A stretch of 52,697 bases of DNA, taken from assembly GCA_031260125.1 (NCBI GenBank), contig JAIRKM010000044.1:1-52697 (forward strand). The letters run 5' to 3'. This document shows, one piece after another, positions 1-52,697 of the stretch; positions within the stretch are counted from its first letter, which is position 1, and the number at the start of each line of letters is the position of its first letter. Source of the DNA: Helicobacteraceae bacterium. GTDB lineage: Bacteria; Campylobacterota; Campylobacteria; Campylobacterales; SZUA-545. The notes beneath the pieces were generated by a model, which ran no database searches, was not told the origin of the DNA, and saw only the letters and a program-made list of their open reading frames with translations. Both the position numbers and the translations under genes were made by a program.

Positions 1-117
1 GGTGAAAAACCGCGCTTTTTAGCATATCGGGCGCGTTTATAATCGCCCTTACGGCGTCGATCGGCGCGGCAAAGCCGTGAAAATGCGAGGTAAAGTCCGA
101 ATCGCCTTTGGCGCATT
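1..117 (-). pseudogene. Truncated open frame at the window edge, cut by the left island repeat
   Basis: On the minus strand a frame stays open from about position 117 to the window edge, reading ECAKGDSDFTSHFHGFAAPI and onward. It has no start codon: a TAG lies just upstream, where the left repeat copy begins. The composition looks like a real protein, and the DNA has host-type words (TCGATCGGCG). I infer a host gene whose 5' end was replaced when the repeat/island arrived. The protein family is not recognised and the remainder lies outside the window. Confidence 0.35.
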
Positions 118-362
118 CCTATATAACGGTTGCGTTGCGGTTTTATGGAAGCAATGATTGATAGTATGCTTTGGGCGTAACGCCTTCGTATCTCTTAAAA
201 TGCCTAATAAAATGACTCTGATCGTAAAAGCCGCTATCCTGCGCTATTTCGGATATTAAATCGCGTTTAGCGCGCCGTTTAAGATACAAGGCGCTTTTCG
301 TTGTCGGCAGATTTAGGGTATAGCGAATGGTGCAGGGCGACAAGCCCGATCAACGCTACGCC
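110..362. repeat. Left direct-repeat copy of host DNA flanking the island (internally deleted)
   Basis: Positions 110-274 match 17818-17993 (the 3' part of the AraC-type gene) and 266-362 match 19012-19108 (the 3' part of the 75-aa gene), in the same orientation and with scattered mismatches. The two blocks are joined at TTTAGCGCG (266-274), a 9-mer present once at each corresponding place in the right copy (17985-17993 and 19012-19020). The left copy is therefore the right copy minus 1,027 bp. The junction creates a short chimeric minus-strand frame (143-343) that ends with the AraC C-terminus; it is not a functional gene. Confidence 0.85.
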
Positions 363-367
363 CGCAG

Positions 368-480
368 AGAAAACACCTGATACTCGGCAACCACGACAAG
401 CGGTGGGTGAACGGCATTGACCTGACGAAATACTTCGCGGAAGTGACCAATCTGCGGATGTATAAGTGCGATGGCGTGAA
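368..480 (+). pseudogene. Metallophosphoesterase fragment (GNHD motif)
   Basis: Immediately after the left repeat the plus strand reads HLILGNHDKRWVNGIDLTKY and continues for about 15 residues. The GNHD metal-binding motif followed by a tryptophan and an aspartate/leucine-rich stretch is typical of small calcineurin-like phosphoesterases found on clostridial conjugative elements. Only about 37 residues remain: the N-terminal metal ligands are missing and the frame becomes unrelated after about 480. It is a non-functional remnant of the foreign element, truncated at the island/host junction. Confidence 0.6.
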
Positions 481-507
481 ACCGTCAGCTTTGCTGTGCC
501 TTGAAAT

Positions 508-774
508 TCAGCTACAAACCAGTTCGGAGAGTATATCACTTTCGCTCACTTCGATGGCGTGGCGATTTGCTGCCGCTTCGTCGATTTCACGGCACAGCGG
601 GTATAATCGTTCCGACAGCAGAAGTTGGCTATACAGAACCAGTCTGTGTTCCCGCAGGTAACGCTTGTGAAGCTCGCCGTACAGTCCGAGCGGCGGCGCG
701 TCCGGCGGGTCGCTCAAAACGACGGCGGGCAGCAGATAATCACCGATGCGGACATAGGCGAGTTCGCGCCCTAC
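508..774 (-). pseudogene. TnpV-like transposon protein remnant
   Basis: The minus-strand frame reads ELAYVRIGDYLLP, then LGLYGELHKRYLREHR, then LYSQLLLSERLYPLCREIDE and ends with ILSELVCS. This pattern (YxRxGDYLLP, GxYGxxxxxYLxEHR, LYxxLLxSxxLxxxxxEID, NELI/SELV at the end) matches the small TnpV proteins of Tn4451-type clostridial elements. The segment between EID and the C-terminal helix is much shorter than usual and no good start codon precedes the frame. It follows the recombinase remnant in the same direction, as expected for such an element. Confidence 0.55.
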
Positions 775-775
775 A

Positions 776-1098
776 TTAACCGTCCGCGAGCGTGACGAGT
801 GTCACGCCGAGTTGTTCGGCAAATTGAGCCATTCCGAATACAGCGCGTAATTCCGCGCTATCCGCGTGATGTCGGCGGCGATGACAACGCCGACTTTCCC
901 GGCTCTAATGTCCGCTGTCAGCGCGTTTATGGCGGGGCGGTCAAGCGTCGCGCCGCTTTGCCCGCAGTCGCGGCAGAACGTCAACTCATCGTATCCGTGT
1001 TTTTCCGCATACTTGCGGATTCGTCGCTCCTGCGTCCGAATCGCAAGTTCGTCGGCGAGCGCCGTGCGGCAGTATACCGCTGTGAGTCTTGTGTCCAT
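776..1098 (-). pseudogene. Serine recombinase (resolvase N-terminal domain), frameshifted
   Basis: Translation from the ATG at 1098, with GGGGGAAG just upstream, gives MDTRLTAVYCRTALADELAI, then a resolvase catalytic domain with DCGQSGATLDRPA, INALTADIRAG and VVIAADITRIARN. The catalytic serine position of AVYCRxS reads T, so nucleophile loss or shift is possible. The frame ends early at 802, but shifting frame near 825 restores the expected FAEQLGVTLVTLADG and a TAA at 776. I read this as a single indel in a formerly intact short recombinase. No large C-terminal DNA-binding domain is present. Confidence 0.65.
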
Positions 1099-1159
1099 AG
1101 CTTCCCCCATAAGTTGAAATGACGGTTGTTTACGCCGTTTGTCCTGCCGTTTTGGTCTG

Positions 1160-1192
1160 CGGCGGCGGCCAAACAACCGAAAGCCGCCGCCG
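1160..1192. other. Perfect 10-bp GC stem-loop upstream of the recombinase remnant
   Basis: CGGCGGCGGC (1160-1169) and GCCGCCGCCG (1183-1192) are perfect inverted repeats around a 13-nt loop. The structure sits between the helicase remnant and the recombinase remnant, and is transcribed on the minus strand before the recombinase start. No T-run follows, so it may be a relic attenuator or recombination site rather than an intrinsic terminator. Confidence 0.45.
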
Positions 1193-1296
1193 TAAACACC
1201 CCGATCGCTCCGTTATCACCTCCCCCAACAGCCAAAACTCTTTGCCACAAGAGGATTGGCCGCCTATTGAAAAAGGGCAGTTGAAAAACTACCATT

Positions 1297-1884
1297 TCAG
1301 TATAGAATAAAAGTCGATTCCGCGACATAGCGAAATATTTCGACTTCGGGATTTTGGTTGCCATGTCTTACGATTCTGCCAAGCCGCTGCGCGTTCGAAG
1401 GGGTCTTCGACCATCTCTTTTGCAGATCGGAGGGTTCGACCACCACCGTTTCGTACTTTGCTTCCGGCACGGGGAGATTGAGCATATTGGCGGTTTGAAT
1501 GTCGGCAGCCTCCTTGAACGTACACATTAATTCAGGGAGGTTATGGAACTTCGCAAAGCTGGTTCTGGCTCTGTACCCCGTACCCTCCGGAGCCAATTCA
1601 ATTGAGGTCTGTGTCTCGCCGAAAATGCTTGCCCAGGAGTCGAAATGCAGCAGTCTGAGGGTGTTCAGACGGTTGTGCTGGAGGTATCTTTGCATCGTGA
1701 ACACTTCCGTCATCGAATTACTTATTGGCGTACCGGTGGCGAAAATGACGCCCTTGTTGCCGGTAAGTTCGTCAAGGTAGCGGCATTTCATAAACAGGTC
1801 GGACGACTTCTGGGCTTCCGAGGTGGACAACCCCGCCATGTTCTGCATCTTGGTATAAATGAAAAGGTTTTTTAGGGCTGTGCT
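1297..1884 (-). pseudogene. Internally deleted SNF2-type helicase of a conjugative element
   Basis: From about 1884 the minus strand reads ALKNLFIYTKMQNMAGLSTS, then EAQKSSDLFMKCRYLDELTG, then GVIFATGTPISNSMTEVFTM. These are the post-Walker-B and motif III regions of the very large SNF2 helicase/methylase proteins carried by clostridial conjugative transposons. The usual DEAH is degenerate (DSTA). After the SDLQK motif the frame is disturbed and jumps to RLGRIVRHGNQNPEVEIFRY, which is motif VI, so the region between is deleted. The protein then stops at 1297. It is clearly non-functional. Confidence 0.75.
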
Positions 1885-2027
1885 GTCAAGGGTAATTCGG
1901 ATATTTTTTCAGAGGGCTGTTCGGAGGGTTCTTTCTCCTTGAGATACAATCTTCTTTTAAGTTCCAGCGAATGACTTGACCAAATCAAATTCCCTGTTGT
2001 CGGAAAGTTATCATATCCAGTAGCTCC
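1872..2027 (-). pseudogene. C-terminal remnant of an unrecognised mobile-element protein
   Basis: A 51-residue minus-strand frame without a start codon reads FPTTGNLIWSSHSLELKRR, then LYLKEKEPSEQPSEKI and stops at 1872. The charged, Glu/Lys/Pro-rich ending resembles C-termini of clostridial element proteins, but I cannot name the family. It overlaps the upstream edge of the helicase remnant in another frame, which again suggests deletion scars. The rest of the 1,885-2,200 interval holds only the promoter described separately. Confidence 0.3.
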
Positions 2028-2091
2028 TCATATTATTTCGTGATTATCATTGTAAACAAAACAAAATTCTTGCTATCCCATGAAAACACTC

Positions 2092-2120
2092 TTGTATTGC
2101 CATCGAATATATGGTATACT
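2092..2120 (+). promoter_or_regulatory. Sigma70 promoter driving the defence operon regulator
   Basis: TTGTAT (2092-2097), a 17-bp spacer and TATACT (2115-2120), with TGG directly before the -10 box (extended -10). It points toward the Xre-type regulator and the whole phosphorothioation operon. Just downstream, GGCGGTAAATATGCCG forms an imperfect inverted repeat that could be an operator. The vegetative sigma type and the correct spacing make this the best promoter candidate in the island. Confidence 0.6.
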
Positions 2121-2201
2121 GTTTGGCGGTAAATATGCCGTATAGCCATGACGAGATAACGAGGTATCTGTATAGGCGTTAAATACAACAAGCTCTTCAA
2201 A

Positions 2202-2396
2202 TTGCTGATTGACAGGAAAATGAAGAAAGGCGAGTTATGCAAAGTCGCTGGCATTAGTTCCAGCGTACTTCTCAAATTGTCCAAAGATGAGAACGTAAAT
2301 GTAGATATACTGACCCGAATATGTTATGCATTGGAATGTGACTTCCCAGATATTATGGAACTGGATCCAAATCATTGTGACGATATTGAAAAATAG
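2202..2396 (+). CDS. Small Xre/Cro-type HTH regulator
   Basis: The protein reads LIDRKMKKGELCKVAGISSS, then VLLKLSKDENVNVDILTRIC and ends with DFPDIMEL plus an acidic tail. This is the compact Xre-type helix-turn-helix common in Firmicutes (KxLxxxAGIS, LxKLxKxENV, LxxICxAL). In frame upstream of the TTG at 2202 the DNA encodes GVKYNKLFKL, the expected family N-terminus, but no standard start codon is present there. Either a non-standard start (ATA near 2178) is used or the N-terminus is shortened. Likely role: transcriptional control of the operon that follows. Confidence 0.7.
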   Translation: MLIDRKMKKGELCKVAGISSSVLLKLSKDENVNVDILTRICYALECDFPDIMELDPNHCDDIEK

Positions 2397-2467
2397 CTAT
2401 TTAATAGTTCAAAGTATTGCAGACAAGATTACTTTGCTTTTAATGAAAAGAATGGAGGAATTGACTG

Positions 2468-4264
2468 GTGTGGTGCAATAATTGCCACCGAGAAACGGCG
2501 AAAGAAAAATGTGAGCTTTGCGGAAAAAAGACCGAGCGGGAAGTCCCTCTCGAAATCTTTTGGTGCGGCGATTGCAGAGTGCCTATTATAAAACAGGCAG
2601 ATGCCATTGATAAGGATATATGCCCTACCTGTGGCGGGACGATTACTTACTTATGCGCGGATATGCGCCCCGTTTTTCCGGAGGAACGGCTACTATTTGA
2701 AATCATCCAAGGCAAACCTTTGGAGTATATGAATCGCAGCGTTTGGGCCGCTGACAACCGGTATTATATCGACGGGAAACCAGCGACGGTCTCAGCGGCG
2801 TTTTTCAGGAAGCTTCCACCCGAAGCTATAAGCGAGCAACTTGCTGAATACAAAGAGCAAAATGATTATACATCATTTAATGAAATGACAGCGCGTTTCA
2901 TTAAGGCTAACGCGAAGAGGCTCAGCGCCATCACCGCTGAAGCGCATACCTTCATCCACGAAACATCGGTATCTTATCCGATAGAGAACATAGTAGTATC
3001 ATTCTCGGGCGGAAAGGATTCAACGGTAACAGCCGACCTTGCTGTCAGGGCTTTGAGCGATCCGAGTTTGGTTCACATATTCGGAAACACCACACTTGAA
3101 TTCCCGCTGACATTGGAGTACGCCGCTCGTTACCGAAACGACAACCCAAAGGCAATTTTCAAGACCGCCGTCAATAAAGACCAAGACTTCTATTCGGTCT
3201 GCGATGACATCGGTCCCCCGGCGCGTATGCTCCGCTGGTGTTGCTCAATGTTCAAGACCGGGCCTATTACACGCGCAATGAATAGCTTGTATCGCGACCG
3301 TGAGATACTGACGTTCTACGGTATACGGAAATGCGAATCCCTCTCTCGGAGTCATTACACGCGGCTCACAAAGTCGCGTAACGAGGACAATGAGGGTAAC
3401 GTGGTCATAAACGAGTCTGTAAAGATACAGAAGCAAGCTGTGGCTTCTCCTATTTTCCTTTGGAAAGACGCAGACGTGTGGCTCTATATTCTCGGAGAGG
3501 ACTTGGATTTCAACGACGCTTATCGGCTCGGCTATGATCGCGTAGGTTGTTGGTGCTGCCCGAACAACAATATCAGGGCGCAGATACTGTCTCAAATATA
3601 TATGCCTGAGCAATCAAAGAAGTGGCGAGATTTCCTTATCGGTTTCGCCGAGCGAATCGGTAAGCCAGACGCGGAAGAATACATTGACTCCGGTGCGTGG
3701 AAAGCCCGTCAGGGCGGCAACGGTGTTGTGGCGGCTCAGGACATTCGTATACGCTACACTAACTGCACAACCGAGGACAACGCGAAGATTTACCAGCTTA
3801 ACAAGCCGATTGACGATACGTTTTCGGAACTGTTTATTCCGTTCGGACGAATTGCCCCCGAACTCGGTCGGAAGCTGATAAATGAAACCATTATCACCGA
3901 CATAAAGACGAATGTGCCAATTCTTTCAATACAGCCGCTTTCGCAAAGTGGATTTGACTATACCGTTAAGGCAAAGACGATGAACGTAGCCAAACACGAG
4001 GATTTGCAACGGATGGTCGGCTACCAGATACGCAAGTACAACGCCTGCCGCAAGTGCCTTAAATGCGAGTCGCTGTGCCGCTACAGGGCAATAAGCATAT
4101 CCGGAGGAGCGTACAGAATCAGCGATAAGCGCTGCCAGCGCTGCAAAATGTGTGTCACGGCGAAGTACCTTGACGGCGGTTGTCTGATGGGTAAGTACCT
4201 GAAAATGAAAGGCGAGCCGTTATCCGCCGAATTAAAACCGACCGCCGCAGACCGAAAGGGATAA
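2468..4264 (+). CDS. sspD: PAPS-reductase-family sulfurtransferase, SspD/DndC-like
   Basis: 598 aa. The N-terminus has two zinc-ribbon-like cysteine pairs (CNNC...CELC, residues 3-18; CGDC...CPTC, about 33-55). The ATP-pyrophosphatase PP-loop SFSGGKDSTV lies at about residues 177-186. Two further cysteine motifs follow, RWCCSMFK (about 256) and CWCCPNNN (about 362), which in DndC-type proteins bind a [4Fe-4S] cluster. The C-terminus has a ferredoxin-like cysteine cluster (about 525-575). By family it should adenylate the DNA phosphate and insert sulfur passed from the cysteine desulfurase. The start is GTG with AATGGAGGAA 8 nt upstream. It is the first structural gene and is followed 4 bp later by the DUF4007 gene, the usual phosphorothioation partner. 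Confidence 0.8.
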   Translation: MWCNNCHRETAKEKCELCGKKTEREVPLEIFWCGDCRVPIIKQADAIDKDICPTCGGTITYLCADMRPVFPEERLLFEIIQGKPLEYMNRSVWAADNRYYIDGKPATVSAAFFRKLPPEAISEQLAEYKEQNDYTSFNEMTARFIKANAKRLSAITAEAHTFIHETSVSYPIENIVVSFSGGKDSTVTADLAVRALSDPSLVHIFGNTTLEFPLTLEYAARYRNDNPKAIFKTAVNKDQDFYSVCDDIGPPARMLRWCCSMFKTGPITRAMNSLYRDREILTFYGIRKCESLSRSHYTRLTKSRNEDNEGNVVINESVKIQKQAVASPIFLWKDADVWLYILGEDLDFNDAYRLGYDRVGCWCCPNNNIRAQILSQIYMPEQSKKWRDFLIGFAERIGKPDAEEYIDSGAWKARQGGNGVVAAQDIRIRYTNCTTEDNAKIYQLNKPIDDTFSELFIPFGRIAPELGRKLINETIITDIKTNVPILSIQPLSQSGFDYTVKAKTMNVAKHEDLQRMVGYQIRKYNACRKCLKCESLCRYRAISISGGAYRISDKRCQRCKMCVTAKYLDGGCLMGKYLKMKGEPLSAELKPTAADRKG

Positions 4265-4268
4265 AAGT

Positions 4269-5150
4269 ATGAAGTTCAGGGCGCACGACACATTTTTCAT
4301 ACGGAAGGGTTGGCTCAGCAAGGGGCTGAAGAATGTCTTGCGAAACCCCTCCGTATTTGTCAGCAAAGACGAAAACCCGATGGACACGCTCGGCATCGGC
4401 GCGAACATGGTCAAGGCGCTTAGGTACTGGCTTCAAGCCGTCATGCTGACAACGGAGCCGGGAAGCGGCAGACGAACGCAGACGCTAACGCCGCTCGGCG
4501 ATCTTATACACAGGAACGACCCTTATATGGAGGAATTGGGGACGCTCTGGTTGCTCCACTATCGTCTTGCCTCTAATATTGAGGACGCGACCGCGTGGTA
4601 TTATTTCTTCAATGAGTTCAAGCCTACTGAGTTCACCCGCGATGATTTCAGCATCCAGATAAAAGGCTATCTCAGGCTGAACAATCAGGAAGAAGTATCG
4701 GAACGTTCGCTTGACGATGACTACACCTGCATTATCAATACCTATGTTCCAAGAATTAAGTCAAACCCGGAGAAGGTGCAGCCGGAGAGCAATATCGACT
4801 GTCCTCTCGGCGAGTTGGGCTTGATTGATATAGTCAATAAAAAAGCGAAGGTCTATAAAAAGAGCCAGCCTCAGAAAGACGCGTTACACCCGTTGATTCT
4901 GCTTGCCGTTATCATAGACCGAGCAGAGGGCGAGAAATCCGTGAGGATTTCAACGATTCAAAACGACCCGTTCAACGCGGGCAAGGTTTTTAACCTTGAC
5001 ATTATCGCGCTGACAAATTTGCTCTACAAGATAGAGTTGATGGGGTACGTCAAAGTGGTTCGAACTGCCGGGCTTGACATTGTCAGACTGGATACCGATA
5101 TGGGCTTTCTGGATTGCGTTGAAGAATACTACCGGCTTATAAATCGGTAG
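4269..5150 (+). CDS. sspB: DUF4007 protein, SspB-like nickase component
   Basis: 293 aa. It opens with FRAHDTFFIRKGWLSKGL, the FxGHETFxxRxGWLxKG signature of DUF4007, and continues with GIGANMVKALRYWL. DUF4007 is, to my knowledge, the domain of SspB, the nicking component of the single-strand phosphorothioation system SspABCD. The gene directly follows the PAPS-reductase-family gene and precedes the large ATPase gene, the order expected for sspD-sspB-sspC. The C-terminal half looks like a winged-helix-rich fold (ILLAVIIDRAEG, IIALTNLLYKIELMGYVKVV). The assignment rests on the N-terminal signature and the context. Confidence 0.75.
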   Translation: MKFRAHDTFFIRKGWLSKGLKNVLRNPSVFVSKDENPMDTLGIGANMVKALRYWLQAVMLTTEPGSGRRTQTLTPLGDLIHRNDPYMEELGTLWLLHYRLASNIEDATAWYYFFNEFKPTEFTRDDFSIQIKGYLRLNNQEEVSERSLDDDYTCIINTYVPRIKSNPEKVQPESNIDCPLGELGLIDIVNKKAKVYKKSQPQKDALHPLILLAVIIDRAEGEKSVRISTIQNDPFNAGKVFNLDIIALTNLLYKIELMGYVKVVRTAGLDIVRLDTDMGFLDCVEEYYRLINR

Positions 5151-5167
5151 ATTGACGAGGGGATTAT

Positions 5168-8100
5168 ATGTTCGCTGGGAAGATTGGTGTTGCAAAGGGG
5201 TTTCAGACTTCGGTCAACATCGCCTATGACCTGAATAATGACGATAAAGTGCGAGGATTCATTCCCACGCAGTCAAGTCTTGATGTTATCGAGGATATTC
5301 TTCTCTCGACGGCGCCTACCGCCGCGCAGAGGGCGAGAATACTGATTGGAGCGTATGGAAGGGGCAAATCCCACATCATACTTGTCTTGTTATCGCTGTT
5401 GTCAGGAAAAGATGAAATTCTATTCACGGCACTGCTCAATAAGATGGACAGCGTAAATCCGGAACTCGCCAGTTTTGCGCGGGAATATCTTCAATCTGGC
5501 AAAAAACTGTTGCTGGTCGTTGTCCGCGGAAGCAGTTCAAGCCTGTCATCATCGTTCCTGAACGCGTTGCAGTTGACACTCAATGACGAAGGGCTATCCG
5601 ATATTATGCCGGAGACCCATTTCCAAGCGGCAGTCAATGCCATTGACAACTGGCGCGAGAACTTCCCGGACACATATAGCCGTTTCGTGTCGGCGTTGTC
5701 GAAACCGGCAGAAGATTTTGTTATATCTCTGAAAGAGTATGACACTAATTCCTATTCTGTTTTTTCAGAGCTATATCCGCAACTGACTTCCGGGAGCGCG
5801 TTCAATCCGTTCCTCGGCTTCGATATAACAGAGCTTTATGAAAGTATTGCAAAGAAGGTCGAGTCTAATGGCTATGACGGAGTATTCGTCGTATATGACG
5901 AGTTCAGCAAATATCTGGAATCCAGCATCGCCAACGCTACTATCAGCGACATCAAAATGCTTCAGGATTTTGCAGAGAAATGTGACCGCAGCGGCGAATT
6001 GCAGATGCACCTATTGCTGATTTGCCATAAGGACATTGCCAATTATATTGACGGTGGGCTTCCGAAAGAAAAGGTAGACGGCTGGCGTGGAGTTTCTGGG
6101 AGATTCAAGCATCTGAACCTGCACAACAATTATGTTCAGATGTACGAAATAATTACAGCGGTTATAAGGAAAGAGCCGAAATGGTGGAATGGCTACAAAA
6201 GTAAGAACCGCGCCATGTTCGATGAATTGAAACACCGCTTCACCGGTAACAGGCTTTTGGACAGCGGCAACATATCTGAAATAGAAAACGCGGTATTTGG
6301 CTGCTATCCCTTGCACCCAATCTCCACATTCATCCTACCCCGGCTCTCTGAACGGGTTGCTCAAAATGAGAGGACGCTGTTTACCTTCCTCTCGACCGAC
6401 AACAAGTATACGTTGCCGTCTTTTCTTGATTCCGCTGATGACGCATTCCCTTTGCTCACACCTGATTATCTCTATGATTACTTTGAGCCGTTGCTCAGGA
6501 AAGAACCGTATACGAGTGAAGCTCACAAGCTCTATAAGTTGACTACTGCGGTTCTGCAAAAGGTTGAGGGGAATACTCTCGGGGCGAAAATCCTTAAAAC
6601 GATTGCCCTTATCTACCTTGTCGAGCAGTTTGAAAAACTGCCCCCGATAGTGGATATTATTTCGGATACATTCCGCGACAGCGTAGACGACGTTATGAGC
6701 ATCAATGACGCGCTCACCGAGTTGATTGAGAAAGAGTGTGTAGTATACCTGAAACGCAGCAACAACTATTTGAAACTGAAAGAAAGCAGCGGAGTAGATA
6801 TTCCTGGCGAGATTACCAGTCTAATCGAAAGCAAACGCGCCGTTTTGAGCGTCAAAGATATTCTGAACAATTCAGCGTTTGACAGCTATATGTACCCTAC
6901 GCGATACAATGATGAGTACGAAATCACGCGTTATTTTGATTTCACGTTTATCAGCGGCTCGGATTTTTGGAGTGTGGATAATTGGGACGCGTTCATCGAG
7001 GGGCGTGAGGCTGACGGTGTTGTGTTCGCCGTAATTCCCGAAACGGACGCGGACACGCAAAAAATAAAAAGCGCAATTTGTGAAGACGCTTGCGCTTCCG
7101 ACCGTGTGGTGTTCATTCTCCCGAATAAGTATGAGGATATAGAGAAAATAGCTTTTGATTACTATGCAGTAAGATGGCTTAGACTTGAAGCCGCTGGCGA
7201 CGACTTGCTTGCTGACGAGTATGACATCTACCTTGACGACCTGACGGAAGTCATAGGCGCATATATTAGCTCGTTTTCACGCCCTGAGAATGGTGCGGCT
7301 TCGTATTTTTACTGTAGCGAACAACGCCATATTTTCCGCAGGGCGCAGATGACGGAACTCCTCTCGAAAATTTGCCGTACTATATTCCATAGAACGCCTG
7401 TAATAAACAACGAATCCGTCAACAAAAACACATTGCCAACGATGGCTATAAAAAGCAGGACAAAGCTACTGTCCGGCCTGCTTGCTAATGAATTAGCCCC
7501 AAACCTCGGTCTAACCGGAACCGGGCAGGATGTTTCATTTATGAGGAGCACTCTAATTCAACCCGGAATTCTCATAGATGCAGAAACCGACCCTAAGCTG
7601 AACCTAACCCCCGACAATGAACGTGTAGCCAGTATGCTTGATACAATCAGGGGATTCTTACGCGGCGCAGGGAATAACGGCGGCAGCGGATTCCGGCAGC
7701 TTTATGATGAGTTGACACTGCCACAGTATGGTATCGGATTAAAGCGCGGTCTTATTCCGATTTACATCGCCGCCGTCCTGAGCGGCGAGAAACAGAACCT
7801 TGTCGTGCTGTACCGAAACAATGAAATAAGGATAACGCCCGACTTGCTGAACGATATAAATGAGTCGCCGGACGATTATTCGGTCATCCTCGAAAACTGG
7901 AATGAGGAAAAAGCCGACTATATGGCCGGACTTGAACGAATTTTCGGCGAATACGTCACTGAGCGTGAGAAATCGTATAACGGGTTTGCGTTCATACTCT
8001 ATGCGATGAACCGCTGGTATATGAACTTACCAAAATACGCCAAGGAGATGGACAAGCGATACGTCGGAAATGGTGAATTTGATAAGCTCGACTCTCAGCG

Positions 8101-8785
8101 GAAGAGATTCATAAACAGCCTTAAGCAGCTTGACATGAATCCACGCGAATTCCTGCTGGAAAAGGTGTTCAAGGTTTTTGCCATGGAGTTTAGCCCGAAC
8201 ATCCTCGCTATTATTGAGGAAACGAAGACCGAATGGGATAATGCTGTCTCAAACTTAATCGGTCGGTTGGGTGAAGATGTAAAAGTCACATTCGGGCAAA
8301 TGAATAACAATGGCAGTCTGGCATCAATCGTTAAGGACTGGTATGAATCTCTAAGTGAGCAGACTCTGCAATATCTGTTTGCGGGCAACGAAAACCGCAT
8401 ATTGAGACTGATGTCCTCTGTGCCAAACGATGAATCAACATTTGTCCAACGACTCGCCAAAGCAGTTACATCTTTGCGGATTGAGGATTGGAACGCAGAA
8501 ACAATCAAGGTGTTCCGGCGTGATTTAACTAGATTCAAGACTACTGTTGACGATTTCAGCCGCCAAAAACACGGCGAAGCTGAATCCGGGACGGATTTAT
8601 ACACAATCACATTCACCGGTTTAGACGGCGACGAAACAATGATGAAGTTCAAAAAGACGATAGTAAGCAAGCGAGCAAAGCTCCTGATGAATGAAATCAC
8701 AACTAGCCTTGAAGAAATGGGACAGGCTTTGACGATTCAGGAGAAGCGGCAAGTGCTTATAGAATTGCTGGAACAGCTATGCTGA
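5168..8785 (+). CDS. sspC: Large P-loop ATPase, SspC-like
   Basis: 1,205 aa. The Walker A is GAYGRGKSH (residues 61-69) and the Walker B is VFVVYDEF (about 238-245). The opening FAGKIGVAKGFQTSVNIAYD, followed about 40 residues later by the P-loop, resembles the large defence ATPases related to PglY/BrxC. In the SspABCD system the ATPase SspC energises sulfur insertion together with SspB and SspD. The gene lies between the DUF4007 gene and the desulfurase gene, 17 and 14 bp away, in a clear operon. No transmembrane segment or methylase motif is visible. A BREX assignment is unlikely because no pglX, pglZ or brxL-like gene is present. Confidence 0.7.
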   Translation: MFAGKIGVAKGFQTSVNIAYDLNNDDKVRGFIPTQSSLDVIEDILLSTAPTAAQRARILIGAYGRGKSHIILVLLSLLSGKDEILFTALLNKMDSVNPELASFAREYLQSGKKLLLVVVRGSSSSLSSSFLNALQLTLNDEGLSDIMPETHFQAAVNAIDNWRENFPDTYSRFVSALSKPAEDFVISLKEYDTNSYSVFSELYPQLTSGSAFNPFLGFDITELYESIAKKVESNGYDGVFVVYDEFSKYLESSIANATISDIKMLQDFAEKCDRSGELQMHLLLICHKDIANYIDGGLPKEKVDGWRGVSGRFKHLNLHNNYVQMYEIITAVIRKEPKWWNGYKSKNRAMFDELKHRFTGNRLLDSGNISEIENAVFGCYPLHPISTFILPRLSERVAQNERTLFTFLSTDNKYTLPSFLDSADDAFPLLTPDYLYDYFEPLLRKEPYTSEAHKLYKLTTAVLQKVEGNTLGAKILKTIALIYLVEQFEKLPPIVDIISDTFRDSVDDVMSINDALTELIEKECVVYLKRSNNYLKLKESSGVDIPGEITSLIESKRAVLSVKDILNNSAFDSYMYPTRYNDEYEITRYFDFTFISGSDFWSVDNWDAFIEGREADGVVFAVIPETDADTQKIKSAICEDACASDRVVFILPNKYEDIEKIAFDYYAVRWLRLEAAGDDLLADEYDIYLDDLTEVIGAYISSFSRPENGAASYFYCSEQRHIFRRAQMTELLSKICRTIFHRTPVINNESVNKNTLPTMAIKSRTKLLSGLLANELAPNLGLTGTGQDVSFMRSTLIQPGILIDAETDPKLNLTPDNERVASMLDTIRGFLRGAGNNGGSGFRQLYDELTLPQYGIGLKRGLIPIYIAAVLSGEKQNLVVLYRNNEIRITPDLLNDINESPDDYSVILENWNEEKADYMAGLERIFGEYVTEREKSYNGFAFILYAMNRWYMNLPKYAKEMDKRYVGNGEFDKLDSQRKRFINSLKQLDMNPREFLLEKVFKVFAMEFSPNILAIIEETKTEWDNAVSNLIGRLGEDVKVTFGQMNNNGSLASIVKDWYESLSEQTLQYLFAGNENRILRLMSSVPNDESTFVQRLAKAVTSLRIEDWNAETIKVFRRDLTRFKTTVDDFSRQKHGEAESGTDLYTITFTGLDGDETMMKFKKTIVSKRAKLLMNEITTSLEEMGQALTIQEKRQVLIELLEQLC

Positions 8786-8799
8786 GCGAGGTGATATAA

Positions 8800-9951
8800 T
8801 TGGATAGAACAGCTTACTTCGATAACGCGGCCACGACATTTCCGAAACCGGAAGCCGTTTACTCCTTCACAGATGCGTTTTATCGTGCCTGTGGGGTCAA
8901 TGTGGGTCGCGGTCAGCATAAGCCGGCCGCACGAGCTGCCGAGATGATCTCCGAAACACGGAGGCTGTTGCTTTCCCTTAACCAATGCCCAGCGAAAAAA
9001 ATAGTATTTACCCATACTGCGACGGAGGCACTCAATACTATACTGCGCGGAATCGGCTTGAATGACGGCTTTAATGTGTACGTCTCCCCATTTGAGCATA
9101 ATGCGGTGACAAGAATGCTTCATCATCTCCGCACTCTGTATAGGCTGAACGTAATAACTCTTGAGGTTGATAAAGCAAGCCTTATCTATGACTTGGAGCG
9201 GATTAAATATCAATTCGTGGACAAGCCGCCTCACCTTGTCGTTGTTAGCCATGCGAGTAACGTATGCGGGGTTGTTGCTCCAATTTTTGAAATCTGCCAT
9301 CTTGCCAAACAAAAGCACGCGAGGACAGTCATTGATATGGCGCAAACGATGGGGCTTATTGATACAGACCTCAGCACAGAGGACATAGATTATGCTGTTT
9401 TCGCCGGACATAAGACACTCTATGCCCCGCTCGGTATAGCAGGCTTTGTCTGCGCGGAAGATGCGGAGCTGGATCCGCTACTATTTGGTGGTACCGGAGT
9501 GGATTCGGCTAACCCGTCGCTTCCGGCAACAATCCCGGAGCGTTATGAGGTTGGAAGCCCGAATGTGATGGCTATCGCTGGATTGAACGCTGCGCTCAAA
9601 TGGGCTACAGGAATTGGAATAAAGGATATATTTTGCGAAGAACAGAAAAACCGACAGAGGCTGATTGAATTGCTGTCAGCTTACAATAACATTAGGGTGA
9701 TAGAACCAGTATCGGAGGCAATAGGGGTTGTCTCCTGCGTATTCAGTGGATATGGCAGTGACAGCATTGGGCAAATACTCAGTGATAAAGACGTGGCGGT
9801 CAGGACTGGCTTGCATTGCGCGCCCGACGCGCATAGGTTCTTGGGTACATTCCCTGCTGGGACAGTTAGATTCAGTGTCAGTTACTTCAATACGGACAAG
9901 GACTATGACATGCTTGTCGATGCGCTGAACTATATACAGGATAATTCGTGA
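8800..9951 (+). CDS. sspA: Cysteine desulfurase, SspA/DndA-like
   Basis: 383 aa, PLP-dependent class V fold. It begins YFDNAATTFPKPEAVY; the PLP lysine is K205 in FAGHKTLYAPLG and the persulfide cysteine is about C340 in VRTGLHCAPDAHR. This signature belongs to the Firmicutes-type desulfurase family (group II/SufS-like loop) and differs from the host NifS at 26971. It should mobilise sulfur from cysteine to the SspD-like protein. The start is TTG with GCGAGGTG upstream. Its place inside the operon makes the system independent of the host desulfurase. Confidence 0.85.
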   Translation: MDRTAYFDNAATTFPKPEAVYSFTDAFYRACGVNVGRGQHKPAARAAEMISETRRLLLSLNQCPAKKIVFTHTATEALNTILRGIGLNDGFNVYVSPFEHNAVTRMLHHLRTLYRLNVITLEVDKASLIYDLERIKYQFVDKPPHLVVVSHASNVCGVVAPIFEICHLAKQKHARTVIDMAQTMGLIDTDLSTEDIDYAVFAGHKTLYAPLGIAGFVCAEDAELDPLLFGGTGVDSANPSLPATIPERYEVGSPNVMAIAGLNAALKWATGIGIKDIFCEEQKNRQRLIELLSAYNNIRVIEPVSEAIGVVSCVFSGYGSDSIGQILSDKDVAVRTGLHCAPDAHRFLGTFPAGTVRFSVSYFNTDKDYDMLVDALNYIQDNS

Positions 9952-9965
9952 GCGGAGGGATATGA

Positions 9966-12152
9966 ATGAGTTTACAGAGTGTCGAGATAAAAAAAGAATA
10001 TCGCTCCTTTATTGATAATATCGTGAAAGATTTCTACACGCCTTTGCTAAAGGAAAGCACCATTTACAAACGTGCCGTGGGTTTCTTTTCCTCGTCCGCG
10101 CTAATCGAACTTACTCTCGGAATTTCCGGGTTGATTGAAAACGGCGGGAGAATTGAACTCATAGCTTCCCCTAAACTATCGGTCGAGGATATTGTCGCTA
10201 TCGAAGATGGGTTGGAGCGCCAAGATAGCATAATTGAAAGTTGTCTTTTGCGTGAAATAGTCAATGTAGAGGGCAAATTTGCGGAGGAACGTCTTAATCT
10301 GTTGTCTAATCTTATTGCTTCTGGGCGAATGGAGATAAAAATCGCCATCACTGAAAAAAACAACCAGATTGGTATGTACCATGAAAAAATGGGCCTGCTT
10401 TATGATGCTGATAACAATATCGTAGCTTTTACCGGCTCAATGAACGAGAGCGCGAATGCGTTCTCCCATAATTACGAAACGATAGACGTATTCACATCTT
10501 GGAGCGCCGATGAAGAACGTGTTTTAACTAAGCAATCGGCATTCAATGCGCTATGGAACGACTATGAACCACATATTCATGTGCGTCGTTTCCCAGAGGT
10601 GGAAAAACAAATAATACAGCGATACTCTCACGGAAAAACATCAACTAACAGTGAGAATGTAGCGCAGACTCCGGACATTGGGCCAGACGATGCTCCTGTT
10701 AAGCCTGACGGTATTTATCCTCGTGTTCCCGATAGCGTAAATATCCGGGAATACCAGGACGAAGCCATTAGGAATTGGGCTGACAACAATTATAGGGGTA
10801 TATTCGATATGGCGACAGGTACGGGTAAGACGTATACCGCTTTGGCCGCCATTTCAAATCTATACCAATATTCAGAGGAACGTCTCGCAGTAATTATCGT
10901 ATGTCCATATCAGCATCTGGTTGAGCAATGGAAAGATGACATTGAATTATTCGGTATGAAGCCGATTGTCTGCTATTCCGCATCATCACAGAAGAACTGG
11001 CGGGAAAGAGTGAAAAACTCCGTAATAGGATTCAATCTCGGCGTACTACGTCATTTTTGCATAGTAACGACCAACGCTACCTTTGCCACCAAATACTTGC
11101 AATCGCAAATAGATTTGCTGCAAGGCAATACACTTTTGGTTGTAGACGAAGCGCATAATTTCGGAGCGGCTAAACTGAGAAAGTTGCTTTTGGAAAACAT
11201 GAGATATAGGCTCGCTTTGTCAGCTACAATCGAACGCTACAGCGATGTAGAAGGCACAGACGCTCTGTTCGGATATTTTGGAAAGAAGTGCATTGAGTAC
11301 ACTCTAAAAGAAGCCATTGAGAATGATATGCTAACCCCGTATTACTATTACCCTATCGTTGTTGCATTATCAGATAATGAATTGGACGAATACCTAGACC
11401 TTACTAAACAGATAACGTCTGCGATAATGAAATCGCCGAAGAAGGACGGGAAACGGAAGCTTAGCACAGCGGCACAAATGCTCCTTATTAGACGAGCCCG
11501 GCTGGTGGCTGCTGCGATAAATAAACTCTCGAAGCTTGAAGAAGTCATTGCCGACCATATTAACGAAAAGCATATACTCATATATTGCGGAGCAACTACC
11601 CTGCGTGACTTGGACTATAAAGAGGGTGAACCGAATTTAGAAGATATTCGACAGATAGACGCAGTTTCTTCGTTACTCGGAAATAAACTCGGCATACGGT
11701 TTTCTCAATTCACGTCAAGAGAAAACGCGCAGGAGCGCGAAAGTATCAAGGTTGAATTTGCGGCGGGTAAGCACTTACAGGCATTGGTGGCTATCAGGTG
11801 TCTTGACGAGGGAGTCAATATCCCAAGCATTGAATCTGCTTATATCCTTGCGAGCAGTACGAACCCGAAAGAATACGTTCAGCGTCGCGGTCGTGTGCTT
11901 AGAAAGTACGAGGGCAAGCAATTCGCCAGAATTTTCGATTTCATTACTTTGCCTATCCCATTTGATAAGGTGCATCAGTATTCCGACGAGGTACTTAATG
12001 ATGTGAAATCTCTTGCCAAGCGGGAAATAACCCGAATGCTGGACTTCGCGGCTATCTCCGAGAACCCATCGGCGGTAGATACGTTAAAAAATGATATTAT
12101 TGAAGCCTATAGAATTTCAATCGAAGGAGGGCAAGACGATGGCGATTGGTGA
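9966..12152 (+). CDS. PLD-domain plus DEAH-box superfamily 2 helicase, candidate PT effector
   Basis: 728 aa. The N-terminal domain is phospholipase-D-like, with a single HxK motif in YHEKMGLLYD (about 138-147) and the downstream FTGSMNES. It is followed by a superfamily 2 helicase: ATGTGKT (about 282-288), VVDEAHNFG (about 392-400), LSATIERY and the motif VI stretch QRRGRVLRKYEG (about 638-649). PLD-helicase fusions occur in restriction modules, where the PLD part may cleave DNA. The start has GCGGAGGG upstream. It follows the desulfurase gene by 14 bp and is the first gene after the SspABCD-like core, so it is a candidate restriction or sensing component. Mapping to SspF or another named effector is uncertain. 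Confidence 0.75.
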   Translation: MSLQSVEIKKEYRSFIDNIVKDFYTPLLKESTIYKRAVGFFSSSALIELTLGISGLIENGGRIELIASPKLSVEDIVAIEDGLERQDSIIESCLLREIVNVEGKFAEERLNLLSNLIASGRMEIKIAITEKNNQIGMYHEKMGLLYDADNNIVAFTGSMNESANAFSHNYETIDVFTSWSADEERVLTKQSAFNALWNDYEPHIHVRRFPEVEKQIIQRYSHGKTSTNSENVAQTPDIGPDDAPVKPDGIYPRVPDSVNIREYQDEAIRNWADNNYRGIFDMATGTGKTYTALAAISNLYQYSEERLAVIIVCPYQHLVEQWKDDIELFGMKPIVCYSASSQKNWRERVKNSVIGFNLGVLRHFCIVTTNATFATKYLQSQIDLLQGNTLLVVDEAHNFGAAKLRKLLLENMRYRLALSATIERYSDVEGTDALFGYFGKKCIEYTLKEAIENDMLTPYYYYPIVVALSDNELDEYLDLTKQITSAIMKSPKKDGKRKLSTAAQMLLIRRARLVAAAINKLSKLEEVIADHINEKHILIYCGATTLRDLDYKEGEPNLEDIRQIDAVSSLLGNKLGIRFSQFTSRENAQERESIKVEFAAGKHLQALVAIRCLDEGVNIPSIESAYILASSTNPKEYVQRRGRVLRKYEGKQFARIFDFITLPIPFDKVHQYSDEVLNDVKSLAKREITRMLDFAAISENPSAVDTLKNDIIEAYRISIEGGQDDGDW

Positions 12153-12303
12153 GCAGGACTTAAACCCGAAGAAACTCGAACAAATGAAGGTGGAGATACT
12201 CAAAGCCGAACGTGAGAATCTCAAAACACGCGAGAAGTCAACGGACGCAATGATTGAATCACTTAGAAAAATCATTGTTACTGAGACAAAGAAGAACTTT
12301 TAG
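12139..12303 (+). CDS. 54-aa charged helical protein inside the defence operon
   Basis: The ATG at 12139 lies inside the end of the helicase gene (14-bp overlap) with a strong AAGGAGG 8 nt upstream, so translation is likely coupled. The product is almost wholly predicted helix or coiled coil: KKLEQMKVEILKAERENLK, then TREKSTDAMIESLRKII. No catalytic motif or Cys/His cluster is visible. It ends 11 bp before the SMC-like ATPase gene, which has its own GGAGG. I infer a small adaptor for the helicase or the SMC-like ATPase. I do not recognise the family. Confidence 0.7.
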   Translation: MAIGEQDLNPKKLEQMKVEILKAERENLKTREKSTDAMIESLRKIIVTETKKNF

Positions 12304-12314
12304 GAGGATGCAAA

Positions 12315-14300
12315 ATGCTACTGAAATCCTTAAAACTTGTGAATTTCAGGCAGTACAAGGGGGAAAAGACTGTTCACTTTTCCTGCGATGGTACACAAAC
12401 CGTCACCATCATTCTCGGCGACAACACCTATGGCAAGACTACACTGTTACAGTCGTTCAATTGGTGTTTTTACCAGACTGTATTGCTGCCTAACCCAAGT
12501 TTTCTTCTGAACTATGATGTTGCTGCTTCCCTGCCGGAGGGAAGTTCAACTGAAGTAGAGGTTGAAATCATCTTAGTTCACGGCGGGACTGAATATGTAC
12601 TTACCCGGACGCAGGAATATATTAAACGCGGCGGTACTGTGAATCCGCTTAATCCGCAAATGCGGATTTCATACAAAGAGCCTGATGGTCAAATGCAGCC
12701 TATTAAAGAAAATCGGCATGAGCATATCATTAACACGATACTGCCGAAAGACCTTTCGTCCTACTTTTTCTTTGACACTGAGCGCGTTAACTCCATAAGT
12801 ACAAAACGTGACCTCGATGATTCGGTTAAGGGTTTGCTTGGGTTGTCGATTTTACAAAATGCAATTGAACACCTCGGAAGCCAGTCAAGAAAAAAGAGTG
12901 TTATCGGGCAATTCTACGGAACAATGGACTTGGATGGCGACGCAAGAGCAAAAGATTCTCTTAATAAAATACAAGATGCCCAATCAAGGCGCGAGGCAAT
13001 TGCCGAACAGCTTGAAAACTGCGTTTCTGAGATAAACCACTACGATAACCGCAAAGAGCAGGTTGAGGCAGTTCTGAGAGACAACCAAAGCACTACTGTA
13101 CTGCAAAAGAAAAAGGAAGCTATAGAGCGTCAGATTGCCGCAGAGCAGACTGCACAAAAGCGGTCAATTAAAGCGCTGCGCTCCGATTTCAATGCAGGGT
13201 CACTCCATTTCTTTGCAGAGCCGCTTATAGCTAAGGCATCGGAGTTTTTGAAAAATGCTCAGATTGACGACAAGGGTATCAAAGACCTGACAAAAGTTAC
13301 ATTGTTGGACATCATTAAACGAGGCAAATGTGTTTGTGGCGCGGAATTGTCTGAGGGTTCGCAGGCACTTGAACACGTTCTTGCCGAAATTGCCTATGTT
13401 CCTCCTGAATCTATCGGAAATACTGTCCGTAATTACAAAGAACGTCTGGCAGCTTTTTCATCCACCAATGACAGGATTTTCGAGGGACTGACTACCCGCT
13501 ACGAGGAATTGTATCGCTCTAAAGCTCGTATACAGGAATGGAACGACGAGCTTGAAGAAATAAGCGATAAAATCAAAGGCAAAGACAGCATGGAAAAGTT
13601 CGAAAAAGAACTGATTGACATCAAAGGTCGGCTCCGTGACCTTAACGCCAAAAGAGAACGTCTCATAAGGGACGATGAAGCCAAGAAACAGGAAATAGAC
13701 CGTTTCCAGAAGATTTATGATGGCCTAATTGCTGTTTCTGGCAAAAACAAGGAAACAATGCTTTACATCCGCTACGCCGAGGAAATAGCAAGCTGGCTCT
13801 CAGCATCATTCAAGGAAAAAGAGCAGCTCATCCGCGAGGAACTTGAAGAACGTGTCAATTCAATATTTGAGCAAATGTACCACGGACACAGGCGTGTTTC
13901 GATTGACTCAAAATATCAGGTATCCTTACTGACAACTATTGATGATAAAGAGATTCAAACGGGTGAATCAGAGGGATTGAACCGTGTTAAGAATTTTGCG
14001 TTCATCGCTGGCCTTGTCGCACTTGCAAAAGATCGCATCGTCGCCGACACAGGCGGACACGATATTGATTTGTCTTCCGAACCATATCCGCTCGTTATGG
14101 ATGCTCCTTTTTCAAATGCGGACGAAATCCACACAAGCAATATTTCGAGGATATTACCGGAAGTCGCGGAACAGGTCATTATGTTCGTAATGCAAAAAGA
14201 CTGGCGGTACGCCGAACCAGTAATGACAGGTCACGTCGGAAAACGCTATTCTCTGATTAAACACTCTGAACAGTTCTCTGAGATAAGGGAGGCGCAATAA
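12315..14300 (+). CDS. DndD/SMC-like ATPase
   Basis: 661 aa. It begins LLKSLKLVNFRQYKGEKTV, with Walker A GDNTYGKT (residues 35-42). Two long coiled-coil stretches flank a CVCG hook-like motif (about residues 338-341), a variant of the Rad50 zinc hook. An ABC-type signature region (ESEGLNRVKNFAFIAG, about 549-564) and Walker B YPLVMDAPFSNADE (about 588-601) complete the head. This is the architecture of DndD and related RecF/SMC proteins in phosphorothioation loci. The start has TTAGGAGG upstream. In a Ssp-type locus such an ATPase belongs to the restriction side; in Dnd loci it belongs to the modification side. Which applies here cannot be read from sequence. Confidence 0.75.
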   Translation: MLLKSLKLVNFRQYKGEKTVHFSCDGTQTVTIILGDNTYGKTTLLQSFNWCFYQTVLLPNPSFLLNYDVAASLPEGSSTEVEVEIILVHGGTEYVLTRTQEYIKRGGTVNPLNPQMRISYKEPDGQMQPIKENRHEHIINTILPKDLSSYFFFDTERVNSISTKRDLDDSVKGLLGLSILQNAIEHLGSQSRKKSVIGQFYGTMDLDGDARAKDSLNKIQDAQSRREAIAEQLENCVSEINHYDNRKEQVEAVLRDNQSTTVLQKKKEAIERQIAAEQTAQKRSIKALRSDFNAGSLHFFAEPLIAKASEFLKNAQIDDKGIKDLTKVTLLDIIKRGKCVCGAELSEGSQALEHVLAEIAYVPPESIGNTVRNYKERLAAFSSTNDRIFEGLTTRYEELYRSKARIQEWNDELEEISDKIKGKDSMEKFEKELIDIKGRLRDLNAKRERLIRDDEAKKQEIDRFQKIYDGLIAVSGKNKETMLYIRYAEEIASWLSASFKEKEQLIREELEERVNSIFEQMYHGHRRVSIDSKYQVSLLTTIDDKEIQTGESEGLNRVKNFAFIAGLVALAKDRIVADTGGHDIDLSSEPYPLVMDAPFSNADEIHTSNISRILPEVAEQVIMFVMQKDWRYAEPVMTGHVGKRYSLIKHSEQFSEIREAQ

Positions 14301-14815
14301 TGTTTGAAAATGATTACACCTTCAATGGGAAACACGCCACATATATCAAATATCTTGTGGACGAAGCGAAACTCTACGAGAGATATATTGACGTGCTGAT
14401 GAATGGCGTTGTATTCGGCCTGCTCTACAATAGGACAAGCCAGAGAGATCGCGAATCTCAAGACAGAGCGCGCGTCTATGCCGACGCGTTCGCAAACTGC
14501 CGTGAAGATTGCATGTTCCTTTACCGAATGGTAATGCTACTTGATAAAAATGGCGACATGTCCGACGAACAAACCATAGATAGGGCGTTTCGCGATGACG
14601 CTGAAGGCTCGGAAAATGAGAAGGTCAAGGGAAATCTTGATGTATTCTTCTCCTATGTCTTGGGCGGTATTGAAGTCTTATTCGAGACGCTTACGGATGG
14701 GTGTACTGCAGAATTGGATTACATCGACAATGCCTTTGACAAGATGAAGTCGTTCCGTGAGGAAATAATGGGAGTTCGGCATGACGAAAAACTTTCTGAG
14801 CTTATAAGAAATTAA
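14300..14815 (+). CDS. 171-aa unrecognised partner of the SMC-like ATPase
   Basis: The ATG overlaps the stop of the SMC-like gene (TAATG), so expression is coupled. The protein reads FNGKHATYIKYLVDEAKLYE, then RYIDVLMNGVVFGLLYNRTS, then ARVYADAFANCREDCMFLYR. It looks all-helical and acidic, with no transmembrane segment. It does not match DndE (shorter, basic) as I know it. By position it could fill a DndE-like or effector-adaptor role. I do not recognise the family. Similar proteins next to DndD-like genes elsewhere would support a joint function. Confidence 0.75.
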   Translation: MFENDYTFNGKHATYIKYLVDEAKLYERYIDVLMNGVVFGLLYNRTSQRDRESQDRARVYADAFANCREDCMFLYRMVMLLDKNGDMSDEQTIDRAFRDDAEGSENEKVKGNLDVFFSYVLGGIEVLFETLTDGCTAELDYIDNAFDKMKSFREEIMGVRHDEKLSELIRN

Positions 14816-14832
14816 AATGGTCAAGGCTGAAT

Positions 14833-15963
14833 ATGTGGGCTTTTGAATTTGAAAACTTCAGCGATTCATTGTCCGCTTGTGATTTTTCGCAAGCGGCTAT
14901 AAATGTTTTCAAAATTCTCGGACTCACGGAGAGAACAAACCCTATATCGGCAGGAGAAACCGCTCTTTCGTTTGTGTATGAACATCTGCCATCAAACTTG
15001 GTTCTTACGCAAGAAGAACGTGAGATTTTGTCCGATATACTACAAATCGCCCATCTATTTGATGCTTCAGGGTTTATAGTTGAGGAACCGAGTTTTCGTT
15101 GCTTTTCGGTGGATTTGGGATTCAATCTGCTTGAACGTAGTTATGTCCAATACGCCGTTCACTCGATTATTGCGAGAAAATCCCACTACTGCTCTGCCGT
15201 GCTGTTCCGCAATCGAAATACGGTCTCCGTTTCAGTCGCGTATGACAAGGAAAATAAAAACCGTGCGATCTGTCTCTCGGATTGGTTTGAGTTAGGCAGC
15301 GAGGCAATGGAACAATTCGTTACAGAAGTTGGCTTGTCGGATTTCTCTTTGCACGACGGCATTGCTTTTGCGTGTGACCTTATTTACCAAATCGCGCGGG
15401 AATACTATATCCGCCCGCTATCATACGAATACTTGAAATATGAGCTTAATAGAGATGAGAACTATTTGACCGAATTAATTGAGAAGTACGGTGACGATTA
15501 TATCGCGGACGCATATATTGAAGCGATAAATACGAACATCGACACGTCAGATGAGATTGACTTTGACCTATTAGAGTACGAGTTAGAGCAAATGGAATTT
15601 CCAGAATCAGAGGACTTCGATGACAATGGTTTTGACGATAGCCCAAGCAGTTTCCCAACAGAGAGTATTCCCAAAGATGCCTTAGTTGACCCTGTGCTAC
15701 TGCTGAAGTGGTTGGATGAACACAGCCAAGAGAAAACCGAAAACGTAGACAAATATGACGAGACGATAGTGAGATTGATCCAAGCCGCCGGGATTGATTA
15801 CATAGACCACCGAGAAAAAGGCGGCAGTTTATGGATATTCGGCGGTTATGAATTGGCGGATTTTGTGAGCAAGCGCAAAGAATCCGGGTGCGAATTCCAG
15901 TTCAAAGAAGGCGGCGGCAAAGCGACTGGAGGCTTTGACGCTTGGTGGAGTAAAAGTTCTTAG
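14833..15963 (+). CDS. 376-aa unrecognised protein with a helicase-associated C-terminal domain
   Basis: The last gene of the operon, starting 17 bp after the 171-aa gene. The N-terminal 250 residues match nothing I recognise. A strongly acidic linker follows (EYELEQMEFPESEDFDDNG, about 250-280). The C-terminal 60 residues (IDYIDHREKGGSLWIFGG, then ELADF, then GGGKATGGFDAWW) resemble a small domain I recall at the ends of some defence-related helicases and nucleases (DxRxxGGxLWVxG...GGxATxxxPAWW). That domain suggests DNA or effector binding. No nuclease motif is clear. It could be the specificity or toxic subunit of the effector module. Confidence 0.7.
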   Translation: MWAFEFENFSDSLSACDFSQAAINVFKILGLTERTNPISAGETALSFVYEHLPSNLVLTQEEREILSDILQIAHLFDASGFIVEEPSFRCFSVDLGFNLLERSYVQYAVHSIIARKSHYCSAVLFRNRNTVSVSVAYDKENKNRAICLSDWFELGSEAMEQFVTEVGLSDFSLHDGIAFACDLIYQIAREYYIRPLSYEYLKYELNRDENYLTELIEKYGDDYIADAYIEAINTNIDTSDEIDFDLLEYELEQMEFPESEDFDDNGFDDSPSSFPTESIPKDALVDPVLLLKWLDEHSQEKTENVDKYDETIVRLIQAAGIDYIDHREKGGSLWIFGGYELADFVSKRKESGCEFQFKEGGGKATGGFDAWWSKSS

Positions 15964-16053
15964 ATGTCCGCCTTTATAGGAATTGAACAATGGAATAGGT
16001 ATTTATCTAAATATGTGTTATATTAGAGCCGTGACAATTAAGGAGGACATAGC

Positions 16054-16878
16054 ATGGCTAAGAAAGAAAGCGTCACTGTTCAAGGAATGGAAATCGCTGT
16101 TCTGACGCATCGGCAAGACGATTATATATCGCTGACGGATATGGCGAAATACAAAAATGCCGAGGCAACCGGGCTTGTGATTTCGCATTGGCTGCGGACA
16201 GGCTATACGATAAACTTTATGGGCGCGTGGGAGCGGTTTCATAACCCGGATTTTAATGTTACCGAATTCGGTAACATTAAAATGGAGAGCGTTGACAACA
16301 GCTTTGTTCTGACTACGAAGCAATGGACGGAACGAACAAACGCCATCGGCATAATCGCCAAGCCGGGACGCTACGGGGGAACTTATGCAAATCGCGACAT
16401 CGCATTTGAGTTTGCGACGTGGCTCTCTTTGGAATTCAAGCTGTACCTGATCACGGAATTCCAACGACTGAAAGAGGATGAGCAACAGAGACTGTCTCTT
16501 GAATGGAACTTGCAACGGACTCTTTCTAAGATCAATTACCGCATCCACACCGACGCGATAAAGGAAAAGATAATTCCACCCGAAGTCACGCGGGCGCAGG
16601 CTGTCGCGGTATATGCCTCGGAAACCGATTTGCTGAATGTTGCTCTGTTCGGCATGACCGCCGCCGAGTAGCGTATGCAAAACCCTGACAAACAGGACAA
16701 TGTACGTGACTTCGCGTCATTGGAGCAACTTGTCGTGCTGTCCAATATGGAGAGCATAAATGCCCTGCTGATTCGTCAGGGGTTGCCGCAGGGAGAACGG
16801 CTTGTCCAATTGAACAGTGCTGCGATAACGCAGATGAAATCGCTTGTCGGAAGTTCGCTGAAGAAGCGGTTGAGGTAG
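16054..16878 (+). pseudogene. KilA-N domain protein interrupted by an in-frame TAG
   Basis: It begins after AAGGAGG at 16054. The N-terminal KilA-N DNA-binding domain is clear (DYISLTDMAKYKN, LRTGYTINFMGAWERFHNP). The mid-region KYxGTYAxxDIAFEFATWLS is followed by RLSLEWNLQRTLSKINYRIH. At 16669-16671 a TAG replaces the tryptophan codon (AAEW) of this family, and the same frame continues to 16878 with IEQLVVLSNMES-type sequence (LEQLVVLSNMESINALLIRQ). One nonsense change therefore splits an otherwise complete gene. KilA-N genes of this type are common passengers of clostridial mobile elements. The truncated 205-aa product might still bind DNA. Confidence 0.8.
16250..16283. repeat. Perfect 34-bp palindrome inside the KilA-N gene
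   Basis: The half-site is TTTTAATGTTACCGAA (16251-16266), followed directly by its exact reverse complement; the outer A/T pair at 16250/16283 also matches. The centre is GAATTC with no loop. It encodes residues within DFNVTEFGNIKM, in the turn between the KilA-N domain and the next region. A perfect palindrome this long is not expected by chance in coding DNA. It may be an autoregulatory operator or a cruciform/recombination site. Confidence 0.9.
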
Positions 16879-16936
16879 CGATCCTGCGCAAAAACGTCGC
16901 CCTCGCATTTTGTCGGGAAGTGGGGGGGGCAAGCAC

Positions 16937-16958
16937 GGCAGGGTGCGCGCACCCTGCC
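16937..16958. repeat. Perfect 22-bp GC-rich palindrome near the relaxase remnant
   Basis: The half-site GGCAGGGTGCG is followed directly by its reverse complement, 8 bp after a run of eight G (16922-16929). It lies in the 195-bp gap between the KilA-N pseudogene and the relaxase remnant. The gap (16,879-17,073) is GC-rich and contains no credible gene. The palindrome could be a relic oriT inverted repeat or a terminator of the mobile element. Confidence 0.7.
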
Positions 16959-17073
16959 CAAAACGGCTGGAAACCGCCCCGCGTTTTCTGTCGTTTTGGC
17001 TTGTTGGACTGCCGCCCAAACCCGCCGGACGAAGCAGGAACGCTCCGTCCCCAAGCTGCCTGTCGGCGTCTGC

Positions 17074-17571
17074 TTACCGCCCCACGCGGTTGGCCTGCGT
17101 AACTCCCGTTCGGCAACCTCGGTTGATTGACGGCAATTTGTCTTTGTGTCCCTGTTCATTGAAATAGCGTTTGGCTGTTTGACAGAGAACGATGTCGGCG
17201 CGGTTGGCTTCATAAAACACCGGGTCTTTGCCCGACTTGATGTAAGCGCCGTAGGCGCTTCGGGTTTTGCCGTAAACCCCGATTTGCTTTTGCAGTTCGG
17301 CGATGGACTTTAGCTTCGCTTCGATTTCGCGGAGCTTGTTGTTCGTCCGGCGAAATTCACCCGACGCGGCGGAGGCGCGGCGTTTCAAATCGTCATACGT
17401 ATCGATGTTATTTTCCTTGACCGCCGTGAAGTAATCGCAGCCGTAGCTTTTGACGTACTCGAAGTTATTGCTTTTTTCGGGATTGTCCGTATAGCCGATG
17501 GTGTCAATCAGCGTTCGCACGACGCTTTTTCCCTTGCTCTTGTGGACAGGGCGTATCCAAGTTGTCGTCAT
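17074..17571 (-). pseudogene. Relaxase/mobilisation protein with internal deletion
   Basis: The start MTTTWIRPVHKSKGKSVVRT, then DTIGYTDNPEKSNN and YGCD, is the N-terminus of MobP-type relaxases of clostridial elements. After about 38 residues the sequence jumps to DDLKRRASAASGEFRRTNNK, then LREIEAKLKSIAELQKQIG and YGKTRSAYGAYIKSG, which belong near the C-terminus of the same protein. The catalytic histidine region and most of the enzyme are missing. The end (GCRTGVTQANRVGR) is out of family. The element therefore cannot mobilise itself. Confidence 0.75.
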
Positions 17572-17622
17572 ATTTTCCCTCCCGCCAGCGGTTTTTTTGG
17601 CTCGCTGGTCTATTTATAGTTT

Positions 17623-17824
17623 TCACGCCGCTTCGATCGCCTCTAATCGATCGGCAAGCTCGCCAAAGACGCTACACATTTTTATGTGCTGGAGTTTAAG
17701 CGCGGCGAATTACCAGCGCCGATCCCAATTCCGCAAAAATCGCCACTCTAGGCGCGATCTCGCCGTAGGAAAGAGCCAGCGCCGTATCGCCGCTTTGAAC
17801 CAAATGCGAAATCTGCTGGCGCAT
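17623..17824 (-). pseudogene. Degraded host-type coding fragment beside the right junction
   Basis: From the ATG at 17824 the minus strand reads MRQQISHLVQSGDTALALSY, then GEIAPRVAIFAELGSALV. A shift of frame then gives FAALKLQHIKMCSVFGELAD and RLEAIEAA before a TGA at 17623. Composition and GATCG words are host-like. Two good half-frames joined by a shift suggest a decayed small gene or a fragment displaced with the repeat. The family is not recognised. Confidence 0.35.
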
Positions 17825-17861
17825 TCCTACATCACGGTCGCGTTGCGGTTGGGTTGCGGTT

Positions 17862-18539
17862 TTATGGGAGCAATGATTGGTAGTATGCTTTGGGCGTAAC
17901 GCCTTCGTATCTCTTAAAATGCCTAATAAAATGACTCTGATCGTAAAAGCCGCTATCCTGCGCTATTTCGGATATTAAATCGCGTTTAGCGCGATGTTTT
18001 GCTCTTCTTATTCTTTCTAATATGATATATCTATGCAACGATATACCAATTGCGTTTTTGAATAGGCGCGATATATGATCTGGGCTATAGCCCGCCTTTT
18101 TGGCGATTTGCGCGATCGTCAATCCATTAACGCTCTCTTCGTCGATATAACTAAGCAGATTGCCCGCAAAATCGCTTGTTTTGCGTTTGAAGTCGTTTAT
18201 AGCGTTCTTAATTGACTCTATTGCGTTTTTTACGTCAAATCCAACTTGGCTCAGATCGCTTGAAAGCGCGTTGTAATCAACGCTATCGTCAAGACAAATA
18301 GACAAAACGGAATAATTGGTTTTTGCCGTCGAATAACAAGAGTGCGCGGTAAATGGCGGAACGATAAACAGATCGCCTTTAACGCATTTTGTCGTTTGAG
18401 CGCCGACGGTTATATATTTTTCGCCGCGGCTAACCGCGATCGCGCATAATCGCTTATGAATATGCGCGGGAAACTTGCGCGCGCAATTTTCAAGCGCCAA
18501 TAATTCGTATTGCGATCGTTTAATAATTTTATAAATCAT
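17862..18539 (-). CDS. AraC-family transcriptional regulator
   Basis: 225 aa. The N-terminal half is a cupin-like sensor (AHIHKRLCAIAVSRGEKYIT, then GDLFIVPPFTAHSC). The C-terminal half carries two AraC helix-turn-helix motifs: LTIAQIAKKAGYSPDHISRL and RDLISEIAQDSGFYDQSHFI, followed by RHFKRYEGVTPKAYYQ. The ATG overlaps the stop of the upstream cupin gene by 4 bp, so the two are translated together. The ligand is unknown; the layout resembles small-metabolite-responsive regulators. The 3' end of this gene is duplicated at the left edge of the island. Confidence 0.9.
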   Translation of the reverse strand: MIYKIIKRSQYELLALENCARKFPAHIHKRLCAIAVSRGEKYITVGAQTTKCVKGDLFIVPPFTAHSCYSTAKTNYSVLSICLDDSVDYNALSSDLSQVGFDVKNAIESIKNAINDFKRKTSDFAGNLLSYIDEESVNGLTIAQIAKKAGYSPDHISRLFKNAIGISLHRYIILERIRRAKHRAKRDLISEIAQDSGFYDQSHFIRHFKRYEGVTPKAYYQSLLP

Positions 18540-18916
18540 ATTAAATACGGCGTAAATATCGCCAGCAAAACAACGCCTGTTTCGTCGGCCTTTACGCTAT
18601 GTTTTACGTTTGGCGCGATCAAAGAAATTACGCCTGTTTTATACGCGGCGCTTACGCCGTTTATAGTCGCTTCCGCTTGCCCGTAAATTACCTCGTGTAG
18701 CTCAAACTCTTGATCGTGAAGATGATCTCCTATTTTGCAACGCGGCTCTATTTTAACCAACATCGCGTTTATGCGCTTAGCGCTTTTGTCGTATGCGATC
18801 AAACTTTTCATATAAACGCCGTTAAACGTAGGATGCGGACGATAAAGCCCTTCGCCGCTTTCAACAAGCGACGCGCCGTTAATGTAAAGCGCCTCATTTT
18901 CAAACGCTGTTTGCAT
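18536..18916 (-). CDS. Single-domain cupin protein
   Basis: I choose the ATG at 18916 (MQTAFENEAL) because AAAGGA lies 7 nt upstream; an ATG 15 nt earlier lacks a comparable site. The protein has a cupin core, KIGDHLHDQEFELHEVIYGQ, with two histidines and a glutamate that could hold a metal, then APNVKHSVKADE with the late histidine. It overlaps the AraC-type gene by 4 bp (ATGA). It may be a small-molecule binding or isomerase-like protein that informs or is controlled by that regulator. The substrate is unknown. Confidence 0.85.
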   Translation of the reverse strand: MQTAFENEALYINGASLVESGEGLYRPHPTFNGVYMKSLIAYDKSAKRINAMLVKIEPRCKIGDHLHDQEFELHEVIYGQAEATINGVSAAYKTGVISLIAPNVKHSVKADETGVVLLAIFTPYLI

Positions 18917-19024
18917 GTTCGATCCTTTCAAATGCTTTGCGTTATATTACTTAGTTTTTGCGCCCCAAAATTGGACAAAAGCGCTCTTTTTACAAAGCCT
19001 CCTATTTGTAATTTAGCGCGCCGT

Positions 19025-19252
19025 TTAAGATACAAGGCGTTTTTTGTTGTCGGCAGATTTAGGGTATAGCGAATGGTGCAGGGCGACAAGCCCGATCAAC
19101 GCAACGCCTAAAACCACGTGCGCTTTTCTAGCGATGCGGTTTCTAAACGCAAAGCCCGTTAGCGCGACCGCTCCCAAAGCTATGCTCGCCGCGTTTTTTG
19201 CGATCTCTCTTTTACTTTGGAGCGTCAATCCGCCTTTTACCTTCTTGCTCAC
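19025..19252 (-). CDS. Small hydrophobic protein (75 aa)
   Basis: The start is GTG with AAAAAGGA 7 nt upstream. After a basic N-terminus (SKKVKGGLTLQSKREIAK) come two hydrophobic stretches, SIALGAVALTGFAF and VVLGVALIGLVALHH, so a small inner-membrane protein with two helices is likely. It lies 18 bp downstream of the DUF4139 gene and probably shares its transcript. The last 28 residues are duplicated at the left edge of the island (LIGLVALHHSLYPKSADN). The family is not recognised. Confidence 0.65.
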   Translation of the reverse strand: MSKKVKGGLTLQSKREIAKNAASIALGAVALTGFAFRNRIARKAHVVLGVALIGLVALHHSLYPKSADNKKRLVS

Positions 19253-19270
19253 CTTTTTCCTTTTTGCGGG

Positions 19271-21277
19271 CTAAATGTCCAGCTTGTTGATATATTCGTT
19301 GTATGCGTTTTGCGCTTTGTCGCGATCTTTTTGCGCGGCGACAATCTCTTTGCCGCGTTCTTCGATCTTTTTATCCAGCGCGACAAGCTGCGCCGCATAG
19401 TTTTTGCCCTGCGCGCTCTCCGCGCCCACCGCAACCAGATTGGCTCTGATGCGCTCCTGCTCTTTTACCTCTCTTTCATGCTCTCTTTGCGCCTCGCGCA
19501 GGCGCGCTTTTTGCTTTTCCAGTTCCGCCGCAAACGGCTCGGCTTTTTTAAGCGCCTCGCGCACCTTTTGGGGATACGAGTTGTTGGATATATAGACGGC
19601 AAGCGCGCTAAAGGGTTGGCCGGTAATCGCGACCGAGTTGGCGATGATACTCTCTTCCTTGACCGCAAACCTCGTCTCTTTGTTGGCGCTCAAGCCGACT
19701 TCAAAGCGATAGAGCGACTCTGTTTTTTCACTAGGCTTGCTCGGTTCGATCAGCTTGTAGCCGTGCATGATCGGATGTTCGACGATCAACGTTCTTACCG
19801 AGTCGGAGCTGTTTGTGAAGACATACTCTTTGGTTTCGATATGCTTGCTTGAGGTTCTGATAACGCCTTTAGAGATTTTGACGCTATCGATCGTGTTGGA
19901 GACATGCTGATTCACAATCCCGCGCACGCTTAAATCGTCGCCGTAGCTTATCAGCCGCTTCTCCTTTTGCGGCAGAAACTCCAGTAGCGCGTCGCCGGCG
20001 TAAAGCCCCGCGTCGTACACGGCGATCGCGCCTGCGGGCAGCTTCGCGCCAAGCGTGTTGGTAAGCTCTACGCCAAGCGCGGGGTTTTGCCCTTTGGCGG
20101 CGTTGTAGATCAAAACCTTTCTGGCTTCGATCGCGCCTTGCGTCAGCGGCGCCATCGCGCTTTGACGCCTTGCAAGCGAGATTTTGTTCTTTAACGTATA
20201 GATAAACTGCTCGCCCGACGCTTTCGCGCTTGCGGTTTCGTAGTTTTGCGCCACAGGCGCGGGAGCGCTTGGTTCGTAAGAGGCAACGCTGGTTCTAGCA
20301 AGCTGCTTGTAAAGCTGACCCTGCTTGTTGCGTTCGTACTCGGCTTCTTCGTCAAGCTCAATCTCGTCGTCGGCTTCGTCAAGCGCAGCCAAGTAGCCGC
20401 TCTTGTGCGTATCCGCCGCCGCGAAACCGGCGATCGACAGCGGCAATTCGGGACGGCGCGTATAAAACGGCGCATAGTAGGGCTGAATAAAGCTAACCGG
20501 ACGCCCTACCGCCAGCGACAATTCCACCTCTTCCCAATCGGAATCGCTTGCGTTGTCGATGATCGCCCAGCCTTGCAAAAATGGCTTTTCCTCGCTTAGA
20601 TCGAGGCGATAGTTGGCCTTCCAAACAGGCGCGGCGATTACGAAACTTACCCTTACGTCGCGCTTTTTCGTCCCGTCGAGGTAGAGGCTCAAAACGCGCC
20701 GATCGCCGTTGTTGGCGTTTGCCAGAAACAGTAGCGCCTTTTCAAGTTCGGCGTTGATCTTCGCGTCGGTAAAGCGATAGCTTTCGATTTCGCCGATGGC
20801 GATCTGTTGTAACGCGCCTTGAACGTAGAGCGTCAGTACGCTTTGCGTCCATGCCGCGCCCTCTTTGGCGCTTTGCCTCGTTTGAACGCCCACAATTTTG
20901 CCGACAATTTTTTGCGGCGCGGCAATCTCCACGACTTCACCCTTGAGCGAGGACAAAATGTTTTCAATCGTCGGTTCGCCGCGCAGATTTACGCGCAAAC
21001 TCGCCAGCGTGCGCCCTATAGTCTCCTCGCTAGGGTAGCCCACAAACGGCGAAACGCTCGCCGAATCGTAGATCGTCAGCGATTTGAGCGCGTCGTTCAT
21101 CTGATCGAGCGTGAAGGGTAGCGCTATTTTACTCGCGCCCTTAATCTCGCCGCCCAACTCGTAAAACCCGACGCCGCTTGAAAACAGCGCGATCCTTTTA
21201 ATTTTTAACTCGCCCTCTTGGAAGTCGTTTGCCAACATTGTAACTCCTATCAACGCAATCGCAATCAGCGTTCTCAT
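19271..21277 (-). CDS. DUF4139 domain protein, exported
   Basis: 668 aa with a short N-terminal signal peptide (MRTLIAIALIGVTMLA). The N-terminal part has IKRIALFSSGVGFYELGGEI and LPFTLDQMNDALKSLTIYD, typical openings of DUF4139 proteins. The central DUF4139 region includes VSFVIAAPVWKANYRLDL and GWAIIDNASDSDWEEVELSL. The last 90 residues form a Glu/Lys/Arg-rich coiled coil (KQKARLREAQREHEREVK). Function is unknown; the fold suggests a periplasmic or surface scaffold protein. The start is supported by AAAGGA upstream. The 75-aa gene follows in the same direction. Confidence 0.85.
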   Translation of the reverse strand: MRTLIAIALIGVTMLANDFQEGELKIKRIALFSSGVGFYELGGEIKGASKIALPFTLDQMNDALKSLTIYDSASVSPFVGYPSEETIGRTLASLRVNLRGEPTIENILSSLKGEVVEIAAPQKIVGKIVGVQTRQSAKEGAAWTQSVLTLYVQGALQQIAIGEIESYRFTDAKINAELEKALLFLANANNGDRRVLSLYLDGTKKRDVRVSFVIAAPVWKANYRLDLSEEKPFLQGWAIIDNASDSDWEEVELSLAVGRPVSFIQPYYAPFYTRRPELPLSIAGFAAADTHKSGYLAALDEADDEIELDEEAEYERNKQGQLYKQLARTSVASYEPSAPAPVAQNYETASAKASGEQFIYTLKNKISLARRQSAMAPLTQGAIEARKVLIYNAAKGQNPALGVELTNTLGAKLPAGAIAVYDAGLYAGDALLEFLPQKEKRLISYGDDLSVRGIVNQHVSNTIDSVKISKGVIRTSSKHIETKEYVFTNSSDSVRTLIVEHPIMHGYKLIEPSKPSEKTESLYRFEVGLSANKETRFAVKEESIIANSVAITGQPFSALAVYISNNSYPQKVREALKKAEPFAAELEKQKARLREAQREHEREVKEQERIRANLVAVGAESAQGKNYAAQLVALDKKIEERGKEIVAAQKDRDKAQNAYNEYINKLDI

Positions 21278-21349
21278 CGCTTGTCCTTTGACTTGGTGTG
21301 ATCTCTTTTTGGCACCTTGCCGCGATTTTATCTCAAATCGACAAAGCCG

Positions 21350-21898
21350 TTATCGATTCACCTCTGATTGCAGGTGCGCGTAATCACGCACATACTCAAA
21401 TCCCGACCAGACCGTCATAACGACCGCGAGCCACAGCAAAATATCGCCTAAATATGGAAACCAACTGACGATCAGCGCGATACAGGCGGCGATCTGCGCT
21501 CCCGTTTTCCATTTGCCCAGATTGGACGCTCCTACCGCTTTGCCCTCCGCCGCCGCCGCGACGCGAAGCCCTGTGATAAAAAACTCCCGCCCCAGAATGA
21601 TAAAAACCGCCCATGCGTTGGCGCGATCGATCAACGCTAGTCCCAAAAACGCGGATAGCATCAAGAGCTTGTCGGCGAGCGGGTCGAGTATGGAGCCTAG
21701 TTTGGTCGATTGTCCGAACAGCCTCGCGATCATTCCGTCAAAGAAGTCGGTGATGGACGCGATCGTAAAGAGTAGCGCGGCAAAAAAGTCCGGCCACGTA
21801 GGGTGGACGCCCTCAAACAAGCCGCGGTTTACAAGCAGAAAAAAGACGACTGGCGCAATCAGTATGCGGCTGAACGCCAGCGCATTTGGAAGGTTCAT
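21350..21898 (-). CDS. pgsA: CDP-diacylglycerol-glycerol-3-phosphate 3-phosphatidyltransferase
   Basis: 182 aa from the ATG at 21898 (MNLPNALAFSRILIAPVVFF), chosen because longer versions run back into the upstream gene. It contains the CDP-alcohol phosphotransferase motif D-G-x2-A-R-x8-G-x3-D-x3-D (DFFDGMIARLFGQSTKLGSI, then LDPLADKLLML), with four or more membrane helices. The enzyme makes phosphatidylglycerol phosphate in the inner membrane. It starts 1 bp after the SDR gene ends and closes the pyrD-to-pgsA run. Confidence 0.92.
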   Translation of the reverse strand: MNLPNALAFSRILIAPVVFFLLVNRGLFEGVHPTWPDFFAALLFTIASITDFFDGMIARLFGQSTKLGSILDPLADKLLMLSAFLGLALIDRANAWAVFIILGREFFITGLRVAAAAEGKAVGASNLGKWKTGAQIAACIALIVSWFPYLGDILLWLAVVMTVWSGFEYVRDYAHLQSEVNR

Positions 21899-21899
21899 C

Positions 21900-22676
21900 T
21901 TATGTAAACGAGCTGCCGCCATCGGCGATCACAGTCTGACCGTTGATCCAGTAGCTGTCCTTGGAACACAAAAAAAGCACGACTCCCGCCATATCGGAGG
22001 GCTGACCCATTCGCCCAAGCGGTGTGCGCGCAATCGTCGCGGCTTTAAGCGCCTCGTAGTTAGGGAACTTCTTGAAAGCGTCGGTGTCGATCGGCCCTCC
22101 CGATGCGACATTAACGCGGATATTTTTGTCTGCAAGCTCAAACGCCGCGTATTTGACCACAATCTCCAGCGCCGCTTTGCTTGAGGCATGCCCCGCGTAG
22201 TTTTCGGTATGCACGAGATTGCCCGTAGAGCTGATCGCCACGATAGAGCCGCCGCCGCTTTTTTCCATTCGCTTTGCCGCTTCCTGCGCGCCCACCACAA
22301 AAGCCAGCACCGTTGCGGCGTATATGTTGTTTAGACCCTTTGGTTTAAGGCGCATAAACGGCGCAAAGCCGCCCACGACCGACCGTCCAGATATGATCGC
22401 GTTGGAAACGAAAAAGTTGATCTCCTTGAAGTCGTCGTCTATCTGCTCAAAAACTGTCTTGTATGTTTCGGGCTTGAGGATATCCAACTGATAGCAACGC
22501 GCCTTGATTCCATGCTCCTTTTCAAGGTTGCGCGCTATGTTCTTCGCCTCTTCCTCGCTGCTGTTGTACGTAAAAGCAACGTTGCAGCCCTCTTTGGCTA
22601 GTTTAGAGACGATCGCGTTGCCTATTCCCCGTGTTCCCCCGCTCAAAACGAGAGTCTTACCTTGAAATTCACCCAT
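21900..22676 (-). CDS. Enoyl-ACP reductase-like short-chain dehydrogenase (Y-x6-K type)
   Basis: 258 aa Rossmann enzyme. The cofactor motif is GGTRGIGNAIVSKLAKEG. The catalytic region ISSTGNLVHTENYAGHASSK has tyrosine and lysine separated by six residues, as in FabI/FabL enoyl reductases rather than the Y-x3-K of most SDRs. The C-terminus WINGQTVIADGG is typical of the family. Its Campylobacter and Helicobacter counterparts, in the same gene neighbourhood, are often labelled hydroxysteroid dehydrogenase; enoyl-ACP reduction (FabL-like) fits the motif better. It overlaps the dapA stop by 1 bp. Confidence 0.85.
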   Translation of the reverse strand: MGEFQGKTLVLSGGTRGIGNAIVSKLAKEGCNVAFTYNSSEEEAKNIARNLEKEHGIKARCYQLDILKPETYKTVFEQIDDDFKEINFFVSNAIISGRSVVGGFAPFMRLKPKGLNNIYAATVLAFVVGAQEAAKRMEKSGGGSIVAISSTGNLVHTENYAGHASSKAALEIVVKYAAFELADKNIRVNVASGGPIDTDAFKKFPNYEALKAATIARTPLGRMGQPSDMAGVVLFLCSKDSYWINGQTVIADGGSSFT

Positions 22677-23560
22677 TAGAACCCCTTCACATCGTAATTT
22701 TTTATAACCTTTTCCAGCTCGATCATCGTCTGATTGGACGGCGCGGTAAGCGGCAGGCGGTATTCAAGCGTTTCTAGCAATCCGCTTAAAAACATCGCCG
22801 CCTTGATAGGTATTGGGTTGCTCTCCAAAAACAGCGCCTTGTTGATCGGATAGAGCGTGTCGCTTAGGGACTTTGAAGCCGCGTAGTCGCCGCCGAGCGC
22901 GCTGTTGACGCACTGCGAAACCAGATCGGGTAGCAGGTTGCCCGTAACGCTTATCACCCCTTTGCCCCCGTTGGCCATAATCGGGTAGTTGATCGCGTCG
23001 TCGCCGCTGTATATGGCAAAATTGGGGAGCGCCGCGCCTATGGCAATTGCGCGTTCCATAATCCCCGTCGCCTCTTTGATGCCCACGATATTTCTACACT
23101 CGCCGGTCAAGCGCGCAACCGTCTGCGGCGCTATATCCACGCCCGTGCGCGATGGCACGTTGTACAAAATGAGGGGAATTTCGACCGATTCGGCGATCGC
23201 CTTGTAGTGATGGTACAGCCCTTCTTGCGTCGGCTTGTTGTAGTAGGGCGTAACGCACAAGATCGCGTCCGCGCCCGCCTTTTGCGCGAAACGCGCCAGA
23301 TCGATCGCTTCGCTGGTGGCGTTGCTACCCGCGCCTGCGACAACCGCCGCCCTTGTATTTTTGCAGACGCTTACGCACGCCTCTATGCACTCTCTATGCT
23401 CGGCGTGGCTCAGCGTCGCGCTCTCGCCCGTCGTGCCTACGGAAACAACCGCGCTTATGCCGTTGGCTATCTGCCGCTTGATCAGCTTTTCGTATGCGCC
23501 CGCGTCAACTTTTCCATTTTTGAATGGGGTAACAATAGCCGTTATCGCGCCCTGCATCAC
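22676..23560 (-). CDS. dapA: 4-hydroxy-tetrahydrodipicolinate synthase
   Basis: 294 aa TIM-barrel aldolase. Visible motifs are [34 protein letters not shown], the tyrosine in LYNVPSRTG and the Schiff-base lysine in GIKEATG (about residue 161). It condenses pyruvate with aspartate semialdehyde at the first committed step to diaminopimelate and lysine. The ATG overlaps the end of the peptidase gene by 4 bp. Length and motifs are complete. Confidence 0.95.
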
Positions 23561-24867
23561 TTCTCCTTCTTTAAGATTATCGTTGTCGATCGCTCTTCGA
23601 TCAGATAGCGTCCCGCCGCCTCTTTGATCGTCTCCGCATTCAGCGCGTCCACGTTTCTTTCGTAGTTCAAAAGCGGCTCTAAATTGCCGCGCGCTAGATA
23701 TTCGCCGAAGAGCTGTGAGATGTTGGAGGAGTTCTCCAGAGAGTAGATAAACTCGCTTTTTGCCTGCGCCTTGACCTTGTCTATCTCCTTTTGCGCCGCC
23801 GCCTTTTCCCCAATCGTTTTGATCTCCGCCAAAATCTCCTTTTCAACCCTCTCCGCCTTGACGTTTGGGTTACAGATGGCGAGGATCACAAACAGTCCGG
23901 GATCGCTAAGTTCCATCGTAAACGCGCTTATGGAATTGACGAGCCGCATCTTATCGATAAGTTTTTCGTTCAGCCGTGAACTGCCGCCATCGGTAAGTAT
24001 CATCGCCGCCGCGCTAAGCGGCAAAATATCTTCGTTGTCAAAGCGCGGTATTTTGTAGGCGATCATCACCATCTCCACCTCGCTTTCTCTGATCAGCGTT
24101 ACCCGCCTTGCGCCCTTCTGCTCCGGCTCGATCGCATTCGGCGCGGATATGCCGCCTTGATTTTTTATGCGTCCGAACCGCTTCTTCGCCAAATCGAAAA
24201 GGGCTTTGGGATCAAAATCGCCGGAGACGACCAAAACGGCGTTTTGCGGCTGATAGTAGCGTTTATAAAAATCCTTGAGATCGTCAATGTTCCAGCTCTG
24301 TATGTCGCCCATAAAGCCGATCGGCGTCCAATGGTAGGGGTGATAGGCGTAAGCGGCGTTGAAAAGGGTAAAAAACATCGCGCCCGTCGGCGTATTGTCT
24401 GTGCGCCACCTGCGCTCTTCGGCGACCACCTGCCTCTCCGGTTGAAACTCCTCGTCCTTGAGGCTGAGGTTTCCCATCAGCTCCGCAAGCAGTTTAAGGC
24501 TGCTATCGAGATTGGACGCGGCGGTTTTGATAAAGTAGTGGGTGTAGTCAAAGCCGGTCGACGCATTGGAGATTCCGCCGAAACTCTTCACAATCCGATC
24601 AAACTCGCCCGCCTTGAGATTCTTTGTAGACTTAAAGCTCATATGCTCCAGCATATGCGCCAGTCCGCTTTTGCCCATCGTCTCATTGCGGCTGCCAACG
24701 CTGTAAAAGACATCTACGCTGACAACGCCACTGTCGTTGTGCATAGGAACTGCGACGACTTTAAGCCCGTTTTCAAGGACGATCTGCTCCGACTGCGGTA
24801 AGCTTGCTGCCACTAAAACTCCTGAAAAAAAGATAAAAAACGAGACAAAACGGCTCAGCGGGCGCAA
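23557..24867 (-). CDS. Secreted M16-family zinc peptidase
   Basis: 436 aa with an N-terminal signal peptide ([20 protein letters not shown]). The inverted zinc motif HxxEH is present in [14 protein letters not shown], and the distal glutamate region follows ([20 protein letters not shown]). The second M16 domain ([20 protein letters not shown]) lacks zinc ligands, as usual. It is a processing protease, probably periplasmic. It overlaps pyrD by 13 bp and dapA by 4 bp, so the three are co-translated. Confidence 0.9.
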
Positions 24868-25913
24868 CCTACCGCCTCCTTGATCGAGCTAAACCCCTCA
24901 GCTTCTAGCTTCTGCGCGATCGCTTTGTTGATCGCTCCCGCGATGGCGCTTCCTGCGTAGATCAGCCCCGTATATATCTGAACGAGGCTCGCCCCTAGCG
25001 TAATCCGCCGCCACGCCTCTTCGCCATCCATTATCCCGCCGCAGCTTATCAGCATCGTTTTGCCGAAAAGCTCTCTGGCGATCGCGTCAAAAAAGAGACG
25101 GGATTTTTCGGTAAGAACCGCGCCGCTCAGTCCGCCTCCATGCGCCTCGCTACCCTCGATCAGCGAATAGTCGTTTGTGGTATTCGCGGCGATAATTCCG
25201 CTTGCGCCGCTTTCGATCGCGGCAAAGCAAATCTCAAGCGCGCTTGAGACCTCCAGATCGGGCGCGATCTTCAAAAAGATCGGCTTGTGCGTAATCTCCC
25301 GCGTTGCCGCGAAAAGCTCCCGCGTAAAACTTTCGCATTGCAGATCGCGTAGATTGGGGGTGTTGGGCGACGAAATGTTCAGCGTCAGAAAGTCCGCTAC
25401 CCCTTGCGCCTTCTGCGCGCAAAATATGTAATCGTCAAGCGCCTTCTCGATCGGCGTTGCTCTGTTTTTGCCGATATTGACGCCCAAAGGCAGCGCGAAG
25501 GGCGCAAGCGGCGCAAGCCGTTTTACCAGCGCCTCTACGCCGCCGTTGTTAAATCCCATACCGTTTTGCAGGCTTCTTTGCGCGGCGTGCCTCCACAAGC
25601 GCGGCTTTGGATTGCCGCTTTGAGGTTTTGGCGTAACCGTCCCAGCCTCAATAAACCCAAATCCAAGCGCGCTAAGCCCCCGTACCATCACGCCGTTTTT
25701 GTCAAATCCGGCGGCAATTCCCACGGGGTTTGCGAAGTTGAGGGCAAGCAACTCTTGCGCAAGCGCACGATCGGCAAACACGTGTTTTTTTGCCGTGAAC
25801 TCCAGCGCGTACGGAATCTTTTCCGCCGCGCGTAAAGCCTTCTCCGCGATGCCATGCGCCCGCTCTGGATCGAGCTTAAAGAGCAGCGATCGAATTGTTT
25901 TGTACGAGATCAA
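24855..25913 (-). CDS. pyrD: Dihydroorotate dehydrogenase (quinone), class 2
   Basis: 352 aa. It has the class 2 N-terminal extension (YKTIRSLLFKLDPERAHGIA), the FMN region NPVGIAAGFDKNG, GFIEAGTVTPKPQSGNPKPR, LNISSPNTPNLR with the catalytic serine region, and IAANTTNDYS. It oxidises dihydroorotate to orotate, passing electrons to quinone at the inner membrane, in pyrimidine synthesis. It is the first gene of the pyrD-M16-dapA-SDR-pgsA run. Confidence 0.95.
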   Translation of the reverse strand: MISYKTIRSLLFKLDPERAHGIAEKALRAAEKIPYALEFTAKKHVFADRALAQELLALNFANPVGIAAGFDKNGVMVRGLSALGFGFIEAGTVTPKPQSGNPKPRLWRHAAQRSLQNGMGFNNGGVEALVKRLAPLAPFALPLGVNIGKNRATPIEKALDDYIFCAQKAQGVADFLTLNISSPNTPNLRDLQCESFTRELFAATREITHKPIFLKIAPDLEVSSALEICFAAIESGASGIIAANTTNDYSLIEGSEAHGGGLSGAVLTEKSRLFFDAIARELFGKTMLISCGGIMDGEEAWRRITLGASLVQIYTGLIYAGSAIAGAINKAIAQKLEAEGFSSIKEAVGCAR

Positions 25914-25999
25914 GCGCCTTCCATAGTTTAGTTTGGCACGATTGTAGCAGATATGCTATCAAGAAGCGAGGGCAAGCCCGCGCCGCCGCGCTTTTGATT

Positions 26000-26965
26000 C
26001 TACACGGGCAGAACGCGAATCTTCCGATCGAGCCGCTGTTTTAGCATGGAGTCGATCGCATACAGCGTCCCCGAACCGCCGGAAGCGCAACCGGAGCAAG
26101 CGCCAAGATAGCGGATATAGATGTCGATATGCTCATCGGACTCCTTGATGTCTAAAAGCTCCAGATCGCCTCCGTCCATGATCAGCATCGGGCGCACGCT
26201 CTCGTCCAGAACCGCCTCTACCGCCCTGATCTTCCCCACGATGCTCATTGAGGCAAAATCTTTGCTTACGCTGGCGTCTAGCATCTTTTCTTTTGCGATC
26301 TCTTCTAACGTCTCTTTCAAAATATCCTCCAGATAGTACCGCCGCGCCTCATGTCCGCCCGGACGAATACAGGATTTGCAAAACGCGCCCGCCTTGGTAA
26401 AGTTGGTGATCTGCGCCACCGTGGTTAGATGATTGACGCGGATAACATCTTTGATCGTTTGCAGCGTTACGCGGGCGCATTCGCACACGATGTTTTCGTT
26501 TTCATACTCGCCGAAGTCCACGCCGTTGTAGATCGCCGCCGCCTTTTTGATCACGTCGTAAGCCATCACGGAGCAGTGCATTTTCTGCGGCGGCACGGCG
26601 GGAATGTCCGGCGCGTCGCGCAGGGCGAACTCCACGTCAATGTTGGTTATCTTGACCGCTTCGTCCACCGTTTTGCCCATACAAAGCTCCGCCATCATAT
26701 CGCTTGAAGCGATCGCCGTCCCGCACCCAAAGCTCTTAAAGCGGGCGAGAAGAATGCGGTTTGTCTTATCGTCCACCGCCCAGAATAACCGCACCGCGTC
26801 TCCGCACGCCTCCGCGCCAAAGTCCGCCACGATCAGCCTTGCTCCGAGCGCGTCCGCGTCCTTTTGCGTAATTTCCCCGCGGTAAAGCGGATTGTCCATT
26901 CGCTGCGCAACCTTCTTTGAGTAGTTTTCCCACAGCGCTCCGCTGATTAAATCCTCTTTTGCCAT
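26000..26965 (-). CDS. nifU: NifU-type Fe-S cluster scaffold protein
   Basis: 321 aa with three domains in order. The first is an IscU-like scaffold (cysteines in AEACGDAV, FGCGTAIASSDMMAE and KMHCSVMAYD). The second is a BFD-like [2Fe-2S] domain (IVCECARVTLQTIKDVI, then GAFCKSCIRPGG). The third is a C-terminal NifU/Nfu domain with CSGCAS. This full-length NifU is the housekeeping scaffold in Campylobacter and Helicobacter. It lies 5 bp after nifS. It would assemble clusters with NifS, including any cluster needed by the SspD-like protein. Confidence 0.93.
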   Translation of the reverse strand: MAKEDLISGALWENYSKKVAQRMDNPLYRGEITQKDADALGARLIVADFGAEACGDAVRLFWAVDDKTNRILLARFKSFGCGTAIASSDMMAELCMGKTVDEAVKITNIDVEFALRDAPDIPAVPPQKMHCSVMAYDVIKKAAAIYNGVDFGEYENENIVCECARVTLQTIKDVIRVNHLTTVAQITNFTKAGAFCKSCIRPGGHEARRYYLEDILKETLEEIAKEKMLDASVSKDFASMSIVGKIRAVEAVLDESVRPMLIMDGGDLELLDIKESDEHIDIYIRYLGACSGCASGGSGTLYAIDSMLKQRLDRKIRVLPV

Positions 26966-26970
26966 TTTCT

Positions 26971-28143
26971 CTATCCTTTGCTGTCATAGCTGACTGAGAT
27001 TGCCCTCAGACGCTCGATTGCCCGTAAAATAACCGCAATCGCGTAGTCGATCTCCTCTTCCGAGGTGAATCGCGAAAGACTAAGCCTCAGAGCGGTATGC
27101 GCTAGTTCCTTATCCGCTCCGATCGCCGTTAAAATCGGATTTGCCTCCAGATCGACGCTGGAACAGGCGCTGCCGGTGCTTGCCGCGACGCCGTTTTTGT
27201 TCAAGTCCCACAGCAGCGATTCCCCCTCCACGCCGCGTATGCTCGCAAGGATCGTGTTTGATACGCGCAGATCGCGCTCTCCCACCACCGACACGTCCTT
27301 GATCGACAACAGAGCGTCTTCCAGCTTGTCTTTCAGGCGGCGCATCTCTTTTGATTTGTCCTCTAAACCGTCGTTTGCAAGCTCCATAGCAAGTCCCATA
27401 CCGACCGCCAGCGGAACGTTTACCGTGCCGGCGCGAAGTCCCGCCATATGCTCTCCGCCGTAGATCAGGCGCGGCTTGGGCGCTCCGTTTTTGATGAAAA
27501 GCCCGCCCACCCCTTTGGGCGCATGAAACTTATGCCCGCTGAAGGTCAGATAATCGACATCCGCCTTTCGCGCATTTACCTCGATCTTGCCTATCGCTTG
27601 AACCGCGTCCGTGTGGAAAAGCGCCCCTCTTTCGTGCGCTATGTCGGCGAGCTTGGCGATGGGGAAGATCATGCCGGTTTCGTTGTTCGCCCACATGATG
27701 GAGACCAGCGCCGTTTCATCGGACAGATGCGCTTTAAGTTCATCGGCGTTTATAAGACCACGATCGTTCACCGGCAGGTAGGTTACGCGGACGCCCAGCG
27801 TTTCAAGGAAATGACAGGTTGCGCGCATAGACGGGTGTTCCACCGATGTGGTAATGATGTGGTTTTTACGCCCGCGCCTGATCGTTTCGTGGTAGATGCC
27901 CTGCAAAACGGTATTGTTGCCCTCGCTCGCACAGCCGTTTACCACCAGATCATCCGCGTCGTCCGCCCCAATGCCCGCGTAGAGCCTCTCAAGAGCGGCG
28001 CGGAGATGCTGCCTCGTCTCAATACCGAATTGATGGAGGCTGTTTGGGTTGCCGTACATTTCGCACCAGAAGGGTTCCATCGCCTCTTTGACTTTTGGAT
28101 CAACCATCGTCGTCGCGTTGTTGTCCAGATAGACCCGTTTCAT
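26971..28143 (-). CDS. nifS: NifS-type cysteine desulfurase
   Basis: 390 aa. It has the PLP lysine in TFSGHKFHAPKGVGGLF and the active-site loop ASTGSACSSVDLEANPIL with the conserved cysteine (class I long loop). The start YLDNNATTMVDPKVKEAM is typical of NifS/IscS. It delivers sulfur to NifU. It is different in loop type and sequence from the desulfurase of the defence operon (8800-9951), so the two are not recent duplicates. Confidence 0.95.
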   Translation of the reverse strand: MKRVYLDNNATTMVDPKVKEAMEPFWCEMYGNPNSLHQFGIETRQHLRAALERLYAGIGADDADDLVVNGCASEGNNTVLQGIYHETIRRGRKNHIITTSVEHPSMRATCHFLETLGVRVTYLPVNDRGLINADELKAHLSDETALVSIMWANNETGMIFPIAKLADIAHERGALFHTDAVQAIGKIEVNARKADVDYLTFSGHKFHAPKGVGGLFIKNGAPKPRLIYGGEHMAGLRAGTVNVPLAVGMGLAMELANDGLEDKSKEMRRLKDKLEDALLSIKDVSVVGERDLRVSNTILASIRGVEGESLLWDLNKNGVAASTGSACSSVDLEANPILTAIGADKELAHTALRLSLSRFTSEEEIDYAIAVILRAIERLRAISVSYDSKG

Positions 28144-28256
28144 TGACCGCCTTTTGTGATAAGGTTATTTACCGATAAGTTTACCTAAATAAGATAAAAA
28201 CACTCTGATTATTTCATCATCAACGCTATTTTAGAAAAAAATGTTACGATTGATCG

Positions 28257-29837
28257 ATGAACTCGCATAAAGTTTTAGCGCTCAAATATCGTCCAAAAAC
28301 CTTTTCCGAACTGATAGGACAGGAAGCGGTAAGCCGTACTCTTTCGCTTGCGCTGGATAACGGCAAACTTTCGCATGCCTACTTGTTTTCGGGGCTGCGC
28401 GGCAGCGGCAAGACATCTAGCGCGCGGATTTTCGCCAAATCACTGCTGTGCGAAAAGGGGATTTCCAGCGAACCGTGCGAAGTGTGCGGATCGTGCGTGC
28501 AGGCAAACGAAGGCAGACACATTGACATAGTCGAGATGGACGCGGCGAGCAATAGGCGTATCGACGACATAAGAGATCTGATCGAAACGACAAAGTATTC
28601 CCCAAGTTTTGGGCGCTTCAAAATTTTCATCATCGACGAAGCGCATATGCTGACCAAAGAGGCGTTTAACGCGCTTTTGAAAACGCTGGAAGAACCGCCT
28701 GATTTTGTGAAGTTTCTGCTGGCTACCACCGATCCGCTGAAGCTGCCGCCTACGATCCTTTCGCGCACGCAGCACTTCCGGTTTAAGAAGATTGGCTTTA
28801 ACGACGCGCTGAAGCACCTGAACTTCATCATCTCAAACGAAGGGGTAGAGGCGGACGCGGCGGCGCTGGAGATCATAGCCCGCTCTGGCGGCGGAAGCCT
28901 GCGCGACACGCTGACGCTTCTGGAGCAGGCGATCATATACGGCAAAGGTCGAGTAGAGTTGAACGCGACCGTTGAAATGCTCGGCGTCCTTGATCCCGCG
29001 CAGATCGCCCGCTACTTCGATCTGATATCCGGACAGGATCGCAAAGGGGCGATCGCCTTTACGCGCGAAATAGAATCGAGCGATCCGGAGATGGTGATCG
29101 ACGAGATGATAGACTATCTTAAAGAGCAGATTTACAAGCAGAACGCGCAGTTTAACATCTACGCGATCGAGCGGTTTTTTAGGATACTTGCCGATATGAA
29201 AGACCTCCTCTATAAGGGCGCGGACAGCGGATTTTTGCTGGGTCTGGCGAGTCTGAAGATGATCGAGGCGCTGCGTCCGGAGGCGGTGGGGGCGATGATA
29301 GAGTCTCTGGAAAGCAGACTGGGCGAAACTGCGGGAGACATCGCGGCGGAGCGGCAACGCGCGGCGCCGGCGCCGGCGCAAAAAAGGAGCGCCTCGGAGG
29401 AAGCCTCAACCGCGGCGGATCGGACGGTAGCTACAGAGCAGACAGCAGTTACACACGCGGCGGATCGGGCGGTAGCTACAGAGCCAGCTACACGAGAAAC
29501 GGCGGCGGATCGGACGAAAGCGTTCGCGCTTTTTAACGAGTTAAAGCGCAAAATATCCGATCGTAGCGCCGCGCTGGGAGAGGCGTTTGATCGCTCGGTG
29601 CGGTTTGTGTCATTTGAAAACGGCGAGCTAAAATGGAAAAGCGCCCCCAAAGAAGAGGACGGGGCAAGATTGCGCAAAGACTATCCGGTAGTGATAGAGA
29701 TGGTAAGAGAGGTCTTTGGAGATGGCACGAAGATCGTAAAGGATCGAAGCGGCGCTATGGAAGACATAAGGGAATCGGATATATATACAGAAGCGGTGAA
29801 AAAATTTGGAGACGAAAGCGTAACGCTACTCTCTTAG
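28257..29837 (+). CDS. dnaX: DNA polymerase III tau/gamma subunit
   Basis: 526 aa clamp-loader ATPase. Walker A GLRGSGKT lies at 46-53, the zinc cysteines at about 65, 74, 77 and 80 (CEVCGSC), and Walker B as IIDEAHML with the sensor region LLATTDPLKLP. The C-terminal domain follows an Ala/Thr/Arg/Asp-rich linker (about 375-420) built from 29-bp direct repeats. An A6 run (29380-29385) sits at the start of that linker; see findings. It loads the beta clamp at the replication fork. It is divergent from nifS; the 113-bp AT-rich gap holds the promoters. Confidence 0.93.
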   Translation: MNSHKVLALKYRPKTFSELIGQEAVSRTLSLALDNGKLSHAYLFSGLRGSGKTSSARIFAKSLLCEKGISSEPCEVCGSCVQANEGRHIDIVEMDAASNRRIDDIRDLIETTKYSPSFGRFKIFIIDEAHMLTKEAFNALLKTLEEPPDFVKFLLATTDPLKLPPTILSRTQHFRFKKIGFNDALKHLNFIISNEGVEADAAALEIIARSGGGSLRDTLTLLEQAIIYGKGRVELNATVEMLGVLDPAQIARYFDLISGQDRKGAIAFTREIESSDPEMVIDEMIDYLKEQIYKQNAQFNIYAIERFFRILADMKDLLYKGADSGFLLGLASLKMIEALRPEAVGAMIESLESRLGETAGDIAAERQRAAPAPAQKRSASEEASTAADRTVATEQTAVTHAADRAVATEPATRETAADRTKAFALFNELKRKISDRSAALGEAFDRSVRFVSFENGELKWKSAPKEEDGARLRKDYPVVIEMVREVFGDGTKIVKDRSGAMEDIRESDIYTEAVKKFGDESVTLLS

Positions 29838-29916
29838 CCGCCGCGGACGGTTTGGATTTACGCGGATCGGACGGATCATCAAAGCGTTGCTTTAATAGCT
29901 GTGCGCGGAGTTTACG

Positions 29917-31488
29917 CTAAAAATAAACGCTTGCTCCAACCATAAAGCGATCGCGGCTTTTTCTATCGCGATTGCCGCGATCGGTTTGCTCAAAACGGCG
30001 CGAATATGCGAGGTTTACTTCACAATCTCTTGAAACGGCGTAAGCGATATATGCGTTTGACTCCGCTTTGAAACCTCGATAGCGATCGTCTGCATCAAAA
30101 AAGCGCGTATAGTCGATCGATAACTTAGCCCAATCTCCCAGCCTAGCGATCGCGCCGGCTTCAATCAAAGCGTATGGATTGGCTCGTTTGCCTTGCGCGT
30201 AACCAATCGTTCCCAAAGCGTACAACGTCGCGCCCTCTATAGGCGAAACGCCGGCGCCTCGTCCCCACTCCAAAACAGGCGATAGCCGATCTGCGTCGCT
30301 TTCGTCTATGCCCAATCTAAAGCGCTTGCTCAAGCCAGCGGCGCTGTAATCGGCGATCGTTTTCATAGCGATCAAGTCTAATTTTTCTAGTCTTGCTTTA
30401 TCGTTTTCGTATCGCGCCGTAACCTCGATCAGTTTGTTTTCAAACTCGACCGCGGAAGCGTTTGAAACCGAGCGAATATCGCGGTAGGTTGGCATAGCCG
30501 ACAGCTTGAAACCGCCTTCGTATATCTGAACGCTAAAGCGGCTCGCGCTTGGAACGTTTAGCGGATAGAACGTTTTGCCTTGCGCGAAATAGGCTTTGTC
30601 GATAGCGCTGGGACGAACGCTGACCGATCTGATCGCGCCTCTTGCCTCCAGCATTTGCAGATACTCAACCGGCGTCGCAAACAGCCGTCGCTCGTTGTCG
30701 GCGAAACGTGGATCCGCCGCGTTTAGGATCGCCTCCATCGCCGTGTTGCAGTTGTGCGTTATAAACTGATACGAGATAGGCGTTTGCTTCAATTCCCATA
30801 GATGTTTTCGCAAACGCTCTTTAGCCCCGCTCGATAAAACCAGCTCGAACTCCCATAGCGATCGAGCTTCGCCGTAGATATAGGTTTGTATGGTTTCTTG
30901 ATAGGGAGACAAAACGTAACCGCCTTCTGTTCCGCTAAAAACGGCGTTTATATAGCGCGCCAGATTACCGCTTTGGCTCATAAGCGCCATAAACGCGAAG
31001 CTGTGTTCTCTTGTAACTCCGTCTTGATCCTCTCCCGCGATTTTCACGATCGTATGCCCCATAATGGACGCGGGGCTCGTATGATCTTCGGCTGTAAATA
31101 CCAGATAAACCCGATCGAATGGCACTTTTTGCAGATACTCTTGGTAATCGCCGCAGGTTGCGATCGGCAGATCGTCTAGCCCGATCGCGTTTTGTTTAAG
31201 CAACAAGTCTAATCTTGCCGGATATGTGCATTGCGCGTTCGGATCGTTTTTAAGAGCGCCGATCGTAGCGTTTAACTCGGCAAACGGATCGGCATATCCG
31301 TTTGGGGCGATAAAAAAGGGGCTTTTAGCGCCTATAACGCTCGCTTCGCCTTTATAGTGAAGCAGCGCCTTCCACTCCAAAAGCCCCTCGCTTGAAAGCA
31401 AATCCTTGTAAAGCAAACCAACTACGTCCTCTTGATTAGCCAATAGGCGAAGTAAGAGGACGAAACTAAAAAGACAGACCTTAAGCAA
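29917..31488 (-). CDS. DUF4105 (Lnb N-terminal domain-like) exported protein
   Basis: 523 aa with a signal peptide (MLKVCLFSFVLLLRLLANQE). The central region KVPFDRVYLVFTAEDHTSPA, then SIMGHTIVKIAGED and HSFAFMAL, matches the DUF4105 family, which contains a papain-like/lacto-N-biosidase N-terminal fold. A histidine and cysteine rich stretch ITHNCNTAMEAILN follows. The C-terminal third looks like beta strands ending in an aromatic residue (FMVGASVYF), so an outer-membrane anchor is possible. The function is unknown in this phylum. It converges on dnaX. Confidence 0.75.
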   Translation of the reverse strand: MLKVCLFSFVLLLRLLANQEDVVGLLYKDLLSSEGLLEWKALLHYKGEASVIGAKSPFFIAPNGYADPFAELNATIGALKNDPNAQCTYPARLDLLLKQNAIGLDDLPIATCGDYQEYLQKVPFDRVYLVFTAEDHTSPASIMGHTIVKIAGEDQDGVTREHSFAFMALMSQSGNLARYINAVFSGTEGGYVLSPYQETIQTYIYGEARSLWEFELVLSSGAKERLRKHLWELKQTPISYQFITHNCNTAMEAILNAADPRFADNERRLFATPVEYLQMLEARGAIRSVSVRPSAIDKAYFAQGKTFYPLNVPSASRFSVQIYEGGFKLSAMPTYRDIRSVSNASAVEFENKLIEVTARYENDKARLEKLDLIAMKTIADYSAAGLSKRFRLGIDESDADRLSPVLEWGRGAGVSPIEGATLYALGTIGYAQGKRANPYALIEAGAIARLGDWAKLSIDYTRFFDADDRYRGFKAESNAYIAYAVSRDCEVNLAYSRRFEQTDRGNRDRKSRDRFMVGASVYF

Positions 31489-31490
31489 TA

Positions 31491-31907
31491 TTAGCTATTG
31501 TTTTTGCAGTCAGGTTCTCGCGTAACAGGCACAAATACCTGATCGTCGTACTTCCACATTCTACCCGTTGCCATGTCTACTGTTGTGCTAAGTACGCAAC
31601 CAAAGCACCAGATCGCATTTACAAAGAACGCTCCGCTCACTTTGGCTTTACTTGTAAATGTGGTTGCTTGAACGCACTTGTCTTCATTAACCGAAATGGT
31701 CAAAGGCGAGCTAGAACGTTTCGCTGGAACAAGCAAAGGCGTTTTACCAGTTATTACTCCGCCATCGTACGTAACCGTAACTGTTGCGGCATTTGATCCG
31801 CTTGTATTAACTACGACAGGTTGCGTTGCATCATTTACAAGCGTCGCGCACCCGCTAAAACCCAAAGCGACAACGCTAAGGGCAACTAAACAAACGTTTC
31901 TGTTCAT
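31491..31907 (-). CDS. Small lipoprotein (138 aa)
   Basis: It has a lipoprotein signal peptide, VALSVVALGFSGC, with the acylated cysteine at about residue 20. The mature part has PVVVNTSGSNAATVTVTYDG, a short beta-rich domain, and a cysteine-containing hydrophobic stretch FFVNAIWCFGCVLSTTVDMA, as seen in small surface lipoproteins anchored near the envelope. The family is not named. The next lipoprotein lies 12 bp upstream on the same strand, likely co-transcribed. Confidence 0.75.
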   Translation of the reverse strand: MNRNVCLVALSVVALGFSGCATLVNDATQPVVVNTSGSNAATVTVTYDGGVITGKTPLLVPAKRSSSPLTISVNEDKCVQATTFTSKAKVSGAFFVNAIWCFGCVLSTTVDMATGRMWKYDDQVFVPVTREPDCKNNS

Positions 31908-31919
31908 CGTTTGCGTCCT

Positions 31920-32387
31920 TTATTTGTTGTTTTCGGGGATTGGTTGCGAAAGAGCCAACTGCGACTCCCCGACTCCCGCTTGCCCTTTTTGCTCATCGAC
32001 AAGTTGCAATTTATTGCGAGCTACTACAAAGCCCATTTTCACCTCCTGCCAGATATAGTAAAGCTTATTTGCCGCTGCATCGAGGCTCAGAAGCGAGTTG
32101 TTTTCAGCCTTGCCCCTAAACGTATGGAGTCCCGGCGTTACCTCCACGTAGTGATAGGTCTGTTGTGCGGTAGAGCCGATAAGCCATTCGTCGACAAAGA
32201 CGTCCATCTTGATCCCCCCGCCGAAAGACTCGTTGCGGTAGATATACACCCCGGCTTTGCCGTTTGTAGGCGCCTTGAACTCCTTGGCTGTCAGATCGGC
32301 TTGCGCCGAAGCCATAGGCACAGACGCGCAACCGCTCAACAGCCACGCGCCAACGCTAAGGGCAACTAAGAAAAGCCTCTTTTTCAT
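31920..32387 (-). CDS. Lipoprotein with a DUF2846-like domain
   Basis: 155 aa. The signal peptide ends at the lipobox WLLSGCAS. The mature domain reads GKAGVYIYRNESFGGGIKMD, then VFVDEWLIGSTAQQTYHYVE and VTPGLHTFRGKAENNSLLSL, which fits the DUF2846 pattern (AxVYxYR, VxxDGxxxG, PGxHxxxA). It should sit in the inner or outer membrane facing the periplasm. It shares its first 15 residues with the next lipoprotein (similar signal sequences), suggesting related regulation or duplication of the leader. The function is unknown. Confidence 0.75.
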   Translation of the reverse strand: MKKRLFLVALSVGAWLLSGCASVPMASAQADLTAKEFKAPTNGKAGVYIYRNESFGGGIKMDVFVDEWLIGSTAQQTYHYVEVTPGLHTFRGKAENNSLLSLDAAANKLYYIWQEVKMGFVVARNKLQLVDEQKGQAGVGESQLALSQPIPENNK

Positions 32388-32463
32388 TTAAGCCTCCTTT
32401 GTGCATTTCCCTCCAACCCGCCCGCTAAGCGCATCAACGCGCTAAGCTTCACTAACTTGCGCG

Positions 32464-33189
32464 TTAATTCATATACGCGTAGCTAAACAAGAACGAAACT
32501 CCGCCGAAGTTTTTAGACTCACTCTTGCCGTTGATGTTATATTCAAGCTCTACGGGTATGCTGCGGTATCCGATTGACAGCTTGGCGCCGCTTTCAAAAG
32601 CGTAGCCGCCGTAGAAACCAAAGCTCAAGCCGTCTCCCGAAAGGTCGTAGCCTACGTTGGCGTAATCGTCGCTGCCGCCCGAAGCGCTAACTACGCCAAG
32701 CTCGGCGCCTATAAAAGCGGAGCCGTCTTTGTAACCGTTTATATAGTACTCCGCCGCTACGCCGGGAATAACGATGGTATCCGTGTACTCGTCTTTTTGG
32801 CCAATGAGATCTTCCACCGAAACGGTGGTAAACGAAAAGGATATCTTCGGCTTAACGACAAAGTTTTCCGTAACGCCAAGCGGAACGCCCGCGTGCAGTT
32901 CGAGGAACAGACCCAAGCCGTCGGAATCCAAGCCGTATGAGTCTTCTACGGCGTCTGTGTGATCGCCTCCCGTATTAAACCCTAAGCCAACCTCAAAGCC
33001 TACGCTAAAGGCTTGGGCGCTAGAAGCGAAAACTAACGAAGCAACAAAAACAAAGGAAGCGAAAATCCCGCTTTTTACAGCCCTAACGGGGGGGGGGGGC
33101 AGTGAGTGGTGATGGCTCACCAGCCTAACGGGGGGAGGGGGAGTAGTGAGCGAAGATGGCTCACCAGATAGCCTCTTATGCGTACACAT
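32464..33189 (-). CDS. Outer-membrane beta-barrel protein with homopolymer tract before its signal peptide
   Basis: The ATG at 33189 has a strong AAGGAGG 6 nt upstream. The first about 35 codons run through two tandem repeats with C-tracts (encoding runs of prolines), then a normal signal peptide follows (SGIFASFVFVASLVFASSAQ). The mature part has alternating strands with a terminal YAYMN, typical of a small outer-membrane porin-like barrel (GLSFGFYGGYAFESGAKLSI). At the present tract length (12 bases) the frame is open; a change of one base would uncouple the start from the signal peptide. No alternative start codon follows the tract before the signal peptide. Confidence 0.8.
   Translation of the reverse strand: MCTHKRLSGEPSSLTTPPPPVRLVSHHHSLPPPPVRAVKSGIFASFVFVASLVFASSAQAFSVGFEVGLGFNTGGDHTDAVEDSYGLDSDGLGLFLELHAGVPLGVTENFVVKPKISFSFTTVSVEDLIGQKDEYTDTIVIPGVAAEYYINGYKDGSAFIGAELGVVSASGGSDDYANVGYDLSGDGLSFGFYGGYAFESGAKLSIGYRSIPVELEYNINGKSESKNFGGVSFLFSYAYMN
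33082..33170. repeat. Tandem hairpin plus homopolymer repeat (12 G) at an outer-membrane gene start
   Basis: Two imperfect copies of a 42-44-bp unit. Read on the minus strand each is CTGGTGAGCCATC, then a partner CTCAC, a C-rich tract and CGTTAGG. Unit A has a perfect 6-bp stem (GTGAGC/GCTCAC) and a C5-T-C6 tract. Unit B has a 5-bp stem and an uninterrupted tract of 12 (plus-strand G at 33088-33099). The repeat sits between the Shine-Dalgarno/ATG and the signal peptide, so slippage in it would switch translation. Confidence 0.85.
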
Positions 33190-33334
33190 AGAAACCTCCT
33201 TAAAATGTGAAATGGAGGTATTTTGCTACACAATTGCTTAAAATTCAAGCTGTTTCTTATATTTCACTGATAGATTGAGCGTGAGCCGCTAGAAAGAACG
33301 AATGGGCGTCTGCCTTTGCCACTACGCATGTAGC

Positions 33335-33385
33335 GGCAGGGCGCGCCTGCCCATCAATCGCGGGTTGAGCGCTTTACCCCGCGAT
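33335..33385 (-). terminator. Two GC-rich stem-loops downstream of rpsI
   Basis: GGCAGG(GCGCG)CCTGCC at 33335-33351, and ATCGCGGG/CCCGCGAT (33357-33364/33378-33385) with a 13-nt loop, both lie downstream of the rpsI stop on its strand. Neither is followed by a T-run, so if they stop transcription they are atypical; they may instead protect the 3' end of the mRNA. The rest of the 33,190-33,445 gap shows no gene. Confidence 0.4.
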
Positions 33386-33445
33386 GATGAAGACCAACCG
33401 CGCACCAGTATAAAACGCGCCTTCAAAAAAGCGTTAAGCCGTAAA

Positions 33446-33862
33446 TTACCGTTTCGAGAATTGCGGGCTTCTCCGCGCTTTGTGCTTGCCATACTTTTTG
33501 CGCTCCACCACACGCGAGTCGCGGGTAAGCAAGCCGTACGGCTTCAATATGGAACGGAAGTTTCCCTCAAACTGCGACAGAGCTTTGCTGATCCCATGCC
33601 GTAAAGCGTCCGCCTGCGCGGAGTAGCCGCCGCCTTGCGTAAACGCGCTGATGTCCACCGCGCTTTCCTGCTTTGTCAGCCGTAGCGGCTGAACTACGCG
33701 CATCTTGATCGCCTCGTGTCCGCCTAGCCACGTGTCCAGATTTAGCCCGTTGATCAACAGCTTGCCCGTCCCCGGCGTCAGCCGTACTTTCGCGATCGCC
33801 GTTTTGCGCTTGCCTGTGGCGTATGTGTACGCCTGTTTTGCCTGTTTGCTGACTTTACTCAT
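33446..33862 (-). CDS. rpsI: 30S ribosomal protein S9
   Basis: 138 aa with [39 protein letters not shown] and the conserved basic tail [20 protein letters not shown], ending in FSKR. The C-terminal arm reaches the tRNA anticodon in the ribosomal P site. The ATG overlaps the rplM stop by 8 bp (ATGAGTAA), the usual coupled rplM-rpsI arrangement. Confidence 0.97.
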
Positions 33863-34286
33863 TGTTCGCCTTTATCTGCGCCGTATGTGGATGTTCGCCT
33901 GAAGCGTAAACTTTTAGTTTTTTAAGCATTTCGCGTCCCAAATGGTTCTTTGGCAGCATACCGCGCGCGGCGAGCCTGAAGAGTTTTTCGGGGTTTTTTG
34001 CCAGCAGTTCTCCGCTTTTTTCGCTCTTTACGTGTCCGGTAAATCCCGTATGGCGGTGGTACTCCTTCTGCTGTTTCGCCTCTGTGCTAAAGCGCACCTT
34101 TGAAGCGTTGATCACCACCACAAAGTCGCCGCAATCGGCGTGCGGGGTGAAACCGGGTTTGTGCTTGCCGCGTAGTTTCACGGCAATTTCGCTTATAAGA
34201 CGCCCGAACGGTTTGTCGGCGGCGTCTATCAACAGCCATTCGCGCCGCACATTCGCGGCGTTAAGGCTTTCTGTGAGTCTGCTCAT
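33855..34286 (-). CDS. rplM: 50S ribosomal protein L13
   Basis: 143 aa with [40 protein letters not shown] and [20 protein letters not shown]-type sequence ([13 protein letters not shown]). It is an early-assembly protein of the large subunit and in some bacteria also represses its own operon. It is transcribed with rpsI; a TATAAT with extended TG lies about 32 bp upstream of the ATG. Confidence 0.97.
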
Positions 34287-34317
34287 ATCTACTGCCTTTT
34301 CCTAAAATAAGCGAGTG

Positions 34318-34323
34318 ATTATA
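34318..34323 (-). promoter_or_regulatory. Extended -10 box for rplM-rpsI
   Basis: On the minus strand CTGTTATAATCACTCG contains a consensus TATAAT preceded by TG and one base (extended -10). No good -35 box lies 17-18 bp upstream, which suits an extended -10 promoter. It lies 31 bp before the rplM ATG and nothing else transcribed leftward begins here. Confidence 0.55.
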
Positions 34324-34465
34324 ACAGCGCCGTCTTAAACTCTACTTAATTTATGTTTGGTTTAAGATTGTATCCTCTCACCGCGTCCTGTCGAAGCGTC
34401 TGTTTATGCGGGTTTTGCCCTATCCGCAGGGTTCGGTTTCGGGGTTTCGGCGGCGGCTCGCCCGA

Positions 34466-35518
34466 TCAGACGACAAGATCAAAAGATACGGCGGTTCCCC
34501 GCGCAATATCACGGGAAGCCTTGCGCCCAACCACCAAGTTCAGCATTTTGGGCGGCAGTCCATAGCCGGGGCGGATTTTGCCTATATGATCGCGCCGAAT
34601 CGTTTCGCCTCTTTTGAGATCGAGGATAAAGTACAGCGAACGCCTGAATATCAGGTTTTTCTGTTCTGTCTCTGACGAAGCGGACTTGCCATCTCCCAGC
34701 GCGTAAAAGACCTCTTTGACCGCTGTTGAGAGCCGCTTAAACTCTCCTGCTGATACCGAAAAACCGCTGTCCACGCCGTCGTTTTTGCGGCTGTCCGTAA
34801 AGTGCTTTTCGATCACGCTTGCGCCCATAGCGACGGACGCGATCGCAGCGGAGATGCCCTTTGTGTGGTCGGAGAGTCCCGCGATCGTCTTAAACCGCCG
34901 CGCAAGCCGTTCGATCCGCCGCAGATTTGCCTCTCGCAGGGGAGTTGGATAGGCGCTTACGCAGTGAAGCAGGATCGGCGCTCTGCCGCCCGCTTCTATC
35001 GCCGCGTTCACACTCTCTTCTATCTCCTCCTCGCTAGCCATACCCGTAGATACGATAAGCGGCTTTTTGGTAGAGGCGGCGCGGCGTACCAGCTCCAGAT
35101 CGTTTATCTCAAAACTCGCGATTTTATAGGCGGACGCGCCCAGATTTTCCAGCAGATCGACGCCGCTTTCGTCAAAGGGCGTTGAGAAGAGCGTAATGCC
35201 GATCTCGCGCGCACGATCGAACATGATCTTATGCCACTCCGGCGGCGTTTGAGCGGTTTTGTACAGATCGTAGAGCGTATATCCGTCCCACAAGCCGCCT
35301 CTGACGACAAATTCTTCCCGCGCGCAGTCGATCGTCATCGTGTCCGCCGTGTAGGTCTGTATCTTCACCGCGTCAGCGCCGCTTTTTTTCGCGGTCTCTA
35401 TTAATCTCAAAGCGCGTTCTAGCGATCCGTTGTGGTTCGCGGAGAGTTCGGCGATCACATAAGGGGGGTATGCCCCCCCGATTTTGCGGTTATCTATCTC
35501 GATAGACAACCGTCCCAT
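34466..35518 (-). CDS. pseI: Pseudaminic acid synthase
   Basis: 350 aa NeuB-family enzyme. The N-terminal TIM-barrel reads PPYVIAELSANHNGSLERAL, GADAVKIQTYTADTMTID and LFSTPFDESGVDLLENLGAS. A C-terminal SAF domain follows (RSLYFILDLKRGETIRRDHI, IRPGYGLPPK). It condenses the altrose intermediate with phosphoenolpyruvate to pseudaminic acid, used for flagellin O-glycosylation in Campylobacterota. It overlaps the upstream pseG-pseH gene by 29 bp, so the two are coupled. Confidence 0.92.
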   Translation of the reverse strand: MGRLSIEIDNRKIGGAYPPYVIAELSANHNGSLERALRLIETAKKSGADAVKIQTYTADTMTIDCAREEFVVRGGLWDGYTLYDLYKTAQTPPEWHKIMFDRAREIGITLFSTPFDESGVDLLENLGASAYKIASFEINDLELVRRAASTKKPLIVSTGMASEEEIEESVNAAIEAGGRAPILLHCVSAYPTPLREANLRRIERLARRFKTIAGLSDHTKGISAAIASVAMGASVIEKHFTDSRKNDGVDSGFSVSAGEFKRLSTAVKEVFYALGDGKSASSETEQKNLIFRRSLYFILDLKRGETIRRDHIGKIRPGYGLPPKMLNLVVGRKASRDIARGTAVSFDLVV

Positions 35519-36902
35519 CTTCGCCTCTCGTCTTTACAAACCGCAGTCCGTCGAAAACTTTGCAGGCGGCGGTGTTTGACGGCAGAATCTTCGCAAACAG
35601 CGGCACGTTGCCAAGCTGATTTAAGAAGGTTTTCAACGCCAGGCTAAACGCCTTTTTGCCGATGCTTCTGCCTCTTGCGTAGTTGCTCAACGCGAAAAAT
35701 ATCTGCCACTCGTGTCCAACGCACACAAAGCGGACAAATCCAACCGCGAGCGCCGCCTTGATCACGTAAACCCGCGTGAGGGATCGATCGCCAAGCCATT
35801 CAACGAACCATTTGTGGTAATCGTTTGGATCGATCGCGCCGAGCCGCTGCATATTGTCGCGGACGTATTTTTCGTTTTCCAGATCAAAAAGCCACCTTTC
35901 ATCTGTTGCGGCAGCCTCCCGCACCGACAACTCCGTGTCTTCGCTCAACATCAAGATTTCCGCGACTCGCTGTGCGCCAAAGCCGTCCACCAAAGCGCGC
36001 ATCTTTGGAATGATCTCCGTTTTTATGCCGGTGCGCACGACCTCCTGCAGCGCCCGCGCAATATGATCCGTATCCACCCGATCGCGATAGCCCAGATACC
36101 TGATAAGCCCCTGTCTGCCAAGCTCTTCGGATGGCGCGCGCTGATTATCGGCAATCGCCACCACGATGCTAAAAAGCCCCATAGCGCATCGTTCGTAGCT
36201 AGTGGCTCCTCCAGCGCCGATTGCCAGATCACACTCGTTCATCAACGAGGCGAGGCTGGTCAAGTTTTCGTGAATGTGGATATTCCTGCCCTTTTTAGCC
36301 AGCTTGCGCACCACCTCCTGATGGACGCCGCTTAGCACGATCTCAAGCGATATGTCGGGGCGCCTGAGGGCAAGATAGGCGTCGATCGCCCTGCCTGTGA
36401 AGTTGTCCCTGTCGGCGTTGCCGAAATAGACGAATATCTTCTTGATCAGATTTGTGCGTTCCCGCCTGATGATCATTGAATACTCCGGCTGCAACAAGGC
36501 ATATCTCGTGCCTAGAAGCTGAACGCAGCGCTCCGATACGAGCGTTTTGTAGCGCTCGGCGCTTGCGTTCACGTTTTGATCGAGCAGATAGTCCGCCATG
36601 TGCTTTCTATTTGCCAGATCGTCGATTGCGACCACGCGTTTGCAGAAGACGTGCATCTTGTTTTCAAACTCGTGATCGAGCGAGTACTGATCGACAACAA
36701 GATAGTCAAACGACTCGCTCACTTTTGTTGTAACGCTAAAGCCGCTCTGGGTTACGCGGCTGCGTAGGACATCGTCAATCGCGTCGCACATAAAAACGGA
36801 TTTTGCCCCGAGTTTACGCAGCGCGTTTGCGAGAGTAAGGCAACGCATCAGGTGCCCACTGCCAATTTCTGTCGAAGCGTCAGCTCTAAATAGGAATTTC
36901 AT
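35490..36902 (-). CDS. pseG: PseG-PseH fusion: UDP-sugar hydrolase plus N-acetyltransferase
   Basis: 470 aa. The N-terminal about 320 residues are PseG-like, a GT-B-fold UDP-2,4-diacetamido-trideoxy-altropyranose hydrolase: FRADASTEIGSGHLMRCLTL with the catalytic histidine in GSGH, and AIGAGGATSYERCAMGL. The C-terminal about 145 residues are a GNAT acetyltransferase like PseH (DNMQRLGAIDPNDYHKWFVE, ALSNYARGRSIGKKAFSLAL). The two steps are consecutive or near neighbours in the pseudaminic acid pathway, and the order places PseI next. In the Campylobacter and Helicobacter species I know, these are separate genes. Confidence 0.85.
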   Translation of the reverse strand: MKFLFRADASTEIGSGHLMRCLTLANALRKLGAKSVFMCDAIDDVLRSRVTQSGFSVTTKVSESFDYLVVDQYSLDHEFENKMHVFCKRVVAIDDLANRKHMADYLLDQNVNASAERYKTLVSERCVQLLGTRYALLQPEYSMIIRRERTNLIKKIFVYFGNADRDNFTGRAIDAYLALRRPDISLEIVLSGVHQEVVRKLAKKGRNIHIHENLTSLASLMNECDLAIGAGGATSYERCAMGLFSIVVAIADNQRAPSEELGRQGLIRYLGYRDRVDTDHIARALQEVVRTGIKTEIIPKMRALVDGFGAQRVAEILMLSEDTELSVREAAATDERWLFDLENEKYVRDNMQRLGAIDPNDYHKWFVEWLGDRSLTRVYVIKAALAVGFVRFVCVGHEWQIFFALSNYARGRSIGKKAFSLALKTFLNQLGNVPLFAKILPSNTAACKVFDGLRFVKTRGEDGTVVYRDR

Positions 36903-36950
36903 AAATAGTAGTAAATCAGAAATTAAATAAAATTACAAAAAGGGCTGTTT

Positions 36951-37859
36951 ATGAGGTTAGCTGTAATCGGAGCAGGCAAGTGGGGAGTGGCGTTGCACAA
37001 CGCGCTACGGCAAGTGGACAAGGACGCGGCGATCACCTCTCGCAAACCCAAAAATCTGGTAAATTTTACCGACGTACAAAGCGCGGTTGGCGCGGAGATG
37101 ATCGTAATGGCGTTGAGTACGCAGTCAACAGAGAGTTGGCTAAAAGAGCATTTTCGCTTCAACGATCAGGCTGTTCTGGTGTGCAGCAAGGGGATTGAAA
37201 CCAGCGGCGGCAGGTTTCTAAACGAAATATACGAGCAGTTTGTTCCAAAGAGCAATCTGGCGTTTTTAAGCGGTCCGGGCTTTGCGGCGGAGGTGATACA
37301 AAATCTGCCCACCGCGCTTACGATCGCGGCGGAGGACGAGCGGATCGCGGCGCGGTTTATGGGTTGCTTTCCAAAGTGGATCAAAACCTACCGCATAAAC
37401 GACGTGATCGGCGTGGAGGTGGCGGGCGCGTACAAGAATGTGATCGCGATTGCCGCCGGCGTTTGCGACGCGCTTAGCCTCGGCAGCAACGCGAGGGCGG
37501 CGCTGATCACGCGGGGACTCGCGGAGATGACGCGTTTTGGGATAAAATTCGGCGCGAAGCTGGAGACGTTTTTAGGGCTTTCCGGCGTGGGCGATCTGGC
37601 GCTTACGGCGACAAGCGCTCTCTCTCGAAACTACAGAGTCGGTCAAGCGCTGGGAAACAACGAGCCGCTGAACGCCACTCTGGAGCGGTTGGGAGAGGTG
37701 GCGGAAGGGGTGCCGACAGCGCGGGCGATCGTTATGCTTTCCGAAAAAAACAAACTTTACACCCCTATCGCCAAAGAGGTGGTGGCGGTTCTCGACGGCA
37801 AAGAGCCGTTAAAGAGCCTTCAGACGCTCCTAGAGCGCACAAACGAGAAGGAGTTCTAG
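36951..37859 (+). CDS. gpsA: Glycerol-3-phosphate dehydrogenase [NAD(P)+]
   Basis: 302 aa. The N-terminal Rossmann motif is AVIGAGKWGVALHNAL (the usual S/T after the second G is K). The lysine region VCSKGIETSGG and the active-site YKNVIAIAAGVCDALSLGSN are conserved, with GLAEMTRFG and GVGDLALTATSALSRNYRVG. It makes glycerol-3-phosphate for phospholipids, supplying PgsA. It is divergent from pseGH and followed 2 bp later by proA. Confidence 0.93.
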   Translation: MRLAVIGAGKWGVALHNALRQVDKDAAITSRKPKNLVNFTDVQSAVGAEMIVMALSTQSTESWLKEHFRFNDQAVLVCSKGIETSGGRFLNEIYEQFVPKSNLAFLSGPGFAAEVIQNLPTALTIAAEDERIAARFMGCFPKWIKTYRINDVIGVEVAGAYKNVIAIAAGVCDALSLGSNARAALITRGLAEMTRFGIKFGAKLETFLGLSGVGDLALTATSALSRNYRVGQALGNNEPLNATLERLGEVAEGVPTARAIVMLSEKNKLYTPIAKEVVAVLDGKEPLKSLQTLLERTNEKEF

Positions 37860-37861
37860 CA

Positions 37862-39097
37862 ATGGAAGAGTTCTTAATCGCGGTAAAAAGGGCATCGCGC
37901 ACCGCCGCGCAGCTTAGCGGCAGGACGCGGACAGAAATGTTAAACGAGATGGCAAAGGCGCTGAGAAGCAAAAAGGACATCATTTTGAGCGCCAACGAGC
38001 AGGATATCAAAAACGCGCGCTCAAACGCCCTCTCTTCGGCGATGATCGACCGCCTTTTACTCAACGATCGGCGAGTCGACGAGATGGCGGAGGCGATCGG
38101 CGAAATTGCGGCGCTTCGCGATCCGCTAGGCGACGTAATCGATGGCTGGACAAATCCCGACGGGCTTAGGATCGAAAAGATCAGCGTGCCAATAGGCGTA
38201 GTGTGCGTGATATACGAATCACGTCCAAACGTAACGGCGGACGCGGCGGCACTTTGCCTAAAAAGCGGCAACGCGGCGATCCTTAGGGGAGGGAAAGAGG
38301 CGGCAAACTCCAACAAGGCGATCATATCGGCGTTGCAGGAGGTGCTTTCGCTACGCGCCATGCCGCCGGAGATGATCGCCGAGCCTCCCGACAGCTCGCG
38401 TGAGGGGATAAAGGAGATAATCGGTCAGAGCCAATATGTCGATCTTGTCGTGCCACGCGGCGGCGCGGGCTTGATCCGCTTTGTAAGCGAAAACTCCGCC
38501 GTGCCGGTCGTGAAGCACGATAGGGGGCTGTGCCACCTTTACATTCACAAAAGCGCCGATTACGCGAAAGCGGAAAGCATAGCGATCAACGCAAAAGTGC
38601 AGCGTCCCAGCGCATGCAACGCAATTGAAACGCTACTGATCGACGCGGAAGTTGCGCCGCACTTTCTGCCCCGCCTGAAAGCGGCGTTTGATAGAGAGAA
38701 GACGAAACTTAGAGGATGTCAGAGTTGCCGCGCGATTATCGACGTGGCGGAGGCGACGAGCGATGACTGGGCGATGGAGTATCTGGACAATATCCTCTCA
38801 ATCAAGGTCGTTTCCGGCATAGACGAGGCGCTTGATCATATCGCCGCATACGGCTCAATGCACAGCGAAGCGATTATTGCGGAGAGCGGCGGCGCGATCG
38901 AGCGGTTTTTAAGCGAGGTGGACGCGGCGTGCGTTTACGCCAATGCCAGCACGCGCTTCACCGATGGCGGGCAGTTTGGCTTTGGCGCCGAGGTGGGTAT
39001 CAGCACCAACAAGCTCCACGCGCGCGGACCGATGGGCGTCAAAGAGCTTACTACGTACAAATACCGCGTCTGCGGAAACGGTCAGATTAGAGATTAG
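37862..39097 (+). CDS. proA: Gamma-glutamyl phosphate reductase
   Basis: 411 aa aldehyde-dehydrogenase-superfamily enzyme. Visible motifs are PIGVVCVIYESRPNVTADAA, ALCLKSGNAAILRGGKEA, VPRGGAGLIRFVSENSAVPV, and the catalytic cysteine in QRPSACNAIETLL. It reduces gamma-glutamyl phosphate in proline synthesis. It starts 2 bp after gpsA and ends directly before the tautomerase gene (no gap). Confidence 0.94.
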   Translation: MEEFLIAVKRASRTAAQLSGRTRTEMLNEMAKALRSKKDIILSANEQDIKNARSNALSSAMIDRLLLNDRRVDEMAEAIGEIAALRDPLGDVIDGWTNPDGLRIEKISVPIGVVCVIYESRPNVTADAAALCLKSGNAAILRGGKEAANSNKAIISALQEVLSLRAMPPEMIAEPPDSSREGIKEIIGQSQYVDLVVPRGGAGLIRFVSENSAVPVVKHDRGLCHLYIHKSADYAKAESIAINAKVQRPSACNAIETLLIDAEVAPHFLPRLKAAFDREKTKLRGCQSCRAIIDVAEATSDDWAMEYLDNILSIKVVSGIDEALDHIAAYGSMHSEAIIAESGGAIERFLSEVDAACVYANASTRFTDGGQFGFGAEVGISTNKLHARGPMGVKELTTYKYRVCGNGQIRD

Positions 39098-39301
39098 ATG
39101 CCGTATGTAAACATAAAGGTTGCCGGCGGGCTTTCGATTGAGCAGAAGAGGGAGATCGCCAAAGAGGTAAGCGCCGCAATAGAGCGTGTAACAGGCAAGC
39201 CTAGGGGATCGTGCTATATCGTTTTTGACGAGGTTGATCGTACCAACTGGGCTAAAGGAGAGGAAATTTTAAGCGATCAAGATGCGAAAAAGCGTCCTTA
39301 G
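39098..39301 (+). CDS. 4-oxalocrotonate tautomerase family protein
   Basis: 67 aa starting MPYVNIKVAGGLSIEQKREI; Pro1 is the catalytic base of the family. The rest (KEVSAAIERVTGKPRGSCYI, VFDEVDRTNWAKGEEIL) keeps the family pattern, including the arginine/tryptophan positions. The natural substrate in Campylobacterota is unknown. The ATG follows the proA stop at once (TAGATG). It overlaps the ABC ATPase gene by 20 bp. Confidence 0.9.
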   Translation: MPYVNIKVAGGLSIEQKREIAKEVSAAIERVTGKPRGSCYIVFDEVDRTNWAKGEEILSDQDAKKRP

Positions 39302-39854
39302 CATACGCGATCTTTCGTTCGGTTACAAAGACCGCCTGTTGTATGAGGGGTTTTCGCTGGAGGTTTGCGCGGGAGAGATCGCGGCTGTTGTGGGTCCGAG
39401 CGGCTGCGGAAAAAGTACGTTGCTTGAGCTGATCGCCGGCGCCTTGAAGCCTCGCGGCGGCACGATCGAGACGGGGCGAATCTCTCAGATTTTTCAAGAT
39501 TCTTACAGCTCCTTTCATCACAGCTTTACGATCGAGAGCCAGATACGAGATGTCGCCGATATGACGGAAGCGCAAACGCTTTGCGCGAAACTTTGCATAC
39601 AGCCCGAACTGCTCCAAAAAAAACCGCACCAACTGTCCGGCGGGCAGCTTCAGAGGCTCTCAATTTTGCGCGCCCTGCTGATGAAACCCGATCTGATCTT
39701 GGCGGACGAACCTACCAGCGCGCTTGATAATCTTACGCAACTTGAAGTGATGAAACTTCTGATCTCTTTGCTGGATCGAGTCGGCATACTGCTGATCACG
39801 CACGATATGCCGCTTGCGAACTGGTGCGCGGATAAAATTATAAACCTCGCCTGA
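39282..39854 (+). CDS. Small ABC-type ATP-binding protein
   Basis: 190 aa: Walker A VGPSGCGKSTLLELIAG, Q-loop ISQIFQDSYSS, signature LSGGQLQRLSI, Walker B LILADEPTSALD and H-loop ITHDMP. All ATPase motifs are present, but no permease or binding protein gene is nearby, so the substrate is unknown. The protein is short for a transporter subunit. It overlaps the tautomerase gene by 20 bp, so it belongs to the gpsA-proA transcript. About 165 bp without any gene follow before the tRNA. Confidence 0.9.
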   Translation: MRKSVLSIRDLSFGYKDRLLYEGFSLEVCAGEIAAVVGPSGCGKSTLLELIAGALKPRGGTIETGRISQIFQDSYSSFHHSFTIESQIRDVADMTEAQTLCAKLCIQPELLQKKPHQLSGGQLQRLSILRALLMKPDLILADEPTSALDNLTQLEVMKLLISLLDRVGILLITHDMPLANWCADKIINLA

Positions 39855-40020
39855 AATGATTTTAACGGCTCTGGCGTGATGGTTTGAACGGGAGCGTTAG
39901 TAGCGGCGGAACGCGGCGGTTGCCCCGCGTTCCTTGCCCCTTGCGGCGGAAACTGGAGCGTCCGCGATGGGCGCCAATAGTTCGGGGCAATAGCTTAACT
40001 AGGGTAGAATTGCGCCTTCC

Positions 40021-40095
40021 GCGGGAGTAGCTCAGCGGTAGAGCTTCTGCTTCCCAAGCAGAAGGTCGCGGGTTCGATCCCCGTCTCCCGCTCCA
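40021..40095 (+). tRNA. tRNA-Gly (anticodon CCC)
   Basis: Acceptor stem GCGGGAG/CTCCCGC, D arm GCTCAGCGGTAGAGC, anticodon arm TCTGC-TTCCCAA-GCAGA with anticodon CCC, T arm GCGGG-TTCGATC-CCCGT, and an encoded CCA end. All four arms fold well. A TAGAAT box about 15 bp upstream could be its -10. No repeats or integrase suggest an attachment site here. Confidence 0.95.
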
Positions 40096-40117
40096 AAAAC
40101 CGGCGCGGCGGCGATGG

Positions 40118-40612
40118 CTAAAAAGCCGACTTAATGCTTTCCACCCACTGTTCGACTCTGCTTGAAGTCAAGTCGCTTTGGTTATCTTCGTCGATAATCA
40201 GCCCGACAAACTTTCCGTTCACCACCGCCTTTGATTCGTCAAAGCTGTACCCTTCGACCGAGTTTGTATCCCCGACTATATTTGCGCCCTTTTTGACGCT
40301 CAACTCATAGAGAATCCCTACGCCATCGCAAAACTCGCCGCTGTAGCCCTCTTGATCGCCCAGTCCAAAGATCGCCACTGTTTTGCCTTTGAGATCAAGC
40401 GCGTCTTTGTCAAACGAGTCCCAATCGTCCTGTAATTGCCCTTCATACCACGTCGATGTGCCAAAGATCAGCTTGTCGTAGCCGTTTATCTTCTCGGCGT
40501 TAGTTTTGCCGATATCTATTAGATCGGCTTCTTTGCCGAGCTTTTTTTGAATGAGTTTAGCGACGCTTTCGGTGTTGCCGCCGCTGCTCCCAAATACGAT
40601 AGCGATAGACAT
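40118..40612 (-). CDS. fldA: Flavodoxin
   Basis: 164 aa. The FMN phosphate loop is FGSSGGNTESVAKLI (T/S-x-T-G-x-T variant). The aromatic region FGTSTWYEGQLQDDWDSF supplies the tryptophan and FGLGDQEGYSGEFCDGVG the second flavin loop. In Campylobacterota this flavodoxin is the electron acceptor of pyruvate:acceptor oxidoreductase. A good AAGGAGAG precedes the ATG. Confidence 0.92.
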   Translation of the reverse strand: MSIAIVFGSSGGNTESVAKLIQKKLGKEADLIDIGKTNAEKINGYDKLIFGTSTWYEGQLQDDWDSFDKDALDLKGKTVAIFGLGDQEGYSGEFCDGVGILYELSVKKGANIVGDTNSVEGYSFDESKAVVNGKFVGLIIDEDNQSDLTSSRVEQWVESIKSAF

Positions 40613-40754
40613 CTTTCTCTCCTTAAAGTTTAATAAGAGACATTTTATCCTATTTTATCTCACACACGATCGGCGATCGAGGCGCGGCAATGCCGCCACA
40701 AGGAAACAACCCGCGCACAGGCGGCGGTGCTTCCACCGCGTGGGCGCGTTATCG

Positions 40755-42650
40755 TTACTCGACTTCGGCGTCGATCACGTCGTCTTGTTTGGGTTTACCG
40801 CCTTGACTGCCGCCATCGCCTGCGCCGCCCTGTTGTTCGCTCGACTGTTTTTTGTACATCGCTTCGGCTAACTTGTGGCTTGCTTCCGTAAGCGCTTTGA
40901 TCTTATCGTCGATCTCCTGCTTGCTTGCGCCCTCTTTGGCGATCGTCTCCTTGAGATCGGCGATTGCCGTTTCAATTTTGCCTTTGTCCTCCGCGCTTAC
41001 CGCGTCCGCGTTTTCCCGCAACGTCTTTTCGGTCTGGTAGATCAGCGAGTCCGCTTGATTGCGCGCTTCAACGACCTCTTTGCGCTTCTTGTCCGCTTCG
41101 CGGTTGGCGTCGGCTTCCTTCACCATACGCCCAATCTCGTCTTCGCTTAGACCAGAAGAACCCGTGATAGTGATTTTGTTTTCCTTGCCCGTGCCTTTGT
41201 CTTTGGCGCTGACGTTCAAAATGCCGTTCGCGTCGATGTCAAAGGTAACCTCTATCTGCGGCACTCCGCGCGGCGCGCTGGGTATGCCGGAAAGCTCAAA
41301 CATTCCCAGCGACTTGTTATCACGGCTAAACTCCCGCTCGCCCTGAAGCACATGTATGCTCACCGCCGGCTGATTGTCTTCCGCCGTGGAGAACACCTGC
41401 GACTTTTTGACGGGGATCGTGGTGCCTTTTTCGATCAGCTTCGTCATCACGCCGCCCAAAGTTTCAATGCCGAGCGACAGCGGCGTTACGTCCAGCAACA
41501 ACACGTCCTTCACATCTCCGCGCAGCACGCCGCCTTGTATCGCCGCGCCCGCCGCGACCACCTCGTCGGGATTGACCCCCTTGTGAAGCTCCTTGCCGAA
41601 GAAACCTCTGACTACATCTTGAACTTTGGGTATCCGCGTGGAACCGCCCACCATCACAACTTCGTTGATCGCCTCTTTGCCGGCGCCCGCGTCTTTGAGC
41701 GCGGTTTTGATGTGTTGGAGCGTTTCGGCGATCTGATCGTCGATCATCGCCTCAAACTTGGCGCGGGTGAGCTTGACTACGAGGTGCTTTGGTCCCGTCG
41801 CGTCGGCTGTGATAAACGGCAGATTTATTTCGGTTTCCGCCGCGCTGGAAAGTTCCTTTTTCGCGTTTTCGGCGGCGTCTTTAAGCCGCTGAAGCGCCAT
41901 TTTGTCGTTTTTTAGCTCTATGCCGTTGTCTCTTTTGAACTCTTCCGCGAGCCAATCGATAATGCGGTTATCAAAGTCATCGCCGCCCAAGAAGGCGTTG
42001 CCATCGGTGGAAAGCACCTCAAACACGCCGTCTCCTACGTCCAGCACGGTCACGTCGAATGTGCCGCCGCCTAAGTCATAGACAAGAATCTTTTCGGCTT
42101 TCTTCTTATCCAGCCCGTAGGCGAGCGACGCGGCGGTCGGCTCGTTGATAATTCTAAGCACGTTGAGTCCCGCGATCACGCCCGCCTCTTTGGTCGCCTT
42201 GCGCTGCGCGTCGTTGAAATACGCCGGCACGGTGATCACCGCGTCGGTGATCGTTTCGCCCAGAAAATCCTCCGCGTCCTTTTTGAGCTTCATCAGCACC
42301 TTCGCGGAAATTTCCTGTGGCGTGTAGATTTTGCCCTCTATATCCACCGAGCAGGCGCCGCCCTTATCGACGATGCTATAGCTTACTTTAGCCTGCGCGC
42401 TTTTGGCGTTTTGCTCGTTCATCATCAGCCCCATGATCCGCTTGATCGAATAGATCGTCTTTTTGGGATTGGTGATCGCCTGCCGTTTGGCGCTGTCGCC
42501 CACCAGCACTTCGCCCTTGTCGGTAAAAGCCACGACGCTCGGCGTGGTGTTGCGCCCCTCCTTGTTGGGGATAATTTTGGCTTCTCCCGCCTCAAAAATC
42601 GCCATGCACGAGTTGGTCGTTCCTAAATCAATGCCTAAAACCTTGCTCAT
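40755..42650 (-). CDS. dnaK: Chaperone DnaK (Hsp70)
   Basis: 631 aa: [55 protein letters not shown] and [13 protein letters not shown] for the ATPase, [20 protein letters not shown] for the linker/substrate domain, and a Gln/Gly-rich tail ending DDVIDAEVE. It folds client proteins with GrpE and DnaJ (not in the window). It starts 9 bp after grpE ends. A GCGGTG-GAAG-CACCGC stem-loop lies shortly downstream, without a T-run. Confidence 0.97.
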
Positions 42651-42659
42651 CTTGTCTCC

Positions 42660-43178
42660 TTATTGTTTTTTGTTTACTGAAACCAGCGAAGGACGAAGGA
42701 TGCGCTCCTTGTAACGATAGCCCTGCTGCATAATCTGCGCTATCGCGTTGTCCTCCAAACTCTCGTCCGCAACCTGCATAATCGCCTCGTGCAACGCGGG
42801 ATCGAAGCCGTTCTCGTGCGTTACGGGCAGAACACCATGCTTTTCAAACGCCTTGATCAGCGCCGTTTTGGTGAGATTGACCCCCTCTTTAAGCTGCTCA
42901 AAGTGATCCGCCTCGTCAATGCGCAGCGCCATTTCCAGCGCGTCGATCACGGGCAAAAGGTCTTTTGCAAACCCTTCGCTGGCGTAGTCGATCGCCTGAT
43001 ACTTCTCTTTTTCCAGCCGTTTTTTTATATTTTCAAACTCGGCGTAAGCCCGCAAGTAGCGATCCTCCGCCTCCTTGTACTTCGCCTCAAAATCTACGCC
43101 TTCCGCGTTTTGCGATTCTTGCTCTTGCGCCTCATTTGCGCCGTTTGCCTCTTCTGTCTTCAGCGTCTCTTCGCTCAC
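42660..43178 (-). CDS. grpE: Nucleotide exchange factor GrpE
   Basis: The start is set at GTG 43178 because its GTGA overlaps the hrcA stop and AGGAGGAGG lies just upstream; the longer ATG version at 43238 lies inside hrcA. The protein is 172 aa with an acidic N-terminus (SEETLKTEEANGANEAQEQE), a coiled coil (KYKEAEDRYLRAYAEFENIK) and the conserved GVLPVTHENGFDPALHEAIM-type region. It promotes ADP release from DnaK. Confidence 0.93.
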   Translation of the reverse strand: MSEETLKTEEANGANEAQEQESQNAEGVDFEAKYKEAEDRYLRAYAEFENIKKRLEKEKYQAIDYASEGFAKDLLPVIDALEMALRIDEADHFEQLKEGVNLTKTALIKAFEKHGVLPVTHENGFDPALHEAIMQVADESLEDNAIAQIMQQGYRYKERILRPSLVSVNKKQ

Positions 43179-43960
43179 ACCTCCTCCTTTCGTATGCTGC
43201 TGATAAATCCGAGATAATCGCGGCAGATCGTGCCGCATGCCAGCAGGATCGCGCTTTGGCTGTCCACGTTGGTTCTCTGCGCGAGAAACATAGCGTTGCC
43301 GCCAAAGTAGATGCCGCTGTTCATGCCCGCGATTATCCGACCGTCGTATAGTCTGTCAAAATCAATATCCGCCTTGGCGGAAAGCTCGATAAGCGTCTCC
43401 TTGTTAAACCGCGCGATCTGAGAGCGCTCGATCTGCCACAGGGCATGGTAGAGCGCGTCAATGCGGTTGCTCTGCGCGATCGCGAGCAGATCGCTTATGT
43501 CGTAATCCAAAAACTCCGTCAGCAACCGCTCGATCGCGTTTGAATGCTCGATCGCCGCCGCGCCGCGCTCAAACTCCGCGATCAGCGTTCCACGTTTTGT
43601 GCGACTCAGATCGACAAGGCGGTTCTGACTTCTGATATGAAGAAGGGCGTAAAGTCCGAAACTTCTCGCCACATCGGCTATTTTTCTCAGCTCGATCTCG
43701 CAGCTTTCGTCATAGCTAAGCGCTTCCAACCAGTAGCTTTTAAGCGCCGCGTTTGTCGGAATCCGCCCGCTGCTTGAGTGAATTTGCGTGAGATACCCCT
43801 CCTCCACCAGCCGTCTAAAGTAGTTGCGTATAGTCGCGCTGGAGAGATCGGCGGTGATTGCCGACTTGAGTTGCGCGGAGCCTATAGGCTGCTCGCTTTT
43901 GATGTATCGGTAAACCACCTCGCGGAGGATGGTTTTCTCAATATCCTTCACCCTGACCAC
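43175..43960 (-). CDS. hrcA: Heat-inducible repressor HrcA
   Basis: 261 aa, as short as other Campylobacterota HrcA proteins. The N-terminal winged helix reads EKTILREVVYRYIKSEQPIG, SAQLKSAITADLSSATIRNY and FRRLVEEGYLTQIHSSSGRI. The C-terminal GAF-like part is shortened and ends in a small sensing region (FGGNAMFLAQRTNVDSQSAI). The start is GTG. It represses its own operon through the CIRCE element just upstream and is coupled to grpE by a 4-bp overlap. Confidence 0.93.
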   Translation of the reverse strand: MVRVKDIEKTILREVVYRYIKSEQPIGSAQLKSAITADLSSATIRNYFRRLVEEGYLTQIHSSSGRIPTNAALKSYWLEALSYDESCEIELRKIADVARSFGLYALLHIRSQNRLVDLSRTKRGTLIAEFERGAAAIEHSNAIERLLTEFLDYDISDLLAIAQSNRIDALYHALWQIERSQIARFNKETLIELSAKADIDFDRLYDGRIIAGMNSGIYFGGNAMFLAQRTNVDSQSAILLACGTICRDYLGFISSIRKEEV

Positions 43961-43978
43961 TCGCTCTTCTTGTTAAAA

Positions 43979-44005
43979 TTAGCACTCTGCACATAGAATT
44001 GCTAA
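43979..44005. promoter_or_regulatory. CIRCE-like HrcA operator
   Basis: TTAGCACTC, nine bases, AATTGCTAA. The left arm is a perfect match to the CIRCE consensus TTAGCACTC-N9-GAGTGCTAA and the right arm matches 7 of 9. It lies between the hrcA promoter and the gene, where bound HrcA would block transcription of hrcA-grpE-dnaK until heat stress. Confidence 0.9.
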
Positions 44006-44009
44006 CACA

Positions 44010-44039
44010 AGTATATAACGTTTAGTGTGTTGTTGTCAA
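44010..44039 (-). promoter_or_regulatory. Sigma70 promoter of hrcA-grpE-dnaK
   Basis: On the minus strand TTGACA (44039-44034), an 18-bp spacer and TATACT (44015-44010). The -35 box is consensus. The -10 box ends five bases before the CIRCE operator, so transcription should start within or next to the operator. Confidence 0.8.
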
Positions 44040-44173
44040 GGTTGATTTTGAATTTATGCCGATCTTCATTTAAGCGCAAACCGTCTCTCTCGGACGGTGC
44101 TTAGACGCGGCGGCAACTCTGCGCGGTAAAACCGCCAATCGCCGCCCGCGCTCAGCCGCCCGCGTGTCGGGGT

Positions 44174-44704
44174 TTAGTACAAGCCGAAGCGGCCGTCTTT
44201 GCGCCAGTAGAGGACGCGCATAGCGCCGCTGTCCTTGTCAATAAAGACCAGAAATGACTGGTTTGACTCGCGCAAGAAGAGCGTCGCTTCCTGAATGCTC
44301 ATCTTGTTGTCGGGTTTCGTCTCGATCACTTCGTTCGATTCCGTATCGCTGTAAACAAACGGAATATCCGCCTCCAACTGCTTGTGGGGCGTCTCCTTGC
44401 CAATTTTGTCGCTGATCTTATCTTTATAGCGGCGCAACACCTTCTTCGCCCGATCCGCCGCTAAATCGCAGGCGGCGTAAAAGTCCTTATCCGCGTGCTT
44501 GATCACCACTGTGTCGCGGTGCGCCATATGGATCGTAAACTCAATTTGCACGCTCGGCTTGCCATGCTTGTTATCGTCTTCTATGATCGCCTTAACCGCT
44601 ATGATGTTCAAATTGTATTTTCCAAACTGCTCAAACGCCTTTTCGACATATTCGCGCATGGCGTCGGTAAGCTCAAGTCTTCTGGCGACAATACCTGTAT
44701 TCAC
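44174..44704 (-). CDS. hpf: Ribosome hibernation promoting factor, long form
   Basis: 176 aa. The N-terminal S30AE domain has VARRLELTDAMREYVEKAFE, IAVKAIIEDDNKHGKPSVQI and DKDFYAACDLAADRAKKVLR. The C-terminal dimerisation tail has ESNEVIETKPDNKMSIQEAT, LFLRESNQSFLVFIDKDSGA and VLYWRKDGRFGLY. The long form joins two 70S ribosomes into inactive 100S particles during slow growth. It is a single gene with its own promoter region. Confidence 0.92.
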   Translation of the reverse strand: MNTGIVARRLELTDAMREYVEKAFEQFGKYNLNIIAVKAIIEDDNKHGKPSVQIEFTIHMAHRDTVVIKHADKDFYAACDLAADRAKKVLRRYKDKISDKIGKETPHKQLEADIPFVYSDTESNEVIETKPDNKMSIQEATLFLRESNQSFLVFIDKDSGAMRVLYWRKDGRFGLY

Positions 44705-44845
44705 GGCGTCTCCTTTTATGGTTGTTATTTTTAAAGTATAAAATTATGCCTTGTGTAACATTTAGGCGCGGTTTTCCAGAAAGCCGCTTAGCGGTTGCAG
44801 GGCGGCACAGGGACGCGCTGTTGATTTGAAGTTTTAGGAGAGCAG

Positions 44846-45655
44846 TTGATAGTAATGATGATAGGGGACGTAGTGGCGAGGGCTGGACGGAAGGCGCTTT
44901 TGACCGCGCTCCCCACGGCAAAGAAGATGTTCAACGTTGATTTCGTGGCGGCAAACGGCGAAAATCTCGCGCACGGCTTTGGGATCACCGAGAAAACCGC
45001 GGCTGAGCTTTTTCGCTGCGGCGTCGATCTGATCACGGGCGGCAACCATACGTGGGATCGCAAGGAGGTCGTCTCCCTTCTGGAGAGCGCTCCCGTTATC
45101 CGTCCGCTAAACTACCCTTGCGGCGCGGCGGGCAAAGGGATATTCATTGCGGACGTGGGGGGCGAAAAGCTGGCGGTGATCAACCTTCTTGGCTTTATGG
45201 GGTATGTGGACAACCCATTCAACACCGCGCTTCGCGCAGTCAATGAGCTACGAGAGGCGGGAGTTAAACATATCGCCATCGATTTTCACGCCGAAACCAC
45301 GAGCGAAAAAAACAGCCTACTGAAGTTGCTGGAAGGTAAAATCAGCCTATTGTGCGGGACGCATACCCACATAGGCACCGACGATCTGCTGATCGCAAAC
45401 GGCACCGGTTATGTGAGCGACATTGGATTAACGGGGATTAGAAACGAAGTGATAGGAATGTGTTCAAAGGAGCCGATTTCGCGTTTTACGACGGGCATCA
45501 GGCGGATGTTTGAGACGTGCGAGGGGGAGCTTACCATATTTCAGGCGATAATTTTTGAGCTAGACGATCGGGGACGGTGCGTGGACGCGTTTAAGATCAA
45601 GTCGTTTGACGGCGGAGAGATCGCCGTGTCGATGCGCCACAATCCGGGATGGTGA
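44846..45655 (+). CDS. YmdB-type metallophosphoesterase
   Basis: 269 aa. The TTG at 44846 is the best start because TAGGAGA lies 6 nt before it. Metal-binding motifs are MIGDVVARAGRKAL (Asp), ANGENLAHGFGI (Asn/Glu), GNHTWDRKEVV (Asn/His), IDFHAETTSEKNSL and GTHTHIGTDD (His). This is the TIGR00282/YmdB family, with phosphodiesterase activity on cyclic nucleotides in tested members. It is overlapped by the glycosylase gene. Confidence 0.9.
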   Translation: MIVMMIGDVVARAGRKALLTALPTAKKMFNVDFVAANGENLAHGFGITEKTAAELFRCGVDLITGGNHTWDRKEVVSLLESAPVIRPLNYPCGAAGKGIFIADVGGEKLAVINLLGFMGYVDNPFNTALRAVNELREAGVKHIAIDFHAETTSEKNSLLKLLEGKISLLCGTHTHIGTDDLLIANGTGYVSDIGLTGIRNEVIGMCSKEPISRFTTGIRRMFETCEGELTIFQAIIFELDDRGRCVDAFKIKSFDGGEIAVSMRHNPGW

Positions 45656-46314
45656 TCGATTCTTCCGCTGACCTATTGCTGAAGCTACACTCTATGGGGC
45701 TGATCAGCGGAGATCGCTTCCCTTTCTGGTGGCCTGGATATGGAACGTGGATCGTGCTGGTAACCGCGATTTTGACGCAGCAGTCGCAGTGGCGCAGGGT
45801 TGAGCAAAGCGTAAACAACCTCTTCGCCGCGGGGCTGGATTCCTCTCAAAAGCTATTAAGCGCCGATTGGGAGGTTGTGGCGCGGGCGATCGCGCCATCG
45901 GGGCTGTACAATCAAAAGAGCCGCCGTGTTGTAAAGCTGTTTGAGGCGATGAAGGCGGATTACGGGACGTTTGAGGATTTCGCGCGGCTTGTTACGAGGG
46001 AGTGGCTACTAGAAAGAGAGGGAGTTGGGTACGAGAGCGCGGACGCGATTCTCTGCTACGCCTGCAAACGCCCCGTGATAGCGGCGGATCGTTACGCCGC
46101 GAAACTGCTCGCGCTGCTAGGCAGAGAGACAGAGGGGTACGAAGAGACGCAAAACTATCTCAACGATGGTGTCAAAAACGAATTTAGCCGTATAGAGAAG
46201 GTTTTGGGGTTGAGCTTGGAGGCGACCTGCGCCTATTTTCATGGCGCGATCGTAGAATTTATGAGAGACAAACAAGATACAGATACAAAAATCGCAAGGC
46301 TCATGAGTGATTAA
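45649..46314 (+). CDS. 3-methyladenine DNA glycosylase, MagIII type
   Basis: 221 aa helix-hairpin-helix glycosylase. Motifs: WPGYGTWIVLVTAILTQQSQ, then EREGVGYESADAILCYACKR and the catalytic aspartate in VIAADRYAAKLLALL. The C-terminal Fe-S cysteines of endonuclease III are missing (CAYFHGAIVEFM), as in Helicobacter MagIII, which removes 3-methyladenine. The ATG overlaps the end of the upstream gene by 7 bp, and the next gene overlaps its end by 8 bp. Confidence 0.88.
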   Translation: MVIDSSADLLLKLHSMGLISGDRFPFWWPGYGTWIVLVTAILTQQSQWRRVEQSVNNLFAAGLDSSQKLLSADWEVVARAIAPSGLYNQKSRRVVKLFEAMKADYGTFEDFARLVTREWLLEREGVGYESADAILCYACKRPVIAADRYAAKLLALLGRETEGYEETQNYLNDGVKNEFSRIEKVLGLSLEATCAYFHGAIVEFMRDKQDTDTKIARLMSD

Positions 46315-48904
46315 AAGGGCGAAACTATCGGCGGCGATCTTTCTATTTCCGCTCTTGCTCTTTTCGGTTGTGCCTAACGACGACGAGTACTTTATAGCCA
46401 AAACCCCGTACGGGACGATCATATACGCGCAAGGAGACGAAAATCTTTCGCAAAGCACGGCGGCTTCGTGGCGCCTGCTGCGTGAAAGGTATGACAAAGA
46501 GTTCGGATATGCCCTTGATAATCCCACGCTGATGCTCACAAGCTCCAAAAATCAGATCGCCAACGCGTGGGCAAGCTCGACCCCGCTTCTTTCTATGCAG
46601 TACTACGCCGGCGGCGTGGGCATGCTGAACTATTTCGGCTATGTCGATTGGGTACAAACGCTGCTGGCTCACGAGGGGGCGCATCTCTATCAGCTTGATG
46701 CCAAAAACGAGGTGATGTACGAACTTTTCGGACGGAACTATATGCCGTTTTTCGCTGGCATTCCCCTGTGGACGTTTCCAAATTTGTTTCTGCCCGATCT
46801 CTTTCTCGAGGGCAACGCGGTGTTTAACGAAACGCGCATTACCGGCTGGGGGCGGCTAAACGGCGGCAGGCACAAGGCGCTGTTTCTTGTTCTCCTGAAA
46901 GCGGATCTGCTGGATACCACAAGGGCGCTCAACAATCATATATTTTTCCCCTACTTGGAGGAAAAATACATCGTCGGCGGGTATTTTCAGGCCTATCTCG
47001 CCTCTCAGTACGGCGTCGATCGCGTCAATAGCTTTTTTAGGACGAACAGCAGGCGCTTTATAAATCCGTTTCTTCTCAACAAGAGTTTCTATCTGCATTT
47101 CGGCGCCGATTTCAATACGCTGTTTAATCGGTTTTTAAGCAGCTATAGAGCGGATGCCGATCGCTTTGTCCTACAAAAGGGAGAGAGTCTCTCGCAATCG
47201 CAGATTGACGCCCCTCTCGGCGGAGACGAAGAGGCTCTGTTTATCTATGAAAGCGATGGTAAAACATACGCGGACGTACTGATCCTCGATCGCCAAACGC
47301 TGCAAACAGAGCGCGTGCGCGGCAGTTTTTCAAGGGGAAAGCCGTTTTGCTTTGCGGGGGAGTGTTTCACCGCTTCTGCTCTTTACACGTCGACGGAGAG
47401 GATCGAAACGTCGCTATTCGACAAGGACAGAGAGCCGCTTAAATCTTTTAATGGCAAGGCGGTAAACGACATAAGGAAAACAAGAACGCTCTACTTCAAG
47501 ACTGACGAGAGTTTCAAAAAAGCCGTTTTGTACGATCAAAACCGCAGAGTAGGCGAGGTTGCCTCTTACGCGCTCTACGGATATGATGGCGCGGTTTACA
47601 GCGTTCGGCACGAAGATGGCTCGCGGGTCTTTTACAGAGACGCAGATCGGCTGTTTTCCATCAAAACGGAGGCCTTTTTGAGCGATGTTCTGCCAAATGG
47701 CGATCTGCTCTTCACCGCCCCGACTTTTAACGGAAACGGGCTTTTTATCTTTTCGGAAGGCAGGCTTTCGCGTCTGGGAAACGGCGATAACATCATCGAC
47801 GCAAAGTGGGTGAAAGAGAATCTCTACCTGCTTGAGACAATTACCGCCGAGGGCTATGAGACGCTGCTTGTCGGACTGGAAAAAAACAACGACAGGCCGG
47901 TGCGGTTTGATTATGGAGGCGAGGAGGCGCTTGACTTTGAGAAGGCGGCGGCGGAGAATCTGGATGCCGTACCGTATAACGCCCTTCTAAATCTGCGTTT
48001 TTCATACTTCTATCCGACGATCGGATTTTCAGAAGATGGAACGGTCGGATCGGCTGATTTTCTCTTTGTCGATCCGCTGGAATTTAACACCTTGACCTTG
48101 AGCTACGCCCATAACGCCGATGGCGAGGATATTGGGCGGGCAAGCTACGAGAATCGGCGCTACCGCCTCTTTTACGGGGCGCAGGGCTACTTCAATTCCG
48201 ACAACGACAACAAAAACGAAAGAGAGTTCGGCGCGGATATACACGCGGGATACCTAATCGATCAGGACAATACGAGTCAGACAAGCGTGATCGTGCGCAA
48301 GCTGTTCGATCCAAACGACAGAGAGAACGCGCCGCTGATCGCCTCAATCCGATACGACTACGCCCTTTACTATCCGTTCGCGCCTGAAAACGAAACCGCG
48401 CTTTCACTTTCGATCAGCGGACGGCGCAACGAGAGAGGGGAGCAAGAGGAGCTTTCGTACGGCGCGAAAGCAGAGATGCGCCAGCGGTTGTTTTCGCGGA
48501 TATATCTTCTACTTGGGGCGAAATACTCCCGTTCAGACAGCTACTACGTGTTGCTGGAGGAATCGCCCGCCGACATCGCCGATGAGATCAACTTTGAGCT
48601 ATTGCGTCTTCCCTATCGATACAGAACAGACCGCATCTTTGGTTACAAAGCCGCGTTGAGCGCCGCGATCGACACGCCCGTTTACTCCTCTGTCATTCCG
48701 ATCGGGTTGCATCGCATAAAACCCTCTATCGCTTACGAACGGCTGGAGCTTGGCAAAAAAGGATACCAGATCGAGGAAAAGAACGCCGCGGTGGAATTTG
48801 ATATGCTTTTTGCGCACCGGTTTGATTTCTCGCTGCGGGCGACTTACATACAAAACAGCGAAACCAGCGATGGCTGGATCGTAACGCTTATAGCCGGATT
48901 CTGA
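46307..48904 (+). CDS. Large exported protein with HExxH motif and beta-barrel-like C-terminus
   Basis: 865 aa starting at GTG, with a signal peptide (LSAAIFLFPLLLFSVV). At about residues 120-130 LLAHEGAHLYQLDAKNEV has a HExxH zinc motif, and about 50 residues later PDLFLEGNAVFNE has a possible third ligand (E). The middle consists of blade-like repeats (VLILDRQTLQTERV, RTLYFKTDESFKKAVLYDQN). The C-terminal about 330 residues look like beta strands of an outer-membrane barrel, ending in an aromatic residue (TLIAGF). Proteins with this layout occur in Campylobacterota with unknown function. Proteolytic activity is inference. Confidence 0.6.
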   Translation: MIKRAKLSAAIFLFPLLLFSVVPNDDEYFIAKTPYGTIIYAQGDENLSQSTAASWRLLRERYDKEFGYALDNPTLMLTSSKNQIANAWASSTPLLSMQYYAGGVGMLNYFGYVDWVQTLLAHEGAHLYQLDAKNEVMYELFGRNYMPFFAGIPLWTFPNLFLPDLFLEGNAVFNETRITGWGRLNGGRHKALFLVLLKADLLDTTRALNNHIFFPYLEEKYIVGGYFQAYLASQYGVDRVNSFFRTNSRRFINPFLLNKSFYLHFGADFNTLFNRFLSSYRADADRFVLQKGESLSQSQIDAPLGGDEEALFIYESDGKTYADVLILDRQTLQTERVRGSFSRGKPFCFAGECFTASALYTSTERIETSLFDKDREPLKSFNGKAVNDIRKTRTLYFKTDESFKKAVLYDQNRRVGEVASYALYGYDGAVYSVRHEDGSRVFYRDADRLFSIKTEAFLSDVLPNGDLLFTAPTFNGNGLFIFSEGRLSRLGNGDNIIDAKWVKENLYLLETITAEGYETLLVGLEKNNDRPVRFDYGGEEALDFEKAAAENLDAVPYNALLNLRFSYFYPTIGFSEDGTVGSADFLFVDPLEFNTLTLSYAHNADGEDIGRASYENRRYRLFYGAQGYFNSDNDNKNEREFGADIHAGYLIDQDNTSQTSVIVRKLFDPNDRENAPLIASIRYDYALYYPFAPENETALSLSISGRRNERGEQEELSYGAKAEMRQRLFSRIYLLLGAKYSRSDSYYVLLEESPADIADEINFELLRLPYRYRTDRIFGYKAALSAAIDTPVYSSVIPIGLHRIKPSIAYERLELGKKGYQIEEKNAAVEFDMLFAHRFDFSLRATYIQNSETSDGWIVTLIAGF

Positions 48905-48976
48905 TTTTTGGCAAGGTCGGTCGAGATATGGAGTATACTAACTAGAATAGATTGATGAGTTTATGGTGGAGGTTTC

Positions 48977-50020
48977 ATGACGAAAAGACGCGGTTTGAGT
49001 TGGATAGTTTTTTTTATAAGCGTCTTTTTTATTATGGGCAACGCGATCTACGTCATATATTTCAGCGAGGAAGGGGAATCACAGACGGGTTCTTTGTTGC
49101 TGGAACGGGAAGTATCGGTCAGCGCGCACACGGTAAAACGGGCAAACGAACCGATATCGCCCATACGCAAACCGACAAACCTCAACGCTGAGAAGGTAGA
49201 ACTGGGCTACGCGCTGTTTCACGATCCACGCCTTTCAAAAGACGACACGGTTAGTTGCGCAAGCTGCCACGATCTCTTTAGCGGCGGGGTGGACGACACA
49301 AAATTTTCCGTTGGCGTCGATGGCGCGGTTGGCGACATAAACGCTCCCACCGTTTACAACTCATCTCTCAACTTCGTGCAGTTCTGGGACGGAAGGGCAA
49401 AAAGCCTCGCCGAGCAGGCAGCCGGACCGATCACCAATCCGGTAGAGATGGCATCATCTTGGCAGCAGGTGGTCTCTAAACTCAACGCCGATGCCGATCT
49501 CTCCGACTATTTTATAAGAGTTTACGACGAGAAACCCAACAAAAAAAATATCGCCGACGCGCTCGCGGAGTTTGAACGATCTCTGGTGACTCCCTCCCGC
49601 GTGGATCGGTGGCTTCAGGGGGACGACAGCGCGCTGAGTCCAGACGAGATGAGAGGATACAGGGTGTTTGTCTCGCACGGATGCACCGCGTGCCATCAGG
49701 GAGAGGGGATCGGCGGCAACATCTACCAGCGCTTCGGGATTATGTATGACTATTTCGCCAACAGGGGGCAGATCGCCCAGAGCGATATGGGGCGCTTCAA
49801 CGTAACAAAGCGGGAGGAAGATCGCTTCGTGTTTAAAGTTCCCAGCCTGCGCAACGTTACGCTCACCGCTCCATACTTTCACGACGGTTCCTCCGAAACG
49901 CTTGAAAGCGCGGTTATTCAGATGGGATACTTCCAGCTTGGGGCAAATCTGCCCAGCGGCGATATTGACGATATTGTGAAGTTCTTAAATGCTCTCACGG
50001 GCGAAGATTTATATCGATGA
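48977..50020 (+). CDS. Di-haem cytochrome c peroxidase
   Basis: 347 aa with an N-terminal membrane anchor (IVFFISVFFIMGNAIYVIYF). It has two haem sites: SCASCHDLFSGG near residue 93 and GCTACHQGEG near 236, with the family motif FWDGRAKSLAEQAAGPITNP and VPSLRNVTLTAPYFHDGSS. It reduces hydrogen peroxide in the periplasm using cytochrome c. GGAGG lies 8 nt before the ATG. The stop overlaps the next gene by 4 bp (ATGA), so it is translated with the c-di-GMP receptor. Confidence 0.92.
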   Translation: MTKRRGLSWIVFFISVFFIMGNAIYVIYFSEEGESQTGSLLLEREVSVSAHTVKRANEPISPIRKPTNLNAEKVELGYALFHDPRLSKDDTVSCASCHDLFSGGVDDTKFSVGVDGAVGDINAPTVYNSSLNFVQFWDGRAKSLAEQAAGPITNPVEMASSWQQVVSKLNADADLSDYFIRVYDEKPNKKNIADALAEFERSLVTPSRVDRWLQGDDSALSPDEMRGYRVFVSHGCTACHQGEGIGGNIYQRFGIMYDYFANRGQIAQSDMGRFNVTKREEDRFVFKVPSLRNVTLTAPYFHDGSSETLESAVIQMGYFQLGANLPSGDIDDIVKFLNALTGEDLYR

Positions 50021-52697
50021 AAAAACTTACGCGGACGATCAAGTTTCTTCTCCCCTGGATATTGATGAGCGTATTGGGGGCGATCCTCTTCATTCTCTAC
50101 CTGCTCAGCGCCAACATCAACAGCGGAGATCGCAACAAGGTCGATCTGAACATCAGGCAGGCGTTGGCGCTCAATACCCAGACGGAGCTTGACGTGCTAC
50201 GCCTTCGTTACCGCCAGATACTAAACTACGACTCTCTTACCACCGCCTCCGCGATGATCGACGAGCTGCTAGATTCGTTAAACGACGAGTTTGCCAAACT
50301 AGATTTGGAATACGCGCTTGTCAAACCTATAGAGCATTGGCGGACGAAGTCGGTGAACATTGAAGATTTTAAGCGCCAAAACTCCGTGCTGGTCAACTCT
50401 CTTTACCACTTTACAAATCTGATAGACCGACTCCAAACCGACGAAAACATGAACGGCAAGGAGAGTATCCGCAGAAGCGTCAACGCCGTTGAGAGAGCGG
50501 TGCTGGTCTATCTCAATGAGCAAAGGGCTCCGCTTGTGGAGGAGGCAAGCCGGTCGATCTGGGCGCTTGAAAAGTTAAGCGCGAGGCAAACGGGCGAATT
50601 CGGCGCGCAGTTGCAGCTCCTGACAGCGCACGCCAAAAAGATCGTGGAGAATCATCTGCCGGTTTGGAGTCTGATCGCGGAGATGAACCGCAACGCCTTT
50701 GCGCTTGAGCTTACCAATGCCTATACGGAGTACATAGAGACGCATTCCGTGCTGGCGCGAAAAGCGGAGAGTTACCGCCGCCTAATGGCGATCTTCTCCC
50801 TGCTGATGATCCTAACGGTGATGGCGATAGTGCTGAGGTTGCAGCAGACCGCGCAGGAGCTGGCAGAGAGCCATTCGCTGCTTTACAACATCACCGATCA
50901 CCTCATTGAAGGGATAATAGGATTTGACGGCAAGCGGAATGTAACCTTTACCAACCGCAAGGCGGAATCGCTGCTAGGGCGCGGCAGAGACGATCTGATG
51001 GGCAAAGGCGCTCTGGAGGCGCTACGCATCACCGATCACAGCGGCGACGAGTTTGCTACCGCAATGAAGCGCGGGGCGCATTTTGACGGCGAGGTGTGGA
51101 TTACGCGCAAGGACGCAACTCGTTTTCCGGCGTTCTTCCTGGGCGCTCCGCTGCCTTCGCTGGAGCATAGCGAAACGGTGGGATACGTAACGTCATTCAG
51201 GGACGTTTCATACCAACACGAGGCTCAGGAGAGAATGCTTCTCGCCGCGAAAGTTTTTGAAGGTCTTTCGGAGGCGATGATCATAACCAACGCGGATGCG
51301 GAGATTCAGTCCGTCAATCCAGCCTTTACCACGATCACCGGCTACAACGAGCAGGAAGTGATGGGGAAAAACGTGGGCAAAGTGCTTGGATCGGGGCAGC
51401 ACGACAAAGAGTTTTTTAAGCTGCTGTGGGAGGCGCTGATCGAAAAGGGGCAGTGGAGAGGCGAAGTGATCAACCGCAGAAAGACAGGCGAGCTTTTCCC
51501 CGAATGGCTTTCAATCACCGCCGTGCGTTCTCAAAGTGGCAATGTTGAGCGGTATATCGCGCTTTTTAGCGACATCTCGGATCGTAAGCAGGCGGAGGCG
51601 CATATCCGCCATCTCGCCTACCACGATCCGCTCACCGGTTTGGCGAATAGGATGCTCTTTAACGACCGTCTGGTTACCTCCATTCATCAGGCGCACCGCA
51701 ACGGCAATATGCTTGCGGTGATCTATATGGATATCGACCGCTTCAAATCGATCAACGATTCACTCGGACACCCGATCGGCGATCAACTGCTCAAACTTGT
51801 CAGCGAACGCCTCTCTGGAACGATACAGGAGGGAGATACGATCGCCCGCTTCGGCGGCGACGAGTTTGCCGTGCTTGTACCAAAAATTTCAGAGATCGCT
51901 CAGGCTTCCGCGGCGGCGCGAAAGATTCTTCAGGCGTTCAAAGATCCGTTCGCGTTGAGCGGACGGGAGATTTTCAGCTCCACAAGCATCGGCATCGCCA
52001 TCTATCCAGACGACGCGGAAACGGCGGACGATCTGCTCAAACACGCCGATCTGGCGCTCTACGCCGCCAAAAACGCCGGCCGATCGACATACTGGTTTTT
52101 TCAGGAGACGGAGAGCGACGACTACATCTCGCGGCTGGAATTGGAAACCGCTATGCGCCACGCCGTCAAGAGGGAGGAGTTGCGCCTGTACTATCAGCCG
52201 CAAGTTCTCTCGGACACGGGAAAGATATACAGCGTCGAGGCGTTGGTGCGCTGGCAGCATCCGACGCTGGGGCTTGTCCCGCCCGATAAATTCATCTCGC
52301 TTGCGGAGAATATCGGCTATATCGAAGAGATTGGCGAATGGTGCTTAAAAACCGCCTGCAATCAGTTCGTGGAGTGGCAAAAAAGCGGCGTGCCGATCCG
52401 GCGCGTGGCGGTGAACGTCTCCGCAAGGCAGTTAAAAAACCCGCACTTTATGGACAACGTTCTACAGATCGTTAAGGAAACGGGCATGCCGATCGAATCG
52501 CTGGAACTAGAACTTACGGAATCCTCTATGAGCGACAACACGGAGAAAACGATGATGCTTTTTGAGGAGTTTCGTGGGCGGGGGATCAGGATCGCGCTGG
52601 ACGACTTTGGCACAGGCTATTCGTCTCTCTCTTATCTGGCGATGTTCCCTGTCGATGTGCTGAAAATCGATCAGAGTTTCGTGCGGGCGATGGGGAC
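50017..52697 (+). CDS. Membrane PAS-GGDEF-EAL protein with a DAHL-like sensor (partial)
   Basis: At least 893 aa, running off the window. It has a first membrane helix (FLLPWILMSVLGAILFILYL), a helical periplasmic sensor (residues about 40-255; SLTTASAMIDELLDSLNDEF, like DAHL), and a second helix (MAIFSLLMILTVMAIVLRLQ, about 262). Two PAS domains (about 285-525), a GGDEF domain (HLAYHDPLTGLANRMLFNDR; catalytic RFGGDEFAVL at about 611) and an EAL domain (YSVEALVRWQHPTLGLVPPD at about 735) follow. Both GGDEF and EAL signatures look intact, so it could make or break c-di-GMP. The ATG overlaps the peroxidase stop by 4 bp. Confidence 0.92.
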   Translation, partial: MKKLTRTIKFLLPWILMSVLGAILFILYLLSANINSGDRNKVDLNIRQALALNTQTELDVLRLRYRQILNYDSLTTASAMIDELLDSLNDEFAKLDLEYALVKPIEHWRTKSVNIEDFKRQNSVLVNSLYHFTNLIDRLQTDENMNGKESIRRSVNAVERAVLVYLNEQRAPLVEEASRSIWALEKLSARQTGEFGAQLQLLTAHAKKIVENHLPVWSLIAEMNRNAFALELTNAYTEYIETHSVLARKAESYRRLMAIFSLLMILTVMAIVLRLQQTAQELAESHSLLYNITDHLIEGIIGFDGKRNVTFTNRKAESLLGRGRDDLMGKGALEALRITDHSGDEFATAMKRGAHFDGEVWITRKDATRFPAFFLGAPLPSLEHSETVGYVTSFRDVSYQHEAQERMLLAAKVFEGLSEAMIITNADAEIQSVNPAFTTITGYNEQEVMGKNVGKVLGSGQHDKEFFKLLWEALIEKGQWRGEVINRRKTGELFPEWLSITAVRSQSGNVERYIALFSDISDRKQAEAHIRHLAYHDPLTGLANRMLFNDRLVTSIHQAHRNGNMLAVIYMDIDRFKSINDSLGHPIGDQLLKLVSERLSGTIQEGDTIARFGGDEFAVLVPKISEIAQASAAARKILQAFKDPFALSGREIFSSTSIGIAIYPDDAETADDLLKHADLALYAAKNAGRSTYWFFQETESDDYISRLELETAMRHAVKREELRLYYQPQVLSDTGKIYSVEALVRWQHPTLGLVPPDKFISLAENIGYIEEIGEWCLKTACNQFVEWQKSGVPIRRVAVNVSARQLKNPHFMDNVLQIVKETGMPIESLELELTESSMSDNTEKTMMLFEEFRGRGIRIALDDFGTGYSSLSYLAMFPVDVLKIDQSFVRAMG

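Follow-up and report, generated by a model that had tools for sequence, protein, structure and literature searches.

In Vibrio, SspABCD writes phosphorothioate (PT) marks (PMC8092258), and in an archaeon PbeABCD exerts a PT-dependent antiviral action together with Dnd (PMC6459918). Until now, PbeABCD has been described alone or beside Dnd genes. About 84% of sspBCD loci are without a known adjoining effector (Wang et al., 2021, PMC8092258), and most pbeAC are without dnd genes (Xiong et al., 2019, PMC6459918). Here we describe a ten-gene operon in the genome of a Helicobacteraceae bacterium, at positions 2202-15963 of a window of 52,697 nucleotides (the whole stretch that was analysed, contig JAIRKM010000044.1). 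The operon comprises a regulator, SspD-B-C-A, PbeABCD and a last gene, termed gene 10, and it joins the writing genes of Ssp to the attack genes of Pbe.

Like SspABCD-SspE and SspABCD-SspFGH, the locus contains all of SspA to SspD, including a DUF4007 SspB and an Orc/Cdc6-like SspC, but its order is D-B-C-A, its SspD is of the BrxP type with ferredoxin-type cysteines, and its effector is PbeABCD. SspE was rejected as effector, as the genome contains no DUF262 (GmrSD_N) protein, and among the PADLOC matches listed the SspF, SspG and SspH models have no match to the operon genes. With DndCDEA-PbeABCD of Haloterrigena jeotgali (PMC6459918) it shares the order PbeA-B-C-D downstream of a PT writing module, whereas its writer is Ssp instead of Dnd and an extra gene lies behind pbeD; no DndB was found in the genome. 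The CxC hook of PbeC, the DndE fold of PbeD and the HKD-SF2 fusion of PbeA are also features of the CxC ABC ATPase-DndE systems, and the accessible part of their description (PMC10853773) does not mention a coupling to DUF4007/SspBCD or a sigma-70-like partner. Type 4 BREX (BrxPCZL, PMC12839542) resembles the locus in its BrxP-like SspD, DUF4007, BrxC-like SspC, desulfurase and, sometimes, HTH regulator, but the locus is without PglZ and BrxL.

Operon layout and the Ssp writing module

The ten ORFs lie on the plus strand and are free of internal stops upon ORF inspection. From the first gene on they are spaced by 71 nt (after the regulator), 4, 17, 14 and 14 nt, an overlap of ~14 nt, 11 nt, a 1-nt overlap and 17 nt, the ~14-nt overlap of PbeA and PbeB assuming that PbeB starts at the ATG at 12139. 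An earlier note on this DNA had described ten intact co-directional genes with short gaps or overlaps, 71 only behind the regulator, and the ORFs and spacing agree with it. In a motif check all active-site motifs were present and invariant across relatives, and the profile matches of SspD, SspB, SspC, SspA, PbeA and PbeC are far beyond chance.

The first gene (2202-2396) encodes an HTH_26/VanU-like regulator (HTH_26 3.4e-14; VanU 3.8e-17, below cut-off). By a start-codon check, its ORF has no standard start codon where relatives have ATG, and its N-terminus probably extends further upstream; an equivalent HTH gene precedes sspD in many relatives. SspD (2468-4264) is a PP-loop sulfurtransferase of the SspD/BrxP type (PADLOC BrxP 9.9e-70, SspD 2.2e-10; PAPS_reduct 1e-27), with zinc-ribbon cysteines in the N-terminal and ferredoxin-type cysteines in the C-terminal part. 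Its SGGKDS motif and cysteines 258/259, 361/364, 527/530/533/537 and 556/559/562 are kept in 30/30 relatives. Matches to assimilatory PAPS reductases fall far under the cut-offs, BrxP and SspD being nearest, and as a DndC-type sulfurtransferase it scores 38.9 with the DndC model (cut-off 290.4). SspB (4269-5150), the predicted DNA-binding or nickase component, is the only DUF4007 protein recovered by a genome search (Pfam DUF4007 4.5e-85; PADLOC SspB 9.3e-61) and matches the solved SspB (6JUF/6LB9) at 9.6e-27. SspC (5168-8785), an SspC/BrxC-like P-loop ATPase (SspC model 2.1e-118), keeps its Walker A motif GxYGxGKS and DEFSK in 31-33/33 relatives, while the PLP-binding Lys205 and catalytic Cys340 of the cysteine desulfurase SspA (8800-9951; PADLOC SspA 3.3e-39; Aminotran_5 1.6e-69) are kept in 34/34. 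The Ssp-type phosphorothioation core is thus complete, SspD, SspB, SspC and SspA all being matched by profiles. This is what the earlier note had proposed from a PP-loop protein with Fe-S/zinc cysteines, a DUF4007 protein, a large P-loop ATPase and a cysteine desulfurase, each of which is borne out, and the D-B-C-A order that it took for a variant is a real and widely conserved one. Two outcomes that the note had named as refuting, a lack of DUF4007 at 4269-5150 and an assimilatory PAPS reductase at 2468-4264, did not occur.

The PbeABCD module and the gene behind it

Effector genes belonging to the locus had likewise been anticipated. They are present, and they form a PbeABCD module, neither SspE nor SspFGH, so that the locus is an Ssp-Pbe composite. 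PbeA (9966-12152), an HKD (PLD) nuclease fused to an SF2 helicase (PbeA 1.7e-249; TIGR04095 1.7e-158), is the expected PLD-helicase; its HxK(x)5D, GSxN, GTGKT, DEAH and RGR motifs are kept in 36-38/38 relatives. A 54-aa protein (12139-12303, in an ORF that opens at 12091) is assigned to the PbeB position by place and size. Homologues hold the equivalent place in many relatives, and it has no match in Pfam or PADLOC, the PbeB model included, and one weak unrelated match in NCBIfam (0.0096). PbeC (12315-14300; PADLOC PbeC 9.6e-120) had been labelled a DndD-like SMC ATPase, a label that has to be replaced, the protein being a CxC-hook ABC ATPase with CVC at 339-341 (both cysteines in 32/32 relatives), Walker A and MDAPFS. 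The 376-aa product of the last gene is a new protein, and the 171-aa protein (14300-14815) is a predicted DndE/PbeD cognate, as judged from a weak sequence match (PADLOC PbeD 0.0055) together with its modelled fold (pLDDT 86.8). The best PDB folds for this model are DndE (7X4E, probability 0.99; 4LRV, 0.82; E-values >0.1), with a TM of 0.61 on the target for the top fold.

Gene 10 (14833-15963) occupies the slot after pbeD and has an alpha/beta N-terminal domain, an acidic linker and a ZorC-like C-terminal tail; the ZorC match (PADLOC, 9.9e-05) is confined to the last ~65 residues, and none of the ten genes of the operon is ZorAB-like. Its homologues fill the equivalent slot at loci L029, L003 and L002; an acidic slot protein of this type is present in the window and at the three loci nearest to it in Pbe. 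No homologue with an established function is known for it, and it has no relatives in plasmids or viral contigs; its fold model is of low confidence (pLDDT 57) and gave no structural match in Foldseek. Elsewhere the slot holds a sigma-70-like protein (26/33 loci) or, in one locus, an alpha-CTD protein. The sigma-70-like protein, to which gene 10 is unrelated, has regions 1.1, 2 and 4, a cysteine-containing insert replacing region 3, and its distances track those of PbeC (rho 0.95) and PbeD (rho 0.90); in relatives, the slot gene is co-inherited with Pbe. MzaA of MZA is the defence-linked sigma-like protein nearest to the slot proteins of relatives (3.9e-45), but MZA does not belong to the PT systems, and in the window gene 10 fills the slot. 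A diverged sigma factor was rejected for gene 10 by profile comparison with the sigma-like family (probability 0.1%), and such comparisons gave no match to a 1026-aa sigma-like protein of Ruegeria or to the Halococcus protein after pbeD.

Pairing across genomes, island setting and rival readings

The Ssp-Pbe pairing is widespread. As the relatives' loci were collected via PbeA, the following frequencies hold from the Pbe side: of the loci with close PbeA relatives, 36 could be judged, and among these 35 carry ssp genes and 27 have an identical eight-gene order. Other arrangements occur at loci L012 and L019 and in Rhizobium and Sphingomonadaceae, two Alphaproteobacterial plasmids being among them. 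A search of open papers, preprints being outside it, found no description of this pairing. Ssp genes co-vary with one another, and so do Pbe genes (distance correlation 0.85-0.97 within modules vs 0.51-0.69 between modules; SspA follows SspDBC at rho 0.88-0.93). The two modules have been swapped, as AU tests for module exchange show (p=2e-40 and 2e-62). We considered that Ssp and Pbe might be independent systems that merely co-reside in defence islands, the Ssp mark not being read by Pbe, a reading that gains from the differing, exchanged module histories and from PbeABCD standing alone on Lactiplantibacillus plasmids (PbeA was absent from viral contigs). It is nevertheless quite unlikely, given the co-directional genes with small gaps and one order in 27 loci, the several pairings in differing arrangement and a between-module correlation of 0.58 (Mantel p 0.001). 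A type 4 BREX in degenerate or split form, with BrxP divided into SspD and SspB, a BrxC-like ATPase and a BREX-like working, would explain why SspD is closest to BrxP, why SspB weakly matches the C-terminal half of BrxP and why SspC matches BrxC models. This is very improbable, and largely ruled out by a genome search in which PglZ was absent; the operon is also without BrxL, the SspC model outscores BrxC for the ATPase (2.1e-118 vs 1.2e-49), and the split into SspD and SspB is the norm in relatives.

The island sits between host sequences of a Campylobacterota genome. Over bases 1-119 the identity to a genome from the host's family is 95%. The host DNA at the left edge (109-362) repeats 17817-19108 in shortened form at 97-98%, and relatives match the right flank at 70-80%. 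A chimeric contig or bin contamination is unlikely because both island ends are host DNA, and the bacterium acquired the ten-gene block. Remnants of a Firmicute conjugative element lie on the minus strand at 802-1848 (a resolvase N-terminus, Resolvase 1.7e-13, and an SNF2 helicase fragment), their proteins being 58-72% identical to plasmid proteins of Subdoligranulum, Monoglobus, Streptococcus and Cohnella; a relaxase-like fragment had no plasmid match. An orphan or decayed island, its genes intact yet silent or non-functional after inter-phylum transfer, would fit these broken remnants, the regulator's missing standard start codon and the restriction of this kind of PbeA and of a close SspC to the source genome (among 60 relatives searched and 397 members of the class, respectively). 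Ten open ORFs with all motifs intact across about 13.8 kb speak against it, and we hold it to be unlikely. The preferred reading, to which we give a probability of roughly 0.78, is a composite PT defence that combines an SspD-B-C-A writing module, a PbeABCD effector and the Pbe-linked gene 10.

Proposed function and significance

From homology, we infer that the locus modifies and polices DNA. In the predicted PT chemistry, SspA would draw sulfur from cysteine and the BrxP-type SspD would activate and transfer it, while SspB would nick and bind the target strand, with SspC as the ATPase that powers the reaction, leading to a single-strand PT mark at a putative target motif, that is, at some sites of the host genome. 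In defence, PbeC-PbeD, the ABC ATPase and its DndE-fold partner, may scan DNA, and PbeA, as a translocating helicase with an HKD nuclease, may stop unmarked invader DNA, most likely via a replication block. That Pbe reads the single-strand Ssp mark is a prediction by analogy, the tests of PbeABCD so far being of the double-strand Dnd mark only. Gene 10 may be a partner of PbeC-PbeD that regulates the system or senses the invader.

It is possible, if rather doubtful, that the slot gene is a fifth co-inherited core part of Ssp-coupled Pbe systems that ties PT defence to the transcription machinery, gene 10 having replaced the sigma-like protein in the same task. If so, the slot protein could detect that a phage has taken over RNA polymerase, or direct the effector to actively transcribed DNA. 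The tight link of the sigma-70-like protein to PbeC and PbeD suggests a connection between backbone marking and RNA polymerase, which we did not find described in the open literature. For its bacterium, the block very probably serves to mark its own DNA with sulfur and to block unmarked DNA. More broadly, the Ssp-Pbe composite supplies a partner for each of the two orphan modules, in at least part of the cases.

Content of the operon and conservation of its motifs

The region at 2202-15963 consists of ten open, closely spaced reading frames on the + strand, in agreement with the gene count and boundaries that the earlier note had given for this operon. By family searches they encode, in order, an HTH regulator, a BrxP-type SspD, SspB (DUF4007), SspC, SspA, PbeA, a small protein at the PbeB position, PbeC, PbeD and a new 376-residue protein, gene 10 (14833..15963, + strand). 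The earlier note had also credited the locus with effector genes of its own. An effector part is indeed present, and it is of an already known kind, namely the PbeABCD module. The conserved N-terminus of the regulator (VKYNKLFK) lies in frame at 2172-2204, without an ATG or GTG where the start is expected; only a TTG occurs, further in. A KilA-N domain gene follows just 3' of gene 10 on the same strand (16054-16671).

Alignments of up to 38 relatives per protein showed a set of motifs that are nearly or fully invariant and kept in the window. In SspD these are the PP-loop SGGKDS together with every ferredoxin-type and central cysteine; in SspC, the P-loop; in SspA, Lys205 and Cys340; in PbeA, the helicase motifs and the HKD motif (H139, K141, D147; G157, S158, N160); and in PbeC, the CxC hook and the Walker motifs. 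SspB matched the solved SspB structures 6JUF/6LB9 at 9.6e-27. PbeD was weak by sequence (0.0055); its model (pLDDT 86.8) retrieved DndE first in a structure search (7X4E, probability 0.99; 4LRV, 0.82), with E-values above 0.1. The DndE-like fold of PbeD and the CxC hook of PbeC agree with the published view of PbeD as a DndE cognate and PbeC as a CxC ABC ATPase (PMC10853773).

From established family roles, SspA, SspD, SspB and SspC would write a phosphorothioate (PT) mark on one strand, and PbeC, PbeD and PbeA would act on unmarked DNA. Work on the Dnd-Pbe system of an archaeon found each of the four pbe genes necessary and loss of the mark non-toxic; a virus carrying the PT mark escaped, and replication of viral DNA was blocked with no visible cleavage (PMC6459918). 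Rakesh et al. make the case that PbeA cleavage is necessarily involved (PMC10853773). The conserved HKD motif of PbeA in the window is compatible with both a block without visible cleavage and cleavage.

Ssp-Pbe pairing and exchange of the two modules

A PbeA scan with one genome per species yielded 39 loci, 36 of which had upstream sequence and could be judged (L009 from sspA alone). All of these except L003 carry ssp genes (35/36), a frequency of Ssp beside this Pbe clade and not of Pbe beside Ssp, since the sample was picked by PbeA similarity. The exact order SspD-SspB-SspC-SspA-PbeA-PbeC-PbeD is found in 27 of the 36, with the small PbeB included where detectable. The hosts are mostly Clostridia, together with MAGs labelled Bacteroides, Thermoguttaceae and Methanobrevibacter. 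Other arrangements include SspB-C-D followed by Pbe in an Alphaproteobacterium (L012) and Pbe followed by SspB-C in Saccharibacillus (L019). Plasmids add two more: in Rhizobium, SspA-B-C-D and PbeB-C-D-A converge, and in Sphingomonadaceae the order is SspA-B-C-D-PbeA-B-C-D. The Ssp-Pbe pairing is a widespread locus type, and no mention of sspBCD and pbe genes as one locus was found in the open-access literature searched.

DndB (PF14072) homologues lie close to two Ssp-Pbe loci (L018:16679-17920 and L033:7411-8706), and ORFs in L021, L028, L034 and L035 resemble them by appearance. On a Treponema plasmid (L068:10141-20309), SspB-SspC-SspA precede a different effector set (helicase, ATPase, PLD protein).

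Pairwise distances across 26 complete loci correlated strongly within modules (SspD/B/C/A, 0.88-0.97; PbeA/C/D, 0.85-0.93), but only at 0.51-0.69 between them. For SspDBC against PbeAC, rho was 0.58 (Mantel p 0.001), compared with 0.107 for DndCD against PbeAC in Xiong et al. (PMC6459918). The partners of L002 are L007, L010 and L030 in the Ssp tree, but the window and L029 in the Pbe tree. The Ssp data rejected the clade window+L029+L002 (p 1.8e-40) and the Pbe data rejected L002+L007+L010+L030 (p 1.9e-62), p-values that are optimistic because the groups were picked after the trees had been seen; the differences in likelihood are nevertheless large, at 253 and 610. Judged by these sequence comparisons, Ssp and Pbe are two modules that were exchanged.

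Host and origin of the island

NifS and DnaX of the window score above the cut-offs of TIGR03403 (nifS_epsilon; 616 vs 587.7) and NF006280 (663.6 vs 572), which points to a Campylobacterota genome as host. Host genes have a GC content of 0.52-0.56, whereas that of the island is 0.44-0.50. True PbeA was absent from all 59 relatives searched, and of the other 396 genomes of this class that were searched, only two had a distant SspC (21-24%). Fragments in the left flank are 58-72% matches to proteins of Firmicute conjugative elements, the nearest relatives of both modules are all Clostridia, and host DNA flanks the island on both sides; the locus was therefore probably acquired from a Firmicute by conjugation. 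A direct host repeat has one copy on each side of the island (109-362 and 17817-19108, 97-98% identical), the left of which has lost an internal stretch between 9-bp TTTAGCGCG repeats. An ORF at 17074-17571 (- strand) resembles, on visual inspection, the N-terminal part of a relaxase; Pfam and plasmid searches with it gave no match.

The gene position after pbeD

A sigma-70-like protein is encoded at 26 of the 33 loci with readable downstream sequence, within -30 to +22 nt of the pbeD stop in 22 of the 26; in L022 it lies upstream of sspD. Those scanned contain Pfam Sigma70_r2 and r4, several with region 1.1 as well. The region 4 helix-turn-helix (TRERIRQIE) is almost unchanged, and a cysteine-containing insert occupies the expected place of region 3. 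Their distances follow PbeC (0.95) and PbeD (0.90), and Ssp proteins only at 0.52-0.60, which makes the sigma-like protein part of the Pbe module; L006:13212-14357 is one of the 26 examples co-inherited with PbeC/PbeD. A sigma factor linked to Pbe was not mentioned in the open-access literature searched. Among defence-linked proteins, MzaA from the MZA system comes closest to these sigma-like proteins of the window's relatives (3.9e-45).

A PC4-domain protein and an RNA polymerase alpha-CTD protein replace the sigma-like protein in L038 (14867-16182). The Dnd-Pbe locus of Ruegeria (L056:8921-12001) and a solitary Pbe locus of Lactiplantibacillus (L059:3018-6266) each encode, directly before pbeA, a protein of more than 1000 residues with sigma region 4; that of L056 has weak alpha-CTD/HhH-like matches as well. 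L030 lies on a contig labelled Methanobrevibacter, an archaeon, yet has a sigma-70-like gene; archaea, to our knowledge, lack sigma factors, and either mis-binning or another role would account for it.

Gene 10-like proteins take the place of the sigma-like protein in the window and in L029, L002 and L003, the three loci nearest to it in Pbe. They have an alpha/beta domain at the N-terminus, a YGxDY motif, a linker rich in acidic residues and a DPxxxLxWL-like motif. No homology between gene 10 and the sigma-like proteins was detectable, and structure prediction with structure search gave gene 10 no fold assignment. A ZorC-like tail is present in the window and L029, and also in L022, there behind a region-1.1-like segment. 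In L022:14964-17094 and L027:14915-15478 this N-terminal segment is joined to other modules, among them a ZorC-like tail, leucine-rich repeats or DUF4357, and it looks like a reusable adaptor. The putative role of the protein encoded after pbeD is most likely that of a regulator or an invader sensor.

Follow-up and report, generated by a model that had tools for sequence, protein, structure and literature searches.

A putative poly-C switch between start codon and signal peptide in the gene for a probable outer-membrane protein of an uncultured Helicobacter relative

The 5' end of a gene for a probable small outer-membrane protein of an uncultured Helicobacteraceae bacterium contains an uninterrupted tract of 12 cytosines, and the gene is very probably a contingency locus with translational phase variation. 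Loci of this kind are known, and the logic resembles that of oipA. The gene is located on the minus strand of the window, i.e., the whole stretch of 52,697 nucleotides (52.7 kb) which was analysed here, in a genome of 1.64 Mb in 87 contigs. The frame logic, variable tracts in orthologs, ON and OFF copies of lipoprotein genes and a genome-wide excess of long C tracts all fit the translational switch which the original prediction had proposed. Translation would start from the ATG at 33189, pass a leader which is dispensable and then the C12 tract, and so reach the signal peptide; gain or loss of cytosines would result from slipped-strand mispairing in replication. Lengths divisible by 3 (here 12) would be ON, with export of a small outer-membrane barrel, and other lengths would meet stops directly after the tract, yielding no exported protein. 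Switching itself, with slippage at useful rates in cells, is inferred from the sequences, as are translation of the leader with no block on export and exposure of the protein on the surface. Against this reading, about 37 leader amino acids would stand ahead of the putative signal peptide in the ON product, for which export is a prediction, and a homopolymer such as C12 is open to miscounting in the assembly.

The open reading frame (32464-33189, minus strand; 241 amino acids) consists of an N-terminal leader, a signal peptide and a small outer-membrane beta-barrel with an OmpW-like fold according to a weak model. A Shine-Dalgarno sequence, AAGGAGG (33195-33201), was present 5 nt ahead of the ATG start codon (33187-33189), which is upstream of both tracts; on the minus strand this stretch reads TTTTAAGGAGGTTTCT-ATG(33189). 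Two units follow. Unit 1 (33167-33124) contains the inverted repeat GTGAGC..GCTCAC, the interrupted tract CCCCCTCCCCCC (C5-T-C6) and GTTAGG, with the layout CTGGTGAGCCATCTTCGCTCACTACT-C5TC6-GTTAGG; unit 2 (33123-33082) contains the inverted repeat TGGTGA..TCACCA, C12 and GTTAGG, with the layout CTGGTGAGCCATCACCACTCACTG-C12-GTTAGG. Thus, the two hairpin/C-tract repeats which had been described after AAGGAGG and ATG are both present, although they are imperfect and unequal (42-44 bases), and of the two tracts the first is no uninterrupted homopolymer, in contrast to the second. The putative hypermutable switch, C12 (33088-33099), lies 90 nt after the ATG, inside the frame and near its 5' end, and is in frame (ON) as assembled. 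It is followed directly by GTTAGGGCTGTAA (33075-33087), with one stop for each of the two wrong frames at no more than 13 nt from the tract. The putative signal peptide VKSGIFASFVFVASLVFASSAQA (33010-33078), in which an A-X-A cleavage site was assigned by visual inspection, precedes FSVG...; its first codon is GTA, which is no start. C12 is the sole C/G run of at least 10 bases in the window, where 0.09 such runs would be expected, and about 0.006 runs of at least 12 under an independent-base model; published cut-offs are at least 7 G/C (PMC6321876).

A Pfam scan of the protein returned nothing significant, and OmpW was missing from its matches even when these were listed to E <= 10. An AlphaFold2 model from three sequences was beta-rich, with low confidence (pLDDT 57, pTM 0.56); the best match of this model among solved structures was OmpW (2f1t, E 5.8e-5, TM-score 0.53-0.58). 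We call the protein a probable small outer-membrane barrel at most, which may be OmpW-like.

When the length of the tract was changed in silico, the full open reading frame (239-243 amino acids) was obtained with 6, 9, 12, 15 and 18 Cs, and the remaining lengths between 7 and 17 Cs gave products of 33-39 amino acids, terminated ahead of the signal peptide. These frames agree with the expectation that 12 bases leave the frame open and that a slip of one base abolishes the exported protein. Initiation after the tract had been named as a finding which would speak against a switch; no in-frame ATG, GTG or TTG was present in this gene between C12 and the signal peptide, and an in-frame GTG at offset 69 is likewise upstream of C12. 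At the codon preceding the lysine of the signal peptide, a likely place for a start, this gene has GTA and its orthologs have GTA, TTA or TTG, which suggests a lost ancestral start. In the G002 ortholog this codon is TTG, and initiation after the tract would be possible there.

Orthologs with 65-78% identity were found in four other genomes of the family, all of them with poly-C shortly before the signal peptide: C15 in G010, C10 in G012, C19 in G007 and C23 in G002. A tract of invariant length in relatives, which had been suggested as another argument against switching, was therefore not found. The leaders of the four orthologs are unrelated to the leader described here. As assembled, three of the orthologs (G010, G012 and G002) are OFF, since the ATG linked to a Shine-Dalgarno sequence is in another frame; the G007 contig ends nearby and its frame was left out. 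More distant homologs in a fifth genome, G009, showed tracts of C23 and C18 at that site. Two homologs in G001 with about 40% identity possess a leader and no tract, which counts against the proposal.

The same layout was observed elsewhere in the genome. C/G runs of at least 10 numbered 24, versus 2.9 expected, and those of at least 8 numbered 32, versus 44 expected; the excess thus concerns only long runs, not short ones. Nine lipoprotein genes showed an ATG which is linked to AAGGA and followed by a short leader, a tract of C9-C16 and a lipoprotein signal peptide, and most of them were OFF with respect to this ATG. The copy on contig C1 has C15 and is ON; the copy on contig C84, with an identical leader of 31 bases, has C13 and is OFF. 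The copy on contig C14 is in frame from a TTG only. RCC1 or GLUG repeats were detected in the two genes which were scanned of the nine. The cassette of leader, poly-C and signal peptide is common to these lipoprotein genes (contigs C1, C8, C14, C17, C44, C69, C76 and C84; L035-L069), and their C-terminal domains differ. Further tracts were present in genes for TonB-dependent receptors (plug domain) and in genes resembling those for methyltransferases and sugar-nucleotide enzymes. The TonB-dependent receptor-like genes L045, L053, L055 and L057 contain poly-G or poly-C near their 5' ends and are apparently out of frame as assembled. A run of C64 at the start of a contig (L058, G000:C57:1-90) is probably a sequencing or assembly artefact.

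Of 18 tract loci examined, 17 had stops for both wrong frames at no more than 24 nt from the tract, versus 9.5% of coding positions in the window; this signature is suggestive only, since there is dependence among the loci (paralogy of the lipoproteins, and a sequence after the tract which is common to two orthologs). The loci being too related for a clean probability, the use of these stops as proof of selection was dropped.

Other causes of frame heterogeneity could be considered. RNA polymerase can slip on long homopolymers, and transcriptional slippage, or ribosomal frameshifting at the tract, would produce mixed frames in every cell; an OFF length would then still yield some protein, and the heterogeneity would not be heritable. 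Related loci are mostly OFF as assembled, a state which could be tolerated if their expression were rescued by slippage. However, the tract varies in length from ortholog to ortholog and also between copies whose leaders are identical, which means that the DNA itself changes, and the stops close the wrong frames at once; this explanation appears very improbable. An artefact of sequencing or assembly, e.g., from poly-G read tails or homopolymer miscounts, would account for tracts at contig ends, where some are in fact located, and for the C64 run, which looks artefactual. It would hardly account for a C12 tract internal to a contig of 52.7 kb with an open reading frame in frame across it, nor for orthologs in other assemblies with tracts at the same site while other genera of the family are without any, and we regard it as extremely improbable.

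The mismatch-repair background was compared in 60 genomes of the order, several of them incomplete, with tract-rich genomes defined by at least 5 runs of at least 10 Cs (n = 16). MutS domain I was undetected in all 16 tract-rich genomes and detected in 33 of the 44 others (Fisher p ~9e-8, uncorrected for phylogeny). MutL was found in 0/16 genomes tested, while 11/14 control genomes had it. The tract-rich genomes belong to two genera of this family (all sampled members of g1 and g6) and to two other families of the order; other genera of this family showed no such tracts. Some tract-poor genomes are also without MutS domain I, therefore its loss would be permissive at most. In Campylobacter jejuni, slippage errors were attributed to missing functional mismatch repair (PMC3928116).

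The type of switch is already known; its recurrence across a set of surface genes is without an earlier report that we found for this lineage. In Helicobacter pylori, other Hop genes related to oipA switch in like manner. In oipA (hopH) itself, simple-repeat slippage likewise takes place in the 5' region coding for the signal peptide, with ON/OFF switching of an outer-membrane protein (PMC6918935). Its repeat consists of CT dinucleotides inside the signal peptide after ATGAAAAAAGC, whereas a C homopolymer in a leader before the signal peptide is present here, and a CT dinucleotide repeat of the oipA type was absent from the region coding for the signal peptide. In pilC and opa of Neisseria, which code for surface proteins, a C/G tract or a pentamer repeat is likewise located inside the reading frame (PMC5953494). 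Genes and lineage are unrelated to the present locus. To our knowledge, pilC and opa have no separate long leader ahead of the signal peptide, unlike the gene described here. The poly-G/C tracts in the phasomes of Campylobacter and Helicobacter canadensis likewise form sets across the whole genome, and many of them are located in genes for surface structures and for modification (PMC6321876, PMC2823697). Translational switching by poly-G was reported for H. canadensis (PMC2823697); here the layout of leader, poly-C and signal peptide recurs in genes for an outer-membrane protein and for lipoproteins of an uncultured lineage.

This lineage appears to inhabit termite guts, judging from the names of metagenome-assembled genomes (Gsp477_bin128, Iy174_bin57; "Helicobacteraceae bacterium"). 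A literature search found no earlier report of phase variation in termite-gut Campylobacterota, an absence which is no proof of novelty. Repeat-driven surface switching, best known in vertebrate pathogens and commensals, would be extended to an uncultured, apparently termite-gut relative of Helicobacter. In this apparent habitat, selection cannot come from vertebrate antibodies; phages, protists and insect immunity are testable alternatives. Owing to the recurrent layout, sequence reads by themselves would give a clean readout of ON and OFF states, and more genomes would allow a test of the link with missing MutS domain I in the order.

The tandem hairpin units could perhaps be a dedicated element which raises slippage or sets the rate of ON/OFF switching; this would add to the explanation by phase switching and is no alternative to it. 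The GTGAG/CTCAC stem is kept in both units despite different loops (TTCG versus ACCA), and the fold is slightly better than that of shuffled sequences: the minimum free energy is -11.9 kcal/mol as DNA (z = -2.1), a modest value, as 6 of 200 shuffles were equally good. The units are spaced at 44 nt from stem to stem and at 42 nt from GTTAGG to GTTAGG. Both match GGTGAGCCATCNNNNCTCACT exactly. However, the search for further units which the original prediction had recommended was negative, with no copy of GGTGAGCCATCNNNNCTCACT in the genome at 0-1 mismatch beyond the pair in the window. No units were seen in the orthologs, and relatives matched the pattern only with 2-3 mismatches, about as often as they matched a reversed control. 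A dedicated element therefore has little probability, and a genome-wide element was rejected. GTGAGCCATC on contigs C19 and C26 was discarded as well, being within unrelated sequence with no C tract.

In the hairpin units, local sequence is duplicated in tandem, and this duplication of the tract together with its inverted repeat is most likely incidental. A wider proposal would be a lineage-specific format, comprising a Shine-Dalgarno sequence, a leader of no further use, poly-C, stops for both wrong frames directly behind it and a signal peptide with a lost start, which was reused on unrelated surface proteins and arose together with the loss of MutS1, the tandem inverted-repeat units being a tuned version; taken as a whole, this seems rather unlikely. 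Owing to the T interruption, the tract of unit 1 should be more stable. In unit 2 (33123-33082), TCACCA and TGGTGA are reverse complements within the one unit, a state which templated correction of a palindrome would leave; in place of TCACCA, unit 1 (33167-33124) has TCTTCG. As a speculation, the loops could differ because of a templated change inside the palindrome.
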